This document shows positions 1 through 64,000 of a stretch of 64,000 nt of DNA, in pieces. Source of the stretch: Beroe forskalii (Eukaryota; Ctenophora; Nuda; Beroida; Beroidae); NCBI GenBank assembly GCA_011033025.1, contig WFMF01000319.1, positions 144,434 to 208,433 on the forward strand. Reading direction: 5' to 3'. A program made the position numbers and the translations under genes. Below the pieces are notes generated by a model. The model saw only the letters and a program-made list of their open reading frames with translations. It did not search any database and was not told the DNA's origin. Numbering within the stretch: the first letter of the stretch is position 1; every line of letters begins with the position of its first letter.

Positions 1-1663
1 GATAGATAAAATAGATCCTAAGTTATATTGTGATAAGTAATTACATGTTTTCTTGCTGCTTGCTAATATGCATATTAGTTTGCCCTCTCCCACCATCAAT
101 TGAGATATCATTTTATCATGCCTTAATGTGATTGTGAGTAGCTCAAGCTGGGATTAACTCAACTGTTTGTTATTTCTTGATGCCTTGTAGGCATAACGCA
201 ATTGATTATTACTCTATTTCACTTCCTCTGTCGAGCCATTGCTTTGTGATATTCATATTGTTATGTGATAAATAATGTGCATTGTGCATTCATGCTATCC
301 ATATCAATAACAGTTTGCTCTTTCTTTACCATCCATCCATCAATCGATCAGATATCATTTTATATGCCTTGTGGGCAACTAAGATTAATTCAACCCTTTC
401 TTCCAGTTTCATTATTTCTTGATGCCTTGTATGCATAACCCAAATTATAACACTTCCTCTGTCGAGCTATGTTAAAACTTTTAAACATTTAATTGCTTTG
501 TATTGTGATGAATAATTAATAACTTGTTTTCATGCTATCAATATCAGTTTGCTCTTCGAGATGTAATTTTATCTGCCATGTGTGAGTAGCTGGGATAAAT
601 TCAACCCTCATGAATTTCATTCAACTATTTTATTCTGTTTTAGCCTATAATTTTTGCACTTCCTCTGTCGAGCCATTGCTTTGTGATATTGTGATAAATA
701 TCGTTTTCATACTATCCATTATATACCTACTCATATAATTTTAGCATATAAAATATATGAATAAATATATAAATTAGCAGTTTGCTCTTTCCTTTATACC
801 AACAATCGTCAATCAATCGAGATATCATTTTATCATGCCCTGTGGGTAGCTGGAAATTGGGATTAATCCAACTCCTCCTTTCAGTTTCATTAGATAATTT
901 TATTGTTGTGAAGGTGTTATTTCTTGATGCCATTATATGCATAACCCAAATTATTACTTTGCGTCTGTCGAGCCATGTTTAAACATTTAAACATTGTACT
1001 ACTAAATACTAATGTGATATTGTGATGGATAACGTGTTCTAAGTTTCTATGTAATCAATGTCAGTTTGCTCTTTCCTTACAAACCATCATTCGTGTATGA
1101 TTTTATCTGCCATGTCTTAGTAGCTAGGATTAATAATTGTACCCTGACTTTCACTCGATAGTTTTGACTCGATAGCATTATTTCGTGATATTTTGTACCT
1201 ACATACTACTGTACATACCTTTATCCAAAATATCACACTCGAGCCATGTTTTTACATTGAATTGCTTTATGTGATCATATTGCGATAGATATCCATATCA
1301 GTTTGCTCTTTCTTACCTATCTACCATCAATATATCAATAATCGAGCTATCATTTTACCATGCCATATTGTACGAGTAGCTGGGATTAATTCAACCCTGA
1401 CTTTCAGTTAACACTCAACAGTTTTGTCCTTTTTATCATTTGGTGTTATGGTGTGCGTCAAACGAACTTGCCGAAAATATCACGCCATGCGACAGCGCAG
1501 CTTGAGACATATTAAATGATTCATCGTGCGAGGCGAAGCTGAGCACTCTAAATCATTTCTGCAGTGAGGTTGAGCGTCTAAAATATTACCCTTTTGGCTT
1601 TTATTTAACCGGCCCTTAAGGACAAAAATGACTTTGAGTTTTTTGTCCAAAGGGCCGGTTAAA

Positions 1664-3155
1664 TTTTGTTTGTTTGAAGACCCACGGTGGGGTACCCATA
1701 AGGGCTTTGAAATAAATATAATCAGTACAATAAAAATCGAGAAAATAAAGCCACAAATACTTAGGGAAGCCAATCAAGGCTCGTGTCCATCGTACATTAT
1801 GACCTGATTGCCACAGTTCGTCACCAACACGCACTCAAAAACAACACATAAGATCAATTAAAACGCTAAAAATTAACGCGCTCATCGTCCATGCCTACTG
1901 CAAGGCTGATCACTGATCAGTGTGCACATGTGTCCTCTATGGTCAGTGGTCACCACATACGGCCATTGAATTTGGCAGACTGTTGCTGCGCGAACTGCTC
2001 TATCATAGAGGTACTCCGACGAGCTGGAGCTTCAGCAGTCCTCTGAGATCGTGACTGAGTGTTCTGGAACAAGACAGTCTGCGCTGGTGGTGCTGGCTGG
2101 GAAGAGGAAGAGGGAGGAGTCTGAACCGGTGTCGCTGTCTGAGGAATGGATGTTGAAGCAGTCTTAGCTGCTGAGGCCACATTCTGAGGAGTTGATACGT
2201 TCTCCTTGTCTCTGCTACAAACGGTACCATTACTGATGTAATGGTACTTCTCAGGCTCGCTTCTGATCTTTTCCTTCATCTGCGTCACCAACACTTTTCT
2301 CTGCTCTCTTTCTTCTCTGCTCCTGTCAGGAGAGACATAAACCCCGCTGTATTGTTCTGACTGTCGCAGATTCCTCGCATTCCGCAACACCTCGGCTGCC
2401 GCATCAGTGCTGCCAAACACCACTTTCACAGGGCGCACAACCCCAGGCCTCGCATCTCCAATACGGTAGCAGTCCGGCATAAACAGTTGTCCTGAACTGC
2501 AGCAGAGCTTGATAACATTGTTCACCTTCTCTCGCACTGATCCAGTTTCCCCTTCCTCCAGTCCGAACAACACCACCGCCTTTCTCCTGTCGTCGTCCTT
2601 CACCACACACTTCACGGCAGCTTTCACTTCCTTCGTCGTTATCCTGGCCTCGTTCCCCTGTTTCACGACATCACTGAAGGTTCGAAACTCGTTCTTCACA
2701 GTACTCTGAACAGCTTCCACCTGTTCCGTTTGACTCTTCAGAAGATCTTCTTGAAGCTTCAGCAACTGTTTCTGGTTCTCGATCTGATCCTGTTTCAACT
2801 GCTCGACAGATATGGCTGCAGCCCGCAACATCCCCTTGCTCCCCTGCAAAACGCTCATTGATGACAGCACCAGATTCGAGAGAGCCGCTTTGTCCAACTT
2901 CATCACTGCTGCCTTAGTAACATCACCCCACTTGGCACCAAACACACCACTGAAAACATTGTCCACGCTCTTTTCCACATCATACAGCTTTTCCAAAGAG
3001 AAGTCCATCTTGTACACACAGTGTACAAAGCCGTGTACACCAGGCTAAGTTGAGTGCGAGTAACAAGTTGCAAGTTAACTGATAAGAGAGCTGCTTGATT
3101 TAACACGCACAAGAAAACTGATAATAGCGGAAAACTGATAATAACTGATAAAAAA
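1664..3155 (-). mobile_element. ORF1-only LINE insertion (non-LTR retrotransposon)
   Basis: Insertion found only in copy 1 of the composite repeat; the homologous place at about 20,020-20,060 has no insert. It is flanked by GGCCGGTTAAA at 1653-1663 and 3156-3166, a likely 11-bp target-site duplication, although the same motif also recurs nearby. On the minus strand it starts with two TTATCAGTT-like repeats, carries one ORF, and ends in an A-rich CAAACAAACAAAA tail, as expected of target-primed insertion. No reverse transcriptase or endonuclease lies between the ORF and the tail, so it is a non-autonomous or internally deleted copy. Confidence 0.7.
1950..3017 (-). CDS. LINE ORF1 protein (coiled coil plus RRM-like domain)
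   Basis: The 355-aa ORF is open from end to end. Residues ~65-115 are rich in Q, K, L and E with heptad-like spacing and probably form a coiled coil. Residues ~145-250 look like the RNA-binding region of LINE ORF1 proteins: a strand with VVLFGLEEGE, then DCYRIGD and VRPVKVVFG, then VYVSPDRSREEREQR. The last ~80 residues are Ser/Thr/Pro/Gln-rich. ORF1 proteins of this type bind element RNA and act as trimers or chaperones in the retrotransposition particle (family knowledge). The Met at 3017 is the first in the open frame, and MDFSLEKL three residues later is a possible alternative start. The intact frame suggests a fairly recent insertion. Confidence 0.72.
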   Translation of the reverse strand: MYKMDFSLEKLYDVEKSVDNVFSGVFGAKWGDVTKAAVMKLDKAALSNLVLSSMSVLQGSKGMLRAAAISVEQLKQDQIENQKQLLKLQEDLLKSQTEQVEAVQSTVKNEFRTFSDVVKQGNEARITTKEVKAAVKCVVKDDDRRKAVVLFGLEEGETGSVREKVNNVIKLCCSSGQLFMPDCYRIGDARPGVVRPVKVVFGSTDAAAEVLRNARNLRQSEQYSGVYVSPDRSREEREQRKVLVTQMKEKIRSEPEKYHYISNGTVCSRDKENVSTPQNVASAAKTASTSIPQTATPVQTPPSSSSQPAPPAQTVLFQNTQSRSQRTAEAPARRSTSMIEQFAQQQSAKFNGRMW

Positions 3156-3901
3156 GGCCGGTTAAAGTGGGGCCGGTCAAATTAAAGGCCAATTAATTTA
3201 GGTCAAATGAAACTTTTATGACTTGCCTTATACAGTGTTAAATTGTCTTGAATGGCATTATGTAACACCTAAAGCATCATATCAGACCGGAATTTGGGTC
3301 TTTCGGGCGCAATTTATTAAGTATAAATGGGTTTTAATGACCATTTTAAAGCATAAAATCCTTGATCTGGTGACCACTATAAAAAATTTGTCCAAGGGGC
3401 CGGCTAAAACGGTTCAAAAATGATTCAATTTTTTGTCTATAGGGCCGGTTAAAAAGGGCCGGTTAAAAAAGGCCGGCTAAATATAGGCCAATAAGGTGTA
3501 GTCAAACGGACCAAGAAAAACTTTCACTTTCGAGCTTTTAAAGTTATCGTATTTTTGTTTTTTATGACCAAAAACTTTTTTATGACCAAAACTTTTTATG
3601 ACCAAAACTGTTTTTGGTCATTACTCCCTCTGGAGCTCAAGATCTAAACTTCACTTATATGAGATGTTGCTTTCATTAAGCTCTAAATATCCTGGTACCT
3701 ACACAAACATTATCTACCTTAGGAGGTATTTATATGGGATAAAATATGGGGATTTTCTCAATCATTACTCTTGTTAACATATGATAATGACGTCATTTGA
3801 AATGCCATGGTGTTTGAAAGAATGGGATTTTTATGAAAAAATAGAAACTTAGAACACGTTATCCATCACAATATCACATTAGTAGTACAATGTTTAAACA
3901 A

Positions 3902-3980
3902 CTGCAAATCAAATAAGGGATCGTCACATATTATTATTACGCAATCAATTTTTGGCCGATTTCAACCCCCCTCCCCCTCG
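3902..3980 (+). mobile_element. Truncated MITE end, same family as 10737-11935
   Basis: Short insertion inside the reversed repeat copy. It carries GGGATCGTCACATATTATT followed by an ACGCAATCAATTTTTGGCC stretch and a C-rich run, matching the terminal 60-70 bases of the larger element in the core. TACAATGTTTAAA lies on both sides and is a likely duplication of host sequence. Only one terminus is present. Confidence 0.55.
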
Positions 3981-4043
3981 TACAATGTTTAAATGTTTAA
4001 ACATGGCTCGACAGACGCAAAGTAATAATTTGGGTTATGCATA

Positions 4044-4865
4044 CTAGTCGGTTCCCGTCCTACGGACGGCGAATGATGGCAGCCGCATGAGCTAATGGCC
4101 ACTTGTCCCTTTGACAGTGATTTGACCAAAAGCGAGTTTGGAGGGAAATTCGAAACTTTATTTTCTGCTAAAAAAGCTTCCACGCCAATAACGGTAACCC
4201 AATATTGCCGACAATATTCTCAAAACCTTTACTCATCATAAGCAACTCGATGGCGGAAGAATTTTGAAAAAATTCGAATTTTAATTTTTCGCGGAAAAAG
4301 GGGCGTGGCCTCCCACGCCCCTCAGGGCGACCCAATCGTGCGGACAAAATTCTCAAAAGCTTAATTGATCATAAGCAACTTGATGGCGAAGGAATTTCGA
4401 ATAAATTCGAAACTTTAATTTTTGCGAAAAAAGGGCGTGGCCTCCCACGCCCCTCAGGGTGACACAATAATTCAAACAAAATTCTCAAAATTTTTATTCA
4501 TCATAAGCAACTCGATGGCGAAGGAATTTTCAAAAAATTCGAAAGTTTAATTTTGACGGAAAAAAGGGCGTGGCCCCTCACGCCCCTCGGGGTGACCCAA
4601 TATTGCGGACAAAATTCTCAAAATTTTTATTCATCATAAGGAACTCGATGGCGAAGGAATTTTGAAAAAATTCGAAACTTTAATTTTGACGAAAAAAAGG
4701 GCGTGGCCCCCCACTCCCCTCAGGGTGGCCGCAAAAAAAATTCTATATTTTTCTGATTTATTATAACTTTCTTATAACACGATTAAAAAATAATTTTGAT
4801 GCTAACTTGAAAACGAATCGCCACATATATATATATATTAACAACACGCATTATATATAGTAAGA
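4044..4865 (-). mobile_element. Non-autonomous Helitron, left copy (complete ends)
   Basis: On the minus strand it begins TCTTACTATATATAATGCG and ends GAACCGACTAG. A 6-bp hairpin (CCGTCC-GTA-GGACGG) sits about 10 bases before the terminal CTAG. It lies between a host A and T with no target duplication. Removing it gives exactly the empty sequence seen at about 935/936 in copy 1. These are the defining features of Helitrons: TC start, CTRR end, a 3' hairpin and AT insertion. No Rep/helicase is encoded. The middle holds about four ~133-bp tandem units, each with GGGCGTGGCC...CACGCCCCTCAGGG. Confidence 0.85.
4200..4740 (-). repeat. 133-bp minisatellite inside the Helitron
   Basis: Four units of 130-136 bp. 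Each pairs a palindromic GC segment (GGGCGTGG, then CCACGCCCCTCAGGGTGA) with an AT part containing CTCGATGGCGAAGGAATTTT. The right Helitron copy has the same array at 18,665-19,180. Internal minisatellites are common in non-autonomous Helitrons. Confidence 0.75.
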
Positions 4866-6958
4866 TAATGGCATCAAGAAATAACACCTTCACAACAATA
4901 AAATTATCCAATGAAACTGAAAGGAGGAGTTGGATTAATCCCAATTTCCAGCTACCCACAGGGCATGATAAAATGATATCTCGATTGATTGACGATTGTT
5001 GGTATAAAGGAAAGAGCAAACTACTAATTTATATATTTATTTATATATTTTATATGCTAAAATTATATGAGTAGGTATATACCTAATGGATAGTATGAAA
5101 ACGATATTTATCACAATATCACAAAGCAATGGCTCGACAGAGGAAGTGCAAAAGAGGGCCATGCATATCGACAAGTACAAGGCATCAAGAAAGAATACAG
5201 TACCTACAGCAATAAAATTATCCGATCAAAGAAAGAGTTGTGTCAATCCCAGACCCGCTATAACAATTAGGTTATATGACAAAATATCTCGATTGATGGT
5301 ATAGGAGAGAGAAAACTGATATGTTAGCAAGCTGCATGAAAACACTAATTCATCACAATATAACAGAGCAATTTAATGTTTAAACATAATTTGGGTCGTG
5401 CAAGCAAAATATCACAAATGCCTAATTACAGGATAAAACAGTTGAATGAAATTCACGAGGGTTTAATTAATCCCAGCTATTCACACATGGCAGATAAAAT
5501 TACATCTCGAAGAGCAAACTGATATTGATAGCATGAAAACAAGTTATTCATCACAATACAAAGCAATTTAACGTTTAAAATCAAGAAATAATGAAACTGG
5601 AAGAAAGGGTTGAATTAATCTTAGTTGCCCACAAGGCATATAAAATAATATCTCATCGATGGATGGATGGATGGTAAAGAAAGAGCAAACTGTTATTGAT
5701 ATGGATAGCATGAATGCACATTATTTATCACATAACAATATGAATATCACAAAGCAATGGCTCGACAGAGGAAGTGAAATAGAGTAATAATCAATTGAGT
5801 TATGCCTACAAGGCATCAAGAAATAACAGACAGATACTCACAGCTACTCACAATCACATTAAGGCATGATAAAATGATATCTCAATTGATGGTGGGAGAG
5901 CCGAAGAGGGCAAACTACTATGCAATATGCATATTGTGTTATTAATGACAATATAACTTAGTAACTATTTAACAGAGCAATTTATTGTTTAAACATTTGG
6001 GTTGGTGCATGCAAGATATCAAAGATAATAACAGGATAAAACAGTTGAATGAAAGTCATGAGGGTTGAATTAATCCAAGCTACTCATAACTCACACATTG
6101 CAGCTCACACATGGCAGATAAAATTACATCTCGAATGATGGTAGGTAAAAAAAGAGCAAACTGATATCGATAGCATGAAACACGTTATTCATCACAATAT
6201 CACATTAATGCAATTTAACGTTAAAAAGTTTAAACATGGCTCGACAGAGGAAGTGTAATAATTTGGGTTATGCATAGAAGGCATCAAGAAATGTTACACA
6301 TATCACAGCAATCAAACTGCCCGATGGCAATGAAATTAAGGGTTGACTTAATGCCAGTTAGCTGATCATAAAACGATGATATCTCGATTGATGACAGGTA
6401 TAAGGAAAGAGCAAGCTGATATTGATAGCATGAAAACATGAACTATTTATCACAAAGTCACAATAGGAATATCACAAAGCAATTTAATGTTTTAAGTTGA
6501 ATATTAAAACACTGTAAATATGGCTCGACTTAAGGAAGCATTATAATTTGGGTTAGGCATCAACATACAAGATATAATATCACAATTAATAATTGAAGGA
6601 TAAAACTGTCGAATGAAAGTAAGAGTTGAATTAATCCGAGCTACTCGACCACTCATAAATGACATGATAAAATCAAAAATGATATCTCGATTGATGACAG
6701 GTAAGGAAGTAAGGAAAGAGCAAACTGATATTGATATGATGAAAACATGCTTTTCACAAAGTAATTTAATGTTTCAACATGGCTCGACAGCAGACAGAGG
6801 GACTGGGAGCAATACACTGCACAATACACTGCACAATACACAGCACAATACACTGCACAATACATAACATTAGTTTACACTCAAGCTTATCCAGTGCCGA
6901 AGAATTGGCGGTTTCGCAGGGTTTTTTACTGAATCGGACTCGCAGTGCGCGGCGTTTC

Positions 6959-6996
6959 GGACATTTGGCACCAGTCTAGACTGGTGCCAAATGTCC
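6959..6996. repeat. Perfect 38-bp palindrome (left arm)
   Basis: GGACATTTGGCACCAGTCT is followed directly by its reverse complement, with no loop and centre TCTAGA. An identical copy lies at 13,966-14,003 in the other arm. It sits just outside the core, beside the GC-rich boundary block. Confidence 0.9.
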
Positions 6997-7039
6997 TAAC
7001 TGTTCGCCAGAAATAGAGCCCTGGTTTGGAGCAAGGCGC

Positions 7040-7410
7040 GGCGCGCGCGTAAAACTAGGGATCTGGTTAGAGCAAATCTCTCCCATATAAACGGCTCTGA
7101 GTGACGTCACAGATCTAAACGTCAATTTTTCTGTATCCTAAACCTAACCATGACCCTAACCAAAACCCTAACCTTAAACCTAACCCTAACCCTAACCCTA
7201 ACGCAAATCTTGACCCTAATCCTGACCCTAACCCTAGTCCTTAAAGCGCTAGGTTGTAGGTGCGCTTAATTATATTTTTCTGAGTGACGTCATTGTCTTC
7301 CCCTAACCAGGGGTGTCGCGCGCGTAAAACTAGGGATCTGGTTAGAGCAACGCGGCGCGCGTACGCACACCTATGCGGGCTTAGGAATCTGTGCGCGTAA
7401 CCAGGGCCCT
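7040..7410. repeat. Core boundary block: GC-rich repeats and degenerate telomere-like tract
   Basis: Two copies of GTAAAACTAGGGATCTGG, each next to a run of CG/GC dinucleotides, lie at about 7048 and 7325; a third, reversed, is at 13,892-13,915. Between them, 7136-7240 is a degenerate (CCCTAA)n tract with several exact ACCCTAA units. GTGACGTCA occurs twice nearby. A reversed fragment of the part near 7345-7385 recurs at about 22,277-22,312. This is repetitive DNA, not a chromosome end, since sequence continues on both sides. Confidence 0.6.
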
Positions 7411-8095
7411 GGTTAGGGCAAAAGCATACTTATTACTGTATCAATAACTCTGATAAAATACAATTGACAATATTTTATGCTTTCAGGAATGTTGAAAAGT
7501 AGGTCGAAAAGAAGGTCGAAAGGACATTTAGAATTTTACTGTGTGCCCCAGTCTTGATGGTTTTCACAACAGGAACTATCTTTTGCTCATCTCTTTTGAA
7601 GATTGGAAGCATGATCTGCAATTTCCAAGCCAATAAGGGTCTTTATTGAGCCCTTTCTACCTACCTTTTCAACCTACTTTTCGACCTGTTGCTTTCAACC
7701 CATGAGCTCACATATAGTGTAACTTAATGTGTTATTTTACTTGAATATTGAGTGTACCTTGTAGGAGTAAAGATGATGTGAAGAAGGATGAGGAAGAATC
7801 ACTGATATATTTTTGTTGTATTAATTACAGAACTGTTCATATTTTATTTATTGAGACACTTGAAAACCTTAAATCTCATCTGATAGCTCCCAGTTATTTT
7901 CCAGCATGCCAAAATGTCCATCTTCATAATTTTTAATATTGAGTTTAATATTGAGCAATTTTGCATCATATGTCAGTTCATCATTTTCAGGTGTGTTATC
8001 TTTTGATAGATTGGATAACACCAAATAATAATTAAATACAAAGAATAGGAATTTCTTTGAAAATGTTAATTTTTCAGCAAGAAGTGGTTGGTTGA
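7411..8095. other. No recognised gene; AT-rich core sequence
   Basis: Two groups of AGGTCGAAAAG-like motifs in opposite orientation (about 7485-7520 and 7660-7690) may be the ends of a small decayed inverted-repeat element. I see no convincing coding region here. A weak acceptor-like pyrimidine-AG precedes the next ORF. Confidence 0.4.
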
Positions 8096-8902
8096 ATGTC
8101 AAAGCAAAAAATTGCAATACCTATAAGCAGATCAGATGTTATCTCTGTATCCAGTGGTGTAACAGCTGCATCTGTCTCATACATCATTCAACTGCGAGCT
8201 TCACAGCATTTACTGAAAACATTTCGAATTCATGCTGGGTTGCCTTTCATCTGTTCAATCCTTGGTAGTTGTACATTCTCACTTGCATATCTGCAATCAT
8301 CTGGTACAATGTTAGCAGTATCAAACTTAATCAAGAAAACATATTTTGGGGAAGAAGATCTCTTGATATTTTCTAAACAAACTGCAATGGCATCATGTAT
8401 AATAAATCTGATTTTCATCAAATATTTTCTGAAACAACACCTTTTGGTTATTTTACCAAGTCATATCATCTTCCCTGGTTCATTTGCTCAAAAGTTTGTC
8501 CCATTGAATTCAAACCATGTTTCAAAACATTCCAAAATTAGAATACAACAATTGGGAACTATTTATGGGTGCCATCACTGTGGAAATAAAGTTCAGCACT
8601 ATATTGCTGATCATATTCCATGTACAAAATTTGTGCCAGAGATTACCAAAAATTATAATGTTTTCCAAATGCTATTAACATATTTATTTCAAAGAAAACT
8701 ATCTTTTGAAGGAAAATATAAACAAGTTGTCTATCCACAGTGTATTAAGTGCTGTGAATATCAAGGTGGGTTTGTTGCTGGGAGGACTTTCTTACAAGCT
8801 GCATATAATGTTAAGGGTATAATATTGCCTAAATTCAAATTCAATTCACATTTTATATACATGTTCCCTATATACTTTTTTGTGGATATGTTATTGATCT
8901 AA
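8096..8902 (+). CDS. Uncharacterised membrane protein with Cys-rich domain (268 aa, intronless)
   Basis: I do not recognise this family. The ORF starts MSKQKIAIPISRSDV. It has hydrophobic stretches at about residues 45-65 (HAGLPFICSILGSCTFSLAY), 95-115 (ASCIINLIFIKYFL) and 115-130, followed by a Cys/His-rich part. That part contains YGCHHCGNK, ADHIPCTKF and YPQCIKCCEYQGG, which look like paired zinc-ribbon knuckles. A closing hydrophobic tail (residues ~250-268) may be read-through into intron or flank, because GGGTATAAT follows KG and could hide a donor. The AT-rich codon choice matches the surroundings. It lies in the core of the large inverted repeat, so it could be a captured or retrocopied host gene, or a gene of the element. 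Coding status is likely from length and motif density but unproven. Confidence 0.5.
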   Translation: MSKQKIAIPISRSDVISVSSGVTAASVSYIIQLRASQHLLKTFRIHAGLPFICSILGSCTFSLAYLQSSGTMLAVSNLIKKTYFGEEDLLIFSKQTAMASCIINLIFIKYFLKQHLLVILPSHIIFPGSFAQKFVPLNSNHVSKHSKIRIQQLGTIYGCHHCGNKVQHYIADHIPCTKFVPEITKNYNVFQMLLTYLFQRKLSFEGKYKQVVYPQCIKCCEYQGGFVAGRTFLQAAYNVKGIILPKFKFNSHFIYMFPIYFFVDMLLI

Positions 8903-9349
8903 GCAGGATGTAAATTATTTGCTCTGCACCTGCCACCTGGCAACATTTATTTTAGAAATAATTCTTTTTCATACTGAATTTATGGATCAGATCATTGAGT
9001 TTTCAGAGTCACATAATTTCAATGAGACATAATGAATTAGTAGGAACTCTTTCATTCCTTTTTCTATTATATACAATTATGACATTATTGAATATTGTAT
9101 CAATTTGATAAATTGCTTTTACTATACAAGACATTGTGTCACTAAAATACTAAATATGCTCTGTTTATTAGTAATGCATGCTAATAGAATATTGTAGCAA
9201 AATAACACTATCCCATAGAACTGGGATGATTTTGTCTGACTTCTGAGAAGGCAAGTAAGATGATTTTATTTGTTATATCTGAATTAATTTTAATATTTAT
9301 TTTAAAGCTCAGGGATACACAATATCCCTGTAGCACAATATTGTGAAAT
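8903..9349. other. AT-rich spacer, nothing recognised
   Basis: No ORF with protein-like composition and no clear repeat ends were seen. Confidence 0.4.
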
Positions 9350-9491
9350 GTACCCCATATGTGTGCAGACCACTCGATTGAAATTGTGTGCTTTTGACAG
9401 AATTTGTATAGAAAGTTGAAGCGCGCAGAGGAAATCTGCACGTTTTTATTGAGGCCTCTGTCAATCGAGCGATCTGCACACATATGGGTAC
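9350..9491. mobile_element. 142-bp foldback / MITE
   Basis: Ends are GTACCCCATATGTGTGCAGA at the left and its near-exact reverse complement at the right. The match runs for about 31 bases with one or two mismatches (9350-9380 against 9461-9491). The middle is 80 bases. It has no coding capacity. The size and termini suit a MITE, but I cannot name a superfamily. Confidence 0.7.
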
Positions 9492-10059
9492 TGTTACTGA
9501 ATTATTAAGTGAGGAGAGTAGTGTGAAATATCTATATTTAATAATTGGCAATTTCTATTAATTTGATAACTGGCATTTTTGAATGTTTAGATTTATCATT
9601 TTTTCCTTAGTGGGTGGCCTTGCCAATGGTATTCATGATTGACTAAGTGCAGAAACAAGATGCTTCTTCATTTATGAAAATGTTTGAAATATACTGTAAT
9701 TGAGCTGTGAAAAATATTTTCAATCCAATTCAATTCAAAATAGCTGAATTAAATATCAGTTTTCTAATACTTTGTCTCCCTATCTTGGCAGTTCAGGTGT
9801 ATATATTACAATTGGAACCTTAAATATTTCATATTCCTAGCTCAATGATTCGCTGAGGTCTTGACAACAAAGGGCCACTTGGCCTTGCAAGATGTGTAGC
9901 TCTAACCCCGAGCTAGAAGATGCATTGGTTGATAGTCAATGTAAACTGAACATTGAAACTTTCTTTGTGAGTCCTAAGATTTACTTCTGTTTGTAGTTAC
10001 TAGTTAGTCTTTTCAGCTATTTTGACTGTGTAAGATAATAATGGTGAGAACTCCATGAA

Positions 10060-10450
10060 TGCTCTAAGGGATCATACACATCATATTACATAATCAATTT
10101 TGGGCTGACTTTAACCCCTTTTCCCTCATGAACTTGATTACAGTAGTTACAATGTGAATGATCCATAGGGGCCATCCATAAAGGACGTCCGCAATGAGGG
10201 GAGGAGTCCAGCCAGGATGTTTTTGGATCATTTGCAGACGTAGGGAGAAGTGTTGGCCCAATGCAGACATCCGCAATTCATGGAAATTTTGGGCGATTTG
10301 ATGGCTATTTCACTAGAAAATCATATAATTTCAGGGTCAAAAATGACGACCCAAAAAATGTTCAAGAAGGGGGAGGGAGGTTTCTGGACTGCGGATGTTT
10401 GTGGACAAGGGAAGGAGGGGTCTGAAATTTTGCGGTGTGTTCTTATGACA
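10060..10450. mobile_element. Two truncated DNA-transposon pieces interrupting the LINE ORF1 end
   Basis: At about 10,069 a diverged copy of the 10,737 element end appears (AAGGGATCATACACATCATA and following). At about 10,167 a second type begins with GGGGCCATCCATAAAGGACG, a terminus style known from ISL2EU/Harbinger-like elements in invertebrates. The right part (10,365-10,445) is G-rich with TGCGGATGTTTGTGGAC. The LINE ORF1 reading frame loses its protein-like character at about 10,450, where this material starts. Confidence 0.45.
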
Positions 10451-13428
10451 GGGGAGACTTTTACCGCCAGTGTAGTGTAATCTTTTCCAACATTGACATA
10501 AACAACAGAAAACAGCTTTTTTTCATTCTGAACTTGGTTTTTAATAAACTCATCTTTCTCCATAAACTTAGTCTTGAGATATTCTTTCAGTTTATCCCTA
10601 TATTCAATCACTGAGAGCTTTCCTTTTTCTTGAATTATGTGGGATAGAAGATAGTTGGGCACATTGGTAACAGTTAATTTTGGATACATTTTCTTTGCCT
10701 CCGAAAGGTCTAGGCCACGTTCATGAACATCAATATGGGATCGTTCACATATTACGTAATCAATTTTGGGCATTTTACCCCCTCCCCCTCCGTAATCAAA
10801 CGTAATCATGGCCAAACCCTCTTTTCGGAAAATATTACGTAATCATGGCCCAACCCCCTCCTTCAGTTTTTTGACGTCACCAAAAACTATATTAACTGAC
10901 AAAAATTAGAACAGTATCGTGTGTTTCAATTCAATCATCAACATCATCGACTTGAAGCTGACAGTCAAAAAAGCTTCATTTAGTTTTCCTACGGAAATCA
11001 CAAGCCTACGACAACTCCTCTGACAATGAGATGGACATATCCTCCTCTTTCTCTTCCTCCAACGCATCCTCATCTATCCTCATCATCCATCTTTACCTCC
11101 AACTGATCATCCTCCTCCTCCTCTACACCTGAGGCCCCCAGTTCCATTAAAGAGCCAGAAGTCAACGTCTTGGTCCCACCTCAACCTCCTTCAAAACCGA
11201 TGGAACCAAAGTTCAGTATCTGTGTCCTGCTCATCTGCCACCAAAGCCGACAGAACCCATGATCCAGATCAGCCCTAGCCCCTAAGTGCCAGATCAGAGT
11301 CTGGCAACTTCACAGACAACTGCAGCTTCCTACACCTTCATCAAAAAGATTGATTCCTGGATAATGGAGCTGCAGATGTATGCCAAGACCTGCTCTTGCA
11401 TCAACTCTAGAGCTCTTGGGAAAGAAAGGCCTCCGAACCTCTGATCAAGCACAGAGCAGCAAACCTTATATATACAAAGAGGCACTGAAGTGGTTTGGAA
11501 GAGTTCAACGAATGAAGTACATCCCTCCTATAAGTCCTCTACGGGCAGCACTAAAGGAACTGTACATTCTGAACCATATTGAGTTAAAGTGGATCATGTT
11601 TTATTGATCATAATTATGAAATTTTGACAATTTTTTCTGCAAATGGTTAATTTTTGGTTATAAAAATTCGGATACGTATCCTTTAAATTTTCGTAAAAAA
11701 TTCTTGAAATTTTCATGAAAATTATTGAAATTTTTATGAAAATTCTTGAAATTTTCATGAAAATTCGTGAAATTTTCATAAAAATCCTTGAAATTTTCAT
11801 GAAAATTTAGATATTTTGATTACGTAATCATTGGCCAAACCCCCCCTCCCCCCCCTCGTAATCAAACGTAATCATTTGGAAACCCCCTCCCCCCCCTCGG
11901 CTGATTACGTAATATGTGAACAATCAATATACTCATTAAGGGCTTTCAATCCTTTATCCTTTTCGTCAGTACTTGGAAATCCAACAAGTAGTTTCCTACC
12001 TGTATCACTCAGCTTCAAGAATGTAAGGGGGATATTAACCAGTTTTTTCTCCACAGCTTTCATTATTTCAGCTAAATTAGCCCCTTCACCCTTCAGTACA
12101 ATAACATGGTCAGTTTCATCAGATGTTTGTTTTTGATTTGGCTTTGTTTGAAGAATGCTTGGATTTCTCTCAGTATTCAAAGAACATGATTTAGCCTCTG
12201 AGATAAATGAATCCATACTCTGCCCTCTGTCCATAGGTTTCACAGTAGTAGGGGATTTACTTGGAGATCTAACAGATTCTGCATAGGATTTTGGAGAGGA
12301 GTCAGACTGTGTTTGAATTTGTTCATCAGGAATGTCAGGTGTTGAGGACAGTGGTGTTGAGGATGCAGAAAATGTGGAATTGGTGAGGCCAGAGAGTAAA
12401 AGTTTTTCAGATACAATCTGATCTACATCTGCAAGGAGGTTTTCTTTCATGGAGTAAAACATGGACTCAATATGATTTCCAATCCTAGTAAACAATACTT
12501 CCTGATTTGTTGAACCTTCATGCTCATCTAGGGAACTGGCATTATGATTTGGAGCTGAGTTAGTTTCTGTCACTTCAGAGAAAGTTGGACCATTATACTG
12601 AATATGATCATTTTCCAAATTGTTGTCAGTATCCAAATTATCAGTCATAGTAGAAGCATTCATCGCAATCTTACTCTCAGTCATGGTGGGAGCATTGGCA
12701 CAGCTTGCTTTCTGGAAATCTGTTGACAATGAACAGTTGAGTCCAAAGTCCACTTTCTCACTTTGGTTACTGAGAATAGTGCAATTTACACCAGAGTCAA
12801 CAACAACAGATTTTTTGATGTCTAGCTTACCTGTCTTTGCTTGGTATACAATTTCTGAGCACTTGTCACAAACAAACATAAAATTACCCCACCTTTCAGA
12901 ATTTGCACCATATTTTGCCATAACGGGTCTAACTTGATCCAGAAAAGTTTTAGTGCAGATTGATTTCGAGCTTAGATTGTTAGTTTTCTTAACTCTACAT
13001 ACAGCATGGAAAAGAGTTTCACATACATTGCAAGCAATTGATTCCTCTATGGCATTGTTATTCTTACATACTGAACAGCATCCATTTACATTAAACTTGG
13101 GTATAGTCTTAGGTGCTGTTTTGGATATAACCTTAGGTAAAGACTTAATTGAGGGCTGCTTCTGTAAAGCCAGTTTCTTCACCTTAGAATTTGATTTAGT
13201 ATTCTTAAGGATTACTTTAGCCATAGTTTTAGGCTTAGTACCTGGAGGAGATCTTTTGGGCATGTTGGACGAAGAGGCTTGAGCAGTATCCTTGAGTTCA
13301 TCTTTACAAACTACTTTAATACAATCAGCTTCTTTGTCAGTCTCCATTTGACATTGTCCATTTTCCTGTAATGGTAGACTAACTGAGGCCTCAATGCCCT
13401 TATCCTTGACACCCTCATCCTGCAACAT
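10450..13428 (-). CDS. LINE ORF1-like protein with PHD-type finger, split by a transposon
   Basis: The first part (13,428 to 11,936) gives about 498 aa. The first ~120 residues are basic and Pro/Lys-rich. A PHD-like zinc finger spans residues ~118-200: CSVCK, then CNVCETLFHAVC, then FVCDKC. A long acidic/Ser-rich stretch follows, then a folded segment near residue 440 (DHVIVLKGEGANLAEIMKAV). The frame runs into the transposon at 11,935 and resumes in phase on its far side at 10,736 (NEYID|VHERGLDLSEAKK) for about 95 more residues before other repeats cut in at about 10,450. PHD fingers in ORF1 proteins are known from CR1/L2-type LINEs. No reverse transcriptase is seen downstream. A host PHD protein is the alternative, but the lack of introns and the repeat setting favour a LINE. 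Confidence 0.62.
10737..11935. mobile_element. 1.2-kb DNA transposon with inverted termini inside the LINE ORF1
   Basis: Left end is GGGATCGTTCACATATTACG; the right end is its near-exact reverse complement (CGTAATATGTGAACAATC). AATAT flanks both sides (10,732-10,736 and 11,936-11,940). Behind each end lie C-rich runs and repeats of CGTAATCAAACGTAATCAT. The termini resemble ISL2EU/PIF-Harbinger-like elements. The interior (about 10,920-11,610) keeps traces of a decayed coding region: Ser-rich acidic (SDNEMDISSSFSSSN), Pro-rich (EVNVLVPPQPPSKP), and a tail at 11,470-11,600 reading YKEALKWFGRVQRMKYIPP. This may be an old transposon protein. A GAAAATTC-type short tandem array lies at 11,690-11,815. 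Confidence 0.75.
11690..11815. repeat. Short AT-rich tandem repeat
   Basis: About five copies of a ~24-bp unit built on TTGAAATTTTCATGAAAATT, inside the transposon. The short minus-strand ORF over it (MKISRIF repeats) is an artefact of the array. Confidence 0.8.
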
Positions 13429-13890
13429 AGCACCCTCAGTTAGTTAATTTAATATGTGTTGTGTTGTAAGTTTAAAAGAAGCCTAGGCTGAGCTTATGCT
13501 TAAATTCAACTTAAAAATAAATAAGCACTGTCTGATGGTCAAAGCAATATATACAGAAAATTAAAGCATGTAAGTTTTAAACTTTACAACACTACTTTAT
13601 ACAATCAAATTTGAGAATGTTGTGTTGCACTATATGGAGTTCCTGAAGAAGAGATTTTTATAATCTTGAAACTGTAAGTAGAATAGTGGAGTATAGTGTG
13701 TGGGTTAGATTACTTTATTGAAAGTTCTTTGTTTCACTGCATCAATGATCAATCACATCGAACATGTAAGTTATGTAATATTAAAAGCTTGTTTAAATAA
13801 ATATAAATACGTTTTCAGAGCAGATTTAAAAATTTCAATTGATGAACAACTTTTCAAAAAAGGAACGTGGCTAAATGCATGAAGTGTTGC
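13429..13890. other. 5' flank of the LINE ORF1, with a motif shared with 24.5 kb
   Basis: CTACTTTATACAATCAAATT at about 13,602 is identical to a stretch in the hairpin loop at 24,525. It is followed at 13,639 by CCTGAAGAAGAG, an imperfect stem and TTGAAACTG, a layout reminiscent of a hammerhead-ribozyme core. No gene was recognised. Confidence 0.4.
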
Positions 13891-14999
13891 TCTAACCAGA
13901 TCCCTAGTTTTACGCGCGCGCCGCGCCTTGCTCCAAACCAGGGCTCTATTTCTGGCGAACAGTTAGGACATTTGGCACCAGTCTAGACTGGTGCCAAATG
14001 TCCGAAACGCCGCGCACTGCGAGTCCGATTCAGTAAAAAACCCTGCGAAACCGCCAATTCTTCGGCACTGGATAAGCTTGAGTGTAAACTAATGTTATAT
14101 GTATTGTGCAGTGTATTGTGCTGTGTATTGTGCAGTGTATTGCTCCCAGTCCCTCTGTCTGCTGTCGCAAGCCATGTTTAAACATTAAATTGCTTTGTGA
14201 AAAGCATGCTATTGCTTTCATCATATCAATATCAGTTTGCTCTTTCCTTACTTCCTTACCTGTCATCAATCGAGATATCATTTTATCATGTCATTTATGA
14301 GTGGTCGAGTAGCTCGGATTAATTCAACTCTTACTTTCATTCGACAGTTCTATCCTGCAATTATTAATTGTGATATTATATGTTGTATGTTGATGCCTAA
14401 CCCAAATTATAATGCTTCCTTGTCGAGCCATATTTACAGTGTTTTAATATTCAACTTAAAACATTAAATTGCTTTGTGATATTCCTATTGTGACTTTGTG
14501 ATAAATAGTTCATGTTTTCATGCTATCAATATCAGCTTGCTCTTTCCTCATACCTGTCATCAATCGAGATATCATCGTTTTATGATCAGCTAACTGGCAT
14601 TAAGTCAACCCTTAATTTCATTGCCATCGGGCAGTTTAATTGCTGTGATATTTGTAACATTTCTTGATGCCTTCTATGCATAACCCAAATTATTACACTT
14701 CCTCTGTCCAGCCATGTTTAAACTTTTAAACGTTAAATTGCATTAATATGATATTGTGATGAATAACGTGTTTCATGCTATCAATATCAGTTTGCTCTTT
14801 TCTTACCTACCATCATTCGAGATGTAATTTTATCTGCCATGTGTGAGCTGCAATGTTTGAGTTTTGAGTAGCTTGGATTAATTCAACCCTCATGACTTTC
14901 ATTCAACTGTTTTATCCTGTTATTATCTTTGATATCTTGCATGCACCAACCCAAATGTTTAAACAATAAATTGCTCTGTTAAATAGTTACTAAGTTATA

Positions 15000-15030
15000 T
15001 TGAATTGAATTGAATTGAATTGAATTGAAT
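15000..15030. repeat. (TTGAA)n microsatellite
   Basis: Six tandem TTGAA-type units inside the right arm; the corresponding place in the left arm has none. Confidence 0.85.
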
Positions 15031-16320
15031 AAAACTTTTACAGCACAATGTCATTGAATATATTTTTCCGAGTTATAAAATGTAGCTTCTAAGCTGTGCT
15101 GAGGGAAAACACTCAGTCAATCGTAAAGACTGTTATTGTCATTAATAACACAATATGCATATTGCATAGTAGTTTGCCCTCTCCGGCTCTCCCACCATCA
15201 ATTGAGATATCATTTTATCATGCCTTAATGTGATTGTGAGTAGCTGTGAGTAAATGTTTGTTATTTCTTCATGCCTTGTAGGCATAACTCAATTGATTAT
15301 TACTCTATTTCACTTCCTCTGTCGAGCCATTGCTTTGTGATATTCATATTGTTATGTGATAAATAATGTGCATTCATGCTATCCATATCAATAACAGTTT
15401 GCTCTTTCTTTACCATCCATCCATCAATCGATCAGTTATTATTTTATATGCCTTGTGGGCAACTAAGATTAATTCAACCCTTTCTTCCAGTTTCATTATT
15501 TCTTGATGCCTTGTATGCATAACCCAAATTATAACACTTCCTCTGTCGAGCTATGTTTAAACTTTTAAACGTTAAATTGCTTTGTATTGTGATGAATAAC
15601 TTGTTTTCATGCTATCAATATCAGTTTTCTCTTCGAGATGTAATTTTATCTGCCATGTGTGAGTAGCTGGGATTAATTCAACCCTCATGAATTTCATTCA
15701 ACTGTTTTATTTGTTTTAGCCTATATTTTTTATATGCATTAATTATGATATATTGCTTGCACGACCTAAATTATGTTTAAACATTAAATTGCTCTGTTAT
15801 ATTGTGATGAATTAGTGTTTTCATGCAGCTTGCTAACATATCAGTTTTCTCTCTCCTATACCATCAATCAGGATATTTTGTCATATAACCTAATTGTTAT
15901 AACGGGTCTGGGATTGACACAACTCTTTCTTTGATCGGATAATTTTATTGCTGTAGGTACTGTATTCTTTCTTGATGCCTTGTACTTGTCGATAAGCATG
16001 GTCTTTGCACTTCCCTCTGTCGAGTGTCGAGGCTTCATTGCTTTGTGATATTGTGATAAATATCGTTTTCATACTATCCATTATATACTCATATAATTTT
16101 ATATAAAAAATATAAATAAATATATAAATTAGCAGTTTGCTCTTTCCTTTATACCAACAATCGTCAATCAATCGAGATATCATTTTATCATGCCCTGTGG
16201 GTAGCTGGAAATTGGGATTAATCCAACTCCTCCTTTCAGTTTCATTGGATAATTTTTTTGTTGTGAAGGTGTTATTTCTTGATGCCATAATCTTACTATA
16301 TATAATGCGTGTTGTTAATA

Positions 16321-16500
16321 TCAGGGCGCTGGCAAGCGCCCGCAGCCACGGAAAAAAAAACCCGAGGGCATCCGAGAGTCAGCATCCCCGGCCCGAAGGG
16401 CAGATGCCCTCGGCCGGAAGGGCCGAGGGCAGCCAACAGTCCCGGCCCGAAGGGCTGGGACTGCTGGCCAGACACTCCTAACAAGCCAGTAGTACCAGCA
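16321..16500. repeat. GC-rich multi-hairpin block
   Basis: Several strong hairpins packed into 180 bases: GGGCGCTGGCAAGCGCCC at 16,324; GATGCCCTCGGCC with GGCCGAGGGC near 16,405-16,435; CAGTCCC...GGGACTG around 16,437-16,463, with CCCGGCCCGAAGGGC occurring twice. Much richer in G+C than anything nearby. Short ORFs on both strands follow from the symmetry and are not convincing genes. Confidence 0.7.
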
Positions 16501-16924
16501 TGAAGTGCTGTGCGGTAGCGGAACCGTTTTTCAAGCGGCTGAAAAAATACGTTTGCCAGCGCCTATTATATAAAAATATAGTAAATCGCGAAAATCGCGA
16601 TTTTCGTCGCGTTTTTAACATGTTAATTCAATCTGTTGGTCAGAAAATTTTGTACCCAGGCGTAGCCCATAACACTAACAAACCCTGGTAAATTTCATGA
16701 AAATCGACCGTGTAGTTTTCTCACAATAAATTACCAAAAAAACTATTTTACATCAAAAAATTAGAACATGGACTACGACCCGACTCGATGATAAAAATAG
16801 TGTTTGAGTGTTCTCGAGAACCATAAAAGATAGAATCATAATCTAAACGACATATGAAACTTCAGAATGTGAAACGCGTGCATTAGGCCATATAAAATTT
16901 TAAAATGACAAGTCCTTAATTGGT

Positions 16925-17790
16925 TGACCAATAAAGTAATTATCGCGTATAACTCAAAAAGTAAGAATGATAGCGACTTAGACCAACGGCATCACTAACG
17001 AGCCAAAATTACGATTTGGTACGTCTTACTTAAGTACCAGTTGGCCCACTGCTTAATTAGCATGGCCAATTAAAGTAATTATCGCCCCTATAACTGAAAA
17101 AGTAAGAATGAGCGACTTCTACGGCATCAGTAACTTACGTCAAAATTACGATTTATTCTTTTAATCTATGTTCCGTTGCCCGCCGCTTAATTAGTTGGTG
17201 GCCAATTAAAGTAATTATCGCCTATAACTCAAAAAGTAAGAATGATAGCGACTTATTTCCAACGGCATCACTAGAGCCAAATTACGATTTGTACGTCTTA
17301 TTTAGTACCAGTTGCTCGCCGCTAATTATTTGATTGGCCAATTAAGTAATTATCGCCTATAACTTTGAAAAAAGTAAGAATGATAGCATTTCTACGGCAT
17401 CAGTAACTTACGTCGAAATTACGATTTATTCTTTTAATCTATGTTCCCATTTACGCCGCTTTAATTAGTTAAATGGCCAATTAAAGTAATTATATAACTT
17501 AAAAAGTAAGAATGATAGCGACTTAATTTCTACGGCACGAGTAACTTACGTCGAAATTACGATTTATTCGTTTAATCTAAGTACCGGTTGCCCCCGCCGC
17601 TTAATTAGTTAATAGGCCACTAAAGTGATTATCGTATAACTCAAAAGTAAAATGTTAGCGTCTCACTAACGCATCATCACTTAAGCCTCAAAACTAATGA
17701 ATAATTCGTTTAGTCAAGTATCGGTTGCCAACCCTTAATTAGTTAATTGACCAATTGAAGTAATTATCGCATATAATTCAGTAAAAAGTC
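16925..17790. repeat. ~135-bp tandem repeat array, about 7 units
   Basis: Each unit holds TTAATTAGTTGGCCAATTAA-like sequence, AAGTAATTATCGC, ATAACTCAAAAAGTAAGAAT, and GCGACTT...ACGGCATCA. Units start near 16,930, 17,070, 17,205, 17,340, 17,480, 17,610 and 17,750 and diverge from one another. Found only in the insertion nested in the right Helitron. Confidence 0.75.
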
Positions 17791-17907
17791 AAACAGATAG
17801 CGACGTAATTCTCCTCGTTTAGTATGAAAGTTCTTTTGGCAGTAGCAATTATCACAACTTGAACTGATTGTCGCCGTTTTATGCCAAAAAGAGTGGATAT
17901 GGATAAT

Positions 17908-18547
17908 AAAAACAATTGAAATTGTTTGGTTGCAGCCACTCAGTACCTAAAATTATACGGATTAAAAACTATTGATATGAGTTTAAATCGCAGCCTGTCC
18001 GTGGCGGTGCTTTGGTTACGAAGAAATATCTTGTCACGCATATGATGTGAGCTTATTACACAGTACATCCGTAACAACGTTCTACTCATTCTCGTCGAAT
18101 ATCTTCACAATCGCGATGTTTTAACTCAACCGCCATAATAAGTGTGACTTCGTGTTTCCTAACGGCATTATTGAAGTAGTGGACCCATTTTTTACATTGC
18201 AATCGCCCTCAAAGTCGCTGAAAGATGACGATTTCAATCATCAAATAGGGATGAACGTACGATTAATTTCAGCATGCGTTCAAGCCTTTTCACGTGCAAA
18301 CACACTTCAAAGAAATAGAAAGCTAGAAATTATAGGTACTTTCTTTACGCGTCCTCACGCTTAATTAGTTAACTGAAGGAGATTGAGTTGACGGCAGTGA
18401 GTTGATCAATGTTAATTCTGCTTATTTCTTAGTAACCAAAGCACACCGCCACGGACAGGCTGCGATTTAAACTCATATCAATAGTTTTAATCGTATAATT
18501 TTAGGTGCACTGAGTGGTTGGTAACCCAAACAATTTTCAATTGTTTT
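17908..18547. mobile_element. 640-bp inverted-repeat element (MITE-like)
   Basis: Arms of about 120 bases (17,908-18,027 and 18,424-18,547) are reverse complements with few changes. They share GATATGAGTTTAAATCGCAG and CTGTCCGTGGCGG. The 400-base centre has no recognisable gene; a 70-aa ORF at 18,152-18,364 is without clear features. Confidence 0.7.
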
Positions 18548-20682
18548 GGCTATCCTAACATATATATATGTGGCTGGCAGGCGTTAGCAATTTCAGGCAA
18601 CGAAATTATGTTTTAGTCGTGTTGCAAAACTTAGTAATAAATCAGAAAATAATGAGAAATTTTTTCGGCCACCCTGAGGGGCAGGGGGGCCACGCCCTTT
18701 TTTCGCAAAATTAAACTTTCGAATTTTCAAAAATTCTTTCGCCATTGAGTTGCTTATGATGAATAAAAATTTTGAGAATTTTGTCCGAATTATTGGGTTT
18801 GAGGGGCGTGGAGGCCACGCCCTTTTTTCGCAAAAATTAAACTTTCAATTTTTTCAAAATTCCTTCTCCATTGAGTTTATTATGACGAATAGAAATTTTT
18901 GAGAATTTTGTCCGAATTATTCGTCACCCTTGAGGGCGTGAAATACGCCCTTTTTTTCGCAAAAATTAAACTTTCGAATTTTTCAAAATTCCTTCGCCAT
19001 CAAGATGCTTATGATGAATAAAAAGTTTTGAGAATTTTGTCCGAATTATTGGGTCACCCTAAGGGGCGTGGAGGCCACGCCCTTTTTCACAAAATAGATT
19101 TTCAATTTTTTCAAAATTCCCTTCGCTATGGAGTTGCTTATGATGAATTAAGGTTTGAGAATATTGTCGGCAATGTTGGGTTACCGTTGGGGGCGTGGGA
19201 AGCTTTTTTTTCGCAGAAATTTAAGTTTCGAATTTCCCCTCCAAACTCGCACGGTCAAATCACTGTCAAAGGGACATGTGGCTGTTAGCTCATGCGGCTG
19301 CCATCATTCGCCGTCCGTAGGACGGGAACCGACTAGTATGATTAACCCAAATTATTACTTTGCGTCTGTCGAGCCATGTTTAAACATTTAAACATTGTAC
19401 TACTAATGTGATATTGTGATGGATAACGTGTTCTAAGTTTTCTATGTAATCAATGTCAGTTGTCTTTCCTTAAAAACCATCATTCGTGTATAATTTATCT
19501 GCCATGTCTTAGTAGCTAGATTAATTGTACCCTGACTTTCACTCGATAGTTTGACTCGATAGCATTATTTCGTGATATTTTTGTACATACTACTGTACAT
19601 ACCTTTACCCAAAAATATCACACTCGAGCCATGTTTTTACATTGAATTGTTTTATGTGATCATATTGCGATAGATATCCATATCAGTTTGCTCTTTCTTA
19701 CCTATCTACCATCAATATATCAATAATCGAGCTATCATTTTACCATGCCATATTGTACGAGTAGCTGGGATTAATTCAACCCTGACTTTCAGTTAACACT
19801 CAATAGTTTTGTCTTTTTTATCATTTGGTGTTATGGTGTGCGTCAAACGAACTTGCCGAAAATATCACGCCATGCGACAGCGCAGCTTGAGACATTTAAA
19901 TGATTCATCGTGCGAGGCGAAGCTGGGCACTCTAGATCATTTCTGCAGTGAGGTTGAGCGTCTAAAATATTACCCTTTTGGCTTTTATTTAACCGAATAA
20001 GGACAAAAATGACTTTGAGTTTTGTCCAAGGGCCGGTTGTGCCGGTAAAGGGCGGCCGGTCAAATTAAGGCCACTTAATTTAGGTCAAATGAAACTTTTA
20101 TGACACCTTATACAGTGTTAAATTGTCTTGAATGGCATTATCATTATGTAACACCTAAAGCATCATATCAGACCGGAATTTGGGTCTTTTGGCGCAATTT
20201 ATTAAGTATAAATGGGTTTTAATGACCATTTTAGAGCATAAAGTCCAAGGAGCCGGCTAAAACGGTTCAAAAATGATTCAATTTTTGTCTATAGGGCCGG
20301 TTAAAAAAGGGCCGGTTAAAAAAAGGCTGGCTAAATAAAGGCCAATAAGGTATAATAAAACGGACCAAGAAAAACTTTTCATTTCTGAGCTTTTTAAAGT
20401 TATCGTTTTTTGTTTTTTATGACCAAAACTTTTTTATGACCAAAACTGTTTTTTGGTTTATTACTCACTTAATGGAGCTCAAGATCTAAACTTCACTTAT
20501 ATGAGATGTTGCTTTCATTAAGCTCTAAATATCCTGGTACCTACACAAACATTATCTACCTTAGGAGGTGTATTTATATGGGATAAAAATATGGGAGTTT
20601 TCTCAATCATTACTCTTGTTAACATATGATAATGACGTCATTTGAAATGCCATGGTGTTTGAAAGAATAGGGATTTTATGAA

Positions 20683-21880
20683 AAATCTCCAAGTACAACT
20701 ACTATAAATAAACCTCCTAAATTACCTACACATAATATGCCTACACACAGTCTGTATTGTGGAATTTTAGTTGTTTATGCTAACCCTTTCATTTTGTGAC
20801 AGTGTCAGTATGTACTATTAATCAATCTGTAATATCGAGTCACATAGCGAATATAAGTGTGAATTTACACATACCTATTACTTAACGAAAAGTGTGAAGT
20901 GGAATTGGAATTGGGAATATATTTCACAGCACAATCTAATCATCAATATATTTTAAACATTTTCATATATGAAGAACCGTCTTGGTTGTGCAACTGTGAC
21001 AAAGGAATGATTTAGAATTTTCTTGAACTTATACCGACTTCTGTGCTTATAACAGCATTGCATAATCTTCCAAATTAGTCTATAATATCGTTCATTCTAA
21101 AGCTAAACTTTCTAGATACTTAAGTATCTCATGCCACTCAGAGACATTTTATTGTTACCTACTAATTTTAGTTTGTTGTAAGCATCAACCTGATATTCGA
21201 AAATTACAGCCATAACTGTGTTTCTCTTTGTTCAATTTGTTTGATGAGACTTACTTAATTCTACTCTCGAGCTTTTTCATGTGCGATGCGTGCTCCAAAT
21301 GTTGATCAATAGACACAGAAGTTTAAGTATCAACTTCTAACTTGGTGACCCCTTTTGCGCCTTTACTCATATTTCACCATATCCATCCACATAATAAGGG
21401 ACACTTCCTTGGTCAAATTTCCCGGCCTTTTCCCAAGTAGTTCCAATGTGCTTAAATCTGAACTTTTGTGGTAGTTTTGCACGCTTACTATAATAACGGT
21501 GGAGCATATCTTGAATAAAGGCGAAGAGGGCAACCTTGCTTGGGGCAAGCTAAGTGCAAAAATAGACTATCAGTCGTTCCGGCTATGTCTGCTCATCAGT
21601 GAAAAGTCATGGAAAAATACGTTTATAAACTATAAAGGGTTCTTTGGATACGTTGTTATTTACACCATTATGAGTTTGGATGGATGATATGGTTAGGGTT
21701 TGGTGAGTGGGATGAAATCGTGGTCAACCGAAAGCAAGGCAGCAGTCTGGCTCGGAAGAGGATCGATACCCTCCTCGTTGAGTGCTGGTTCCAGATTATA
21801 CGGTTTGTCATCTGTGAATGCGCGTCAAAATTTGCCACAATATTAGCTGTAAATTGATGTACGGCGCGAAAGCGTTTTAA
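20683..21880. other. No gene recognised
   Basis: AT-rich unique-looking sequence beyond the end of the composite repeat. Only short ORFs without protein-like patterns. Confidence 0.4.
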
Positions 21881-21899
21881 TATACCACGTACGTATGAA

Positions 21900-22330
21900 A
21901 CGCGCATTTGTTGCTCTTCAAATGAGCCAGTTCGGCCACGCGGTGCCGGCGTGGCCACGAAGACTGAAACAAAGTGAGCCAGTTCGGCACCGCGTGGCCG
22001 AGGCGTCCCACACGGAGTGCTATAACTCCTCCATTTTGGTTCGGTTGGTCCCAATCTTTACATCGTTGGAAAGAGCAACTTTTCTAGTTTCAGATACATG
22101 CCGAATTTTGTCTTTTCGATTAAAATTGGCATTTAAATTTTGCATCAAAGTTGGAAAAATATAGGTGAGCCAGCGATCGGCCACGCGGTGGCCGAAATGG
22201 CTCACTTTTTCAAAAACATGAAAAATTATTTTCAAGTGAGCCACCTCGGCCACCATAGTGCGTGACGGCGAGTGCTTCCTAAGCCTGCATAGGTGTGCGT
22301 ACGCGCGCCGCGCTACCCTTCTGAGGAAGC
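21900..22330. repeat. GC-rich hairpin repeats (GTGAGCCA...CGGCCACGCGG)
   Basis: GAGCCAGTTCGGCCACGCGG-type sequence occurs about four times (21,924; 21,974; 22,167; 22,237). The copy at 22,165-22,205 forms a near-perfect hairpin, with GTGAGCCA at one end and TGGCTCAC at the other. 22,277-22,312 matches the reverse of the core boundary block at 7345-7385. ORFs on both strands here reflect the symmetry. Confidence 0.6.
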
Positions 22331-22584
22331 GCGCCGCGCAACGCAGACAGGGATATACGTGTTTAGCAAGGCGAGTGCCCATCTTTTCTTCTCGGTTGTT
22401 TAATTTAACAACACATTCATCATTCAACTTAAATATATTTCCATGCTATAAGAAATGGTGAGATACACAAATTCATCTTACAAAAATGTTGTTATCCAGG
22501 AAGCATTTTTTGGAAGAACATGAACGAATTGCACTGCATGCTATACTTAATAAATAAATAGTGGTCTGGTGTGTAGAACAGGGA

Positions 22585-22700
22585 TTTCTTTGTAATTTAT
22601 GAACATCTTCAATTGTAACAAGTAACAACTACCAATTAGACTTGGTGTTCTACAAGACGTTTTAATGGTTACAATTGAAGATGCTGGTAACCACTCTACT
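22585..22700. repeat. Dispersed foldback fragment (ACAATTGAAGATG family)
   Basis: CATCTTCAATTGTAAC at 22,605 pairs with GTTACAATTGAAGATG at 22,668. The same block with CACTCTACT...CCTATTT lies at 42,405-42,430, where it is also part of a hairpin. This is a repeat family, perhaps a retroelement terminus. Confidence 0.5.
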
Positions 22701-23074
22701 AGCCCTATTTTGGTCTCATGTATCGAGTTATGGCTCTTTATGCTGGCAAGTGGCAAGTAGATGCATGTTACAATTCAGATTTATCAATCATGTGATTGAA
22801 GTATTTTGTACCAACTGCAGCAACTGTAGGACAAACCTGAGGCCAGTTCATGTTTTTAAATGTATTTTGTTAGGCTCTCCAAACTGGTTGGAGGGTTGTC
22901 ATAGAAACCCCCTGCTGATTTGGTGACGTCAGTCCATTTCTTTGGGGTCCCAAATTATCTTGTTATTGTTGGGGCAGGGACCTGGTTCTTTCCAGTTGGG
23001 GCTTCACGCACCTCCCCCTCCCGAGTGTGCCAACTGCACTTCCCCATGCAGTTGGTATCATCCACACCTTCCAC

Positions 23075-23715
23075 CTGCTGGGTACTCTCTAGTACCACTC
23101 ACCAGCTAAGTATCATAACTTCACTATCCAGCCCCTCACGGTATATTAACTTTTGATTTTACATTATAACCACCCTAGCCCCCTCTTTCTATATCTATAC
23201 TATTCTTTTATCTTTTTACTTAATTGACTATAATTCAGGTACACTAACTTGAAGACTGTCCTCAAAGGGAATGATACATACCCATAAATACATATTATAT
23301 ACTGTAACAACATGGGCACAGCCCGGTAGTCAGTACTCACTTTGTACTACAAAAAAACAATATGGCTTCCTCCCTCAAACTCTCAAAGGCCACTCAAGAA
23401 CCCCTGATAAGATTTTCTCCAGATCCCTCCAAAGTTCAGATCCCTCCAAGGTTCCTCAGCACCATTATGGAATAATTTTTGTCTCATTCTGGAAGCAGCT
23501 GTTACATTGGCGACCCCTGCATTATCAACCCTCTTACTGCTTTAAAACTAAGCCCACTGTCCAATTCTCCCATATTATATCCAATTAGGAAACAACATTT
23601 TATATCGTTATCTCCCACTTTCATCACCCTCACCTGCTGGGTACTCTGTACTTCAAACCAGCTAAGTCCCATTACCTCACCACTTCCGTCAGGCAACAAA
23701 TTTCTGTACATCTAG
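23075..23715. repeat. Pair of diverged direct repeats (CCTGCTGGGTACTCT)
   Basis: CACCTGCTGGGTACTCT followed by ACCAGCTAAGT occurs at about 23,080 and again at about 23,628, with similar pyrimidine-rich flanks. No coding function is supported for the short ORFs between them. Confidence 0.4.
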
Positions 23716-23929
23716 ACCCATAGAAATAAATACTACAGTACAAACTGCAGCCAATTTCGAAAGGATGTTCCATCCCAATAAATCAGATTTAGCAACAAGA
23801 TTAATGAACAATTATACAACACCAAAAACATCACCAAAAATATCACAAACTGAAAATCAGTTCCCTCTCTTCTTTTCCAGGTAGTACCCCATAGCTGGGC
23901 TTTGCCCATTGATCCCAGCATAACTCCAA

Positions 23930-24310
23930 TCAATGGGAATATTATTTACACAGTCTGGTTGGGTCAGACCTCCCTGTGGCTCAGTCAGACGAAGGGAGGT
24001 GGTACATAGCCACCTCCGGCTGATCTCCGACTTAATCTGCAGGCAAGCACTGACTTGTTTTGCAGTCTGTTTGAAGCCAGGGGCGTTGGTGGCTTGCTGG
24101 TCCAGTGAGGTCCTGGACGGGTAGGCTACTCTCAGCCCAGGATATCTCCGGCAGTCGGGTGGCCTGAAAAACCACCCAGGAGTTCACACCCTTCGCCTAG
24201 TGTACTAGGGATAGTCTCCATGCTCAGCATGGCTGCCACCGGCCTGGTTGATTAAACCGACTGTGGCCGTTTTACTAAGACTATCTTGTTATTATCTATC
24301 TATTATTATT
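23930..24310 (+). mobile_element. Possible SINE or LINE 3' end with (ATT)n tail
   Basis: A GC-richer block with TGTGGCTCAGTCAGACG (loosely like a Pol III A box) and self-complementary CCTCC/GGAGG parts. It ends in a TTATTATCTATCTATTATTATTA microsatellite-like tail, split here for clarity into TTATTATCTATC and TATTATTATTA. Such tails are typical of CR1/L2-group LINEs and the SINEs they mobilise. No good B box was found. Confidence 0.35.
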
Positions 24311-24385
24311 AAACTCCTGTGATACCAAATTCTCTAACTTATAACCCTGACCAGTTGCACAACTTTAGTGTGCAATCTAAGTATA

Positions 24386-24657
24386 CTGATTTCACGGATC
24401 GGGTCGTTGAATAAGAGTCGCATGATTACAATTGATGAGTAATTGATTTATTCTCTTTTGACTCAATGGTACAGGTACAAAACTAAACGATGTGGTTCTT
24501 TAATGACAATCAATTTCGTCGTTCTACTTTATACAATCAAATTTGAGACCTGAAGATGTCGTAGAACGACGAAATTGATTGTCATTAAAGAACCACATCG
24601 TTTAGTTTTGTACCTGTACCATTGAGTCAAAAGAGAATAAATCAATTACTCATCAAT
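24386..24657. mobile_element. Recent insertion carrying a perfect 99-bp inverted repeat
   Basis: TGCAATCTAAGTATA occurs exactly at 24,371-24,385 and 24,658-24,672, a 15-bp target-site duplication. Inside, arms 24,429-24,527 and 24,561-24,659 are perfect reverse complements over 99 bases around a 33-base loop. The loop and arm junction reads CCTGAAGATGTCGTAGAACG then ACGAAATTG, similar to the terminal region of Penelope-like elements, which carry hammerhead motifs. No coding sequence. Perfect arms imply a recent event or ongoing gene conversion. Confidence 0.75.
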
Positions 24658-24759
24658 TGCAATCTAAGTATATGTGTATCAATAAGAATGGTTGTCCTAA
24701 ACCTAAAATTTTACCACAAATCAATCCTGATAGGTCTCAACTCTCTATTTATTTTTGAT

Positions 24760-25384
24760 TTTCTTATATGCAGGGGCTTACCGCCCTGGCCTGGGCGAGA
24801 GTCTGTAAATCAGCTTTTAATTTATTTTATGTTTCTAAATTACAAAATTGTAAAATTGCATTCAATGTAATGCAAATTGCGAAAGCAACAAATGCGGGTA
24901 CCTTAATACCTTGACCTGATGGTACTTTACATCATTGACACATTTTTTCTCAATAACACCCGAAAGCTGAGGTAGGTATTGGAATGAAGATGCCTTCACA
25001 CCACTCATCTTTGTGTGACTCACTTGGATCCTACTGCTCTCCTCTTTGCATTACTTAAAGGTATCATGTTGGTGTTCAAGTACAGAGTTGGAGAAAAGTC
25101 TTGCAGATTGATGTCTTGAAGAAAGATTTCTTTTTAATTCAAATATATTTTTTCTCAAGATTAGGTTTAATATTTGAGTTGATATCATGCCAAAAATATC
25201 CTATGTCTGTTTCCATGAAAATGATGGTCCAATATGAGGCAATCATCCAAATTCTAGTGAAACATGCTTGATTCACATGTTGTTGTCATGATAAGATGAT
25301 AGAACTTTCGCAATCTTCTGGCTTACTGATCTTTGGAAGGGTCTTTAATGATTTTTGTACATTCATATTTTTGGGATGAAAATT
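24760..25384. other. Unassigned sequence; possible small upstream exon
   Basis: ATATGCAG at 24,763-24,770 followed by GGGCTTACCGCCCTGG is an acceptor-like junction next to a GC-rich stretch. It could be an upstream exon of the RNA-binding-protein gene, but no matching donor or phase is convincing. The rest shows nothing I can name. Confidence 0.25.
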
Positions 25385-25990
25385 TTTTGGGGACCTAAAT
25401 CAAACTTCAACTCTAACATAAGTGCGAAATTTAGTTTTGAAGCAATTTAGTTTTGAAAAATGTAAAGTCAATTATCACAAAACTGCGAACTGAGAAAAAT
25501 GACAATTCTGTGGTTTTCTGGACCTCAAATTGCCAGTTTAGCAGCAATCATCCCCATACTTACAGGGAACACGTAACTTAATGCTATTTATCGAATAAAA
25601 TTGGCTTCATTCAAAATATTGATATTTGGCCAAGTTATGGGCCAGAATAAGCTTGAGTGACAAGCGTATGCCCATATATGGGCATTAGTTTTTCGGCCAT
25701 AACTTGGCCATTTTATGAGATATCGACTTCAAATTTTTTTATCGTAACTCAGGGGACCATTATCTATCTATTGCACACCTCAAATCGTGCCCAGGTTGCT
25801 TTTGAAAGAAAATCCACTAAATCACCTATAATACCTCAGTTTGCAATTTTGCCCAAATTGACTTTACACTTTTCCCTGTATGAAATTTTCAGAATTACTT
25901 CGAAACTAAATTTCACACTTATGTTACTCAGCAAATTTTTTGTTTGGCCCCCAAAAAGTTTTATGGCCATTGGAGCAAAAACTGATTCAA
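25385..25990. mobile_element. Palindromic MITE, copy 1
   Basis: Outer arms (about 25,395-25,500 and 25,830-25,960) are inverted, sharing AACATAAGTGCGAAATTTAG and its complement. Inner arms TGGCCAAGTTATGGGCC (25,627) and GGCCATAACTTGGCCA (25,695) pair around CCCATATATGGG. A second copy lies at 61,490-61,990 in the same orientation, matching over most of its length with perhaps 10-15% difference. Non-coding. Confidence 0.75.
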
Positions 25991-26314
25991 CAACAGGTTC
26001 AACCATGTTCATACTTCGCAGGGTATGACAGAGATAGATTCTGAAAATGTAATCAAACCTACTTTTGCTCACAAATATAATCAAGGTATACTTTTTAAAC
26101 TGTTAATTTGTTTGCACTTATTTTGTACCTTTGGATCTGAATATCCATCAATTATTTTTTATTGCATAAATCTTGTTTATTTTATTTACTACTCCTTTTT
26201 ACTTCCTCCACTTGTACTATGCTGCTAATAGATGAGCATTCCTTAATCCTTTTATAGTCCCTATTTTCTGGTCATGATAAGCCATCTTTAACCTCAACCC
26301 ATACACCACTTCAG

Positions 26315-27942
26315 ATAAAACGCCTGAACAATCATTTTCTGAAAGAGCTCTATTTGGTAAGTCCTCATTTTTGTCCCTGTTTTGCTGATAGGTCGCACAC
26401 TTTGGATCTGGATTTAAATGTTTTGATTCGTTTTGTACCTTTAAATATTTTCAGTGTTCAACATTTACTATGATACAACTGAAGCAGAATTGAAAGATGT
26501 CTTCCTTAGATTTGGTCCTGCTAAAGTCAAGTATGCTTTGTTCCATACATGTTCCCAATTCGGTGTTCAGATAACTGTTGTGATATTCGACGATGCATAC
26601 TTCATTATAAGGGGATACTGTCTCAACTGTCCCTAACTCAAGAAATAGTGGATTGGGTCAGGGACCTGGGACAAATGGGACATTTGAGACAAATGGGACA
26701 GAGAAAATTGACTTAAAAATGAATTGGGACAGGAAAATTTGGGACAAATGAGACATTTGGGACAAAAGTGGCAGAGACAATGGAACTCATAATGATTGTG
26801 TATATGTGCGGCAAATTAGCATTCTTTACCTCACAACATATGATTTGAGGAAGTGCGTTTAAAGCAGCAACAGCTGCTGCAATGTTAACATATAACTTAG
26901 TCATGCCTGTTTTAAAGCAGAAGTGGCAGTGTAGTGACATAGTGGCAGTTGCTGTGTTGAAACTGCCATGTTCTTTTTCCTATCATAGGTTTTGAGAGTT
27001 TGCAACAAAGAATGTTTAATAACAACACAGCAAAACTGCTTAAACCTTGCATATAATTAACCTGCCGGCTTTTTGATATCAGCGAGCACTGCTGGGCACT
27101 ACAAAAGATGATGTGACCAGCAAATGCTGAAAATGTCATTAATTGCAAAGTCAATTAGTTTTATAGTTTGGATATAATATTCTGGCAGAAATAGTCACAA
27201 TTTACACATTTATTTGAATGTATCAAAAACATGGTTCCATTCAAATATTGCTATTTTTTCTCTTCTTTGATTGTCCCAGTTGTCCCGAATGTCTCAAATG
27301 AGAGTCCCAAACTCAAGAAAAACCGAAAAGTAAATTGGAACAGGGACAAGTGGGACAGTGACAATCCACCCGAAAATTCAATTTTTTCCGATTTTCTCGC
27401 CATGGTGGTGCAATGAGACTGTTGAAAACCCTCTTTCCAGGCTGATGATGAACGAACACTCCACAAAAAACAGAGGACACGCCTTTGTGGAGTACCAGGA
27501 CCCAAACCACGCTAAGGAAGCTGTGAAGCACCTCAACGGCTACCCGCTTCATGAGACAAAGATCAAGGTGCAGTTCAACACGAAGCAGCCACCGTGGTAC
27601 TCAGGCAGCTATCACAACACAAGGAGTGAGTGATAAGATGATTAGGTCTTTTGGGGAGTTAGAAAGTGAGAAGTGAGGAATTGTTACTTTCTGCGAGTTG
27701 GTAATTGGTATGATTTATGAATTGGGGGTGAATTAATTGTCATTGCCACTAAGTGATGCCATCATTCTGCCAATCATTTGTGTCAAGAGTATGATCTGGA
27801 TACTGCACATGATGTACATGCAGAACGTATCTATCAAGCAAAATTTACAACATTATATTTTGTGCGATAATTATCAATTAAATTATAACACATGGCCTCT
27901 TTTCAGAACAAATCGACAATCCTCCGTCTAATTCAGTGTATG
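26315..27942 (+). CDS. RRM1 block (exons 1-4)
   Basis: Exon 1 joins exon 2 to give RNP2 ALFVFNIYYDTT. Helix 1 follows (EAELKDVFLRFG), then exon 3 with RNP1 NRGHAFVEY and the closing strand ETKIKVQFNT. Spacing is normal for an ~80-residue RRM. Exon 4 adds the linker KQIDNPPSNSVY. Donors are GTAAGT, GTATGC, GTGAGT and GTAAGT; all acceptors are pyrimidine-rich CAG. The 0.9-kb intron 26,531-27,440 contains only short ORFs and a G-rich GGGACA repeat near 26,655-26,765. Confidence 0.85.
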
Positions 27943-30900
27943 GTAAGTTACTTTGTTGTGTTTCCAATGAAATGAGTCTTGTCAAGTGCTAAAATTTGTT
28001 TACACAAATTGACAATAATCGGTTCGATAGTCAAAAAGAGTAAAATAAATTTTTCGTGAAGTTGACCTATTAATCAGACATCATTTCAGTTCGGAACTTG
28101 GATAATGCAATAACCACTGAAGACTTGGATGCTCATTTCGCTCGCTTCGGACCAGTCAAAGTGAGTTTGGTGAAAGTCTGTTTTTCTACTGCAAGTAATG
28201 ATTACCTTAGTACCAGAAATATAGGCGACTAATAATTAAGGCGCTAGATATTAAGGCGACAAGATATTAAGGCGATTTTTTCTGGAGTTCAAATTGGATT
28301 TTTTTCATAAATAAACGATTTTTCCCACTTGAAATGACTATGAAAATTTCTTGTTGAGTGGGCCTTCAAAATACAGTACCTAAATCAGATCCTGAGCTTT
28401 TCAAACGGGTCAATCGACATTCTAGAGTCAATACCGGCATCTTTACATCAGAATATTAAGAAGATTAGAATTATAATGAGATTTTCCACTAAAATAATAC
28501 TTGAATAGGTTTTCGACTTAATAAATCGGTATTTTAATTTGTTTTTGCTGCTAATTGCACTGATAACTGGCTATCAAGTGATTTATTGTGTTCCTATATT
28601 GGAAAATTCAATTGGGGAGAAAAAATAACTGAAAATAAAGTCTTTTAAAAAATTAAGACGACCATATAATTAGACGACCAGATATTAAGGCGACAAGAAA
28701 TTAAGGCGATTTTCCAATATCGCCTTAATTTCTTGTCGCCTATTGTTCTGGTACTAAGGTATTGCCCGGTTTTGTCACTTTCCGAATTTTATGCTGTTGC
28801 ATGGTTGAGTGACATCCCTTTATTGTAAAACTTCTCGATGATTCCTAAATTTATCACTCCTTCATGTAATGGATACGTCTTGGCTGATGAGTATTAAAAG
28901 CTCATTTAATACTTATAGGTAGCGTAATGAAGCCCTCTACTGGTGCTCTATAATTGTAAACTCTTAACTCTTACCCAAACGTAATACATTAGGTTAATGC
29001 TTTCAATAAATAGTACAAGAATCGTTTAACTAAATGTACTTTGTCAGCATTAGTCTTAATATGCGTGAATCAAACTCGTGTAATTCTGCTTTGATATTCA
29101 TACCTGCTTTGTTCCTTGGCCATCGAGAATGGTCTCTTGACAGATGTTAGATTTTGTTGCGAAAACATCAAACTTTTCCTTTCAGTTTGGTAATCGATCA
29201 CATCACGAAGCGAAACAAAGGCTACGCATTTGTGGACTTCGCTTCTATTGACGAGGCCTCCACTGCGATCAAAGCAAACCAACGGCGTCATGTTCTTTGG
29301 GAGACAACTTCATGTGGAGTTTAGCAACCGGGGAAGCAACCTTGATAGTAAGTGTGGGTTTCTAAGCAACCTTGATAGTAAGTGTGGGTGTCTAAGCAAC
29401 CTTGATAGTAAGTTTGGGTGACTGGGTGCCTTAGCAACCTTGATAGTAAAGTAGTAAGTGTGGGTGTCTAAGCAACCTTGATAGTAAGTGTGGGTGTCTA
29501 AGCAACCTTGATAGTAAGTTTGGGTGACTGGGTGCCTTAGCAACCTTGATAGTAAAGTAGTAAGTGTGGGTGTCTAAGCAACCTTGATAGTAAGTGTGGG
29601 TGTCTAAGCAACCTTGATAGTAAGTTTGGGTGTCTAAGCAACCTTGATAGTAAGTTTGGGTGTCTAAGCAACCTTGATAGTAAGTTTGGGTGTCTAAGCA
29701 ACCTTGATAGTAAGTGTGGGTGTCTAAGCAACCTTGATAGTAAGTTTGGGTGACTGGGTGCCTTAGCAACCTTGATAGTAAAGTAGTAAGTGTGGGTGTC
29801 TAAGCAACCTTGATAGTAAGTGTGGGTGTCTAAGCAACCTTGATAGTAAGTGTGGGTGTCTAAGCAACCTTGATAGTAAGTGTGGGTGTCTAAGCAACCT
29901 TGATAGTAAGTCTGGGTGTCTAAGCAACCTTGATTATAAGTTTGTCTGTCTAAGCAACCTAAGTTGTTGCCAAAATCTTCCTGACCACAATCATTTTACC
30001 ACATGGTATTTACTACACGCGATTCACGAAGTAACTACTATTAAGTAACTAAATTACTCCTGTACTCGTTAAGTTTGTCATTGGTAAGGGCAACCTACTA
30101 GGTAGAATTTATGACAATTTATAAAGTTTCTCTGTGTAGAAGTATAGACCAACCTCATTGCTAGCTCAATTATGAATTGCTTTGCTCAAAATTTGACAGT
30201 CAACTATAAAAACATTCCCCATTTTAAGTAACAGGATAGAAAGTTTGTTGTTGGATTTTTATTTAGAACTTTAGAAGATTGTGCTGTTCTCCCGACGAAA
30301 CAGTGATGCGCGATTTTACGAACACGCAGCAAATTGATTATCCCATACGAAAGCCCGCGTTAGCTTTGAAAGAGAGTTTTTTGGCATTAAATCATATTTG
30401 AGCATAATATGGTTACATCACAACATGATTTGAATGCCAGGGGTTGGAAGGACGAAATTTCAATGTGGTGATGCAGCAGACTGGTGACTGATGAGCGATG
30501 TTAGATTGCACTATCTGTACTGGCTTGCAGAACAATCATTCAAATTGTTAAAAGTTTAAATACCTTATGATGGCCCGATATAATAGTTGTCGTTTATGCT
30601 TTTATGATTTAATTGTTTTGGGATCTAAGATTAACCCAATAAATTAGTAAATTCAAATGAATCAGAATCTGAGAATCTGTATTATCAACTCATTCAATTC
30701 AGGTAGAAAGTCCTATCTTCGAGCGAGTCTTCGACCCCGGTATTTTCTACTGAGGATTCGGCCTCGGTTAGAAAAGTCATTCATCGGTTCGAGCACTCGG
30801 CCTTGGCTTTTACCGATGATTGAAGTTTAACCGAGGCGTTGGTCGCAAAACCAGCCAATTTTGATCGAGAAATTCAGATCCTTTCTCGACAGAAACTCAA

Positions 30901-33900
30901 AGTAAAACTAAACCCTTACATTTATGATTAATTCAGGCAGGAAGTCAGAATCCGTGAGTTCGCTGAACAGTGATTTGGATGAAAGTGAGGCGGCGAGACT
31001 ACGACAAGAAAGAGAGCAAATGGAGGAAGACTTATCTGGAAAGAAGGCCGAGTTAGAGGAAGCCAAGGCCTCAGGGGTAATGCAACGTTGTTTGTAACCT
31101 TGTTTGTAGCTTCAACTTTTCACTGTGTTTTATAGATTACAATACGAAGTACTTGATGCTTCAGGTTCATAGTGAGCAGTATGTTCAACCAAAATCATGT
31201 TTCAGTGTTCAATTCAGCTAAAAAGTCGGATTGCTGAACGTAGTTTCAGTTCATGTTAATGTTCAGATAATCCAATGTGTAATCAAACCAGTACACCTTA
31301 ATCTCTGTAGAAATTTTGATTCCTTCCCCTGACCTATTTCAATCTTAATAGCAATAGAACAATGCCCCGAAACCAATGGGGTGGTGTAGGCATATCAGGT
31401 AATCTTGGATAACCGAGAAATCGATCAGAAATCCGCTGTAAATTCACCTGAACATAGGAGAAGGTGTTCTAGCGTTTTTGTCATAAAAGTGTCAGGATTT
31501 TACAGGATTTTACAAGAGGTTCCTCTCCATTCTTGTCATGGATTTTACGGAATTTCCGTCAATTAAAGTATCAACAAAGAGCTCCCTGTGGCTTTGCGGC
31601 TAGCATTATGTCTGCTCGATATCACGGTCTATGTTTAAGGCGGTTCGGCTGACGTAATTTCAATTGAGCAGAGTGGATGCTTAATTACGCTGAATTTTCT
31701 ACTTGCTTGAATGAAACCATGTCCATATCATGATATCGATTACGGATATTCTTAGAAATTCGTAGGAGCTTGTTTGTTTCCAGCTACGGAACGCGCCGCC
31801 TGCTTTGTCGAGGATCAATAGGTACAACTCCTGTAAAATCATGACATTTTTGGGCTAGAACATCTACTGGAACATAGAGAGTCGGACCTAAGTGTACCAA
31901 CTGTACCAAATGCAATATCTTGGTACAACGGTCATATCTCCGAATTCCTACGTCATAATTTCATAAAACTTTCCAATCTATTCGAGAGTGATCCTAAGAA
32001 GGGAAAAACGTCAAAAAATTGAAAGTCCACGTGCTATTTTTTTTCGCTAAAGTCAAACACAAGGATTTATTTTGATTTTACTAAGGTCGATTTGGTACAG
32101 CGGTCATATCTCCGAATTCCTACGTCATAATGTCATGAAACTTTCCAATCTATTCGAGAGTGATCCTAAGAAGGGAAAAACTTCAAAAAATCAAAAGTCC
32201 ACGTGCTATTTTTTTCGCTACAGTCAAACACAAGGATTTATTTTGATTTTACTAAGGTCGATTTGGTACAGCGGTCATATCTCCGAATTCCTACGTCATA
32301 ATTTCATGAAACTTTCCAATCTATTCGAGATTGATCCTAAGAAGGGAAAAACGTCAAAAAATCGAAAGTCCACGTGCTAATTTTTTCGCTACAGTCAAAC
32401 ACAAGGATTTATTTTGATTTTACTAAGGTTGATTTGGTACAGCGGTCATATCTCCATATTCCTACGTCATAAATTCATGAAACTTTCCAATCTATTCGAG
32501 AGTGATCCTAAGAAGGAAAACGTCAAAAATCGAAAGTCCACGTGCTATTTTTTCGCTACAGTCAAACACAAGGATTTATTTTGATTTTACTAAGGTCGAT
32601 TTGGTACAGCGGTCATATCTCCGAATTCCTACGTCATAATTTCATGAAACTTTCCAATCTATTCGAGAGTGATCCTAAGAAGGGAAAAACGTCAAAAAAT
32701 CGAAAGTCCACGTGCTATTTTTTCGCTACAGTCAAACACAAGGATTTATTTTGATTTTACTAAGGTCGATTTGGTACAGCGGTCATATCTCCGAATTCCT
32801 ACGTCATAATTTCATGAAACTTTCCAATCTATTCGAGAGTGATCCTAAGAAGGGAAAAACGTCAAAAAATCGAAAGTCCACGTGCTATTTTTTTCGGTAC
32901 AGTCAAACACAATGATTCATTTTGATTTTACTAAGGTCGATTTGGTACAGCGGTCATATCTCCGAATTCCTACGTCATAATTTCATGAAACTTTCCAATC
33001 TATTCGAGAGTGATCCTAAGAAGGGAAAAACGTCAAAAAATCGAAAGTCCACGTGCTGTTTTTTTTGCTACAGTCAAACACAAGGATTTATTTTGATTTT
33101 ACTAAGGTTGATTTGGTACAGCGGTCATATCTCCGAATTCCTACGTCATAATTTCATGAAACTTTCCAATCTATTATGACAAATGAATTCGGAGGTATGA
33201 CTGTTGAACTATTGGTTGATCTTGGTAAAATCGAATTAAATCCTTGTGTTTGATAATAGAGAATGAATGATCTCATAGGCTTCTGATTTTTTGCCGTTGT
33301 TGGCTTTTAAGGATCATCCTCGAATTGAATACAAAGTTTCATTGATATCTGACGAAGGGATTCGGAGATATAGACAAATTACCAGGCGAACATAGAATTT
33401 TCCAAAATCTCGTCTTGGTACAATTTAGGTTTCGGTCCTACTGAACATAGATAACAGAATGACATATACGTAGCGCGCGGCGACATTTTCTCGCTAAAAG
33501 TTTTGAAATTTATGTTGATTTCGCCCTAAAATTCGATCGCGCGGCACTGCGCGGCGCTTTATTTGGTTTGAAAAATGGAATTGGTATCAAGTCACCGATC
33601 GCAAACACTTGGAGCTGGGCGATGTTCTAACTTGTTGGTGAAAAAAGGTTGAAAATATCACACTGGATTGACTATATTTCTAATTTTCTGCCAAATCAGA
33701 CCTGTTTTTAGTCAATGATGTTTTTTGCGTTTGTACGTTCTTCATTTGGGAGATTTTGTCCCTTCCCCACAAGAGCTCATCTCACTGCTAACGGCTTAAG
33801 GGCCACTTTGACCATTGCCTATCAGATAGGGGAACTCTTTCATTTCTTTCTTCCATATCTCTCCTTCAATCTCTCCCAAATTCAGCACTTCCCTGAATCA

Positions 33901-36900
33901 AGGCACCCCACATAAATATAACGCGCGAAATGTTCAATATGTCCAAGTTTAATTTGTCAGGTGTAATTGATCCGTCAAGTTTGCTTATGAGCCTAAAGCG
34001 GCCCTCTTAGTGAAATCACAAATGTTTGTGGGGAGAATCACACCTTCAACTATATAAATGACCAAAAATTTAAATCTCAAAATTTCCGAAAACTGTTCAA
34101 GGGCACCATATTATCATAAAACTTCATATCAAATCTAACATCAAAGCAATCACAATTATCAATTTTCAGTCGGAAGATGCCATCCAGTGCGTCAGAGAGC
34201 GCATTTGGAGACTACAAGATGATATTGCTAGAATCAAGTACGGTTTTATCGTTTTAAGGTCCTATGAAAAGTCATATTATCCTTTCCATAAGTAACCTGC
34301 CTAACACCCTACCTAAAGTACTAAACCTAAGATATAAGTGGCTTAACTTTGGATGCTTCCTGATTTCCTGCACGTTTGCAGCACCAAATAACTCTAATTT
34401 CCTACTCGGTAAATAACCCTGATATTTCCCTCAGACTGTCAGAAGAGTACCCGCAGTCGAAGGGTAGGTCCCGGTCCCGAGAAGACAAGCGGAAGAAGAA
34501 GCGCCGGTCTGACGAAGGAGACAGCTACTACTCGGACGAGAGGGAGCATACCCCGGGACTGGAGAGACCCTTCACCCCCACCAGCTTCGGGAAGCAGGAG
34601 GTCCCACCACCGGGGCAGCATATCATCCAATAGCGTGAGTTGGGGCAGCATATCATCCAATAGCGTGAGTTTGGGCAGCATATCATCCAATAGTGTGAGT
34701 TGGGGCAGCATATCATCCAATAGCGTGAGTTGGGGCAGCATATCATCCCATAGCGTGAGTTGGGGCAGCCTATCCTCCAATAGCGTGAGTTGGGGCAGCA
34801 TATCATCCAATAGCGTGAGTTGGGCAGCATATCATCCAATAGCGTGAGTTGGGGCAGCATATCATCCAATAGCGTGAGTTGGGGCAGCATATCATCCAAT
34901 AGCGTGAGTTTGGGCAGCATATCATCCAATAGCGTGAGTTGGGGCAGCATATCATCCAATAGCGTGAGTCGGGGCATCATATCATCCAATAGCGTGAGTC
35001 GGGGCAGTATATCATCCAATAGCGTGAGTTGGGGCAGCATATCATCCAATAGCTTGAGTTGGGGCAGCATATCATCCAATAGCGTGAGTTGGGGCAGCAT
35101 ATCATCCAATAGCGTGAGTTGGGGCAGTATATCATCCAATAGCGTGAGTTGGGGCAGCCTATCCTCCAATAGCGTGAGTTGGGGCAGCATATCATCCAAT
35201 AGCGTGAGTTGGGGCAGCATATCATCCAATAGCGTGAGTCGGGGCAGCATATCATCCAATAGCGTGAGTTGGGGCAGCATATCATCCAATAGCGTGAGTT
35301 GGGGCAGCATATCATCCAATAGCTTGAGTTGGGGCAGCAATGCAGCATATCATCCAATAGCGTGAGTTGGGGCAGCAAATCATCCAATAGCGTGAGTTGG
35401 GGCAGCATATCATCCAATAGCGTGAGTTGGGGCAGTATATCCTCTAAAGGCTTGAGTTTCAGACTTTCGAAATTGGAAATTTGAAAAACGCCTTTTTCGA
35501 TGACTTCTTGGCCGGGGGCCAACTTTGAAAATTAATATCTTCAATTTTAAGGCCTACTGTGAATCAAAAGTTTGAACGATTTTTTGGGCTCAACTCAGCA
35601 TTTGTTGAAGTCGATTTTGGACTTTTGGCACGATAGGAGTTCGTGCGAATGCTTTTTAGTGAAACATATATAGCTTCGACTAGAAAGTAGTTTTTTATCT
35701 TGATCCTAAACAAAAAATCCTGTCATTTTAGTTCATTGATTGTGGAAACTGGAGGCTGAGCAGGGTTGTATAGTTGTATATTACCCAGTGCGGTTCTATA
35801 GATTTATGTATGTGTCTATTTGATCAGAGGAATTCAGTAATTAGAAAATTTCGCTTGGCGACCAAAAGATTCCCACATTCCCGACCAACAACAATCGTAC
35901 CTCGACGGGTTAAATAATTCCAACAGAAAGAGAACGACAAATTGTGATGTTAAGATGGGGTAAGATTATCATAGCGAAAAATCAGAATGATAATTATAAT
36001 TGTAGCTAAAATGCTACATTTAATGTTCCGGGTTGAATAGTTTACATAATCATTCGAAATTGAAGTCGAGACTGTCTCTCTTCATCCTAAAGTTGCTTAT
36101 CACCTGAATTTAAAATGTTTTTTGGTCAACTGGTTCGATTTTTGTCCATAGGGCCAAAAAGGGTCAGTTGAATAAAGGCCGGTTGAATAAAGCCCAATAA
36201 GGTTTGTTTGTCAATGGATCTATCAATTAAAATACAGTACTTTCGACAGAAATTCGAAAGAAATTCTTCAATCCCTTGATTGACCGATGCATGTGCAGTG
36301 TGCACTTATATGGGTAATACTAGTACCTGCATTTCTCCAAATACGCGTAGAATAATGTATCCTTCCTGCAATTATTATATGGAAATTGATTGTAACGTAT
36401 GACCACAAAACTTGTTAAATAGTTAAATATCCATTAAATAATCTCGGAGTGAAAAATAATCGTATTTCCCACCGAGTTTAAGATGTTCGTACGTATTTTA
36501 GCTGAAGTTCCGTGGTGTCTAGTCGTTTTCTGAACGGTTTCGCCCTGACCTAAAATAGAAGTATTAAATGCATCCGTCTGTGTGGGTTAAGTGCTTCCTT
36601 TGGAATGACGGTGGCTTTAGGGTGAAGCCAATCAATGATATATCACGGTATCTTGAAATAATTCTAGGGCAACGGAAAAGTGGGAAGTTTAGTTGCGAAA
36701 TCTAATGATATTTTGGAAGATTTTAATTTCCTCGATTCGCCTAAGTGTGATGGCTTTAATTGGGCAAAACTTGCTAAGTCGTCTTGCTTGGTCGAACAGA
36801 GGAAATAAAAATTTTACCGCAACACTCAATCTTGTAGCAAAATTAACTTAACAATCATGCTAGAAAAAAGAGGTTACGGAGAGGAGTATTGTGAATTGTG

Positions 36901-39900
36901 ATGATGAACAACTCTCAATCCAACTTTGTTATGTACGAAGGACACGATTAAATCTTTAAAAGCACCGATCGGATTGCAAATAATAAGTCATAAACTTTCA
37001 AATGTGAGTCAAACTAGAAAAACTTGCGAAAAGCCCCCTGAGCACAGGGAACTACTCGAGTCGTGATTCATTCATTGATCAAACGAGGCAATCATGGTTT
37101 TAGTTTCACCACCAAACAGCGTCCAGGCTCCGTTTATTCGTGTGGTTGGTGGATATTGCGCCAAAAATGTCACACTTCTGATGATAAAATATGTGGTCAT
37201 GTATAAATTGTCTTATTGTGTTTGTATCTAGAACTTATCCCAAGCGTTCCCAAGTTCCTACTTCATTATCATATCCCATACTCCATAAATATTGCCCTTC
37301 ATGTCAACACGCTTAGCGTCTCAGACGGCTTTGTAAGTTATGTGATGTACTGTCGTTATAACTGTGCAGATGATTTTGTCGAGAGCTTTAGAGCTTTTTC
37401 CTTTCCTGTTATCTCGTGATAATTAGTTACTGAAAAAGTAGTTTGGCATTTGAGTTGCTCCTAAATCCCTCTCAATTCTCATTTTACCTCACCCCATCCT
37501 TTCATTATGATTTAACCCGCCTCTTATCTCACTCACATCCTTTCCTTCGTCCTCTTTCCCCGGCTCACTTCATCATACACTACACTCCCTCACCCCTCCC
37601 TCTCCCCTCCCTCTCCCTCACAATGTTCCAGCAGATCCACTCTATCTTTCCTCTGATTTTACCCCTTCATTTGTACTTCCTCTTCCCACCACAGTCTCAT
37701 CCCCCTCCTCACATCCCTCCCAACCCCATTCACAGTCTAATCCCCCTCCTCACATCCCTCCAATCCCCCTACTCACATCCCTCCCAATCCCCCTCCTCAC
37801 ATCCCTCCCAATCCCCCTCCTCACATACCTCCCATCTCCACACAGTCTAATCCCCCTCCTCAACCCCCCTCCCAATCCCCCACACAGTCTAATCCCCCTC
37901 CTCACATCCCTCCTAATCCCCTACAGAGTCAAGGAGATGACGGGTACTTGGAACACCGTGTATTTGTGGGCGGGATCAACCACATGACCACCCCCGAGAC
38001 CTTCAAAGCCGTCTTCTCGAAGTTCGGCAAAATCAGCAGCTACTTTCTCAAGTGGGATAAGACAACGGGCAGAAACAAGTTAGTTATGAACATAGTTTAT
38101 TGGATAATCACTTAATCGTGCGAATCTTCTTGTTTCTCACACTTTTCATAAAAAATCTCAACTGGCTTCCGACATCTGCTGGATTAGAGTTAAATGAGCT
38201 GTTTATTGAATTTTAGGAAAGTTAATTTCGCTGACTTATTACAAATCATTCTGCAGAAAATCATCTGAATCAGAAAAAAGGATTTCTTTAGAAGTAGTGA
38301 TTTAAATGTAATTTATATGAATCAGTGAAAGATGGTTTGTAACGCAGCCTATTGCAGGGGGTTCGGGTTCGTGTCCTTTGACACCGCAGAACAGATGGAA
38401 AGTCTGTTGTCAGCCCACAAGGACAACCCTCTCGTTATTGACAACAACGTTGTCAACATCAAACGAGTCTTCCCTGAATCCGTACGTACTTTTACACGTT
38501 ATTCTCGGTTAAGAAATATGATATCTCACAAAATCAGTAGTCAGTGCTCACTATAATAGTCATGTTGATTTTGACTTTTCATTTCATTCCGTTCATGTTT
38601 TCTTGTACTTTATATAGTATTTGGATCCCTCTCAGCACGTATACCGGTTCCTTCTCAACCGACCCCTCTCAGCACGTATCCCCATTCTCACTAAACTTCC
38701 CTCGCCCAGTACGTATCCCCGTCTGATTCCATCGTCGGTACGTATCCCCGTTCCCTCTGAACATTAAACATCTCCTCCACAATACGTATCCCCGCTCCCA
38801 CTTAACAACCCTCCTCTCAGTACGTATCCCCGTTCCCTCTGAACATCCCGCCCATGTTGTGTCGCTCGGCTCCCCACTTCACAGACCCACCCCCCTACTG
38901 CGATGAGAGGAACCCTCTGCCGGAGGACCCGAAGATAGTCGAGTTTTTCTACAACCTCGGCATTCACGTGAGTTTACCATACAAGAAACGCCCTTATTTC
39001 CTAAAACTTAACTTCGAAATAGTGGGAGGATACCACTTTTATTCAAACCAGTATTATTACATATTTTCTTTGTATGAGGTACATTTAGCTTGTAACTCAT
39101 TGGCCTACGCCCTACATAAATGATACCTCAAAGATTTTTTGGCCGCTATCATTGTTGGTAAATGTGAAGGAATATCAAGACACAATTATTAAATGCTTTT
39201 ATAAGTTTTAAATGCAGCTAATTCTTGAGGAATGTATGATGACACGTCTTCTACACTTAGAAATGGTTCTCTCGCAGATCTATCCTTTTTTCAGATGGAT
39301 CAAATCTCAAGGCATCCAGAATCCTGATATCTCAAGTTTTTCTGGTTGACCTGATACTTTGCGGTCCTTATAATGGAGCAAAATCTCGCTTTTTGGGGTT
39401 AAAAAGTCCATATCCATTTGGTAGTAATGCATGAATGAAGCAGGTACCTTATTTACCTGACATTTTATCCCTCAGCACTACAACCTGTTACGGATTAACG
39501 TGTACCATTGGAACCTGCTATTCCCTGGTAACATGTTCAGCTCCTCCAAGATGGACTCAGCTCCCTCGACCAGACAGCCTTCTCCTGCTCCCCCTCCCTT
39601 CCCTGGACCTACTCCCCCTGCTCCCCCGGTAAGTATATTCCCCCTACTTCCCCTCCCTTCCCTGGACCCACTCCCCCTGCTCCCCCGGTAAGTATATTCC
39701 CCCTGCTCCCCTAGTAAATATACTCCCCCTGCTCCCCCCACTCCCGTTCAATTCTCAAAATAAAGGAATAAATATTGTTTAATTAACGTATTTCTTATTA
39801 TGCGAGAAATTGTTATCACATCTTCAGTCTTCACATTTCGGGTGATAAAAAGTTCGTGTGTGGGCAATGGTGAATTTTAGATAACTTATTATGATGAGCA

Positions 39901-42900
39901 GCAAAATAATCACAAAATAAAATCTAAGTGTCAGCTCCTGTACCGTGGCGTCTATTGAACGTTGCAATATATTATGTCCAATATTATAATATTATTATGT
40001 TGGTCACATATAATAAGCTTTGATATAACTCCTGAAGTGGAAGAATCGCCCCCTCCAATCATCCACTGGAATCGCTTAAAAAGTTTAAAAAGACTCAATG
40101 AAATAGATCTTTTTCCAGAGCCTTCCAGTGTTTCCCGACGCTGGATCACCGGCCAGCAAGTCATGTGACCCCGATGATGGCGGGACCACCACACCGGAAC
40201 ATGTACCAGCACCAGAACACCTTCCCCCGACACTCCATACCCAACTTCCACGAGGCGATGAACTTAAAGACGCTTTTTAACAAGTTAGTGGATATTAAAC
40301 CGCTCAAGATATTCATCCCACTCGCTCAGCCATTCGAAATGCTTGCTCTTTGGGCACTCCTGCAAACCACAATCAAGTGCACCAGTCATTCTCTCTCTCA
40401 CTCACTCAATCCTTATCCACTCATTCCCTCTTATCCTTACCTACTCATTCGGTCCCCTATCCACTCACCCCACTCACTCATCCACTCCACTGCAGTTTGA
40501 TGAAGACCCACTCCACGAAAGCACCCACACCCCCTCCACCCCTCGCCCGCAACACCCCCTCACCAGCCTTCACAAAACCGCCTCCTCCCCCCGGCAAATG
40601 CGTCACTCCTCAACCTGACATCAAGTATTTCCTTCGCTCACTCCAACACAATGCCGAGGAAATGAGACGGTAAAATGGTCATAATCACTGTACACAATTT
40701 GACCTATTCCAGTTTTCATGACCAGTAAACCATGACCAGTAAACCATGACCAGTAAACCATTACTTGTGTTTCAATTCAAAGTTTCATCCTTTAATCTAA
40801 GTTTATCCTTAGTAACAATCCTTCTATCCCTCAGTAATTCGAACAGTATGCGGGGTGGTCAGCAGTTTAACAACCCTCCGAACAACAACAAACGAGTGAT
40901 AGCTAACAACTACCACCACCATAACCACACTCCTAACTTCCAGCACTACCACAATAACAACCATAACAACAACCATCACCATAGCAACAGCAACAGGTTA
41001 GTAACAACCATCACCATAGCAACAGCAACAGGTTAGTAACAACCATCACCATAGCAACAGCAACAAGTTAGTAACAACCATTAGGTACCATAGCAACAGC
41101 AACAGATTAGCAACAACCATCACCATAGTAACAGCAACAGGTTAGTAACAACCATCACCATAGCAACAGGTAAGTAACAACAATCACCATAGCAACAGCA
41201 ACAGGTAAGTAACAACCATAGAATTTAGAGTTATTAGAGTTTTAGAGATAGAACGAGCACTTTTCATGGTTCTTACATTCCATACTTTGATAATGCAAAT
41301 TTTAATCCCTGATTTGATTCCCGGTTTATCCTTAATTCCATATCCTAATCATGTCCTTGCCGCAGTTTCCATGGTAACAACCACAGTACACAAGCGAGGT
41401 CTCCGATGGAGACCCTGCAGCCTCCAATACGTCTACAGCAGCACGAGAGACGGAGTGAAAACAGTAAACCCGTCGTCAGCAAGGTGAATAACTTAACTAC
41501 TAGGGGGGGGGCATATTGGTCAACTGTAGTAATACTTTTTTGGCACTGCAGTTGCACTTTTCAAAAAATGGCACTGTTTTAGCGTGCAAAATGGGTATAA
41601 AGAAGTTGCATATTTAGATTAATTCAACCATCTAACCATACTCAAAAATTTAGATTAATTCAACCATCTAACCATACTCAAAAATCTTAAAGAGGAAAAT
41701 GTTCTTAACTTCTTAACCCATCCCATACATCAAGCCTCATTTGAGGAATTCATTTCTCTTTTTTCAGTCGGTATCCATGCCGGACAAGATACCCAATGGT
41801 CCGCCGATATCCTTCTCCCCTACTAACGTGTCACCAAACTTCACTTCCCTGCATCCCTTCTCTCCTGAAAACTTCTCTCCGAGCAAGGTAACATGATACC
41901 TTTAAAATCGTTATTTGCTCCAATTTCACCGCGCTGCGGTATACTTGAGTAATTGAGTATACTTGTATTAATGATACTATAAGATCAGGTAATTTACTTT
42001 TAACTGCGATGTAATTATCGTGACTTTAAGTGGTGAATTGATGCATTTATGTGCACATTTTGCAGGAGGGTGACTCCTGCATTCAGGAGGGTGACTGGCT
42101 CGTTAACTCATGAACTGTCTGATTGATTTATTCCTAGGCTATTTTCGTGGGAATAGAACAAAATCTCATAATTTTTTTCAATTCCATCTAAATCTTGCTT
42201 ATCAAATACATGACGAAATTGTGCGATGGCATCGACCAGGTTTATTATGTTTCGGAATGTAGGCTGTTTTCTTTCATATTTTATTCTTGTGTAGAATTGA
42301 GCGTTGTGTGTAGAATCGGGATTTATTCATCAATTCAATCAGAAATAGGACGAGTAGAGTGGTTACGGATATCTTCAACTTCAACTATTACAATTGAAGA
42401 TGTTCGTAAACACTCTATTCGTCCTATTTGTAATTTAATAGAACTGAGCGCTGATAATCGTACTAGCTTACTTGTACGGGGAATGATTAAAATAATTCCT
42501 CAAAATATCTTATGTGTGATTGAGCATTGTCTGGAGCCATTGACTGGAACACGAATTAAATAATTCTTTAGGTATTTTATTTTACGTTTCAAAGAATAAT
42601 TTCGGTCCGACAAATATCTGATTTGAATGCAGTATAAATGATGTTGAATAAACTGCCTAACTATTATAGTATTATCACCTAAGTATAATGGAACTAGCTT
42701 ACTTGAACAGGGAATGATAATTGCCTAAGGAAGCCTCAAAATATCTAATGTGTGATTGAGCATTGTCTGGAGCCATTGACTGGAACACGAATTAAATAAT
42801 TCTATAGGTATTCTATTTTACATTCCAAAGAATAATTTTGGTTAAACAAGTATCTGATTTGAATGCAGTATAAATGATGTTGAATAAACTACCTAACTGT

Positions 42901-45900
42901 TATCACCTACATAAAATGGGATAAGTCGCTAAGTATCATTTTTCAGAATAAGGTGGATTCAACCTTATTCTTTTATTCTGCAAAAAATGGTTTTATTATT
43001 CCTTGATAACCAATACTGTTCCCACACTTGATAAATCCCAGCTAGTATGGACTAAATAAACGCCAGTAGTATGAACTAATAACCCCAATGCCAGGTATCG
43101 AATAGCCCGGCCCACTCGTCTCCCCCTGGGGCGCCCCTGCAGTCCCCTCAACAAGTGGGCACGCCGAGTGGGGGAAGCACTGCTGCTCCCCCTCCCACCC
43201 AGGGAGGAGGAGGAGGGGGTATGATGCCCCCTCAACCCCCCACAACGGTGGCAGAGGAGACACAGAATAACAGCAGTTACGGCAGCCACGAGGATACACT
43301 CACATACGAGGTGGGTGGGACTTTGAGGAGTTCAGTCCGAAGGACGTTTGTTCAGGAAATTTTTCCAGGACATTTGACCAGGACATTTGTCCAGGACATA
43401 GGAAAAATGTTAAAAGTGGTTTTATAACCCCAAAACTCACTACCTATTAATGTATCCTCGTAATATGATTCAGCACAGAATTGGGGGCCCTTTGATTAGT
43501 AGGAAGTACTTAGTGGTTTTAAAAGCCGTTTTTGGTCCGGAAACCCGAACCATTAAAGAATGATTCCAGTTGACAGCAATCCAGCGTTATTTTGATAGAT
43601 CTATTCACAAAGTCTTCATTCGTGTAACCCTATAACTTTAAACCACACGAATGTGATATGTCAAACTATGATAAAGTAGTTTGTGCTTCTCAGAATTATT
43701 CGAATAATATCAAATATAATAGATAAGTCTCGTGTCCGATTTAACCGATATAATTCATAGAAATCAAAATCTAATATTTAACTCTCAGCTCCCTGCTCTT
43801 GACAGGCAGTTTCATCATATTAATGAAATTCATGCCAATTGGAGCAGTTTTAAGGCACCGAAGTAGAATCTTCTGACATGTATCTTTTAGGATTAATGAT
43901 GGGGGCGTATTCCCTGACCCACAAACCCATTTGATATTGACCTATCAGCGCACAAGTTGATCGTAGACTCATGTCAATACCATGATTTCTGGATCCCACG
44001 TAAAAGCACCATCAAAAGGGAAGAAGTTGGCGAATTTTGGCGAGCATGAAAAATAAATAGATGAACAAATAAAGTTTCAAAATCGGTCATGTTTTAAAAT
44101 GAACCATGTTTTTCAGTCGAGTGAGCAGTTGGACCAAGCCTTCCAGCCAGGCTATCAGCCCCCATCCTTGCAGCAAAGCAACATCCACAAGGCTAACCCT
44201 CCCCCCTCCACGCCTCAACAGGTATGCCATTGCTTTCCAAACGATGCTTGTTTTCCATAGCATTGTTTTTAAAATCAACTCGGGTACACCTACTTAATTT
44301 TCGATTTACGATTCTTCTTATCTTGTTCTATTCAATATCCCATATATTTGAAAGTTTTAAGGTCCAAATTTTTCCCCCAGAACATGCCTAACGTAATCCA
44401 CGTGACCTCGACCAGTCACCCACCCCAGCCCATGGCGTCCACTCACCAACCTATGGTGTCCACTCACCAGCCGCTGGTGTCGAGTCAGCAGTCCCAGACG
44501 AACCTCCAGGAGTTGACCATGTCCCCTCCCCCTCCCTCCTCCTCAGGGGGGCATCCCATGGAACGGTCCTCCTCCGCAGGGACCCATCCCATGGAAAGGT
44601 CCTCCGCTGGGACCCATCCCATGGAACGGTCCCGGTCCTCATCTGGCTCCTACACTGAGGTAGGGGCATTTTTGTGGGGCTTCGCTGAAGGTTCCAAGTC
44701 TGAGGACCCTTAGAGTCCAGACTGAGGGTCCTAAGGCTCCTACAGGTCGAGGTACTGAGGTAGGGGTGATGTGAAGGCCTTTTCATTGTAAGGGTTTTTC
44801 TGAGGGTCCTGATACTGAGGATTTCAGGAAGGTGATATGCCTTTTTAATTTTTGGGGATTTTGCCGTTTGCGAAGGTACGTGATGTGTTTTCATTAACCC
44901 CTATATTCATTCTGATTTTCGGGGGTGATGTTTCTGAACTCCAAAATAGGAGTTGTAATAAACGTTCTGCCGTTTTAATACTGACTTGAATTTCTACAAA
45001 TCACACGATTGAGATCACTGATCATGTGATCACTTATTTCAATCTTCATTTTAATTTCTAGATTGAATTCTGCAAAGTAATAGTTAACACCAATGTTCAC
45101 GAATACGTTGAGACATGACCAAATAGTTACACCATCGTCTATCATATCGTTATGCTAAACTACCCACCCAACTTATAGTTAACCACGGCCCACTGCGTAT
45201 CGTTTAATGATCTGTCTGGATTCAATATAATTGGTTGCCATAAGTCAACCAATGAATATCGGTATATCGCCTTGAAGTAGTTATAGAAATTTCGCATTAA
45301 TCACAGACGACAAATGAAGTTTTTATAGATGAATAATATCCTAAGATTTATGAAAATCTTTAGGCAAATTTACAATGAACACGATCGCCTATCTTTTTTT
45401 AAAATAATCTTCCAACAGGATATCAGATCTTTCCGAAAGACGTAATAAAATGCGCTTCCACCTTGATAAATGCAAAGTTCGCAATGGTAAATTAATTAAT
45501 AACGCAAGCAGTATGTTTAAATACTATCTCTATGAAACGAAACTTGACTACACAGATAACGAAAAACATTTAGGAGTGCAATTTGTCACGTATCTAAAAC
45601 GGAACGCCCAGCACAAAACTAAGACCAGTCAAAAAAATTGTTCTTTTGCGAAGGAATTCCTCCTTCAATGGAAACACCAATCAACGTAAGATTTTATTTC
45701 TGGCAATAATTCGTTCACAGTTTGAGCATTGTTCACAAATTCGGAGGCCAGTACACAAAACAAGCATTGATAAAAGAGCAGAAAAGAGCAGTTAAGTGAG
45801 TTTTCGGTGAAGATTTCTGCAGCTATACCAAATCAGAATACAAATTACTACCAAAAATTTAAGAATCTTGATGTCCTGCCGATGAAGTACAAGTTTGATT

Positions 45901-48109
45901 GTAACGACTAAGTGTTATATTCAATCATCCTAGCCCATTGTTTTATTCAATTATTATTATTCAAATCTTTTGCTTAGAGAACCATGATTTATTTTATAAA
46001 GGGCAAGTGACAATGTATTTTGTATAATTAGTTGTGTATACTATATTACTAAAACTATAAGTTGTAATTTTAACTAATTATTCAAATATCGCTAATATTC
46101 AAATGTTTGCATATTGCCGTGAATGAAATCAAATCAAAATCATGTCATATGCTAGATCTGATATGATTGAAATGTATGTTTCTATTCAAACCAAGGCCAA
46201 GTAAACTTCAAAGAATTATGGTGAGCTGCCCCCAGTTCTAACATCCTCGTAAAACTTAACCCCCTCCTCCCCATTTTCCCAGAGTTTGACAGAGAAGACG
46301 ATACACAACAGTGCGGGTTCCCACTCAGACAAAACCCCGCAGCCCGGGAAAGGGCAGCACCTCCCTCCCACCAGCATATTCCACCCGCACCACCACCACC
46401 ACCAGGGGATATCTCCCTCCTCAATGCCCGCTGCGGGACTGCCTCCCTCCCACCAGACCCGCCAAAACATCCCGCCCAGACACCAGGACAAAGCGTTAGT
46501 CATCAGTTCCTCTGTACTTCTTTATCACTCTTCAACCATCATCATTCATGAAATAAATAATGTAAAGGATTGTTGCTTTATCAGTATTTTATGGAAGTTT
46601 TGTGCATTATTCCAGCTAACACGCCCACACCTTCATTGACCACCACCCCTTGCCTCAGGGTGCTCATGAAGACTCCTCAGCCGAGTGACCCTGCCCACTT
46701 CTCCGAGGAAAGCATCAAGCTGTACCTCCAGAACAGGCTCCAACACCAGCCCCCCGCCCCTGGCTTCCCCAGCCCGCTCCACGGGACATTCCACGACTTC
46801 CACTCAGCCGTGCCCGCAGCTGCAGCCGGCGGGAGTGACAAGGGGCAGCGGTTCGATACCCGCTCGCCCGCACACACTATTCCCCCGGGGTGAGTTGGAA
46901 TGCGGGTTAAAAGGTGACTAAGGACTGAAAAAGGGTGGTTATTTGATCAGTAGATTGGTGAGATGGGCAAATTCTTCACGCTGTGATGTTGATGCAAGTT
47001 TTACTGCATAATGCTCCAATCTTTTGATTCCTTTCATCAAAATATACACATCTTTGCTCTATTCACACTCCCTATTCCAACCAATCACCATCGTTAGGTA
47101 CAGCCACCCCATCCCGTTCCTGAACCCGCAGCTCCTCAACTCCTACCTGCAGTTCCGGCCCGGGCTCATCCCTCCTGCCATGCAGCCTCCCCACATGCCG
47201 CACTCCAATCCGGGCAGGTGGGTTTTGGCAAATCTGTAATCCGCCAACCATCCTCAAACAGGTTTTTATACTTATAGGGTTCGAATAACCATATAATAAT
47301 CCTCGGTTGATTATTCATAGACAATTATATTCATCTAGTTAAACAATGTTACATCGATGATAGTTTGGATGGCTCTCGCGAGTTGAAACTCCCGTGTTTC
47401 TGAACTGTCATCTCTGATTGTCAGAGCACAAATTAACTTTTAGATGTCGAGTAATCGTTTCAGAAGAAAAAAAACATAATTAAATATGAATCGTGATGCT
47501 ATGAAAATGCACCATTCGACCTAAAATTCTTTTAACTTCCATGGTTTAATTTCTTCCGTTAATTTTAACTTCCATGGGTTAATTACTTCCCTAAAAGCTT
47601 TGATTGGAACTGGGACCAGCTGGATGCTAGTTAGCTAGTTAACGCTTGCAAGTAGTTGAGTGGTTGATCACCATTGCCCTTTCAAAATGCTGTTTATGGA
47701 CTCATTGAACACTGAAAACCTTACACCACTTTAACTTTATGAATTTACCGACTATAACACTGCATTAATACAGACTAAGCATCGGTGCACCATTTGATTC
47801 AGACTTCAGAGCCTAACCCCATTTTATGAAAATTTCGAATAGATATCAAAAAAGGTACTTTTATGTCTAGACTCCATGAATCTATGAATGGATCTCGGAT
47901 ACTGGACCGGTTCCTCTTTCAGCTGATCGAATGAGGAAGTATTCAAAGAGCCTCAGTACCGTATTCTTAATACTTCCAATGATAGTGAAGTAGGGTGAAG
48001 TTCTTATGATTAACACCATGTGGGAAATAGTTGCTACATGACTTCTACCTTCAGGTACCGGAGTCCTACTCCTTCTGAAGACGAGAGTGACGAAGATACG
48101 CAGCAGTGA
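26315..48109 (+). CDS. Three-RRM RNA-binding protein with coiled coil and low-complexity tail (25 exons, 5' incomplete)
   Basis: Gene model read from splice sites and phase. Exons: 26315-26356, 26455-26530, 27441-27625, 27907-27942, 28090-28160, 29186-29347, 30937-31076, 34170-34237, 34435-34634, 37927-38078, 38358-38485, 38885-38967, 39476-39628, 40129-40283, 40496-40669, 40835-40996, 41366-41483, 41768-41887, 43095-43310, 44117-44221, 44381-44659, 46283-46494, 46659-46889, 47098-47217, 48055-48109 (stop TGA 48,107-48,109). Introns are GT-AG, and phases agree at nearly all junctions. The order is RRM1, RRM2, coiled coil, basic/Ser-rich segment, RRM3, Pro/Gln/His-rich tail. It should bind single-stranded RNA, probably in the nucleus; the low-complexity tail suggests assembly into RNP granules. 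The start codon lies upstream and was not found. I do not recognise the orthologue. Frame breaks at exon 5/6, within exon 6 and within exon 9 are listed in the block entries. Confidence 0.85.
28090..29347 (+). CDS. RRM2 block (exons 5-6), with two frame discontinuities
   Basis: Exon 5 gives RNP2 VYVRNLDNAITTEDLDAHF and GPVK. Exon 6 gives LVIDHITKRN, RNP1 KGYAFVDF, helix 2 and the last strand FGRQLHVEFSN. Two phase problems appear: exon 5 ends in phase 0, yet the RRM frame of exon 6 starts one base in; and after STAIKA the frame moves by one base at about 29,277-29,281 to reach NGVMFFGRQ. The exon end then joins exon 7 in correct phase. Both fit single-base assembly errors better than decay, as all domains remain conserved. 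Confidence 0.72.
28203..28761. mobile_element. 559-bp MITE in intron 5
   Basis: Termini TACCTTAGTACCAGAA...GGCGAC at both ends, inverted, with about two mismatches in 27 bases. Sub-terminal ATTAAGGCGAC motifs repeat three or four times at each end. The right end holds a near-perfect hairpin (GACAAGAAATTAAGGCGA and its complement) around TTTTCCAAT. Non-coding. Confidence 0.78.
29334..29960 (+). repeat. Splice-donor minisatellite 1 (30-bp unit, ~19 copies)
   Basis: The last 14 bases of exon 6 (AGCAACCTTGATA) and its donor GTAAGT form part of a 30-bp unit, AGCAACCTTGATAGTAAGTG plus TGGGTGTCTA. It is repeated about 19 times, with some 38-base variants that add a second GTAAGT. Units are nearly identical. 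The long ORFs on either strand here are by-products of a period divisible by three. Confidence 0.92.
29961..30936. other. Rest of intron 6, nothing recognised
   Basis: AT-rich sequence after the minisatellite, with no repeat ends or conserved ORF. It has a moderately GC-rich TTCGGCCTCGG-rich patch at 30,710-30,850. Confidence 0.4.
30937..34634 (+). CDS. Coiled-coil and basic/Ser-rich block (exons 7-9)
   Basis: Exon 7 encodes a Ser-rich lead, then a charged helix (ARLRQEREQMEEDLSGKKAE), a likely coiled coil for dimerisation. Exon 8 (CVRERIWRLQDDIARIK) continues the helix. Exon 9 is basic, with SRSREDKRKKKRRSDEGD, a probable nuclear localisation signal. In that frame the exon would meet a TAG just before its donor at 34,635. 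The frame one base over reads DWRDPSPPPASGSRRSHHRG then SISSNS and meets exon 10 in the right phase. One base is therefore probably gained or lost at about 34,530-34,560, or the exon end is not the donor I chose. Confidence 0.7.
31918..33178 (+). repeat. ~170-bp satellite in intron 7, about 8 units
   Basis: Unit: GGTACAGCGGTCATATCTCC, ATTCCTACGTCATAA, TTTCCAATCTATTCGAGAG, GAAAGTCCACGTGCTA, CAGTCAAACACAAGGATTTA. Starts near 31,918, 32,090, 32,262, 32,434, 32,602, 32,772, 32,942 and 33,114. Inner units differ by only a few bases. A diverged, inverted partial copy follows at about 33,180-33,260. The ORFs of 66-102 aa on the plus strand repeat with the unit and are not genes. Confidence 0.92.
33261..34169. 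other. Rest of intron 7
   Basis: Contains ATAGCGCGCGGCG-like CG-rich spots at 33,470-33,560 and otherwise ordinary intronic sequence. No gene seen. Confidence 0.4.
34617..35450 (+). repeat. Splice-donor minisatellite 2 (30-bp unit, ~27 copies)
   Basis: Unit AGCATATCATCCAATAGC plus GTGAGTTGGGGC. The first copy is the end of exon 9 and its donor GTGAGT at 34,635; about 27 near-identical copies follow, each restoring exon-like sequence and a GTGAGT donor. Long open frames on both strands (up to 270 aa) come from the 30-base period. Confidence 0.92.
35451..37690. other. Intron 9, mostly unassigned
   Basis: At 36,120-36,225 there is a diverged copy of the GGCCGGTT-rich part of the composite repeat (TTTTTGTCCATAGGGCC, then GGCCGGTTGAATAAAG, then CAATAAGG). 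The remainder shows no gene or clear repeat. Confidence 0.5.
37690..37926 (+). repeat. Pyrimidine-rich minisatellite before exon 10 acceptor
   Basis: About eight imperfect copies of CAATCCCCCTCCTCACATCC (22-24 bases) run up to the CTACAG acceptor. It acts as a very long polypyrimidine tract of exon 10. Confidence 0.8.
37927..40283 (+). CDS. RRM3 and following segment (exons 10-14)
   Basis: Exon 10 has HRVFVGGINHMTTPETFKAV, with RNP2 VFVGGI. Exon 11 has RNP1 KGFGFVSF and the last strand NNVVNIKRVFPES. The VFVGGI...GFGFVSF style is that of the Musashi/DAZAP/hnRNP A group. Exons 12-13 continue PPPYCDERNPLPEDPKIVEF, FYNLGIH and HYNLLRINVYHWNLLFPGNM, then a Pro-rich stretch. The exon 11 donor is taken as GTACTT at 38,486 because it gives the right phase; GTACGT four bases earlier would not. 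Exon 14 (CFPTLDHRPASHVTPM and on) starts at the second of two adjacent CAGs; the first would also splice in phase 0 but in another frame. Confidence 0.75.
38625..38850 (+). repeat. ~40-bp minisatellite before exon 12
   Basis: Six imperfect units with TACGTATCCCCGTTCCCTCT and similar. The GTACGTA and TTCCCT parts resemble the end of exon 11 and its donor, so it may be a decayed array of the same kind as the other donor minisatellites, though it now lies next to the acceptor of exon 12. Confidence 0.65.
39565..39720 (+). repeat. Splice-donor duplication 3 (60-bp unit, 2.3 copies)
   Basis: The end of exon 13 (CCTTCCCTGGACC...CCCCCTGCTCCCCCG) and its donor GTAAGTATATT are repeated 60 bases downstream with a second intact donor at 39,689. 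A third, partial copy ends in AGTAAATAT. Confidence 0.85.
40496..48109 (+). CDS. Low-complexity C-terminal part (exons 15-25)
   Basis: Exons are rich in Pro, Gln, Asn, His and Ser: poly-Pro in exon 15, NNYHHHNHTPNFQHYHNNNH in exon 16, GGGGGG in exon 19, three GTHPMERSS-like repeats in exon 21, and HPHHHHHQG in exon 22. A more ordered motif, SEESIKLYLQNRLQ, lies in exon 23, and PFLNPQLLNSYLQFRPG in exon 24. The protein ends YRSPTPSEDESDEDTQQ, an acidic tail with likely phosphorylation sites. All eleven exons keep phase. An AATAAA at 48,511 is a likely polyadenylation signal, giving a ~400-base 3' UTR. Confidence 0.85.
40975..41215 (+). repeat. Splice-donor minisatellite 4 (35-36-bp unit, ~7 copies)
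   Basis: The end of exon 16 (ATAGCAACAGCAACAG) plus donor GTTAGTAACAACCATCACC is repeated about seven times. Most copies keep GTTAGT or improve to GTAAGT; one has lost the GT. Confidence 0.88.
41600..41690 (+). repeat. Two-copy 36-bp tandem repeat in intron 17
   Basis: TTTAGATTAATTCAACCATC with TAACCATACTCAAAAA, twice in a row. Confidence 0.85.
41888..43094. repeat. Intron 18 with a hairpin and a ~235-bp tandem duplication
   Basis: 42,337-42,428 is an imperfect hairpin with arms of ~36 bases (AATAGGACGAGTAGAGTGG against CACTCTATTCGTCCTATT); its right arm matches the 22.6-kb repeat. 42,465-42,680 is duplicated at 42,695-42,910, sharing TGTGATTGAGCATTGTCTGG and later TCTGATTTGAATGCAGTATA. A 122-aa ORF at 42,195-42,563 spans the hairpin and one duplicate; I regard it as chance. 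Confidence 0.65.
44640..44830 (+). repeat. Possible degenerate donor duplication in intron 21
   Basis: GGCTCCTACACTGAG then GTAGGGG (exon 21 end and donor) is echoed at 44,733-44,766 as GGCTCCTAC...TACTGAGGTAGGGG, with a weaker third copy at about 44,812. Confidence 0.55.
45370..46140 (+). mobile_element. LINE reverse-transcriptase C-terminal fragment in intron 21
   Basis: 45,450-45,689 encodes FHLDKCKVRNG, then YYLYETKLDYTDNEKHLGVQ, the pattern of the end of CR1/Jockey-type RTs (LDKCKV...LGV). The next ~150 bases, with stops, keep traces of ILFLAIIRSQFEHCSQI, matching the usual VRSxLEY motif. 5'-truncated, with several stops and frame changes, and an AT-rich end near 46,140. The 44,831-45,369 stretch before it shows nothing I recognise. 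Confidence 0.72.
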
Positions 48110-51100
48110 CATGTTGTCATAGTGACATGTTGTCATGTTAGCAACATAGGTTGCTAAGCAACAGAAGCTGGTTGTCAAGCACCAGAACAATGCTTTGTGT
48201 GTGCTTATAATGTTTGTGTGTGAGTGTGTGGTATTATGATATCGTTAAAATATACGTTACCAAGCACTGGAAGCTTTGAAGGAAGCTTTGAAAGAAGCTT
48301 TGAAGGAAGCTTTGGTTTCGTGCATTGTGTTCTGTAACAGACACTTGAAGGACGGTACTTTGGCCCTCGGTCGATAAGACGTAAGGAAGTAAGGACTTGT
48401 GATATGGAATATGGAGGCATTGCCACTAACGCAATGTTCTGCCAATTTCATGATGCTGTGGTAATATACCGTCTCAGAAACATTCAAATGGACAATATCT
48501 GGTGTTCAGAAATAAAGCACCATCAATTGACTATTTTAAACCATGATGATTGTGTCCCTATTGGCAACCGTACGCACCCAATGGTACATTATATGTTCAT
48601 ATACTATGTACATAAAGTTCATAAAGAAATCAGAAACACGAAAAAATTACTAATTATGATTTGATATAATAATCAAATTAATCCATATCATGGATGAATG
48701 CAGCAAGAACGATTATAGTACGAAGAGTCTTTCTTGAAGCTTTATTTTGAAAGTTGAAACTTAGAAAGCGTGGCAGCAATAAAAGTAAATGAATAATTTT
48801 ATTGAATTGTTGAATTAAATTATTCTTGATGGGGATGGATTGATATTGGTTATAGTAATTTTAAGAAAAATGTATATGTTGTTTCCGGTTGTAAGCTTGT
48901 TTGCAAGCTTGTTTCAAATGGGTACACTATCATATGAACCATCCAGTCCATCCAATTTTACAAACTGTATCTCGTTCTTCTCGTTTTAGTCCTCAAATCG
49001 ATGCCATATCAAAAGAAATTATTTCGATTAGGAAAATTCTGCTGTCTCAATATCACATCACACAATCAGAGAAACAGACCAGAATGCTGAATGGGTAAAA
49101 TAATTTGTGTTCAAATTGAGAAGTATCCCATTTGATACGAGTTTCTTTTTCCTTGAAATTTGTTGGTGGAGTTTAAAAATGTTACTTTGGGATTTATTTC
49201 AATTTGATTACGTGATCATGGAATGATATAAGTGATGTAGTCTTCAAGACTAAATCATAGAAATGAAAGTTCAAATTTTGGTAGTATCACAAGGTATATT
49301 AATTTCAGAATAACGGGACTTTCATGACTTATTTCAAAGAGATGAATTGTCATAAATTTCAGTCATTTTGAAACGTTCCATACCCTACTGCAAAGAAGGC
49401 TGAAATTATCTTGAACGAATAAAGCAATAATCTAGCTTGCTTAATAATGTTTATGATAAAGACGATTTAGTAAATTATAGCCGTTGATCGTTTCATACGG
49501 ATTATTAAATTCAGATTCAAAAGGTTCAAATTAATCATTGCCAATTTTTTGGAAACAGAAGCCCAGGAATTTTCATATTTTGATTGGGTAATGGGTTCTG
49601 ACTGCTCTTTCTCCCCTTTTCTTGATATTGGAGGTTGATTGGATTTTATTTCTAGGTTGCAGAAGTTGAATACTTGAATAATTTCTTCGTTTCTTATCGC
49701 TGCCCTAGTACCCTGTTGAAGTATATTTCTATAAATTTGGGTTTTCTCAGTTTATATTGATTTTTGATAGATATTTATATAGAGATTGTCCTAAACAGAC
49801 TATGTATGGCGTTAATCGTTATAATTATATAGTGTGTTGTTATACTTATAGTTAAAATTTTTGGAAGTTTTACCGAATTAATGAAAACTTTACATTAATT
49901 CATAAAATCCAATATTTTTTTGCAAAAAATATGATGAGGTCTGTGGAAAATTATCAATTAATTTATATAATTGTTATAAATCATGATGTGATAGTGCGTG
50001 ATCTAAAGAAAAATTTCGTAACGAAGTATGAATATGATTTTAGAGGGTTGAATGAATTTAGAAAAATTGCTTTTATCAAGAAGCAGAAATATATATTAGT
50101 ACTAAGAAGCATAATATTTTGGAATGATAACTTATTACTATATAAGTATATGATATGTAATCATGCTTTAATTTGTGTTCTAGCTTGGAAATAATAAAAT
50201 CTATCAATATAATATATCATTATAATGTTAATGTTATAATAACTAACTAAAATTGTGCCATATAACCCGTATGTTTCTTTTTATTCTCCGTTACAAAGAA
50301 CTAATTCGCTGGGCAATCACGTGGTTAAATCTTGATTGTGCCCCTTTAAGTTTATTTGCTCCGATGTTTAACTTTTAATGCATATTCATTTTATGCATTA
50401 AGATTTTGTCCGTCATTAATCTGAGCCCATTTGGAGGACCCACGTAAGCACTTAACACCTAATGATCGATAACTGTCAACGTCTGTTGAATGAAAAATTT
50501 AATTCTGAAGAAAACTCTTTCGCGTGATTTGTTCAAAGCCCGGAGGTCTATTATATTATGTTAATTTTGTTTAGTACATTTAACAAAATTTCAACTGTTA
50601 ATTAATCAAAAATTTTCGTTATCTCATCCCATCTTCCCCTTTATAGCAATGTAGGCCTGAATCATGAAACAGAAGCTCAGCGTTTCAGAACACCATAGGA
50701 ATTGAAATGGTGGCACAGCTTGATTCGTAAGTGAAATAATCTAAATTGATAAATTTTGAATAGATAAGTATAATTTTTTCTTCGTTTCCATAAACGGTTA
50801 CAACGGTTAGTAGTGCTATTGCTAATGGGTTCAAGATTTTTGACACCGGGAGGAATTTGTGAAATTTTGCGAAATGTAATACGTGTGAAGTTATTGAAGC
50901 TGTAAATGAAGAGAGTATTCGGAGAGTATTTCCTATGATTTAAATCGTCATCCCATGATGTGCAATTCAGTTCAAATTTACTGAGAGGATTTTACCTTCT
51001 GTTTAATGCAATGGGAGGAAAAACCTTTTTGGAAGGCAAGTTATATCGGTCTCTGGATCAAAATGTGGCCTTTTGATGTAGCATTACAAGTTGGGCTTCA

Positions 51101-53200
51101 AAATTAGGAATAATCATGCACTTAGGACTTCCTGGTCCCTGGATTGAAAATTATACTCAGTCACGTAATTGTGAAATAATGGCGTGAACTTTTTGTTAAT
51201 GTCAAAATATCAGCAGCCACTATTTAATAGATTTCAGAAAAATTCAGTGAATTTCCTTAATAACCACAGGTTCGAGGTGAGCTTGATATAGCGAGTTGAC
51301 TATCGAAGCACCTACTTTCCAGATCTCAAAGAGCAAGGTGGTTGACAGAAGAAATTCAACTGGATATGCCAAGATAAATTCACTATCTACCAACCATGCT
51401 ATTCACTGATTGGTTTTGATATATTTATTTATTCATTGAATATCCTTCTTGGTTACTCGGGAAAACACCGCTTTGTGCCCTCAGTTTGCCTGAGGTTTTG
51501 CCATCAGTGTGCATCGGCTTTTCACCGAGTAACCTCCTTCTTCACACATTGAGATGTTGGTTCAGTTATCTCATCAAATGAGAAGACGTCACTGTGCACT
51601 GAGCACTCAGTAGTAAAACACATGAAAAGTAAAACATTAATAGTAAAAAAACATGAATCCATGGGCATATATCATTAAACATTTAAACATTTTTCCATCG
51701 AGTTGATGCATCTCAGATCTGTCAAGTCAGTATCCCTTTCGATTTAACCAGTTAAAATTATTATGTCTATGATTATAATCATATCTGATCACAAATGGTC
51801 TTAAAGTGAGTATTAGTGATCCTTCCAGTTCCAATCGATCAGAGGTTTGGGGGTTATTGGCCCTCAACTTACGAAATATGGGCTGATATGACAATTTCAT
51901 TTTTGATACTGAGTAACTGTAAGCGTAGGATACTGCTACATACAGGGGATGTCAAAGAACCGGTTAAAATTATTGATCTGTTTATAGACATCTTTGAGTT
52001 TTGAATTCGTAGCATTGAAGAATGTTACAATCGAAATGATGCATGAAACGTGATCGATTTAATGAACAAATAAATACCAAATCCCACAACTAATCGGGTG
52101 TTTAGATGACGTGAATTTATCAAATCATATTCTCACATCACATTTATCAAATTTAACATGGTTATTGAATGTTTAGCTTACTGCCAAATGTATTGCTCAT
52201 ATGGAGATATTTCCTGGGTCCTAGATGGCGAAAAATCAACATTTCTATATCACAGGGGATGGAAAATAAAATCGTTGAGGGTCTCATTGAGATAAATAAA
52301 GGAAAGCAATGATTAACCAAGTCTCATTGACGGATGACTATTTTTCCCCCTGAACGCTGTTCTGGTCGGGCTCATTGACTGAGCCATGAGTAACTGGAGT
52401 ACTTTGGTCGGGTGTGCTCCCTCGTCTATTGTAACACTACAGTGTGGAGTCGAAGTGGTGACTGCATACCGCAACTTACATGGTCGAGGCGACAGCCGAG
52501 ACTGTGTAAGTTAGATTATGGACGAGGCGTGCCGAGTTCATTATCTAAGGTATACGGTCACAGCTGAGATCATGGAACCGGATCATAACCCGTCCGGATT
52601 CAACGCTAAACTAGATTTTTGAGTGCTCCCTCATAAAATCAAACTTAATTTTACGATTTTTTGCACTGTAATTCAGTGGAGACCGTATAACCAAACTTAC
52701 ACGGTCGCTAAAATAAGCTTTGGAGGGACATAATCCGTTCTACACAATGTAATATCCCATAGACTCATAGACTCCATTGTGAAATATTCAACTGGACCTA
52801 CGATCTCTAACTCAATATCAATTCATCACTGCATAATGCAATATCCCATTGACTCAATATGCCTCGTTGGTCTCACCACTAACAGCTTTGAATGTTAGAA
52901 ATGTTTCTGTCTATCAACATAATTTTAAAGGGTTGCCTTTAAAATTATCGCTTTTTGTATGATTTCTATGGTCGGAAATGCTTTTCCTTGTCACATTGAA
53001 TCCATATGCCTTATTGTTCATACAACTCACAGCTTTGAATTGAATTTCTGCGTTTAAACATAAAATTTAAGCTTGCTTCAAAACAAAATACAAAATATTT
53101 TGCTAAGACTCACAGCTTATCGGTTTGCTTTTCAATAATATAAGAGATTAGCAGGCGACATGATTTTATTTCAAATTTGTTAACTTTTCCCTTTTAAACT
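48110..53200. other. 3' UTR, then long gene-poor AT-rich stretch
   Basis: The 3' UTR runs to about 48,530. 48,265-48,315 has four GAAGCTTTGAAG units. Beyond that I see only short ORFs without protein-like features (for example 49,931-50,194 and 51,816-52,004). Self-complementary CTTACACGGTC-type patches lie at 52,440-52,700. No convincing gene. Confidence 0.45.
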
Positions 53201-53345
53201 TTTAGAAAATTAAATACGTCCCACGTTCATCGACAATTTATAGGCCACAAAACTTAATAAACGACGAAACGTCGTTCATTAAGCTTTGTGGCCTACAAAT
53301 CTTAGTAAATAATTAACATGGGACATATTTAATCTTTTAAAGGCA
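53195..53345. repeat. Imperfect ~150-bp foldback
   Basis: The centre at 53,241-53,295 has arms TAGGCCACAAA...AACGAC and their complement with two mismatches around GAAAC. Weaker pairing extends outward to TTAAATACGTCCCACG against CATGGGACATATTTAA. The ACGACGAAACGTCG core resembles retroelement termini. Confidence 0.6.
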
Positions 53346-53501
53346 AAATTTAAAAAAAATTGAACAACTTGACTCTTCCACGAGCCATATACAAATAGGA
53401 GCAGCTGGTAGAGATCAGAACAGTTATTTTAAGCTACAAAACGCAGTACAAAAGTTCAAATCAAATAAGATCTGTTCATTTTCATTAACCATACCTAAGA
53501 A

Positions 53502-54635
53502 TCAAGAAGTATGGTAAGAAAAGAATTGACAATGCAGGTCCCACAGGGAATATAAGACCTCTAATATCGTGCTGTTAGCTGCTAGCTGTACCTCGGTGGT
53601 GATGGGTAAGGGGGTGGTGGTGTTTCTGAAGACTCTCTCCCTTGTCCCAAACACTGTCCCTCTAAAACCCTCTCTTGTCTCGATACCTCCCTCCCTGCAC
53701 TTGCTTCTTCCATTCTCTCCCCTCCTGCAAGCCCTAACTCTCCTCTTGCCCCTCTTCCTCCTCGGCTGCCAACTGTTTGTAACCCTTCCCCCTGATCCCT
53801 GGATGTCTGATGTTACTGAGTGCCCCCGTAAGACCGTTAGTGAAGAAATGGCGGACATTTCATCACGTGCTACAGTCAGGTGACGTGCTTCAGTTTGGTC
53901 ACGTGCTACAGTCAGGTCACGTGGTATATCACGTGACCTTCTCCCATCCTCCTGCCAGCTTATTACTGGTGGAGTGTAGGGTGGTAGGGAACTGTAATAG
54001 GACGGGGGAGCAGATAATCCATCATCCTGATCTCCCCCTCCTTCTTCTTCTTCCTCTGCTGTTCGGACTATTGAAGTGTTATCACCATCATTATGTGACG
54101 TGTTGTAGAAGTCTTTGTACCTCGACATCAAGCTCCTCCGCATGCATTCCAAACATGACGTCATCGTATCGTACCAGTCACGCAGTCCGGTGAATAAGCA
54201 GAGTATGCAGGAAGATACCCAGTACACCAGGAGGTATACCAGTATGACGGGTGCGAGAATGTATACCACTACCGTACAGAGGAGAATGGGGTATCCCGTG
54301 CAGAGTATGAAGTCTCTCAGGGGATTACTTGTGATGTAGAATAGGAATACGATTAGCGTGTTCAGTAGTTGGCTGGCAAGCACTTGAGTCCAGTGTCCTT
54401 GCATTATATTCTTCCCATTTAGTTTCTGGTTATTAAGGGTCAAAACAAAGTGATTTAAAAAGTGAAAAATGAAATGTATGATTGCAATAAGACGAGACGT
54501 TGTCAAAGTAAAACTCACGAACACTATTTGACCAGAGCCATGCTGTCTTGAGATTTGTTCAAACAAAGTGGACAAGTTTGAGTTTCTCAATTCTTCATTG
54601 AGTGTGAACTGTATACATTTTTCCTCAATAGTCAA
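53502..54635 (-). CDS. Membrane protein with hydrophobic hairpin and PPxY motifs (2 exons)
   Basis: Exon A 54,635-54,519 and exon B 54,425-53,502, joined across a 93-base GT-AG intron (minus-strand GTGAGT donor, AACCAG acceptor) that is itself open; phase 0 is kept. Product about 346 aa: MTIEEKCIQFTLNEELRNS, two or three closely spaced hydrophobic helices at ~55-130 (SQLLNTLIVFLFYITS, PILLCTVVVYILAPVILVYL, WVSSCILCLF), a Cys pair, an acidic stretch, then APPSYYSSLPPYTPP. The PPSY and LPPY motifs are ligands for WW domains of NEDD4-type ubiquitin ligases (family knowledge). The tail is Arg/Lys-rich. I do not recognise the family. It is probably an endomembrane or plasma-membrane adaptor with a cytosolic tail. 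Start Met is the first in frame; an upstream exon is possible. Confidence 0.7.
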   Translation of the reverse strand: MTIEEKCIQFTLNEELRNSNLSTLFEQISRQHGSGQIVFVSFTLTTSRLIAIIHFIFHFLNHFVLTLNNQKLNGKNIMQGHWTQVLASQLLNTLIVFLFYITSNPLRDFILCTGYPILLCTVVVYILAPVILVYLLVYWVSSCILCLFTGLRDWYDTMTSCLECMRRSLMSRYKDFYNTSHNDGDNTSIVRTAEEEEEGGGDQDDGLSAPPSYYSSLPPYTPPVISWQEDGRRSRDIPRDLTVARDQTEARHLTVARDEMSAISSLTVLRGHSVTSDIQGSGGRVTNSWQPRRKRGKRRVRACRRGENGRSKCREGGIETREGFRGTVFGTRERVFRNTTTPLPITTEVQLAANSTILEVLYSLWDLHCQFFSYHTS

Positions 54636-55370
54636 TGAACAGTATGTGATTAGATTGGACAGTTCTCATATTATTACTTTTTTTGCCGATTTCAAACCCT
54701 CCTCTAGTAGAAATATTTAGCAATTACTGCACTTTCTCACTTTTAATGGCATATCTAATTATTAGGGCGGGCGAGCCTCAAGGTGCAAGCCCTGTTAGTA
54801 CGTTATGAGACCCTGGCCCCAGCTTTTCCTTTGATCAGAAATCTTTCAATATAATGAACATAATCAGTTATTTTACTTAGATCAGAGTAGTCCGAGGAAA
54901 TCGTACTTGATGGTCGGTTCTTCCGCCTCCTCTCTCACATGAAGACTAGCATTTCTAAGACAATAGTACTGTGTTGACATCAAATGTCAAACACAAGGAA
55001 ATTTCTTGATTATCCTTATTAGGGAATAAAGCCAACATTTGTCCCTATTTGCCCTTATGCTATAGTTGTTGGGGTATGAGCCTAGCCTGGCGAGCTTAGT
55101 GGATGTCCTTGCTGAACGGCATGTTAAACAAGGAACTGAAGCTGAGAGGTTACGTTCAGTCCGAGTGTCTAGTGTTGGCATATACATTATTATTATACAA
55201 AGTGTGTTTCTCAACACAACCCCAGATTTCAATAATGTATAAGCACAATCATTATTTTACTTAGATCAGAGTATCTTTCAATATAATGAACTCAGTCAGT
55301 TACCCTGTTCATTTCAATATTAGTCTCAAGAAATACTATACTATATCAAACCAATGGGCTTGATATGTCA
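54636..55370. other. Upstream flank of the membrane-protein gene
   Basis: No gene recognised. ACTTAGATCAGAGTA occurs at about 54,876 and again at about 55,260. Confidence 0.35.
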
Positions 55371-55590
55371 TTGATCGGTTTCGGATGTAAGATAAATCAT
55401 TTCATGAAGATTCATCAACGTTGGATTTATTACGTGGAATTGCTTTCCATCGCATAGATGTGGTGTACTGTCATTGATTGATTTCGGATGTAAGATACTA
55501 AGATAAATCATTTCATGAAGATTCATCAAATGTTGGATTTATTATAATATGGAATTGCTTTCCATCGCATAGATGTGGTGTACTGCAGTT
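55371..55590. repeat. Two-copy ~110-bp tandem repeat
   Basis: TCATTGATTGATTTCGGATG, AAATCATTTCATGAAGATTC and GCTTTCCATCGCATAGATGT in the same order twice, starting at about 55,371 and 55,471. Confidence 0.8.
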
Positions 55591-55681
55591 CAATTTTGAT
55601 TAAGATTGAGATAATGAGATATAGAGATCATCACTACTCTTATAAAATCTGTAGAGGGAAAGAATAATATAATAATGTAAC

Positions 55682-56107
55682 CTTATCGGACATAATTATC
55701 ACGGACATTACAGTCACGCTGAGCAGTGAGCACCTCAGCGTAAATAATAATGTCCGTGAAAATTTTTCCGTAAAATTTAAGTCCGGTATTTCTTCTTGAA
55801 ATTTCTAGACTGGAGACGCAAAATTTCTGACTTCATCTCTTTACCACAAAAATAATAAGATTTTAAGGAAATTGAAGATCTTCTTCATGCTTAGTACCTA
55901 ACATATGGAAATTTGCCATATCAATTAATGAATAATGTTGAAAAATCTTCAATTCAAGTATTCAAATCGTGAAAGAAAATGGGAAAAATTGGGCCGATAA
56001 TTTCGAATTTTTGTTGAAATTGAATTGGCAGCATCGAGCGGGAATAGTGATGTCCGTGAATTTTTTGGTCCGTGAAACTTAAGTCCGTGATAATTATGTC
56101 TGATAAG
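55682..56107. mobile_element. 426-bp MITE
   Basis: Ends CTTATCGGACATAATTATCA (left) and the reverse complement on the right, one mismatch in 25. TCCGTGAAA-type motifs are repeated inside each end. Non-coding. ATAAG next to the right end may be part of the target. Confidence 0.72.
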
Positions 56108-56711
56108 ATAAGTGATTCAAAGGAATCAAAGACATTGATAACAATGTCTTTAGAATCGGCTACCTTACGAAGCATATTTATATGGTAAGGTAATATAATA
56201 TAGTGTCATTAGTCAAATTGAATATGGGGGATTATATGGATGATCAAGTCTTTCCGCCATTAGGTCTTTGTCTGATAGACCATGCAGTTTGTAATAATAA
56301 TAGGTACCGAGGTATGAATAAACTCGGTTGAGCACTCAAGGCATCTAGTGTATATAATAAAATAAAAGTTATCGAATATATGCTCTGTATGTGCCCGAAT
56401 CAAATTAAATCCATCAGATTGTTATATCTAAATGCGAATGTTATATTTAAATGCGAATAAGAGGCATGATAACTGACAAATGGCACTCTCTGGCTTACTG
56501 TTATAATATTCAATATTTTATTGAATATATCCAAGAATCCCAGCCCCTAGAAATTAATAGTACACTCAATTCTTACTAAGCAGAAACAATCACTGTCAAA
56601 TTGTAACAATTATTTCATCTTTAAGAAGATAAATTTTCCCAAGTCAAACAGTAAAACTTCTGTAATTATTCATAAAATTCAAATATCTTATTGATTTTAT
56701 AGTTCCTCACT

Positions 56712-59137
56712 TCAAACATTCGTTCTTTCGTGCTCTTCTGTATCAAATATCCCGATAGTGTCAATACAAAGTTTTGGAACATCACAAGTCCTGAGCATAT
56801 GGCCGGACGGACTGCCCTGCATCTTGAGACTCTGCAGAGAGCTCCGGAACTGCTGGAGTTTGACACTGCTGGGGGATATGGTTGTGGAAGGTTCAGCACA
56901 GGCTTTAGAGTTCAAGATGGCTCTCATTCTCTGGGCGTTGGAGAAGGTCAAATCCACCAGTTTGTCAGCCTTGCCCATCTTGAGTTTAGAGAACTTCCTA
57001 AGTCCACCGATCCTACTGAAGTAGACAATAGGGTTGCAAGCAGCGTTCAGGGAGACAGACAGACGAGGAGACAAAGATGTGGATGTAGAGCGCTGTTCTG
57101 GCTTTGAGCCAAGCCACTGGGTTTAGTCTGTTTAGCAGCAGGTATAGATAGAATAGCCAGCAAGGAACGTTGAAGGCAAAGTAGACCAGGGTCATGATGA
57201 TGATGGTCATGGACACATACTTGGTTCTGTTGCTCACCAGACTCTTCCTTGACATGGACTTCCTTCCCAGAATCCTCCTCCGCTTCTTCTCAGACTGGAT
57301 TATCTCTGCTATGGAGATGGTGCAGGTTACCATGACAACCAGCCCCGGCACCAGCCACGGCAGGATGATGGTACTGTACGTGATTCCCTGCCACAGCACA
57401 GAACCCCCAGTCTTAACGAAGGTCAGGTCACCAACCCCCCAGGAACATTGCCCCACTAGCTGGAGGTAGTAGTACCCCAGGGGTGAGAAGAGAAGGGGCA
57501 GGGAAGCTAGGACCAGGTTGAGAGTCAGGTAGATGACAACAGTACTCAAGTATATCTTCATGTGATGCAGCTCTTTAAACGGGTAGTGGAGAGTCACAGC
57601 CCGTTCTATACTCAGCAGTGCTATCAGAAACACCGACATTCTGGCAGTGACGTTGAAGAAGAAACCCGTCAAGGAGCACACCACCTTGCTACCCAGCAGA
57701 GTGCTAGCCCGGCTGTTGAGCATGCTCACGGCAGAAGGGAAGGTGGTGATGAGAGATACGATGTCTGTGATGGCGATCAGGCAGTAGAGCAGTGAGGAGA
57801 CCTTCTGTTTGTTGGTGTAGAAGTAGGGAACTGTCAGAGGGTTCAGGATCAGCCCGATTACCACTGCACACAGCTCCACTGAGCCGTACGCTATGTCCAG
57901 GGGGTCCACATTGTTCTGAAATTTAGAGGGGGTAAGCTTCAAAACAAAAAACTGTCATTTTAAGGATATTTCGACAAGTTCTTCATATCATATTCAACCT
58001 GATTTTAGAGGGGTGTCGGTGAGTCCGAGTTAAAAGCATCCTTCCGTATTTGATAGCATACGAGGAAACTAATTAAGTTCAAATATTTAACTTAAATCCA
58101 TAGCGACACTTTCCTGCACTCTGCAGATAAGATATAAATCATTCTGGCGGGTTATTATAATTACATCATTTAGTATTTATTTGAATTTCTCTTAAACTGC
58201 CCCAGTTTAGTCATCTACAGTACCTAAAAGATTCGGAGACTTCACTGTTCAATATCAATAAAATATGAACTGATTAATTCCATTAAAAACTCGACATTAA
58301 TACCGTCTCCAAAAGTGAACCCCGCCAGACTTACAGTTTACTAGATTAAAAAAAGATCAAATTGGTATTTATGAGAGCTTTTAAGAGGATTGATTCTATC
58401 ATGCTTTCTGTGCGAAAATTCTGTGCTGGTTGTTTGAATGTTTCATGTGCACTTCAAATTTTGAAATTAACAATTAGTCTCGAGACTTCCTAGGAAAATG
58501 ATTTTGCACGTGCCCCATTATGCGTTTAGGTCATAAACGCCCGATTATTACAAATAACTCAGTTGCTAACAATTTGGAGTTTAAAAAAGCTTACTAGAAT
58601 TTCCCCACAGGAATCTATGAAATTGCGCTTGACCAGTCTCTTCTTGAATACATCAATATCCAGCCCAATTCAGTACCCACCTCAGTCCATTCAGTGGCTC
58701 AGATTGATTTTGAATAAATATTGGTTTCCAATGAAGATTGATGTCATGCATCATTGACAATGGGTGATGGCTATATTAGAGTGGATATTATTTCTTCACG
58801 ATTTTTCAATTTATTTCTTTATTTTTGTTTTCAAAACCAACGCTCTTTGAAACATTGTCCTCAAATCAGCCTCTTTCCCATCTGAATTTATTATGGCTTG
58901 GAAAACATTCAGCCCTGATAGTGACAAAACTCAAATAATTATGTCATCAGTGTACAACTATAAATCATCAATCCTAATCAATGATAATATTTTTACCTGT
59001 AAAATATGAAGTGTAACGTTGGTCTTGACGTCTTCCGCTGTTGAGTTGTCAACTGTGCAGTTCTCATAGCCCAGCGTTGCTTTGAACTGCGATGCCACTC
59101 GGGTACAGTCCTCCATGATGACTTGATCATCGTCCAT
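56712..59137 (-). CDS. Rhodopsin-family (class A) GPCR, 2 exons, with a frame break in TM7
   Basis: Exon 1 (59,137-58,997) begins MDDDQVIMEDCTRV and carries N-glycosylation sites (NCT, NST, NVT), the extracellular N-terminus. Exon 2 (57,915-56,712) has TM1 (VELCAVVIGLILNPLTVPYF) with N1.50, TM2 with the LIAITD pattern, Cys in VVCSLTG and GQCSWG for the ECL disulfide, and SIERAVTLHYPF (ERA in place of DRY). TM5 is PWLVPGLVVMV, a basic loop follows (KKRRRILGRK), and TM6 has FNVPCW. TM7 ends SLNAACNPIVYFSR (NPxxY) and a ~90-aa tail follows. The NPxxY part is in a different frame from TM1-6: the minus-strand run TCTGTCTGTCTCC near 57,055 has one 4-base unit too many, and dropping one unit restores FVSSSVSLNAACNPIVYF. 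The ligand cannot be told; the family is distant from well-known peptide and amine receptors. Confidence 0.85.
57916..58996. other. GPCR intron
   Basis: 1.08 kb with GT-AG ends on the minus strand (CAG|GTAAAA and TTTCAG|AACAAT). Nothing else recognised inside. Confidence 0.75.
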
Positions 59138-59208
59138 ATTAACCTCAAATAAGTTTCTTTTTGAAAACGGAAACTTGAAAAAATGTATTTAAGTGGAGAT
59201 AATCTAAA

Positions 59209-59486
59209 TAAATTAAAGATTGATGAAATCAATCTTACGAGTGTGTTGAAGTTTAAATACACAGAGTGCTCAAGCTGTAGGAGCGAGCGAAATAAAAATT
59301 GAAACACATCGATCTAATATTCAATAGGATCTATGTTGTCGTATAGATATATTCGCACATCTCTATTCTCTAAATTATTAATTAAAGATTGATGAAATCA
59401 ATCTTACGAGTATGTTGAAGTTTAAATACACAGAGTGCTAAAACTCTAGGAGCGGGCGAAATACAACTTGAAACACATCGATCAAA
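59209..59486. repeat. Direct ~105-bp duplication upstream of the GPCR
   Basis: 59,209-59,316 and 59,383-59,486 share TTAAAGATTGATGAAATCAA, GTTGAAGTTTAAATACACAG and GAAACACATCGATC in the same order, about 90% alike. GATTGATGAAATCAATC is palindromic. The position (70-350 bases before the start codon) makes a promoter role possible. Confidence 0.75.
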
Positions 59487-59489
59487 GTG

Positions 59490-60090
59490 TTGACTGTTTT
59501 TGTTATTTTCACTGTCAGAAGACAAAGTTCTATGATGACAACAACAAAATAATGCAGATCTTTTCCTTAATAAAATAAAATACGTCTGAAAGAGCAGATT
59601 TTTCAGATGTATTTTAATTTTATAATGGGGCAGATCTGGATTATTTTCTGTTGTCATTATTAAACTTTGTCCACTGACGATTGGGTATTTATACCCATGA
59701 AACTAATTGGCTGAGTTCGATGTGTTTCAATTTGTATAATCATTAATCAGTCTCACAATAAAATCAAATTCCTGAAAGCGGATTCTTGGAAGTTGCGGAC
59801 ACTTATAGTCAATTAAGGAGATGTATAAGAGATGTATAGTCGTACATCTCCTATTGATTCATCAGATTGCGATCCTACACAACTATCTAAGTCTTGGAAT
59901 TATACGTAACACAGAAATGATAATTTCTTCGAAGTAAAGAGAATGGTGCGTTTCGGTTAAATGACTTAATGGCCAAAAATAACGCGTTAGCTGTTCATGA
60001 AGGTCGCATTTCGATGAAATTATTAAAGATTCGTGGCTTTTAGAAATGAACAAAAAAACGTCACGTTTCTTGAGAGGTATTGGCAATGAT
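59490..60090. other. No gene recognised
   Basis: Contains a small hairpin at 59,818-59,850 (AGATGTATA...GTACATCT) and short ORFs only. Confidence 0.4.
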
Positions 60091-60290
60091 TCATTGTCTC
60101 GCTATCATTAAACTACGTAGCCTGGGTTTTGTTATCAAATAAATCATCAAGATAACTGATAATGGGTTTTAACATTGTCTCGCTATCATTAAACTACGTA
60201 GCCTGGGTTTTGTTATCAAATAAATCATCAAGATAACTGATAATGGGTTTTAGCATTGTCTCGCTATCATTAAACTACGACACCCCTTTG
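60091..60290. repeat. 79-bp tandem repeat, ~2.4 copies
   Basis: Unit ATTGTCTCGCTATCATTAAA, CTACGTAGCCTGGG, TTTGTTATCAAATAAATCAT, GATAACTGATAATGGG. The first two copies are almost identical; the third is cut short. Confidence 0.9.
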
Positions 60291-60609
60291 TTATCAGCAA
60301 AATAACTGTTACTTTTAAAGAGGTTTTCATTAGATAACGTAACCACACGAACCTACCCGAACCCACCAGATTTAGTTCATGTTGCACAATGAAATTTTAC
60401 AGAGGTTTACAAGGTTTTACAAGGTTTAATATAAAATATTAACCAACTAACGTTGGCTGTTATATTGTACAATAACAATAACAACAAACATCATCCTTTA
60501 TTTCATGTAAAAGTTTTCCTGTCTCACATATTTTACAGAAGACCACGTACCTGATCAAGAAAGGAAAAAAGGAAAAAGTTTGATTATCAATGAAATCCTA
60601 GGGTTTGCC

Positions 60610-61165
60610 GTGTCACCGACACCAGTCCGACGTGTCACTGACACCATCCTACCCTGTCACTGAAAATAGTCTGACACCATTTCTTTGTTCATCCTTGACA
60701 CGAGTCTGACGAATCACTGGCACCAGTCAGCCGTGTAACTGACACCAGGACCACTGACCAGTCTGTCGTGTCAATGACACCAGTCTACCCTGTCAATGAC
60801 ACCAGTCTGTCGTGTCATGAACACCAGTCTGACGTGTTACTGACACCAATCTGTCGTAGCACTGACACCAGTCTACCGTGTCAATGACACCAGTCTGCCG
60901 TGTCATGAACACCAGTCTGACGTGTTACTGACACCAATCTGTCGTAGCACTGACACCAGTCTACCGTGTCAATGACACCAGTCTGCCGTGTCATGAACAC
61001 CCGTCTGACGTGTTACTGACACCAATCTGTCGTAGCACTGACACCAGTCTACCGTGTCAATGACACCAGTCTGCCGTGTCATGAAAACCAGTCTGACGTG
61101 TTACTGACACCAATCTGTCGTAGCACTGACACCAATCTAACCTGTCCATGACACCCACTACTGCT
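60610..61165. repeat. Higher-order minisatellite (88-bp unit of four ~22-bp repeats)
   Basis: Basic unit ACTGACACCAGTCTGCCGTG (about 22 bases) varied at a few positions. From 60,850 four subtypes recur in fixed order, so CTGTCGTAGCACTGACACC returns at 60,851, 60,939, 61,027 and 61,115, exactly 88 bases apart. The left part (60,610-60,850) is less regular. Confidence 0.92.
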
Positions 61166-61404
61166 AGAAGGGGATGGGTCAGCGAGGGTCCAGGCAGCGC
61201 TCAGTCGAGGGAGCTTCAGGCCGAGGTGAGCGCTCTCTTGCTCTTGGGCCCCGGATGGGACAAGAGTCCCGTTCCTCCCCGGTTGCCATAGTGTCGGAGC
61301 AGCCCAGCGGCGGGGTCGAGCCTTTCTGGTTTGCGGTTTGCGAATCGATTTTTCGTTATCCGCCATTTTTATCAGAGTCTTACTTCAGAATGCTTGAAAC
61401 CCAT

Positions 61405-61528
61405 CGAAATTTTGACGAGTTAGGCCCCCCTGGGGCTTGTCCTCGACCAAAAATCCCCGGGGATTTTTGGTCCGAGGACCAAAAAAATTTTTTGGGGGCC
61501 TAACTCAAAATTTCGATCAATAACATAA
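61405..61528. repeat. Long palindrome with central perfect inverted repeat
   Basis: GGACCAAAAATCCCCGGGGA and its mirror form a near-perfect central palindrome. Outer arms CGAAATTTTGACGAGTTAGG and CCTAACTCAAAATTTCG also pair. It abuts MITE copy 2 and may be its left terminus. Confidence 0.75.
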
Positions 61529-61990
61529 GTGCGAAATTAAGTTTCAAAGCGATTCTGAAAATTTCGTGCAAAAATATTAAAAAATGGCGGAGGAGTAGCG
61601 AAAAATGTAAAGTTGATTTTCGCAAACCGCAAGCCGAGAAAATGGCGATTTTGTGGTTTTTTAGAGGTTTTTGACCTCAAATGGCCATTTTAGTAGCAAT
61701 CAACCCCATACTTGCAGAGAATACATAAACGAATGCTATCTATCGAATAAAGTTGGTTTCATTCAAAATATTGATATTTGGCCAAGTTATGGGCCAAAAT
61801 AAGCTAGGTGACGCGCGTATGCCCATATATGGGCATACGTTTTTCGGCCATAACTCGGCCATTTTTTGAGATATCGACTTCAAATTTTTTATGGTAACTC
61901 AGGGGATTATTATCTATCGATTGCACACCTCAGATCTCGTCCAAGTCGCTTTTTAAAAAATATGCCCATTTTAGGCCCATATTTGGGCAT
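61490..61990. mobile_element. Palindromic MITE, copy 2
   Basis: Matches 25,385-25,790 in order and orientation: ACATAAGTGCGAAATT, then ATTGATATTTGGCCAAGTTA, CCCATATATGGGCAT, GAGATATCGACTTCAAATTT, ATTGCACACCTCA. The right half differs from copy 1 after about 61,950. Confidence 0.78.
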
Positions 61991-61999
61991 GGTGCCACG

Positions 62000-63880
62000 G
62001 CGGCGCCAGTGGGTCTGGGGGTACCAAACCTGGCCAAAAAGTTGGCCCACGTGGTGTACCTTTTGGGTCAACCATTATCTCAGAAACGTGTTTTCCAAAA
62101 AATTTGGGTTGAACCCCCCCCCTTAAGACCTTAAGTGTAGGCCTAATACTCAAGGGTAGAATCTTAAGTGGTTGCACTTGCAAAGTCGTCACTGTCGTCA
62201 CTGTCTTATGTTATGTTGCCCACACCATTCAGATATAGGAATGGAAAGTAGGTTTGCGGGCAAAAAGCACAACTCGTACGCAAAGAAATACGCTTAACTT
62301 GCTAAGGTCGAGACAAGACGATGATGGTGTTCTATGAATTTGTTTTTAGTATTATCTATATCCAACATTCTATAATACTAGTATTACGCAACCACGCAAC
62401 GACAAAATACTGTGCTTCTTAATATAATAAAATGATTTTCATACCAATTCCTAATGGTTACCTTAGAGAGCAAAAGGATAATATAGGCGCTTGCTTCCTA
62501 CAAACGTTCTGTCAGAACAAATGATTTTATCGGAATTCAATAAATTTTGTCTCACTACTCGAATAATAGGAGTCGATGAAAGCCATAAGCTGGCTGACCA
62601 GTATTTTAAATTTGACCTCTGCGCTTCTGACTCAAATCATCTGGCGGTGGAAACATTTGCATCAACAAGCGGCACAAACGTTTGTACAGTGGAAGAAAAT
62701 CAAAAGAAGTTTCCGTGATTTCGAATAAGGCTCATCCTGCGACTAGCATATAAAATAGGTAACATGGAATTATTTTAATAGTCATTTAGAGTCATTAACG
62801 GGCTACACCCTATGACATGGAATTAGGAGGAAAATGAATAATATTCAAATTAATTGTCTGGGGTATTATAGGATCGCCACTTAATATCAATTTATATCGG
62901 TGGCGTATTAGCGGGCAGGTTGATGGTTGCCAATTTCATGACGGTTTCAGGACCTAACGACAAGCTGACAAGCTAAAACACCAAAGATATCATATTCTAA
63001 TATCAGACGTTGCCTGGTTGAACAATATACGATACTATTTTCGCGTTGTCTCCATACCCACACCAAAATTATATAAATCAAAGCGGGGAATAAATACTCA
63101 ATCAGTCAATGAATAAATACTAGCTACATGCTATTAAAGTATTAAACTGAATTCGTGTGAGAAGGATTAAAGGCTCGCCCCCCCCCCCCTGGATGCTCGT
63201 CTTTGTCACTCACTGTATTAGTGTATAACTACTCTGGTTTGATCCGATCCATTGTAAGATGGACATTTTCAATCTTATTAATACCTTGCAATATATGACA
63301 TGTCTATTGTCTACTGTAGATTGTCCAAAGGTAATCTGTATACCTGGATGCCTACAGGATAGTACCATATGTACCTGTCAGATCCATTGAACAGATTGTG
63401 CCGATTAATCCTACTGCCAACTAAGGTACTTGTTGGCTGTAATACTGTAATTGAAGCAGATGTTTCGCAGTGCAGCATAAACATACATAAGGAAAGTTTA
63501 TGTCTAATAGCGTAGTCATGTGTCCTAAATGGAGAATGGTGTCCTAAAACCTCGATCTATTTAGCGATGACCAAATGGCAAGTACTATTAAAAAAGAAAG
63601 CAGGGAAATCAGAAGATGTGAGATTCAGTAACTAATGAAAGCAGTAACTTTTATCACGCGAATCTTAATATCACATTTTACTTTTTGACGAAATATTTCA
63701 CATATCATTAACGTATAAAATATAATATTCAACGACAATACTTTGCTGCAAGAGACAATATAAGATTCAATATTGTCTCACAACGATTAAATTGTTTCCT
63801 CAAGTTATAATCAAATATAAAGTTTTGTGGGTCAATATCAGCAGAGAATTTTATTGTGATGGTTATATCATAATAAGGGG
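62000..63880. other. No gene recognised
   Basis: Only short ORFs, such as 62,491-62,718 (75 aa), with no identifiable motif. A C-run lies at about 63,178-63,192. Confidence 0.4.
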
Positions 63881-64000
63881 GGGAGTATGGGCATGTCACA
63901 TGACCCGGGGACCCGGGGTATGGGGGGCTCTTTTTTTTTTAAAAAGGGGGTGGGGTTTTTGGGTTATAAAGCCCCCCCCACACCGGAAGGAAATTTAAAG
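63881..64000. other. Low-quality window end
   Basis: Clusters of homopolymers (G7, T10, A5-G5, C7) unlike anything nearby suggest base-calling errors at a contig end rather than biology. Confidence 0.6.

What the first reader, a model, noticed from the sequence alone, without database searches (positions are those of the whole stretch)
29334..41215. One gene, several introns: 5' splice sites amplified as minisatellites
In four introns of the same gene the exon end plus its donor is the founding unit of a tandem array (29,334; 34,617; 39,565; 40,975), with a weaker case at 44,640. Unit lengths differ (30, 30, 60, 35-36) and sequences are unrelated, so each array arose separately, yet all start at the exon/intron boundary and almost all copies keep a good GT(A/G)AGT or GTTAGT. 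Chance placement four times at a donor is unlikely. Either slippage or repair is biased to 5' splice sites (for example through R-loops or U1-bound nascent RNA), or extra donors are selected. I recall minisatellites at intron 5' ends described in amphioxus genes; that parallel is from memory and should be checked. If general in this genome, it is a process creating alternative donors and possibly new introns.
Basis: partly seen in the sequence, partly recalled or inferred. Interest (0 to 1): 0.88.

Follow-up and report, generated by a model that had tools for sequence, protein, structure and literature searches.

The report
Splice-donor minisatellites in one animal gene
In one animal gene for an RNA-binding protein, the end of an exon together with its splice signal has been copied head-to-tail at four separate introns; the same kind of array is already known from amphioxus genes, and the copies look more like harmless hidden duplications than working alternative splice sites.

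Summary
A 24-intron model of a multi-RRM gene has tandem arrays whose first unit spans the exon end and its donor at introns 6, 9, 13 and 16, plus one degenerate extra copy in intron 21. Units are 30, 30, 59 and 35 nt and are found nowhere else in the window.

A bias to 5' sites in particular is not shown: 5 of 24 donors against 2 of 24 acceptors (P = 0.42). Nothing indicates selection for extra donors: the donor hexamer is no more conserved than the rest of the unit in the three arrays tested, and most downstream donors break the reading frame or follow a stop.

Such arrays are known as "mirages" in amphioxus (passages). Most likely these are tandem duplications across exon-intron borders, hidden because an exon-proximal donor is used: new members of a known kind. 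Organism unidentified; no RNA; four of five frame breaks in the gene model touch array-bearing exons.

The parts
26315..48109 (+). Multi-RRM protein gene, 25 modelled exons (3,449 nt) and 24 introns; 5' exons not found
   Evidence: GT..AG joins and frames; RRM_1 matches, two in the N-terminal piece and one in the piece after intron 9
29186..29347 (+). Exon 6 (second part of RRM 2), founder exon of array A1
   Evidence: Frames (two frame breaks upstream of the array); donor ATA|GTAAGT, phase 1, fits the next exon
29334..29960 (+). Array A1, 19 units (13 of 30 nt, 6 of 38 nt), starts 14 nt inside exon 6 and runs into intron 6
   Evidence: 18 GTAAGT
34435..34634 (+). Exon 9, founder exon of array A2
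   Evidence: donor AGC|GTGAGT; in-frame TAG before this donor as assembled, so a one-base indel upstream is suspected
34612..35458 (+). Array A2, 28 units of about 30 nt, starts 23 nt inside exon 9
   Evidence: 25 GTGAGT
37675..37932 (+). C-rich array at the 3' end of intron 9, reaching about 6 nt into exon 10 (acceptor-side array)
39476..39628 (+). Exon 13, founder exon of array A3
   Evidence: donor CCG|GTAAGT
39584..39738 (+). Array A3, about two and a half units of 59 nt, starts 45 nt inside exon 13; its second donor (39688) is the one that joins in frame as assembled
40835..40996 (+). Exon 16 (His/Asn-rich), founder exon of array A4
   Evidence: donor CAG|GTTAGT, phase 2, fits the next exon
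40968..41219 (+). Array A4, 7 units of about 35 nt, starts 29 nt inside exon 16
44634..44766 (+). Exon 21 end plus donor (intron starts at 44660) and one diverged second copy in intron 21
   Evidence: alignment; score 34 against a random maximum of 23

Best explanation
These are mirage-type minisatellites. A short tandem duplication arose several times across an exon's 3' end and its donor, by slippage or unequal exchange, in some cases between short direct repeats (shown: A1 and A4 are closed by 8- and 9-nt copies of their own start; A2 is not; A3 was not measured), and then grew by ordinary block turnover (shown: higher-order periods of 106 and 226 nt in A1). If the spliceosome uses an exon-proximal donor, the mRNA is unchanged and every later copy lies in the intron, so the array is free to expand (inferred). 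The extra donors are by-products, not selected elements (inferred from their ordinary rate of change).
For: Junction-spanning copies at introns 6, 9, 13 and 16; unrelated units, none elsewhere in the window at 20% edits (A3 searched with its 26-nt part). Donor hexamer not better conserved than the rest of the unit. All units aligned: 7/108 against 35/432 (A1, P 0.69), 4/162 against 27/648 (A2, P 0.49), 4/36 against 23/174 (A4, P 1.0). Standard-length units only: 1/72 against 8/288 (12 of 18 units, P 0.69), 3/120 against 17/480 (20 of 27, P 0.78), 1/24 against 3/116 (4 of 6, P 0.53). The first unit was left out in both; A3 has too few copies. Frame: in A1 the first 3 of 18 donors join in frame without a stop; in A4 only the first of 6; in A3 one of 3, the second; in A2 none as assembled, the first 7 of 25 in the neighbouring frame. 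Array-end direct repeats, block periods. Amphioxus mirages are reported not to disturb splicing in Adh3, globin and troponin C genes (passages).
Against: No RNA. In A3 the first donor does not keep the frame as assembled; in A2 no donor does. Four of the five frame breaks of the gene model touch array-bearing exons or their joins (exon 6 twice, exon 9, exons 13/14). Hiding alone does not explain why junctions should receive more arrays than intron interiors. Exon-end simplicity could supply seeds, but only introns 13 and 16 rank high (1st and 2nd of 24); intron 9 ranks 9th and intron 6 17th. SRSF1 is reported to favour the intron-proximal of two donors, hnRNP A1 the intron-distal one (passage of PMC5585400), so use of the exon-proximal copy cannot be taken for granted. 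The conservation test has little power for A4.
Confidence: 0.58

Rival explanations
1. Tandem duplication is actively biased to 5' splice sites, through R-loops, U1-bound nascent RNA or co-transcriptional breaks.
For: 4 donor-spanning arrays among 12 intron-touching repeat segments; P 0.0009 to 0.02 over the 12 simulation settings that allow the observed overlaps. No acceptor-spanning copy with the strict 30-mer query, 0 of 24.
Against: 5 of 24 donors against 2 of 24 acceptors, P = 0.42. Unit GC skews of both signs. Amphioxus globin mirages occur at both borders.
Confidence: 0.13
2. No junction-specific process: a repeat-rich gene with partly simple coding sequence, where arrays seeded in exon ends happen to run over the donor.
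For: 13 repeat segments in the gene; 19% of 8,826 intronic and 5% of 1,363 exonic 30-mers tested have a copy within about 200 nt. The exon ends of A3 and A4 are the two simplest of 24. Allowing 100 nt of exon overlap raises P to 0.006-0.02; counting either border, P(at least 4) is 0.01 to 0.2 with 60 or 100 nt allowed. One wholly exonic array at 44533-44646.
Against: A1 and A2 start in sequence of ordinary complexity (17th and 9th of 24); donor-only P is below 0.01 in all 6 settings with 60 nt allowed.
Confidence: 0.15
3. Extra donors are selected, as alternative in-frame donors or as U1-binding platforms in the intron.
For: 50 donor-like sites scoring 7 or more in the four arrays (18, 24, 2, 6; the four first donors included) against 13 in 14,367 nt of array-free intron, and none in six other repeat stretches. 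Two units are 30 nt and their first copies read open. In C. elegans one intronic minisatellite is over-represented near regions of multiple alternative splicing (passages of PMC4039745).
Against: Hexamer not better conserved than the rest of the unit; most downstream donors out of frame or behind a stop; A4 and A3 units are 35 and 59 nt, not multiples of three. Donor density follows from copying a working donor.
Confidence: 0.07
4. Artefact: wrong exon ends, a decayed gene, or mis-assembly.
For: Five frame breaks in 3,449 nt of modelled coding sequence, four of them touching array-bearing exons or their joins. Exon 9 has a strong donor-like site upstream of its array (34464, score 9.2), although out of phase as assembled.
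Against: Donor-acceptor phases agree at A1 and A4; RRM matches are full; the in-phase GT sites inside exons 9 and 13 all score below zero. A probable frame break also in the unrelated receptor ORF (judged by a motif from recall) makes base errors the simpler cause.
Confidence: 0.07

Closest known systems
Amphioxus 'mirages' (Adh3, globin, troponin C, PGBD5 genes)
   Same: Minisatellite-like tandem duplications spanning an exon-intron border; units of 10-72 nt in Adh3, 150-160 in globins, 60 and 108 in PGBD5; many copies carry splice signals; PGBD5 has two arrays in one gene. From passages of PMC3087553 and PMC3902484.
   Different: Here four clear donor arrays in one gene with up to 28 copies; organism unknown; splicing untested. 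The original Adh3 paper was not held.
Internal tandem repeats at exon-intron boundaries in human segmental duplications (PMC2812944)
   Same: Units of 30 bp on average, some at exon-intron boundaries, where they can change splicing (passages).
   Different: Those vary between recent paralogs and are linked to new introns; no paralog was available here.
Intron gain by tandem genomic duplication of AGGT (review PMC3443670)
   Same: Tandem duplication creating duplicate splice signals (passages).
   Different: There the duplicate makes a new intron inside an exon; here existing introns are lengthened.

Membership tests
Amphioxus mirage | Tandem repeat whose unit spans an exon-intron boundary | tested here: met
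   4 of 24 donors; units listed
Amphioxus mirage | Many repeat copies carry splice signals | tested here: met
   51 of 57 units keep the donor: 18/19, 25/28, 2/3, 6/7
Amphioxus mirage | Regular splicing despite the copies | not testable with these tools
   No RNA; the reading frame favours exon-proximal donors in A1 and A4, the second in A3, and is unresolved in A2
Amphioxus mirage | Length instability between haplotypes | not testable with these tools
   One sequence only
Amphioxus mirage | Found in a cephalochordate | not testable with these tools
   Organism not identified; no genome held; two repeat-pattern scans gave 0 matches
Intron gain by AGGT duplication | New intron whose two ends are the duplicated AGGT | tested here: not met
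   The modelled acceptors lie 976, 2468, 380 and 146 nt beyond the arrays, so the array copies do not form the intron's far end

The most novel reading that the evidence does not exclude
In this genome exon-intron borders, donors above all, are a recurrent birthplace of minisatellites, so that genes steadily gain decoy donors at intron starts by a mutational process tied to transcription or splicing, and the spliceosome copes with dozens of near-identical donors by choosing an exon-proximal one.
Probability: 0.2. Interest if true: 0.75.

Novelty: new member of a known kind. Interest (0 to 1): 0.45.

Why it matters
Four separate arrays in one gene make a natural test of how the spliceosome chooses among up to 25 near-identical donors, and of whether duplications arise preferentially at exon-intron borders. 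If the animal is not a lancelet, it widens a phenomenon that the two papers on mirages seen here describe in cephalochordates.

Tried and rejected
R-loop or G-rich strand model: rejected as a common cause, unit GC skews differ in sign. Polarity of decay away from the exon: no significant trend (Spearman P 0.46, 0.50 and 0.19 for A1, A2 and A4), although the last unit is among the more diverged in A1 and A2. Selection on donors: no support. The alignment misplaces the 38-nt variants of A1 and two odd units of A4, which inflates changes; one search repeats the test on standard-length units only, with the same outcome. Arrays as a dispersed element: no copies elsewhere in the window on either strand. 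RNA families: 0 Rfam matches at gathering score. Organism: no genome held; 28- and 24-base patterns from the window's own repeats gave 0 exact matches in viral and prokaryote contigs, a long shot for a eukaryote. Gene identity beyond RRM domains not settled: the best solved relatives are poly(A)-binding protein for the first two RRMs and yeast nuclear polyadenylated RNA-binding protein 4, PUF60 and hnRNP A1 for the third.

Literature: ten searches (two of them on neighbouring questions). In their listings I recognised no paper on such arrays in an invertebrate other than lancelets, but I opened only seven papers and saw only passages of them, and one search listed 20 of 27 papers. The library is open-access only, so this is no proof of absence. 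PMC2206037 gave nothing beyond a mention of tandem repeats in the amphioxus huntingtin locus.

Simulation: the wholly exonic segment (44533-44646) was left out, leaving 12 segments (9 or 8 in the runs with a minimum length of 60 or 90). The six settings that allow only 30 nt of exon overlap (P 0.00002 to 0.0007) would forbid two of the observed arrays as delimited by the scan (A3, 52 nt; A4, 44 nt), so I rest on the other twelve. Arrays were placed independently and may overlap.

For that correction I moved the best explanation from 0.60 to 0.58 and the artefact rival from 0.05 to 0.07.
Full report
What is there. The window (64 kb, GC 38.5%) holds a plus-strand gene that I modelled by eye and by frame as 25 exons (3,449 nt) and 24 GT..AG introns, from 26315 to a stop codon at 48107-48109. 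The 5' end was not found. The N-terminal piece matches RRM_1 in two stretches (E 4.6e-33) and the piece after intron 9 in one (E 1.8e-14). I did not settle which gene it is.

The four arrays. A1 (29334-29960) has 13 units of 30 nt and 6 of 38 nt, with higher-order periods of 106 and 226 nt. A2 (34612-35458) has 28 units, 21 of them 30 nt. A3 (39584-39738) has about two and a half units of 59 nt. A4 (40968-41219) has 7 units, 5 of them 35 nt. The exon ends are 29347, 34634, 39628 and 40996, so each array begins 14 to 45 nt inside the exon and its first unit includes the donor. The units are unrelated to one another and were found nowhere else in the window. A donor is kept by 18 of 19, 25 of 28, 2 of 3 and 6 of 7 units. 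Intron 21 has one diverged second copy of exon end plus donor.

Is it more than chance? A uniform 30-mer self-copy scan over the gene gives 13 repeat segments: four span a donor, one abuts the acceptor of intron 9, one is wholly exonic and seven are inside introns. Random placement of the 12 intron-touching segments gives P(at least 4 donor-spanning) of 0.0009 to 0.008 if 60 nt of exon may be covered and 0.006 to 0.02 for 100 nt. With 30 nt it is 0.00002 to 0.0007, but that setting would forbid two of the observed arrays, so I do not rest on it. Counting arrays that enter the exon by 10 nt or more at either border, the observed number is still four, and P(at least 4) is 0.01 to 0.2 with 60 or 100 nt allowed. 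The question was prompted by the data and rests on one gene, so I read this as suggestive.

Donors only? With the strict query 4 of 24 donors and 0 of 24 acceptors have copies. With a permissive local alignment 5 of 24 donors and 2 of 24 acceptors do (Fisher P = 0.42). The acceptor cases are the C-rich array at the end of intron 9 and a borderline copy in intron 6. A bias to 5' splice sites in particular is therefore not established.

Are the extra donors selected? Change in the donor hexamer is not lower than in the rest of the unit. All units aligned: 7/108 against 35/432 (A1), 4/162 against 27/648 (A2), 4/36 against 23/174 (A4), P 0.69, 0.49 and 1.0. That alignment misplaces some odd-length units. 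With standard-length units only: 1/72 against 8/288, 3/120 against 17/480 and 1/24 against 3/116, P 0.69, 0.78 and 0.53. In A2, 3 of the 20 units tested have lost the G of the GT itself. A3 is too short to test and A4 gives little power. The four arrays hold 50 GT sites scoring 7 or more on a matrix made from the 20 other donors of the gene (median 8.6), against 13 in 14,367 nt of array-free intron; six other repeat stretches hold none at that score, one of them two at score 5. These are strong decoys, but strength follows from copying a working donor.

Reading frame. In A1 the first three of 18 GTAAGT donors join the next exon in frame without a stop; a stop at +71 closes the rest. In A4 only the first of six does. 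In A3 the first donor is out of phase with exon 14 and the second, 59 nt later, is in phase; a one-base error in the C-rich exon would make the first fit instead (inference). In A2 the assembled frame meets TAG before the first donor; in the neighbouring frame the first 7 of 25 donors fit. The in-phase GT sites inside exons 9 and 13 all score below zero; exon 9 has one strong site upstream of the array (34464, 9.2), out of phase as assembled. There are five frame breaks in the model: exon 6 twice, exon 9, exons 11/12 and exons 13/14. Four of the five touch array-bearing exons. I take them for base errors of the assembly, since domains and splice sites are otherwise intact and the receptor ORF nearby seems to have one too, but they weaken the case for the exact exon ends of A2 and A3.

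How it probably arose. A1 and A4 end in 8 and 9 nt that repeat the array's start, as expected of slippage or unequal exchange between short direct repeats; A2 shows none and A3 was not measured. Exon ends of introns 13 and 16 are the simplest of 24 by DUST, while introns 9 and 6 rank 9th and 17th. Unit GC skew has both signs, which does not favour R-loops as a common cause. A duplication across a donor leaves the mRNA unchanged if an exon-proximal donor is used, and all later copies become intron. This last step is inferred and needs RNA: SRSF1 is reported to favour the intron-proximal of two donors and hnRNP A1 the intron-distal one (passage of PMC5585400).

Comparison. [quoted passage not shown] of PMC3902484). 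[quoted passage not shown] Human segmental duplications have repeats of 30 bp on average, some at exon-intron boundaries, that can alter splicing (passages of PMC2812944). The structural definition of a mirage is met here; splicing, length polymorphism and taxon could not be tested. I therefore call these new members of a known kind. Whether the animal is a lancelet is unknown.

Noticed in passing
window 29186-29347, 34435-34634, 38481-38885, 39628-40119: Five frame breaks in the gene model, best explained by single-base assembly errors; array copy numbers deserve the same caution.
   Followed up: partly
window 56712-57954, minus strand: Rhodopsin-type receptor ORF (7tm_1, E 2.2e-13) whose last transmembrane segment seems to continue in another frame (motif judged from recall), another probable one-base error.
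   Followed up: no
window 48105-48136: 16-nt unit duplicated head-to-tail right at the stop codon of the gene: again a tandem duplication starting at the 3' edge of coding sequence.
   Followed up: no
window 38623-38854: Degenerate array with CAGTACGTATCCCC-like units just upstream of the acceptor of intron 11, whose donor is GTACGT; two donor-like sites at score 5 or more, none at 7.
   Followed up: partly
window 31913-33188: 171-bp tandem array, 7.4 copies, 96% matches, inside intron 7, with no donor-like site at score 5 or more.
   Followed up: partly
window 4193-4727 and 18670-19198: Tandem arrays of 133 and 129 bp that look related and in opposite orientation, judged by eye from the consensus units.
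   Followed up: no
window 11905-13443, minus strand: 512-aa ORF with a weak PHD-finger match (E 4.3e-05, 23.9 bits, just under the Pfam cut-off of 24); from recall it could be the first ORF of a LINE.
   Followed up: no
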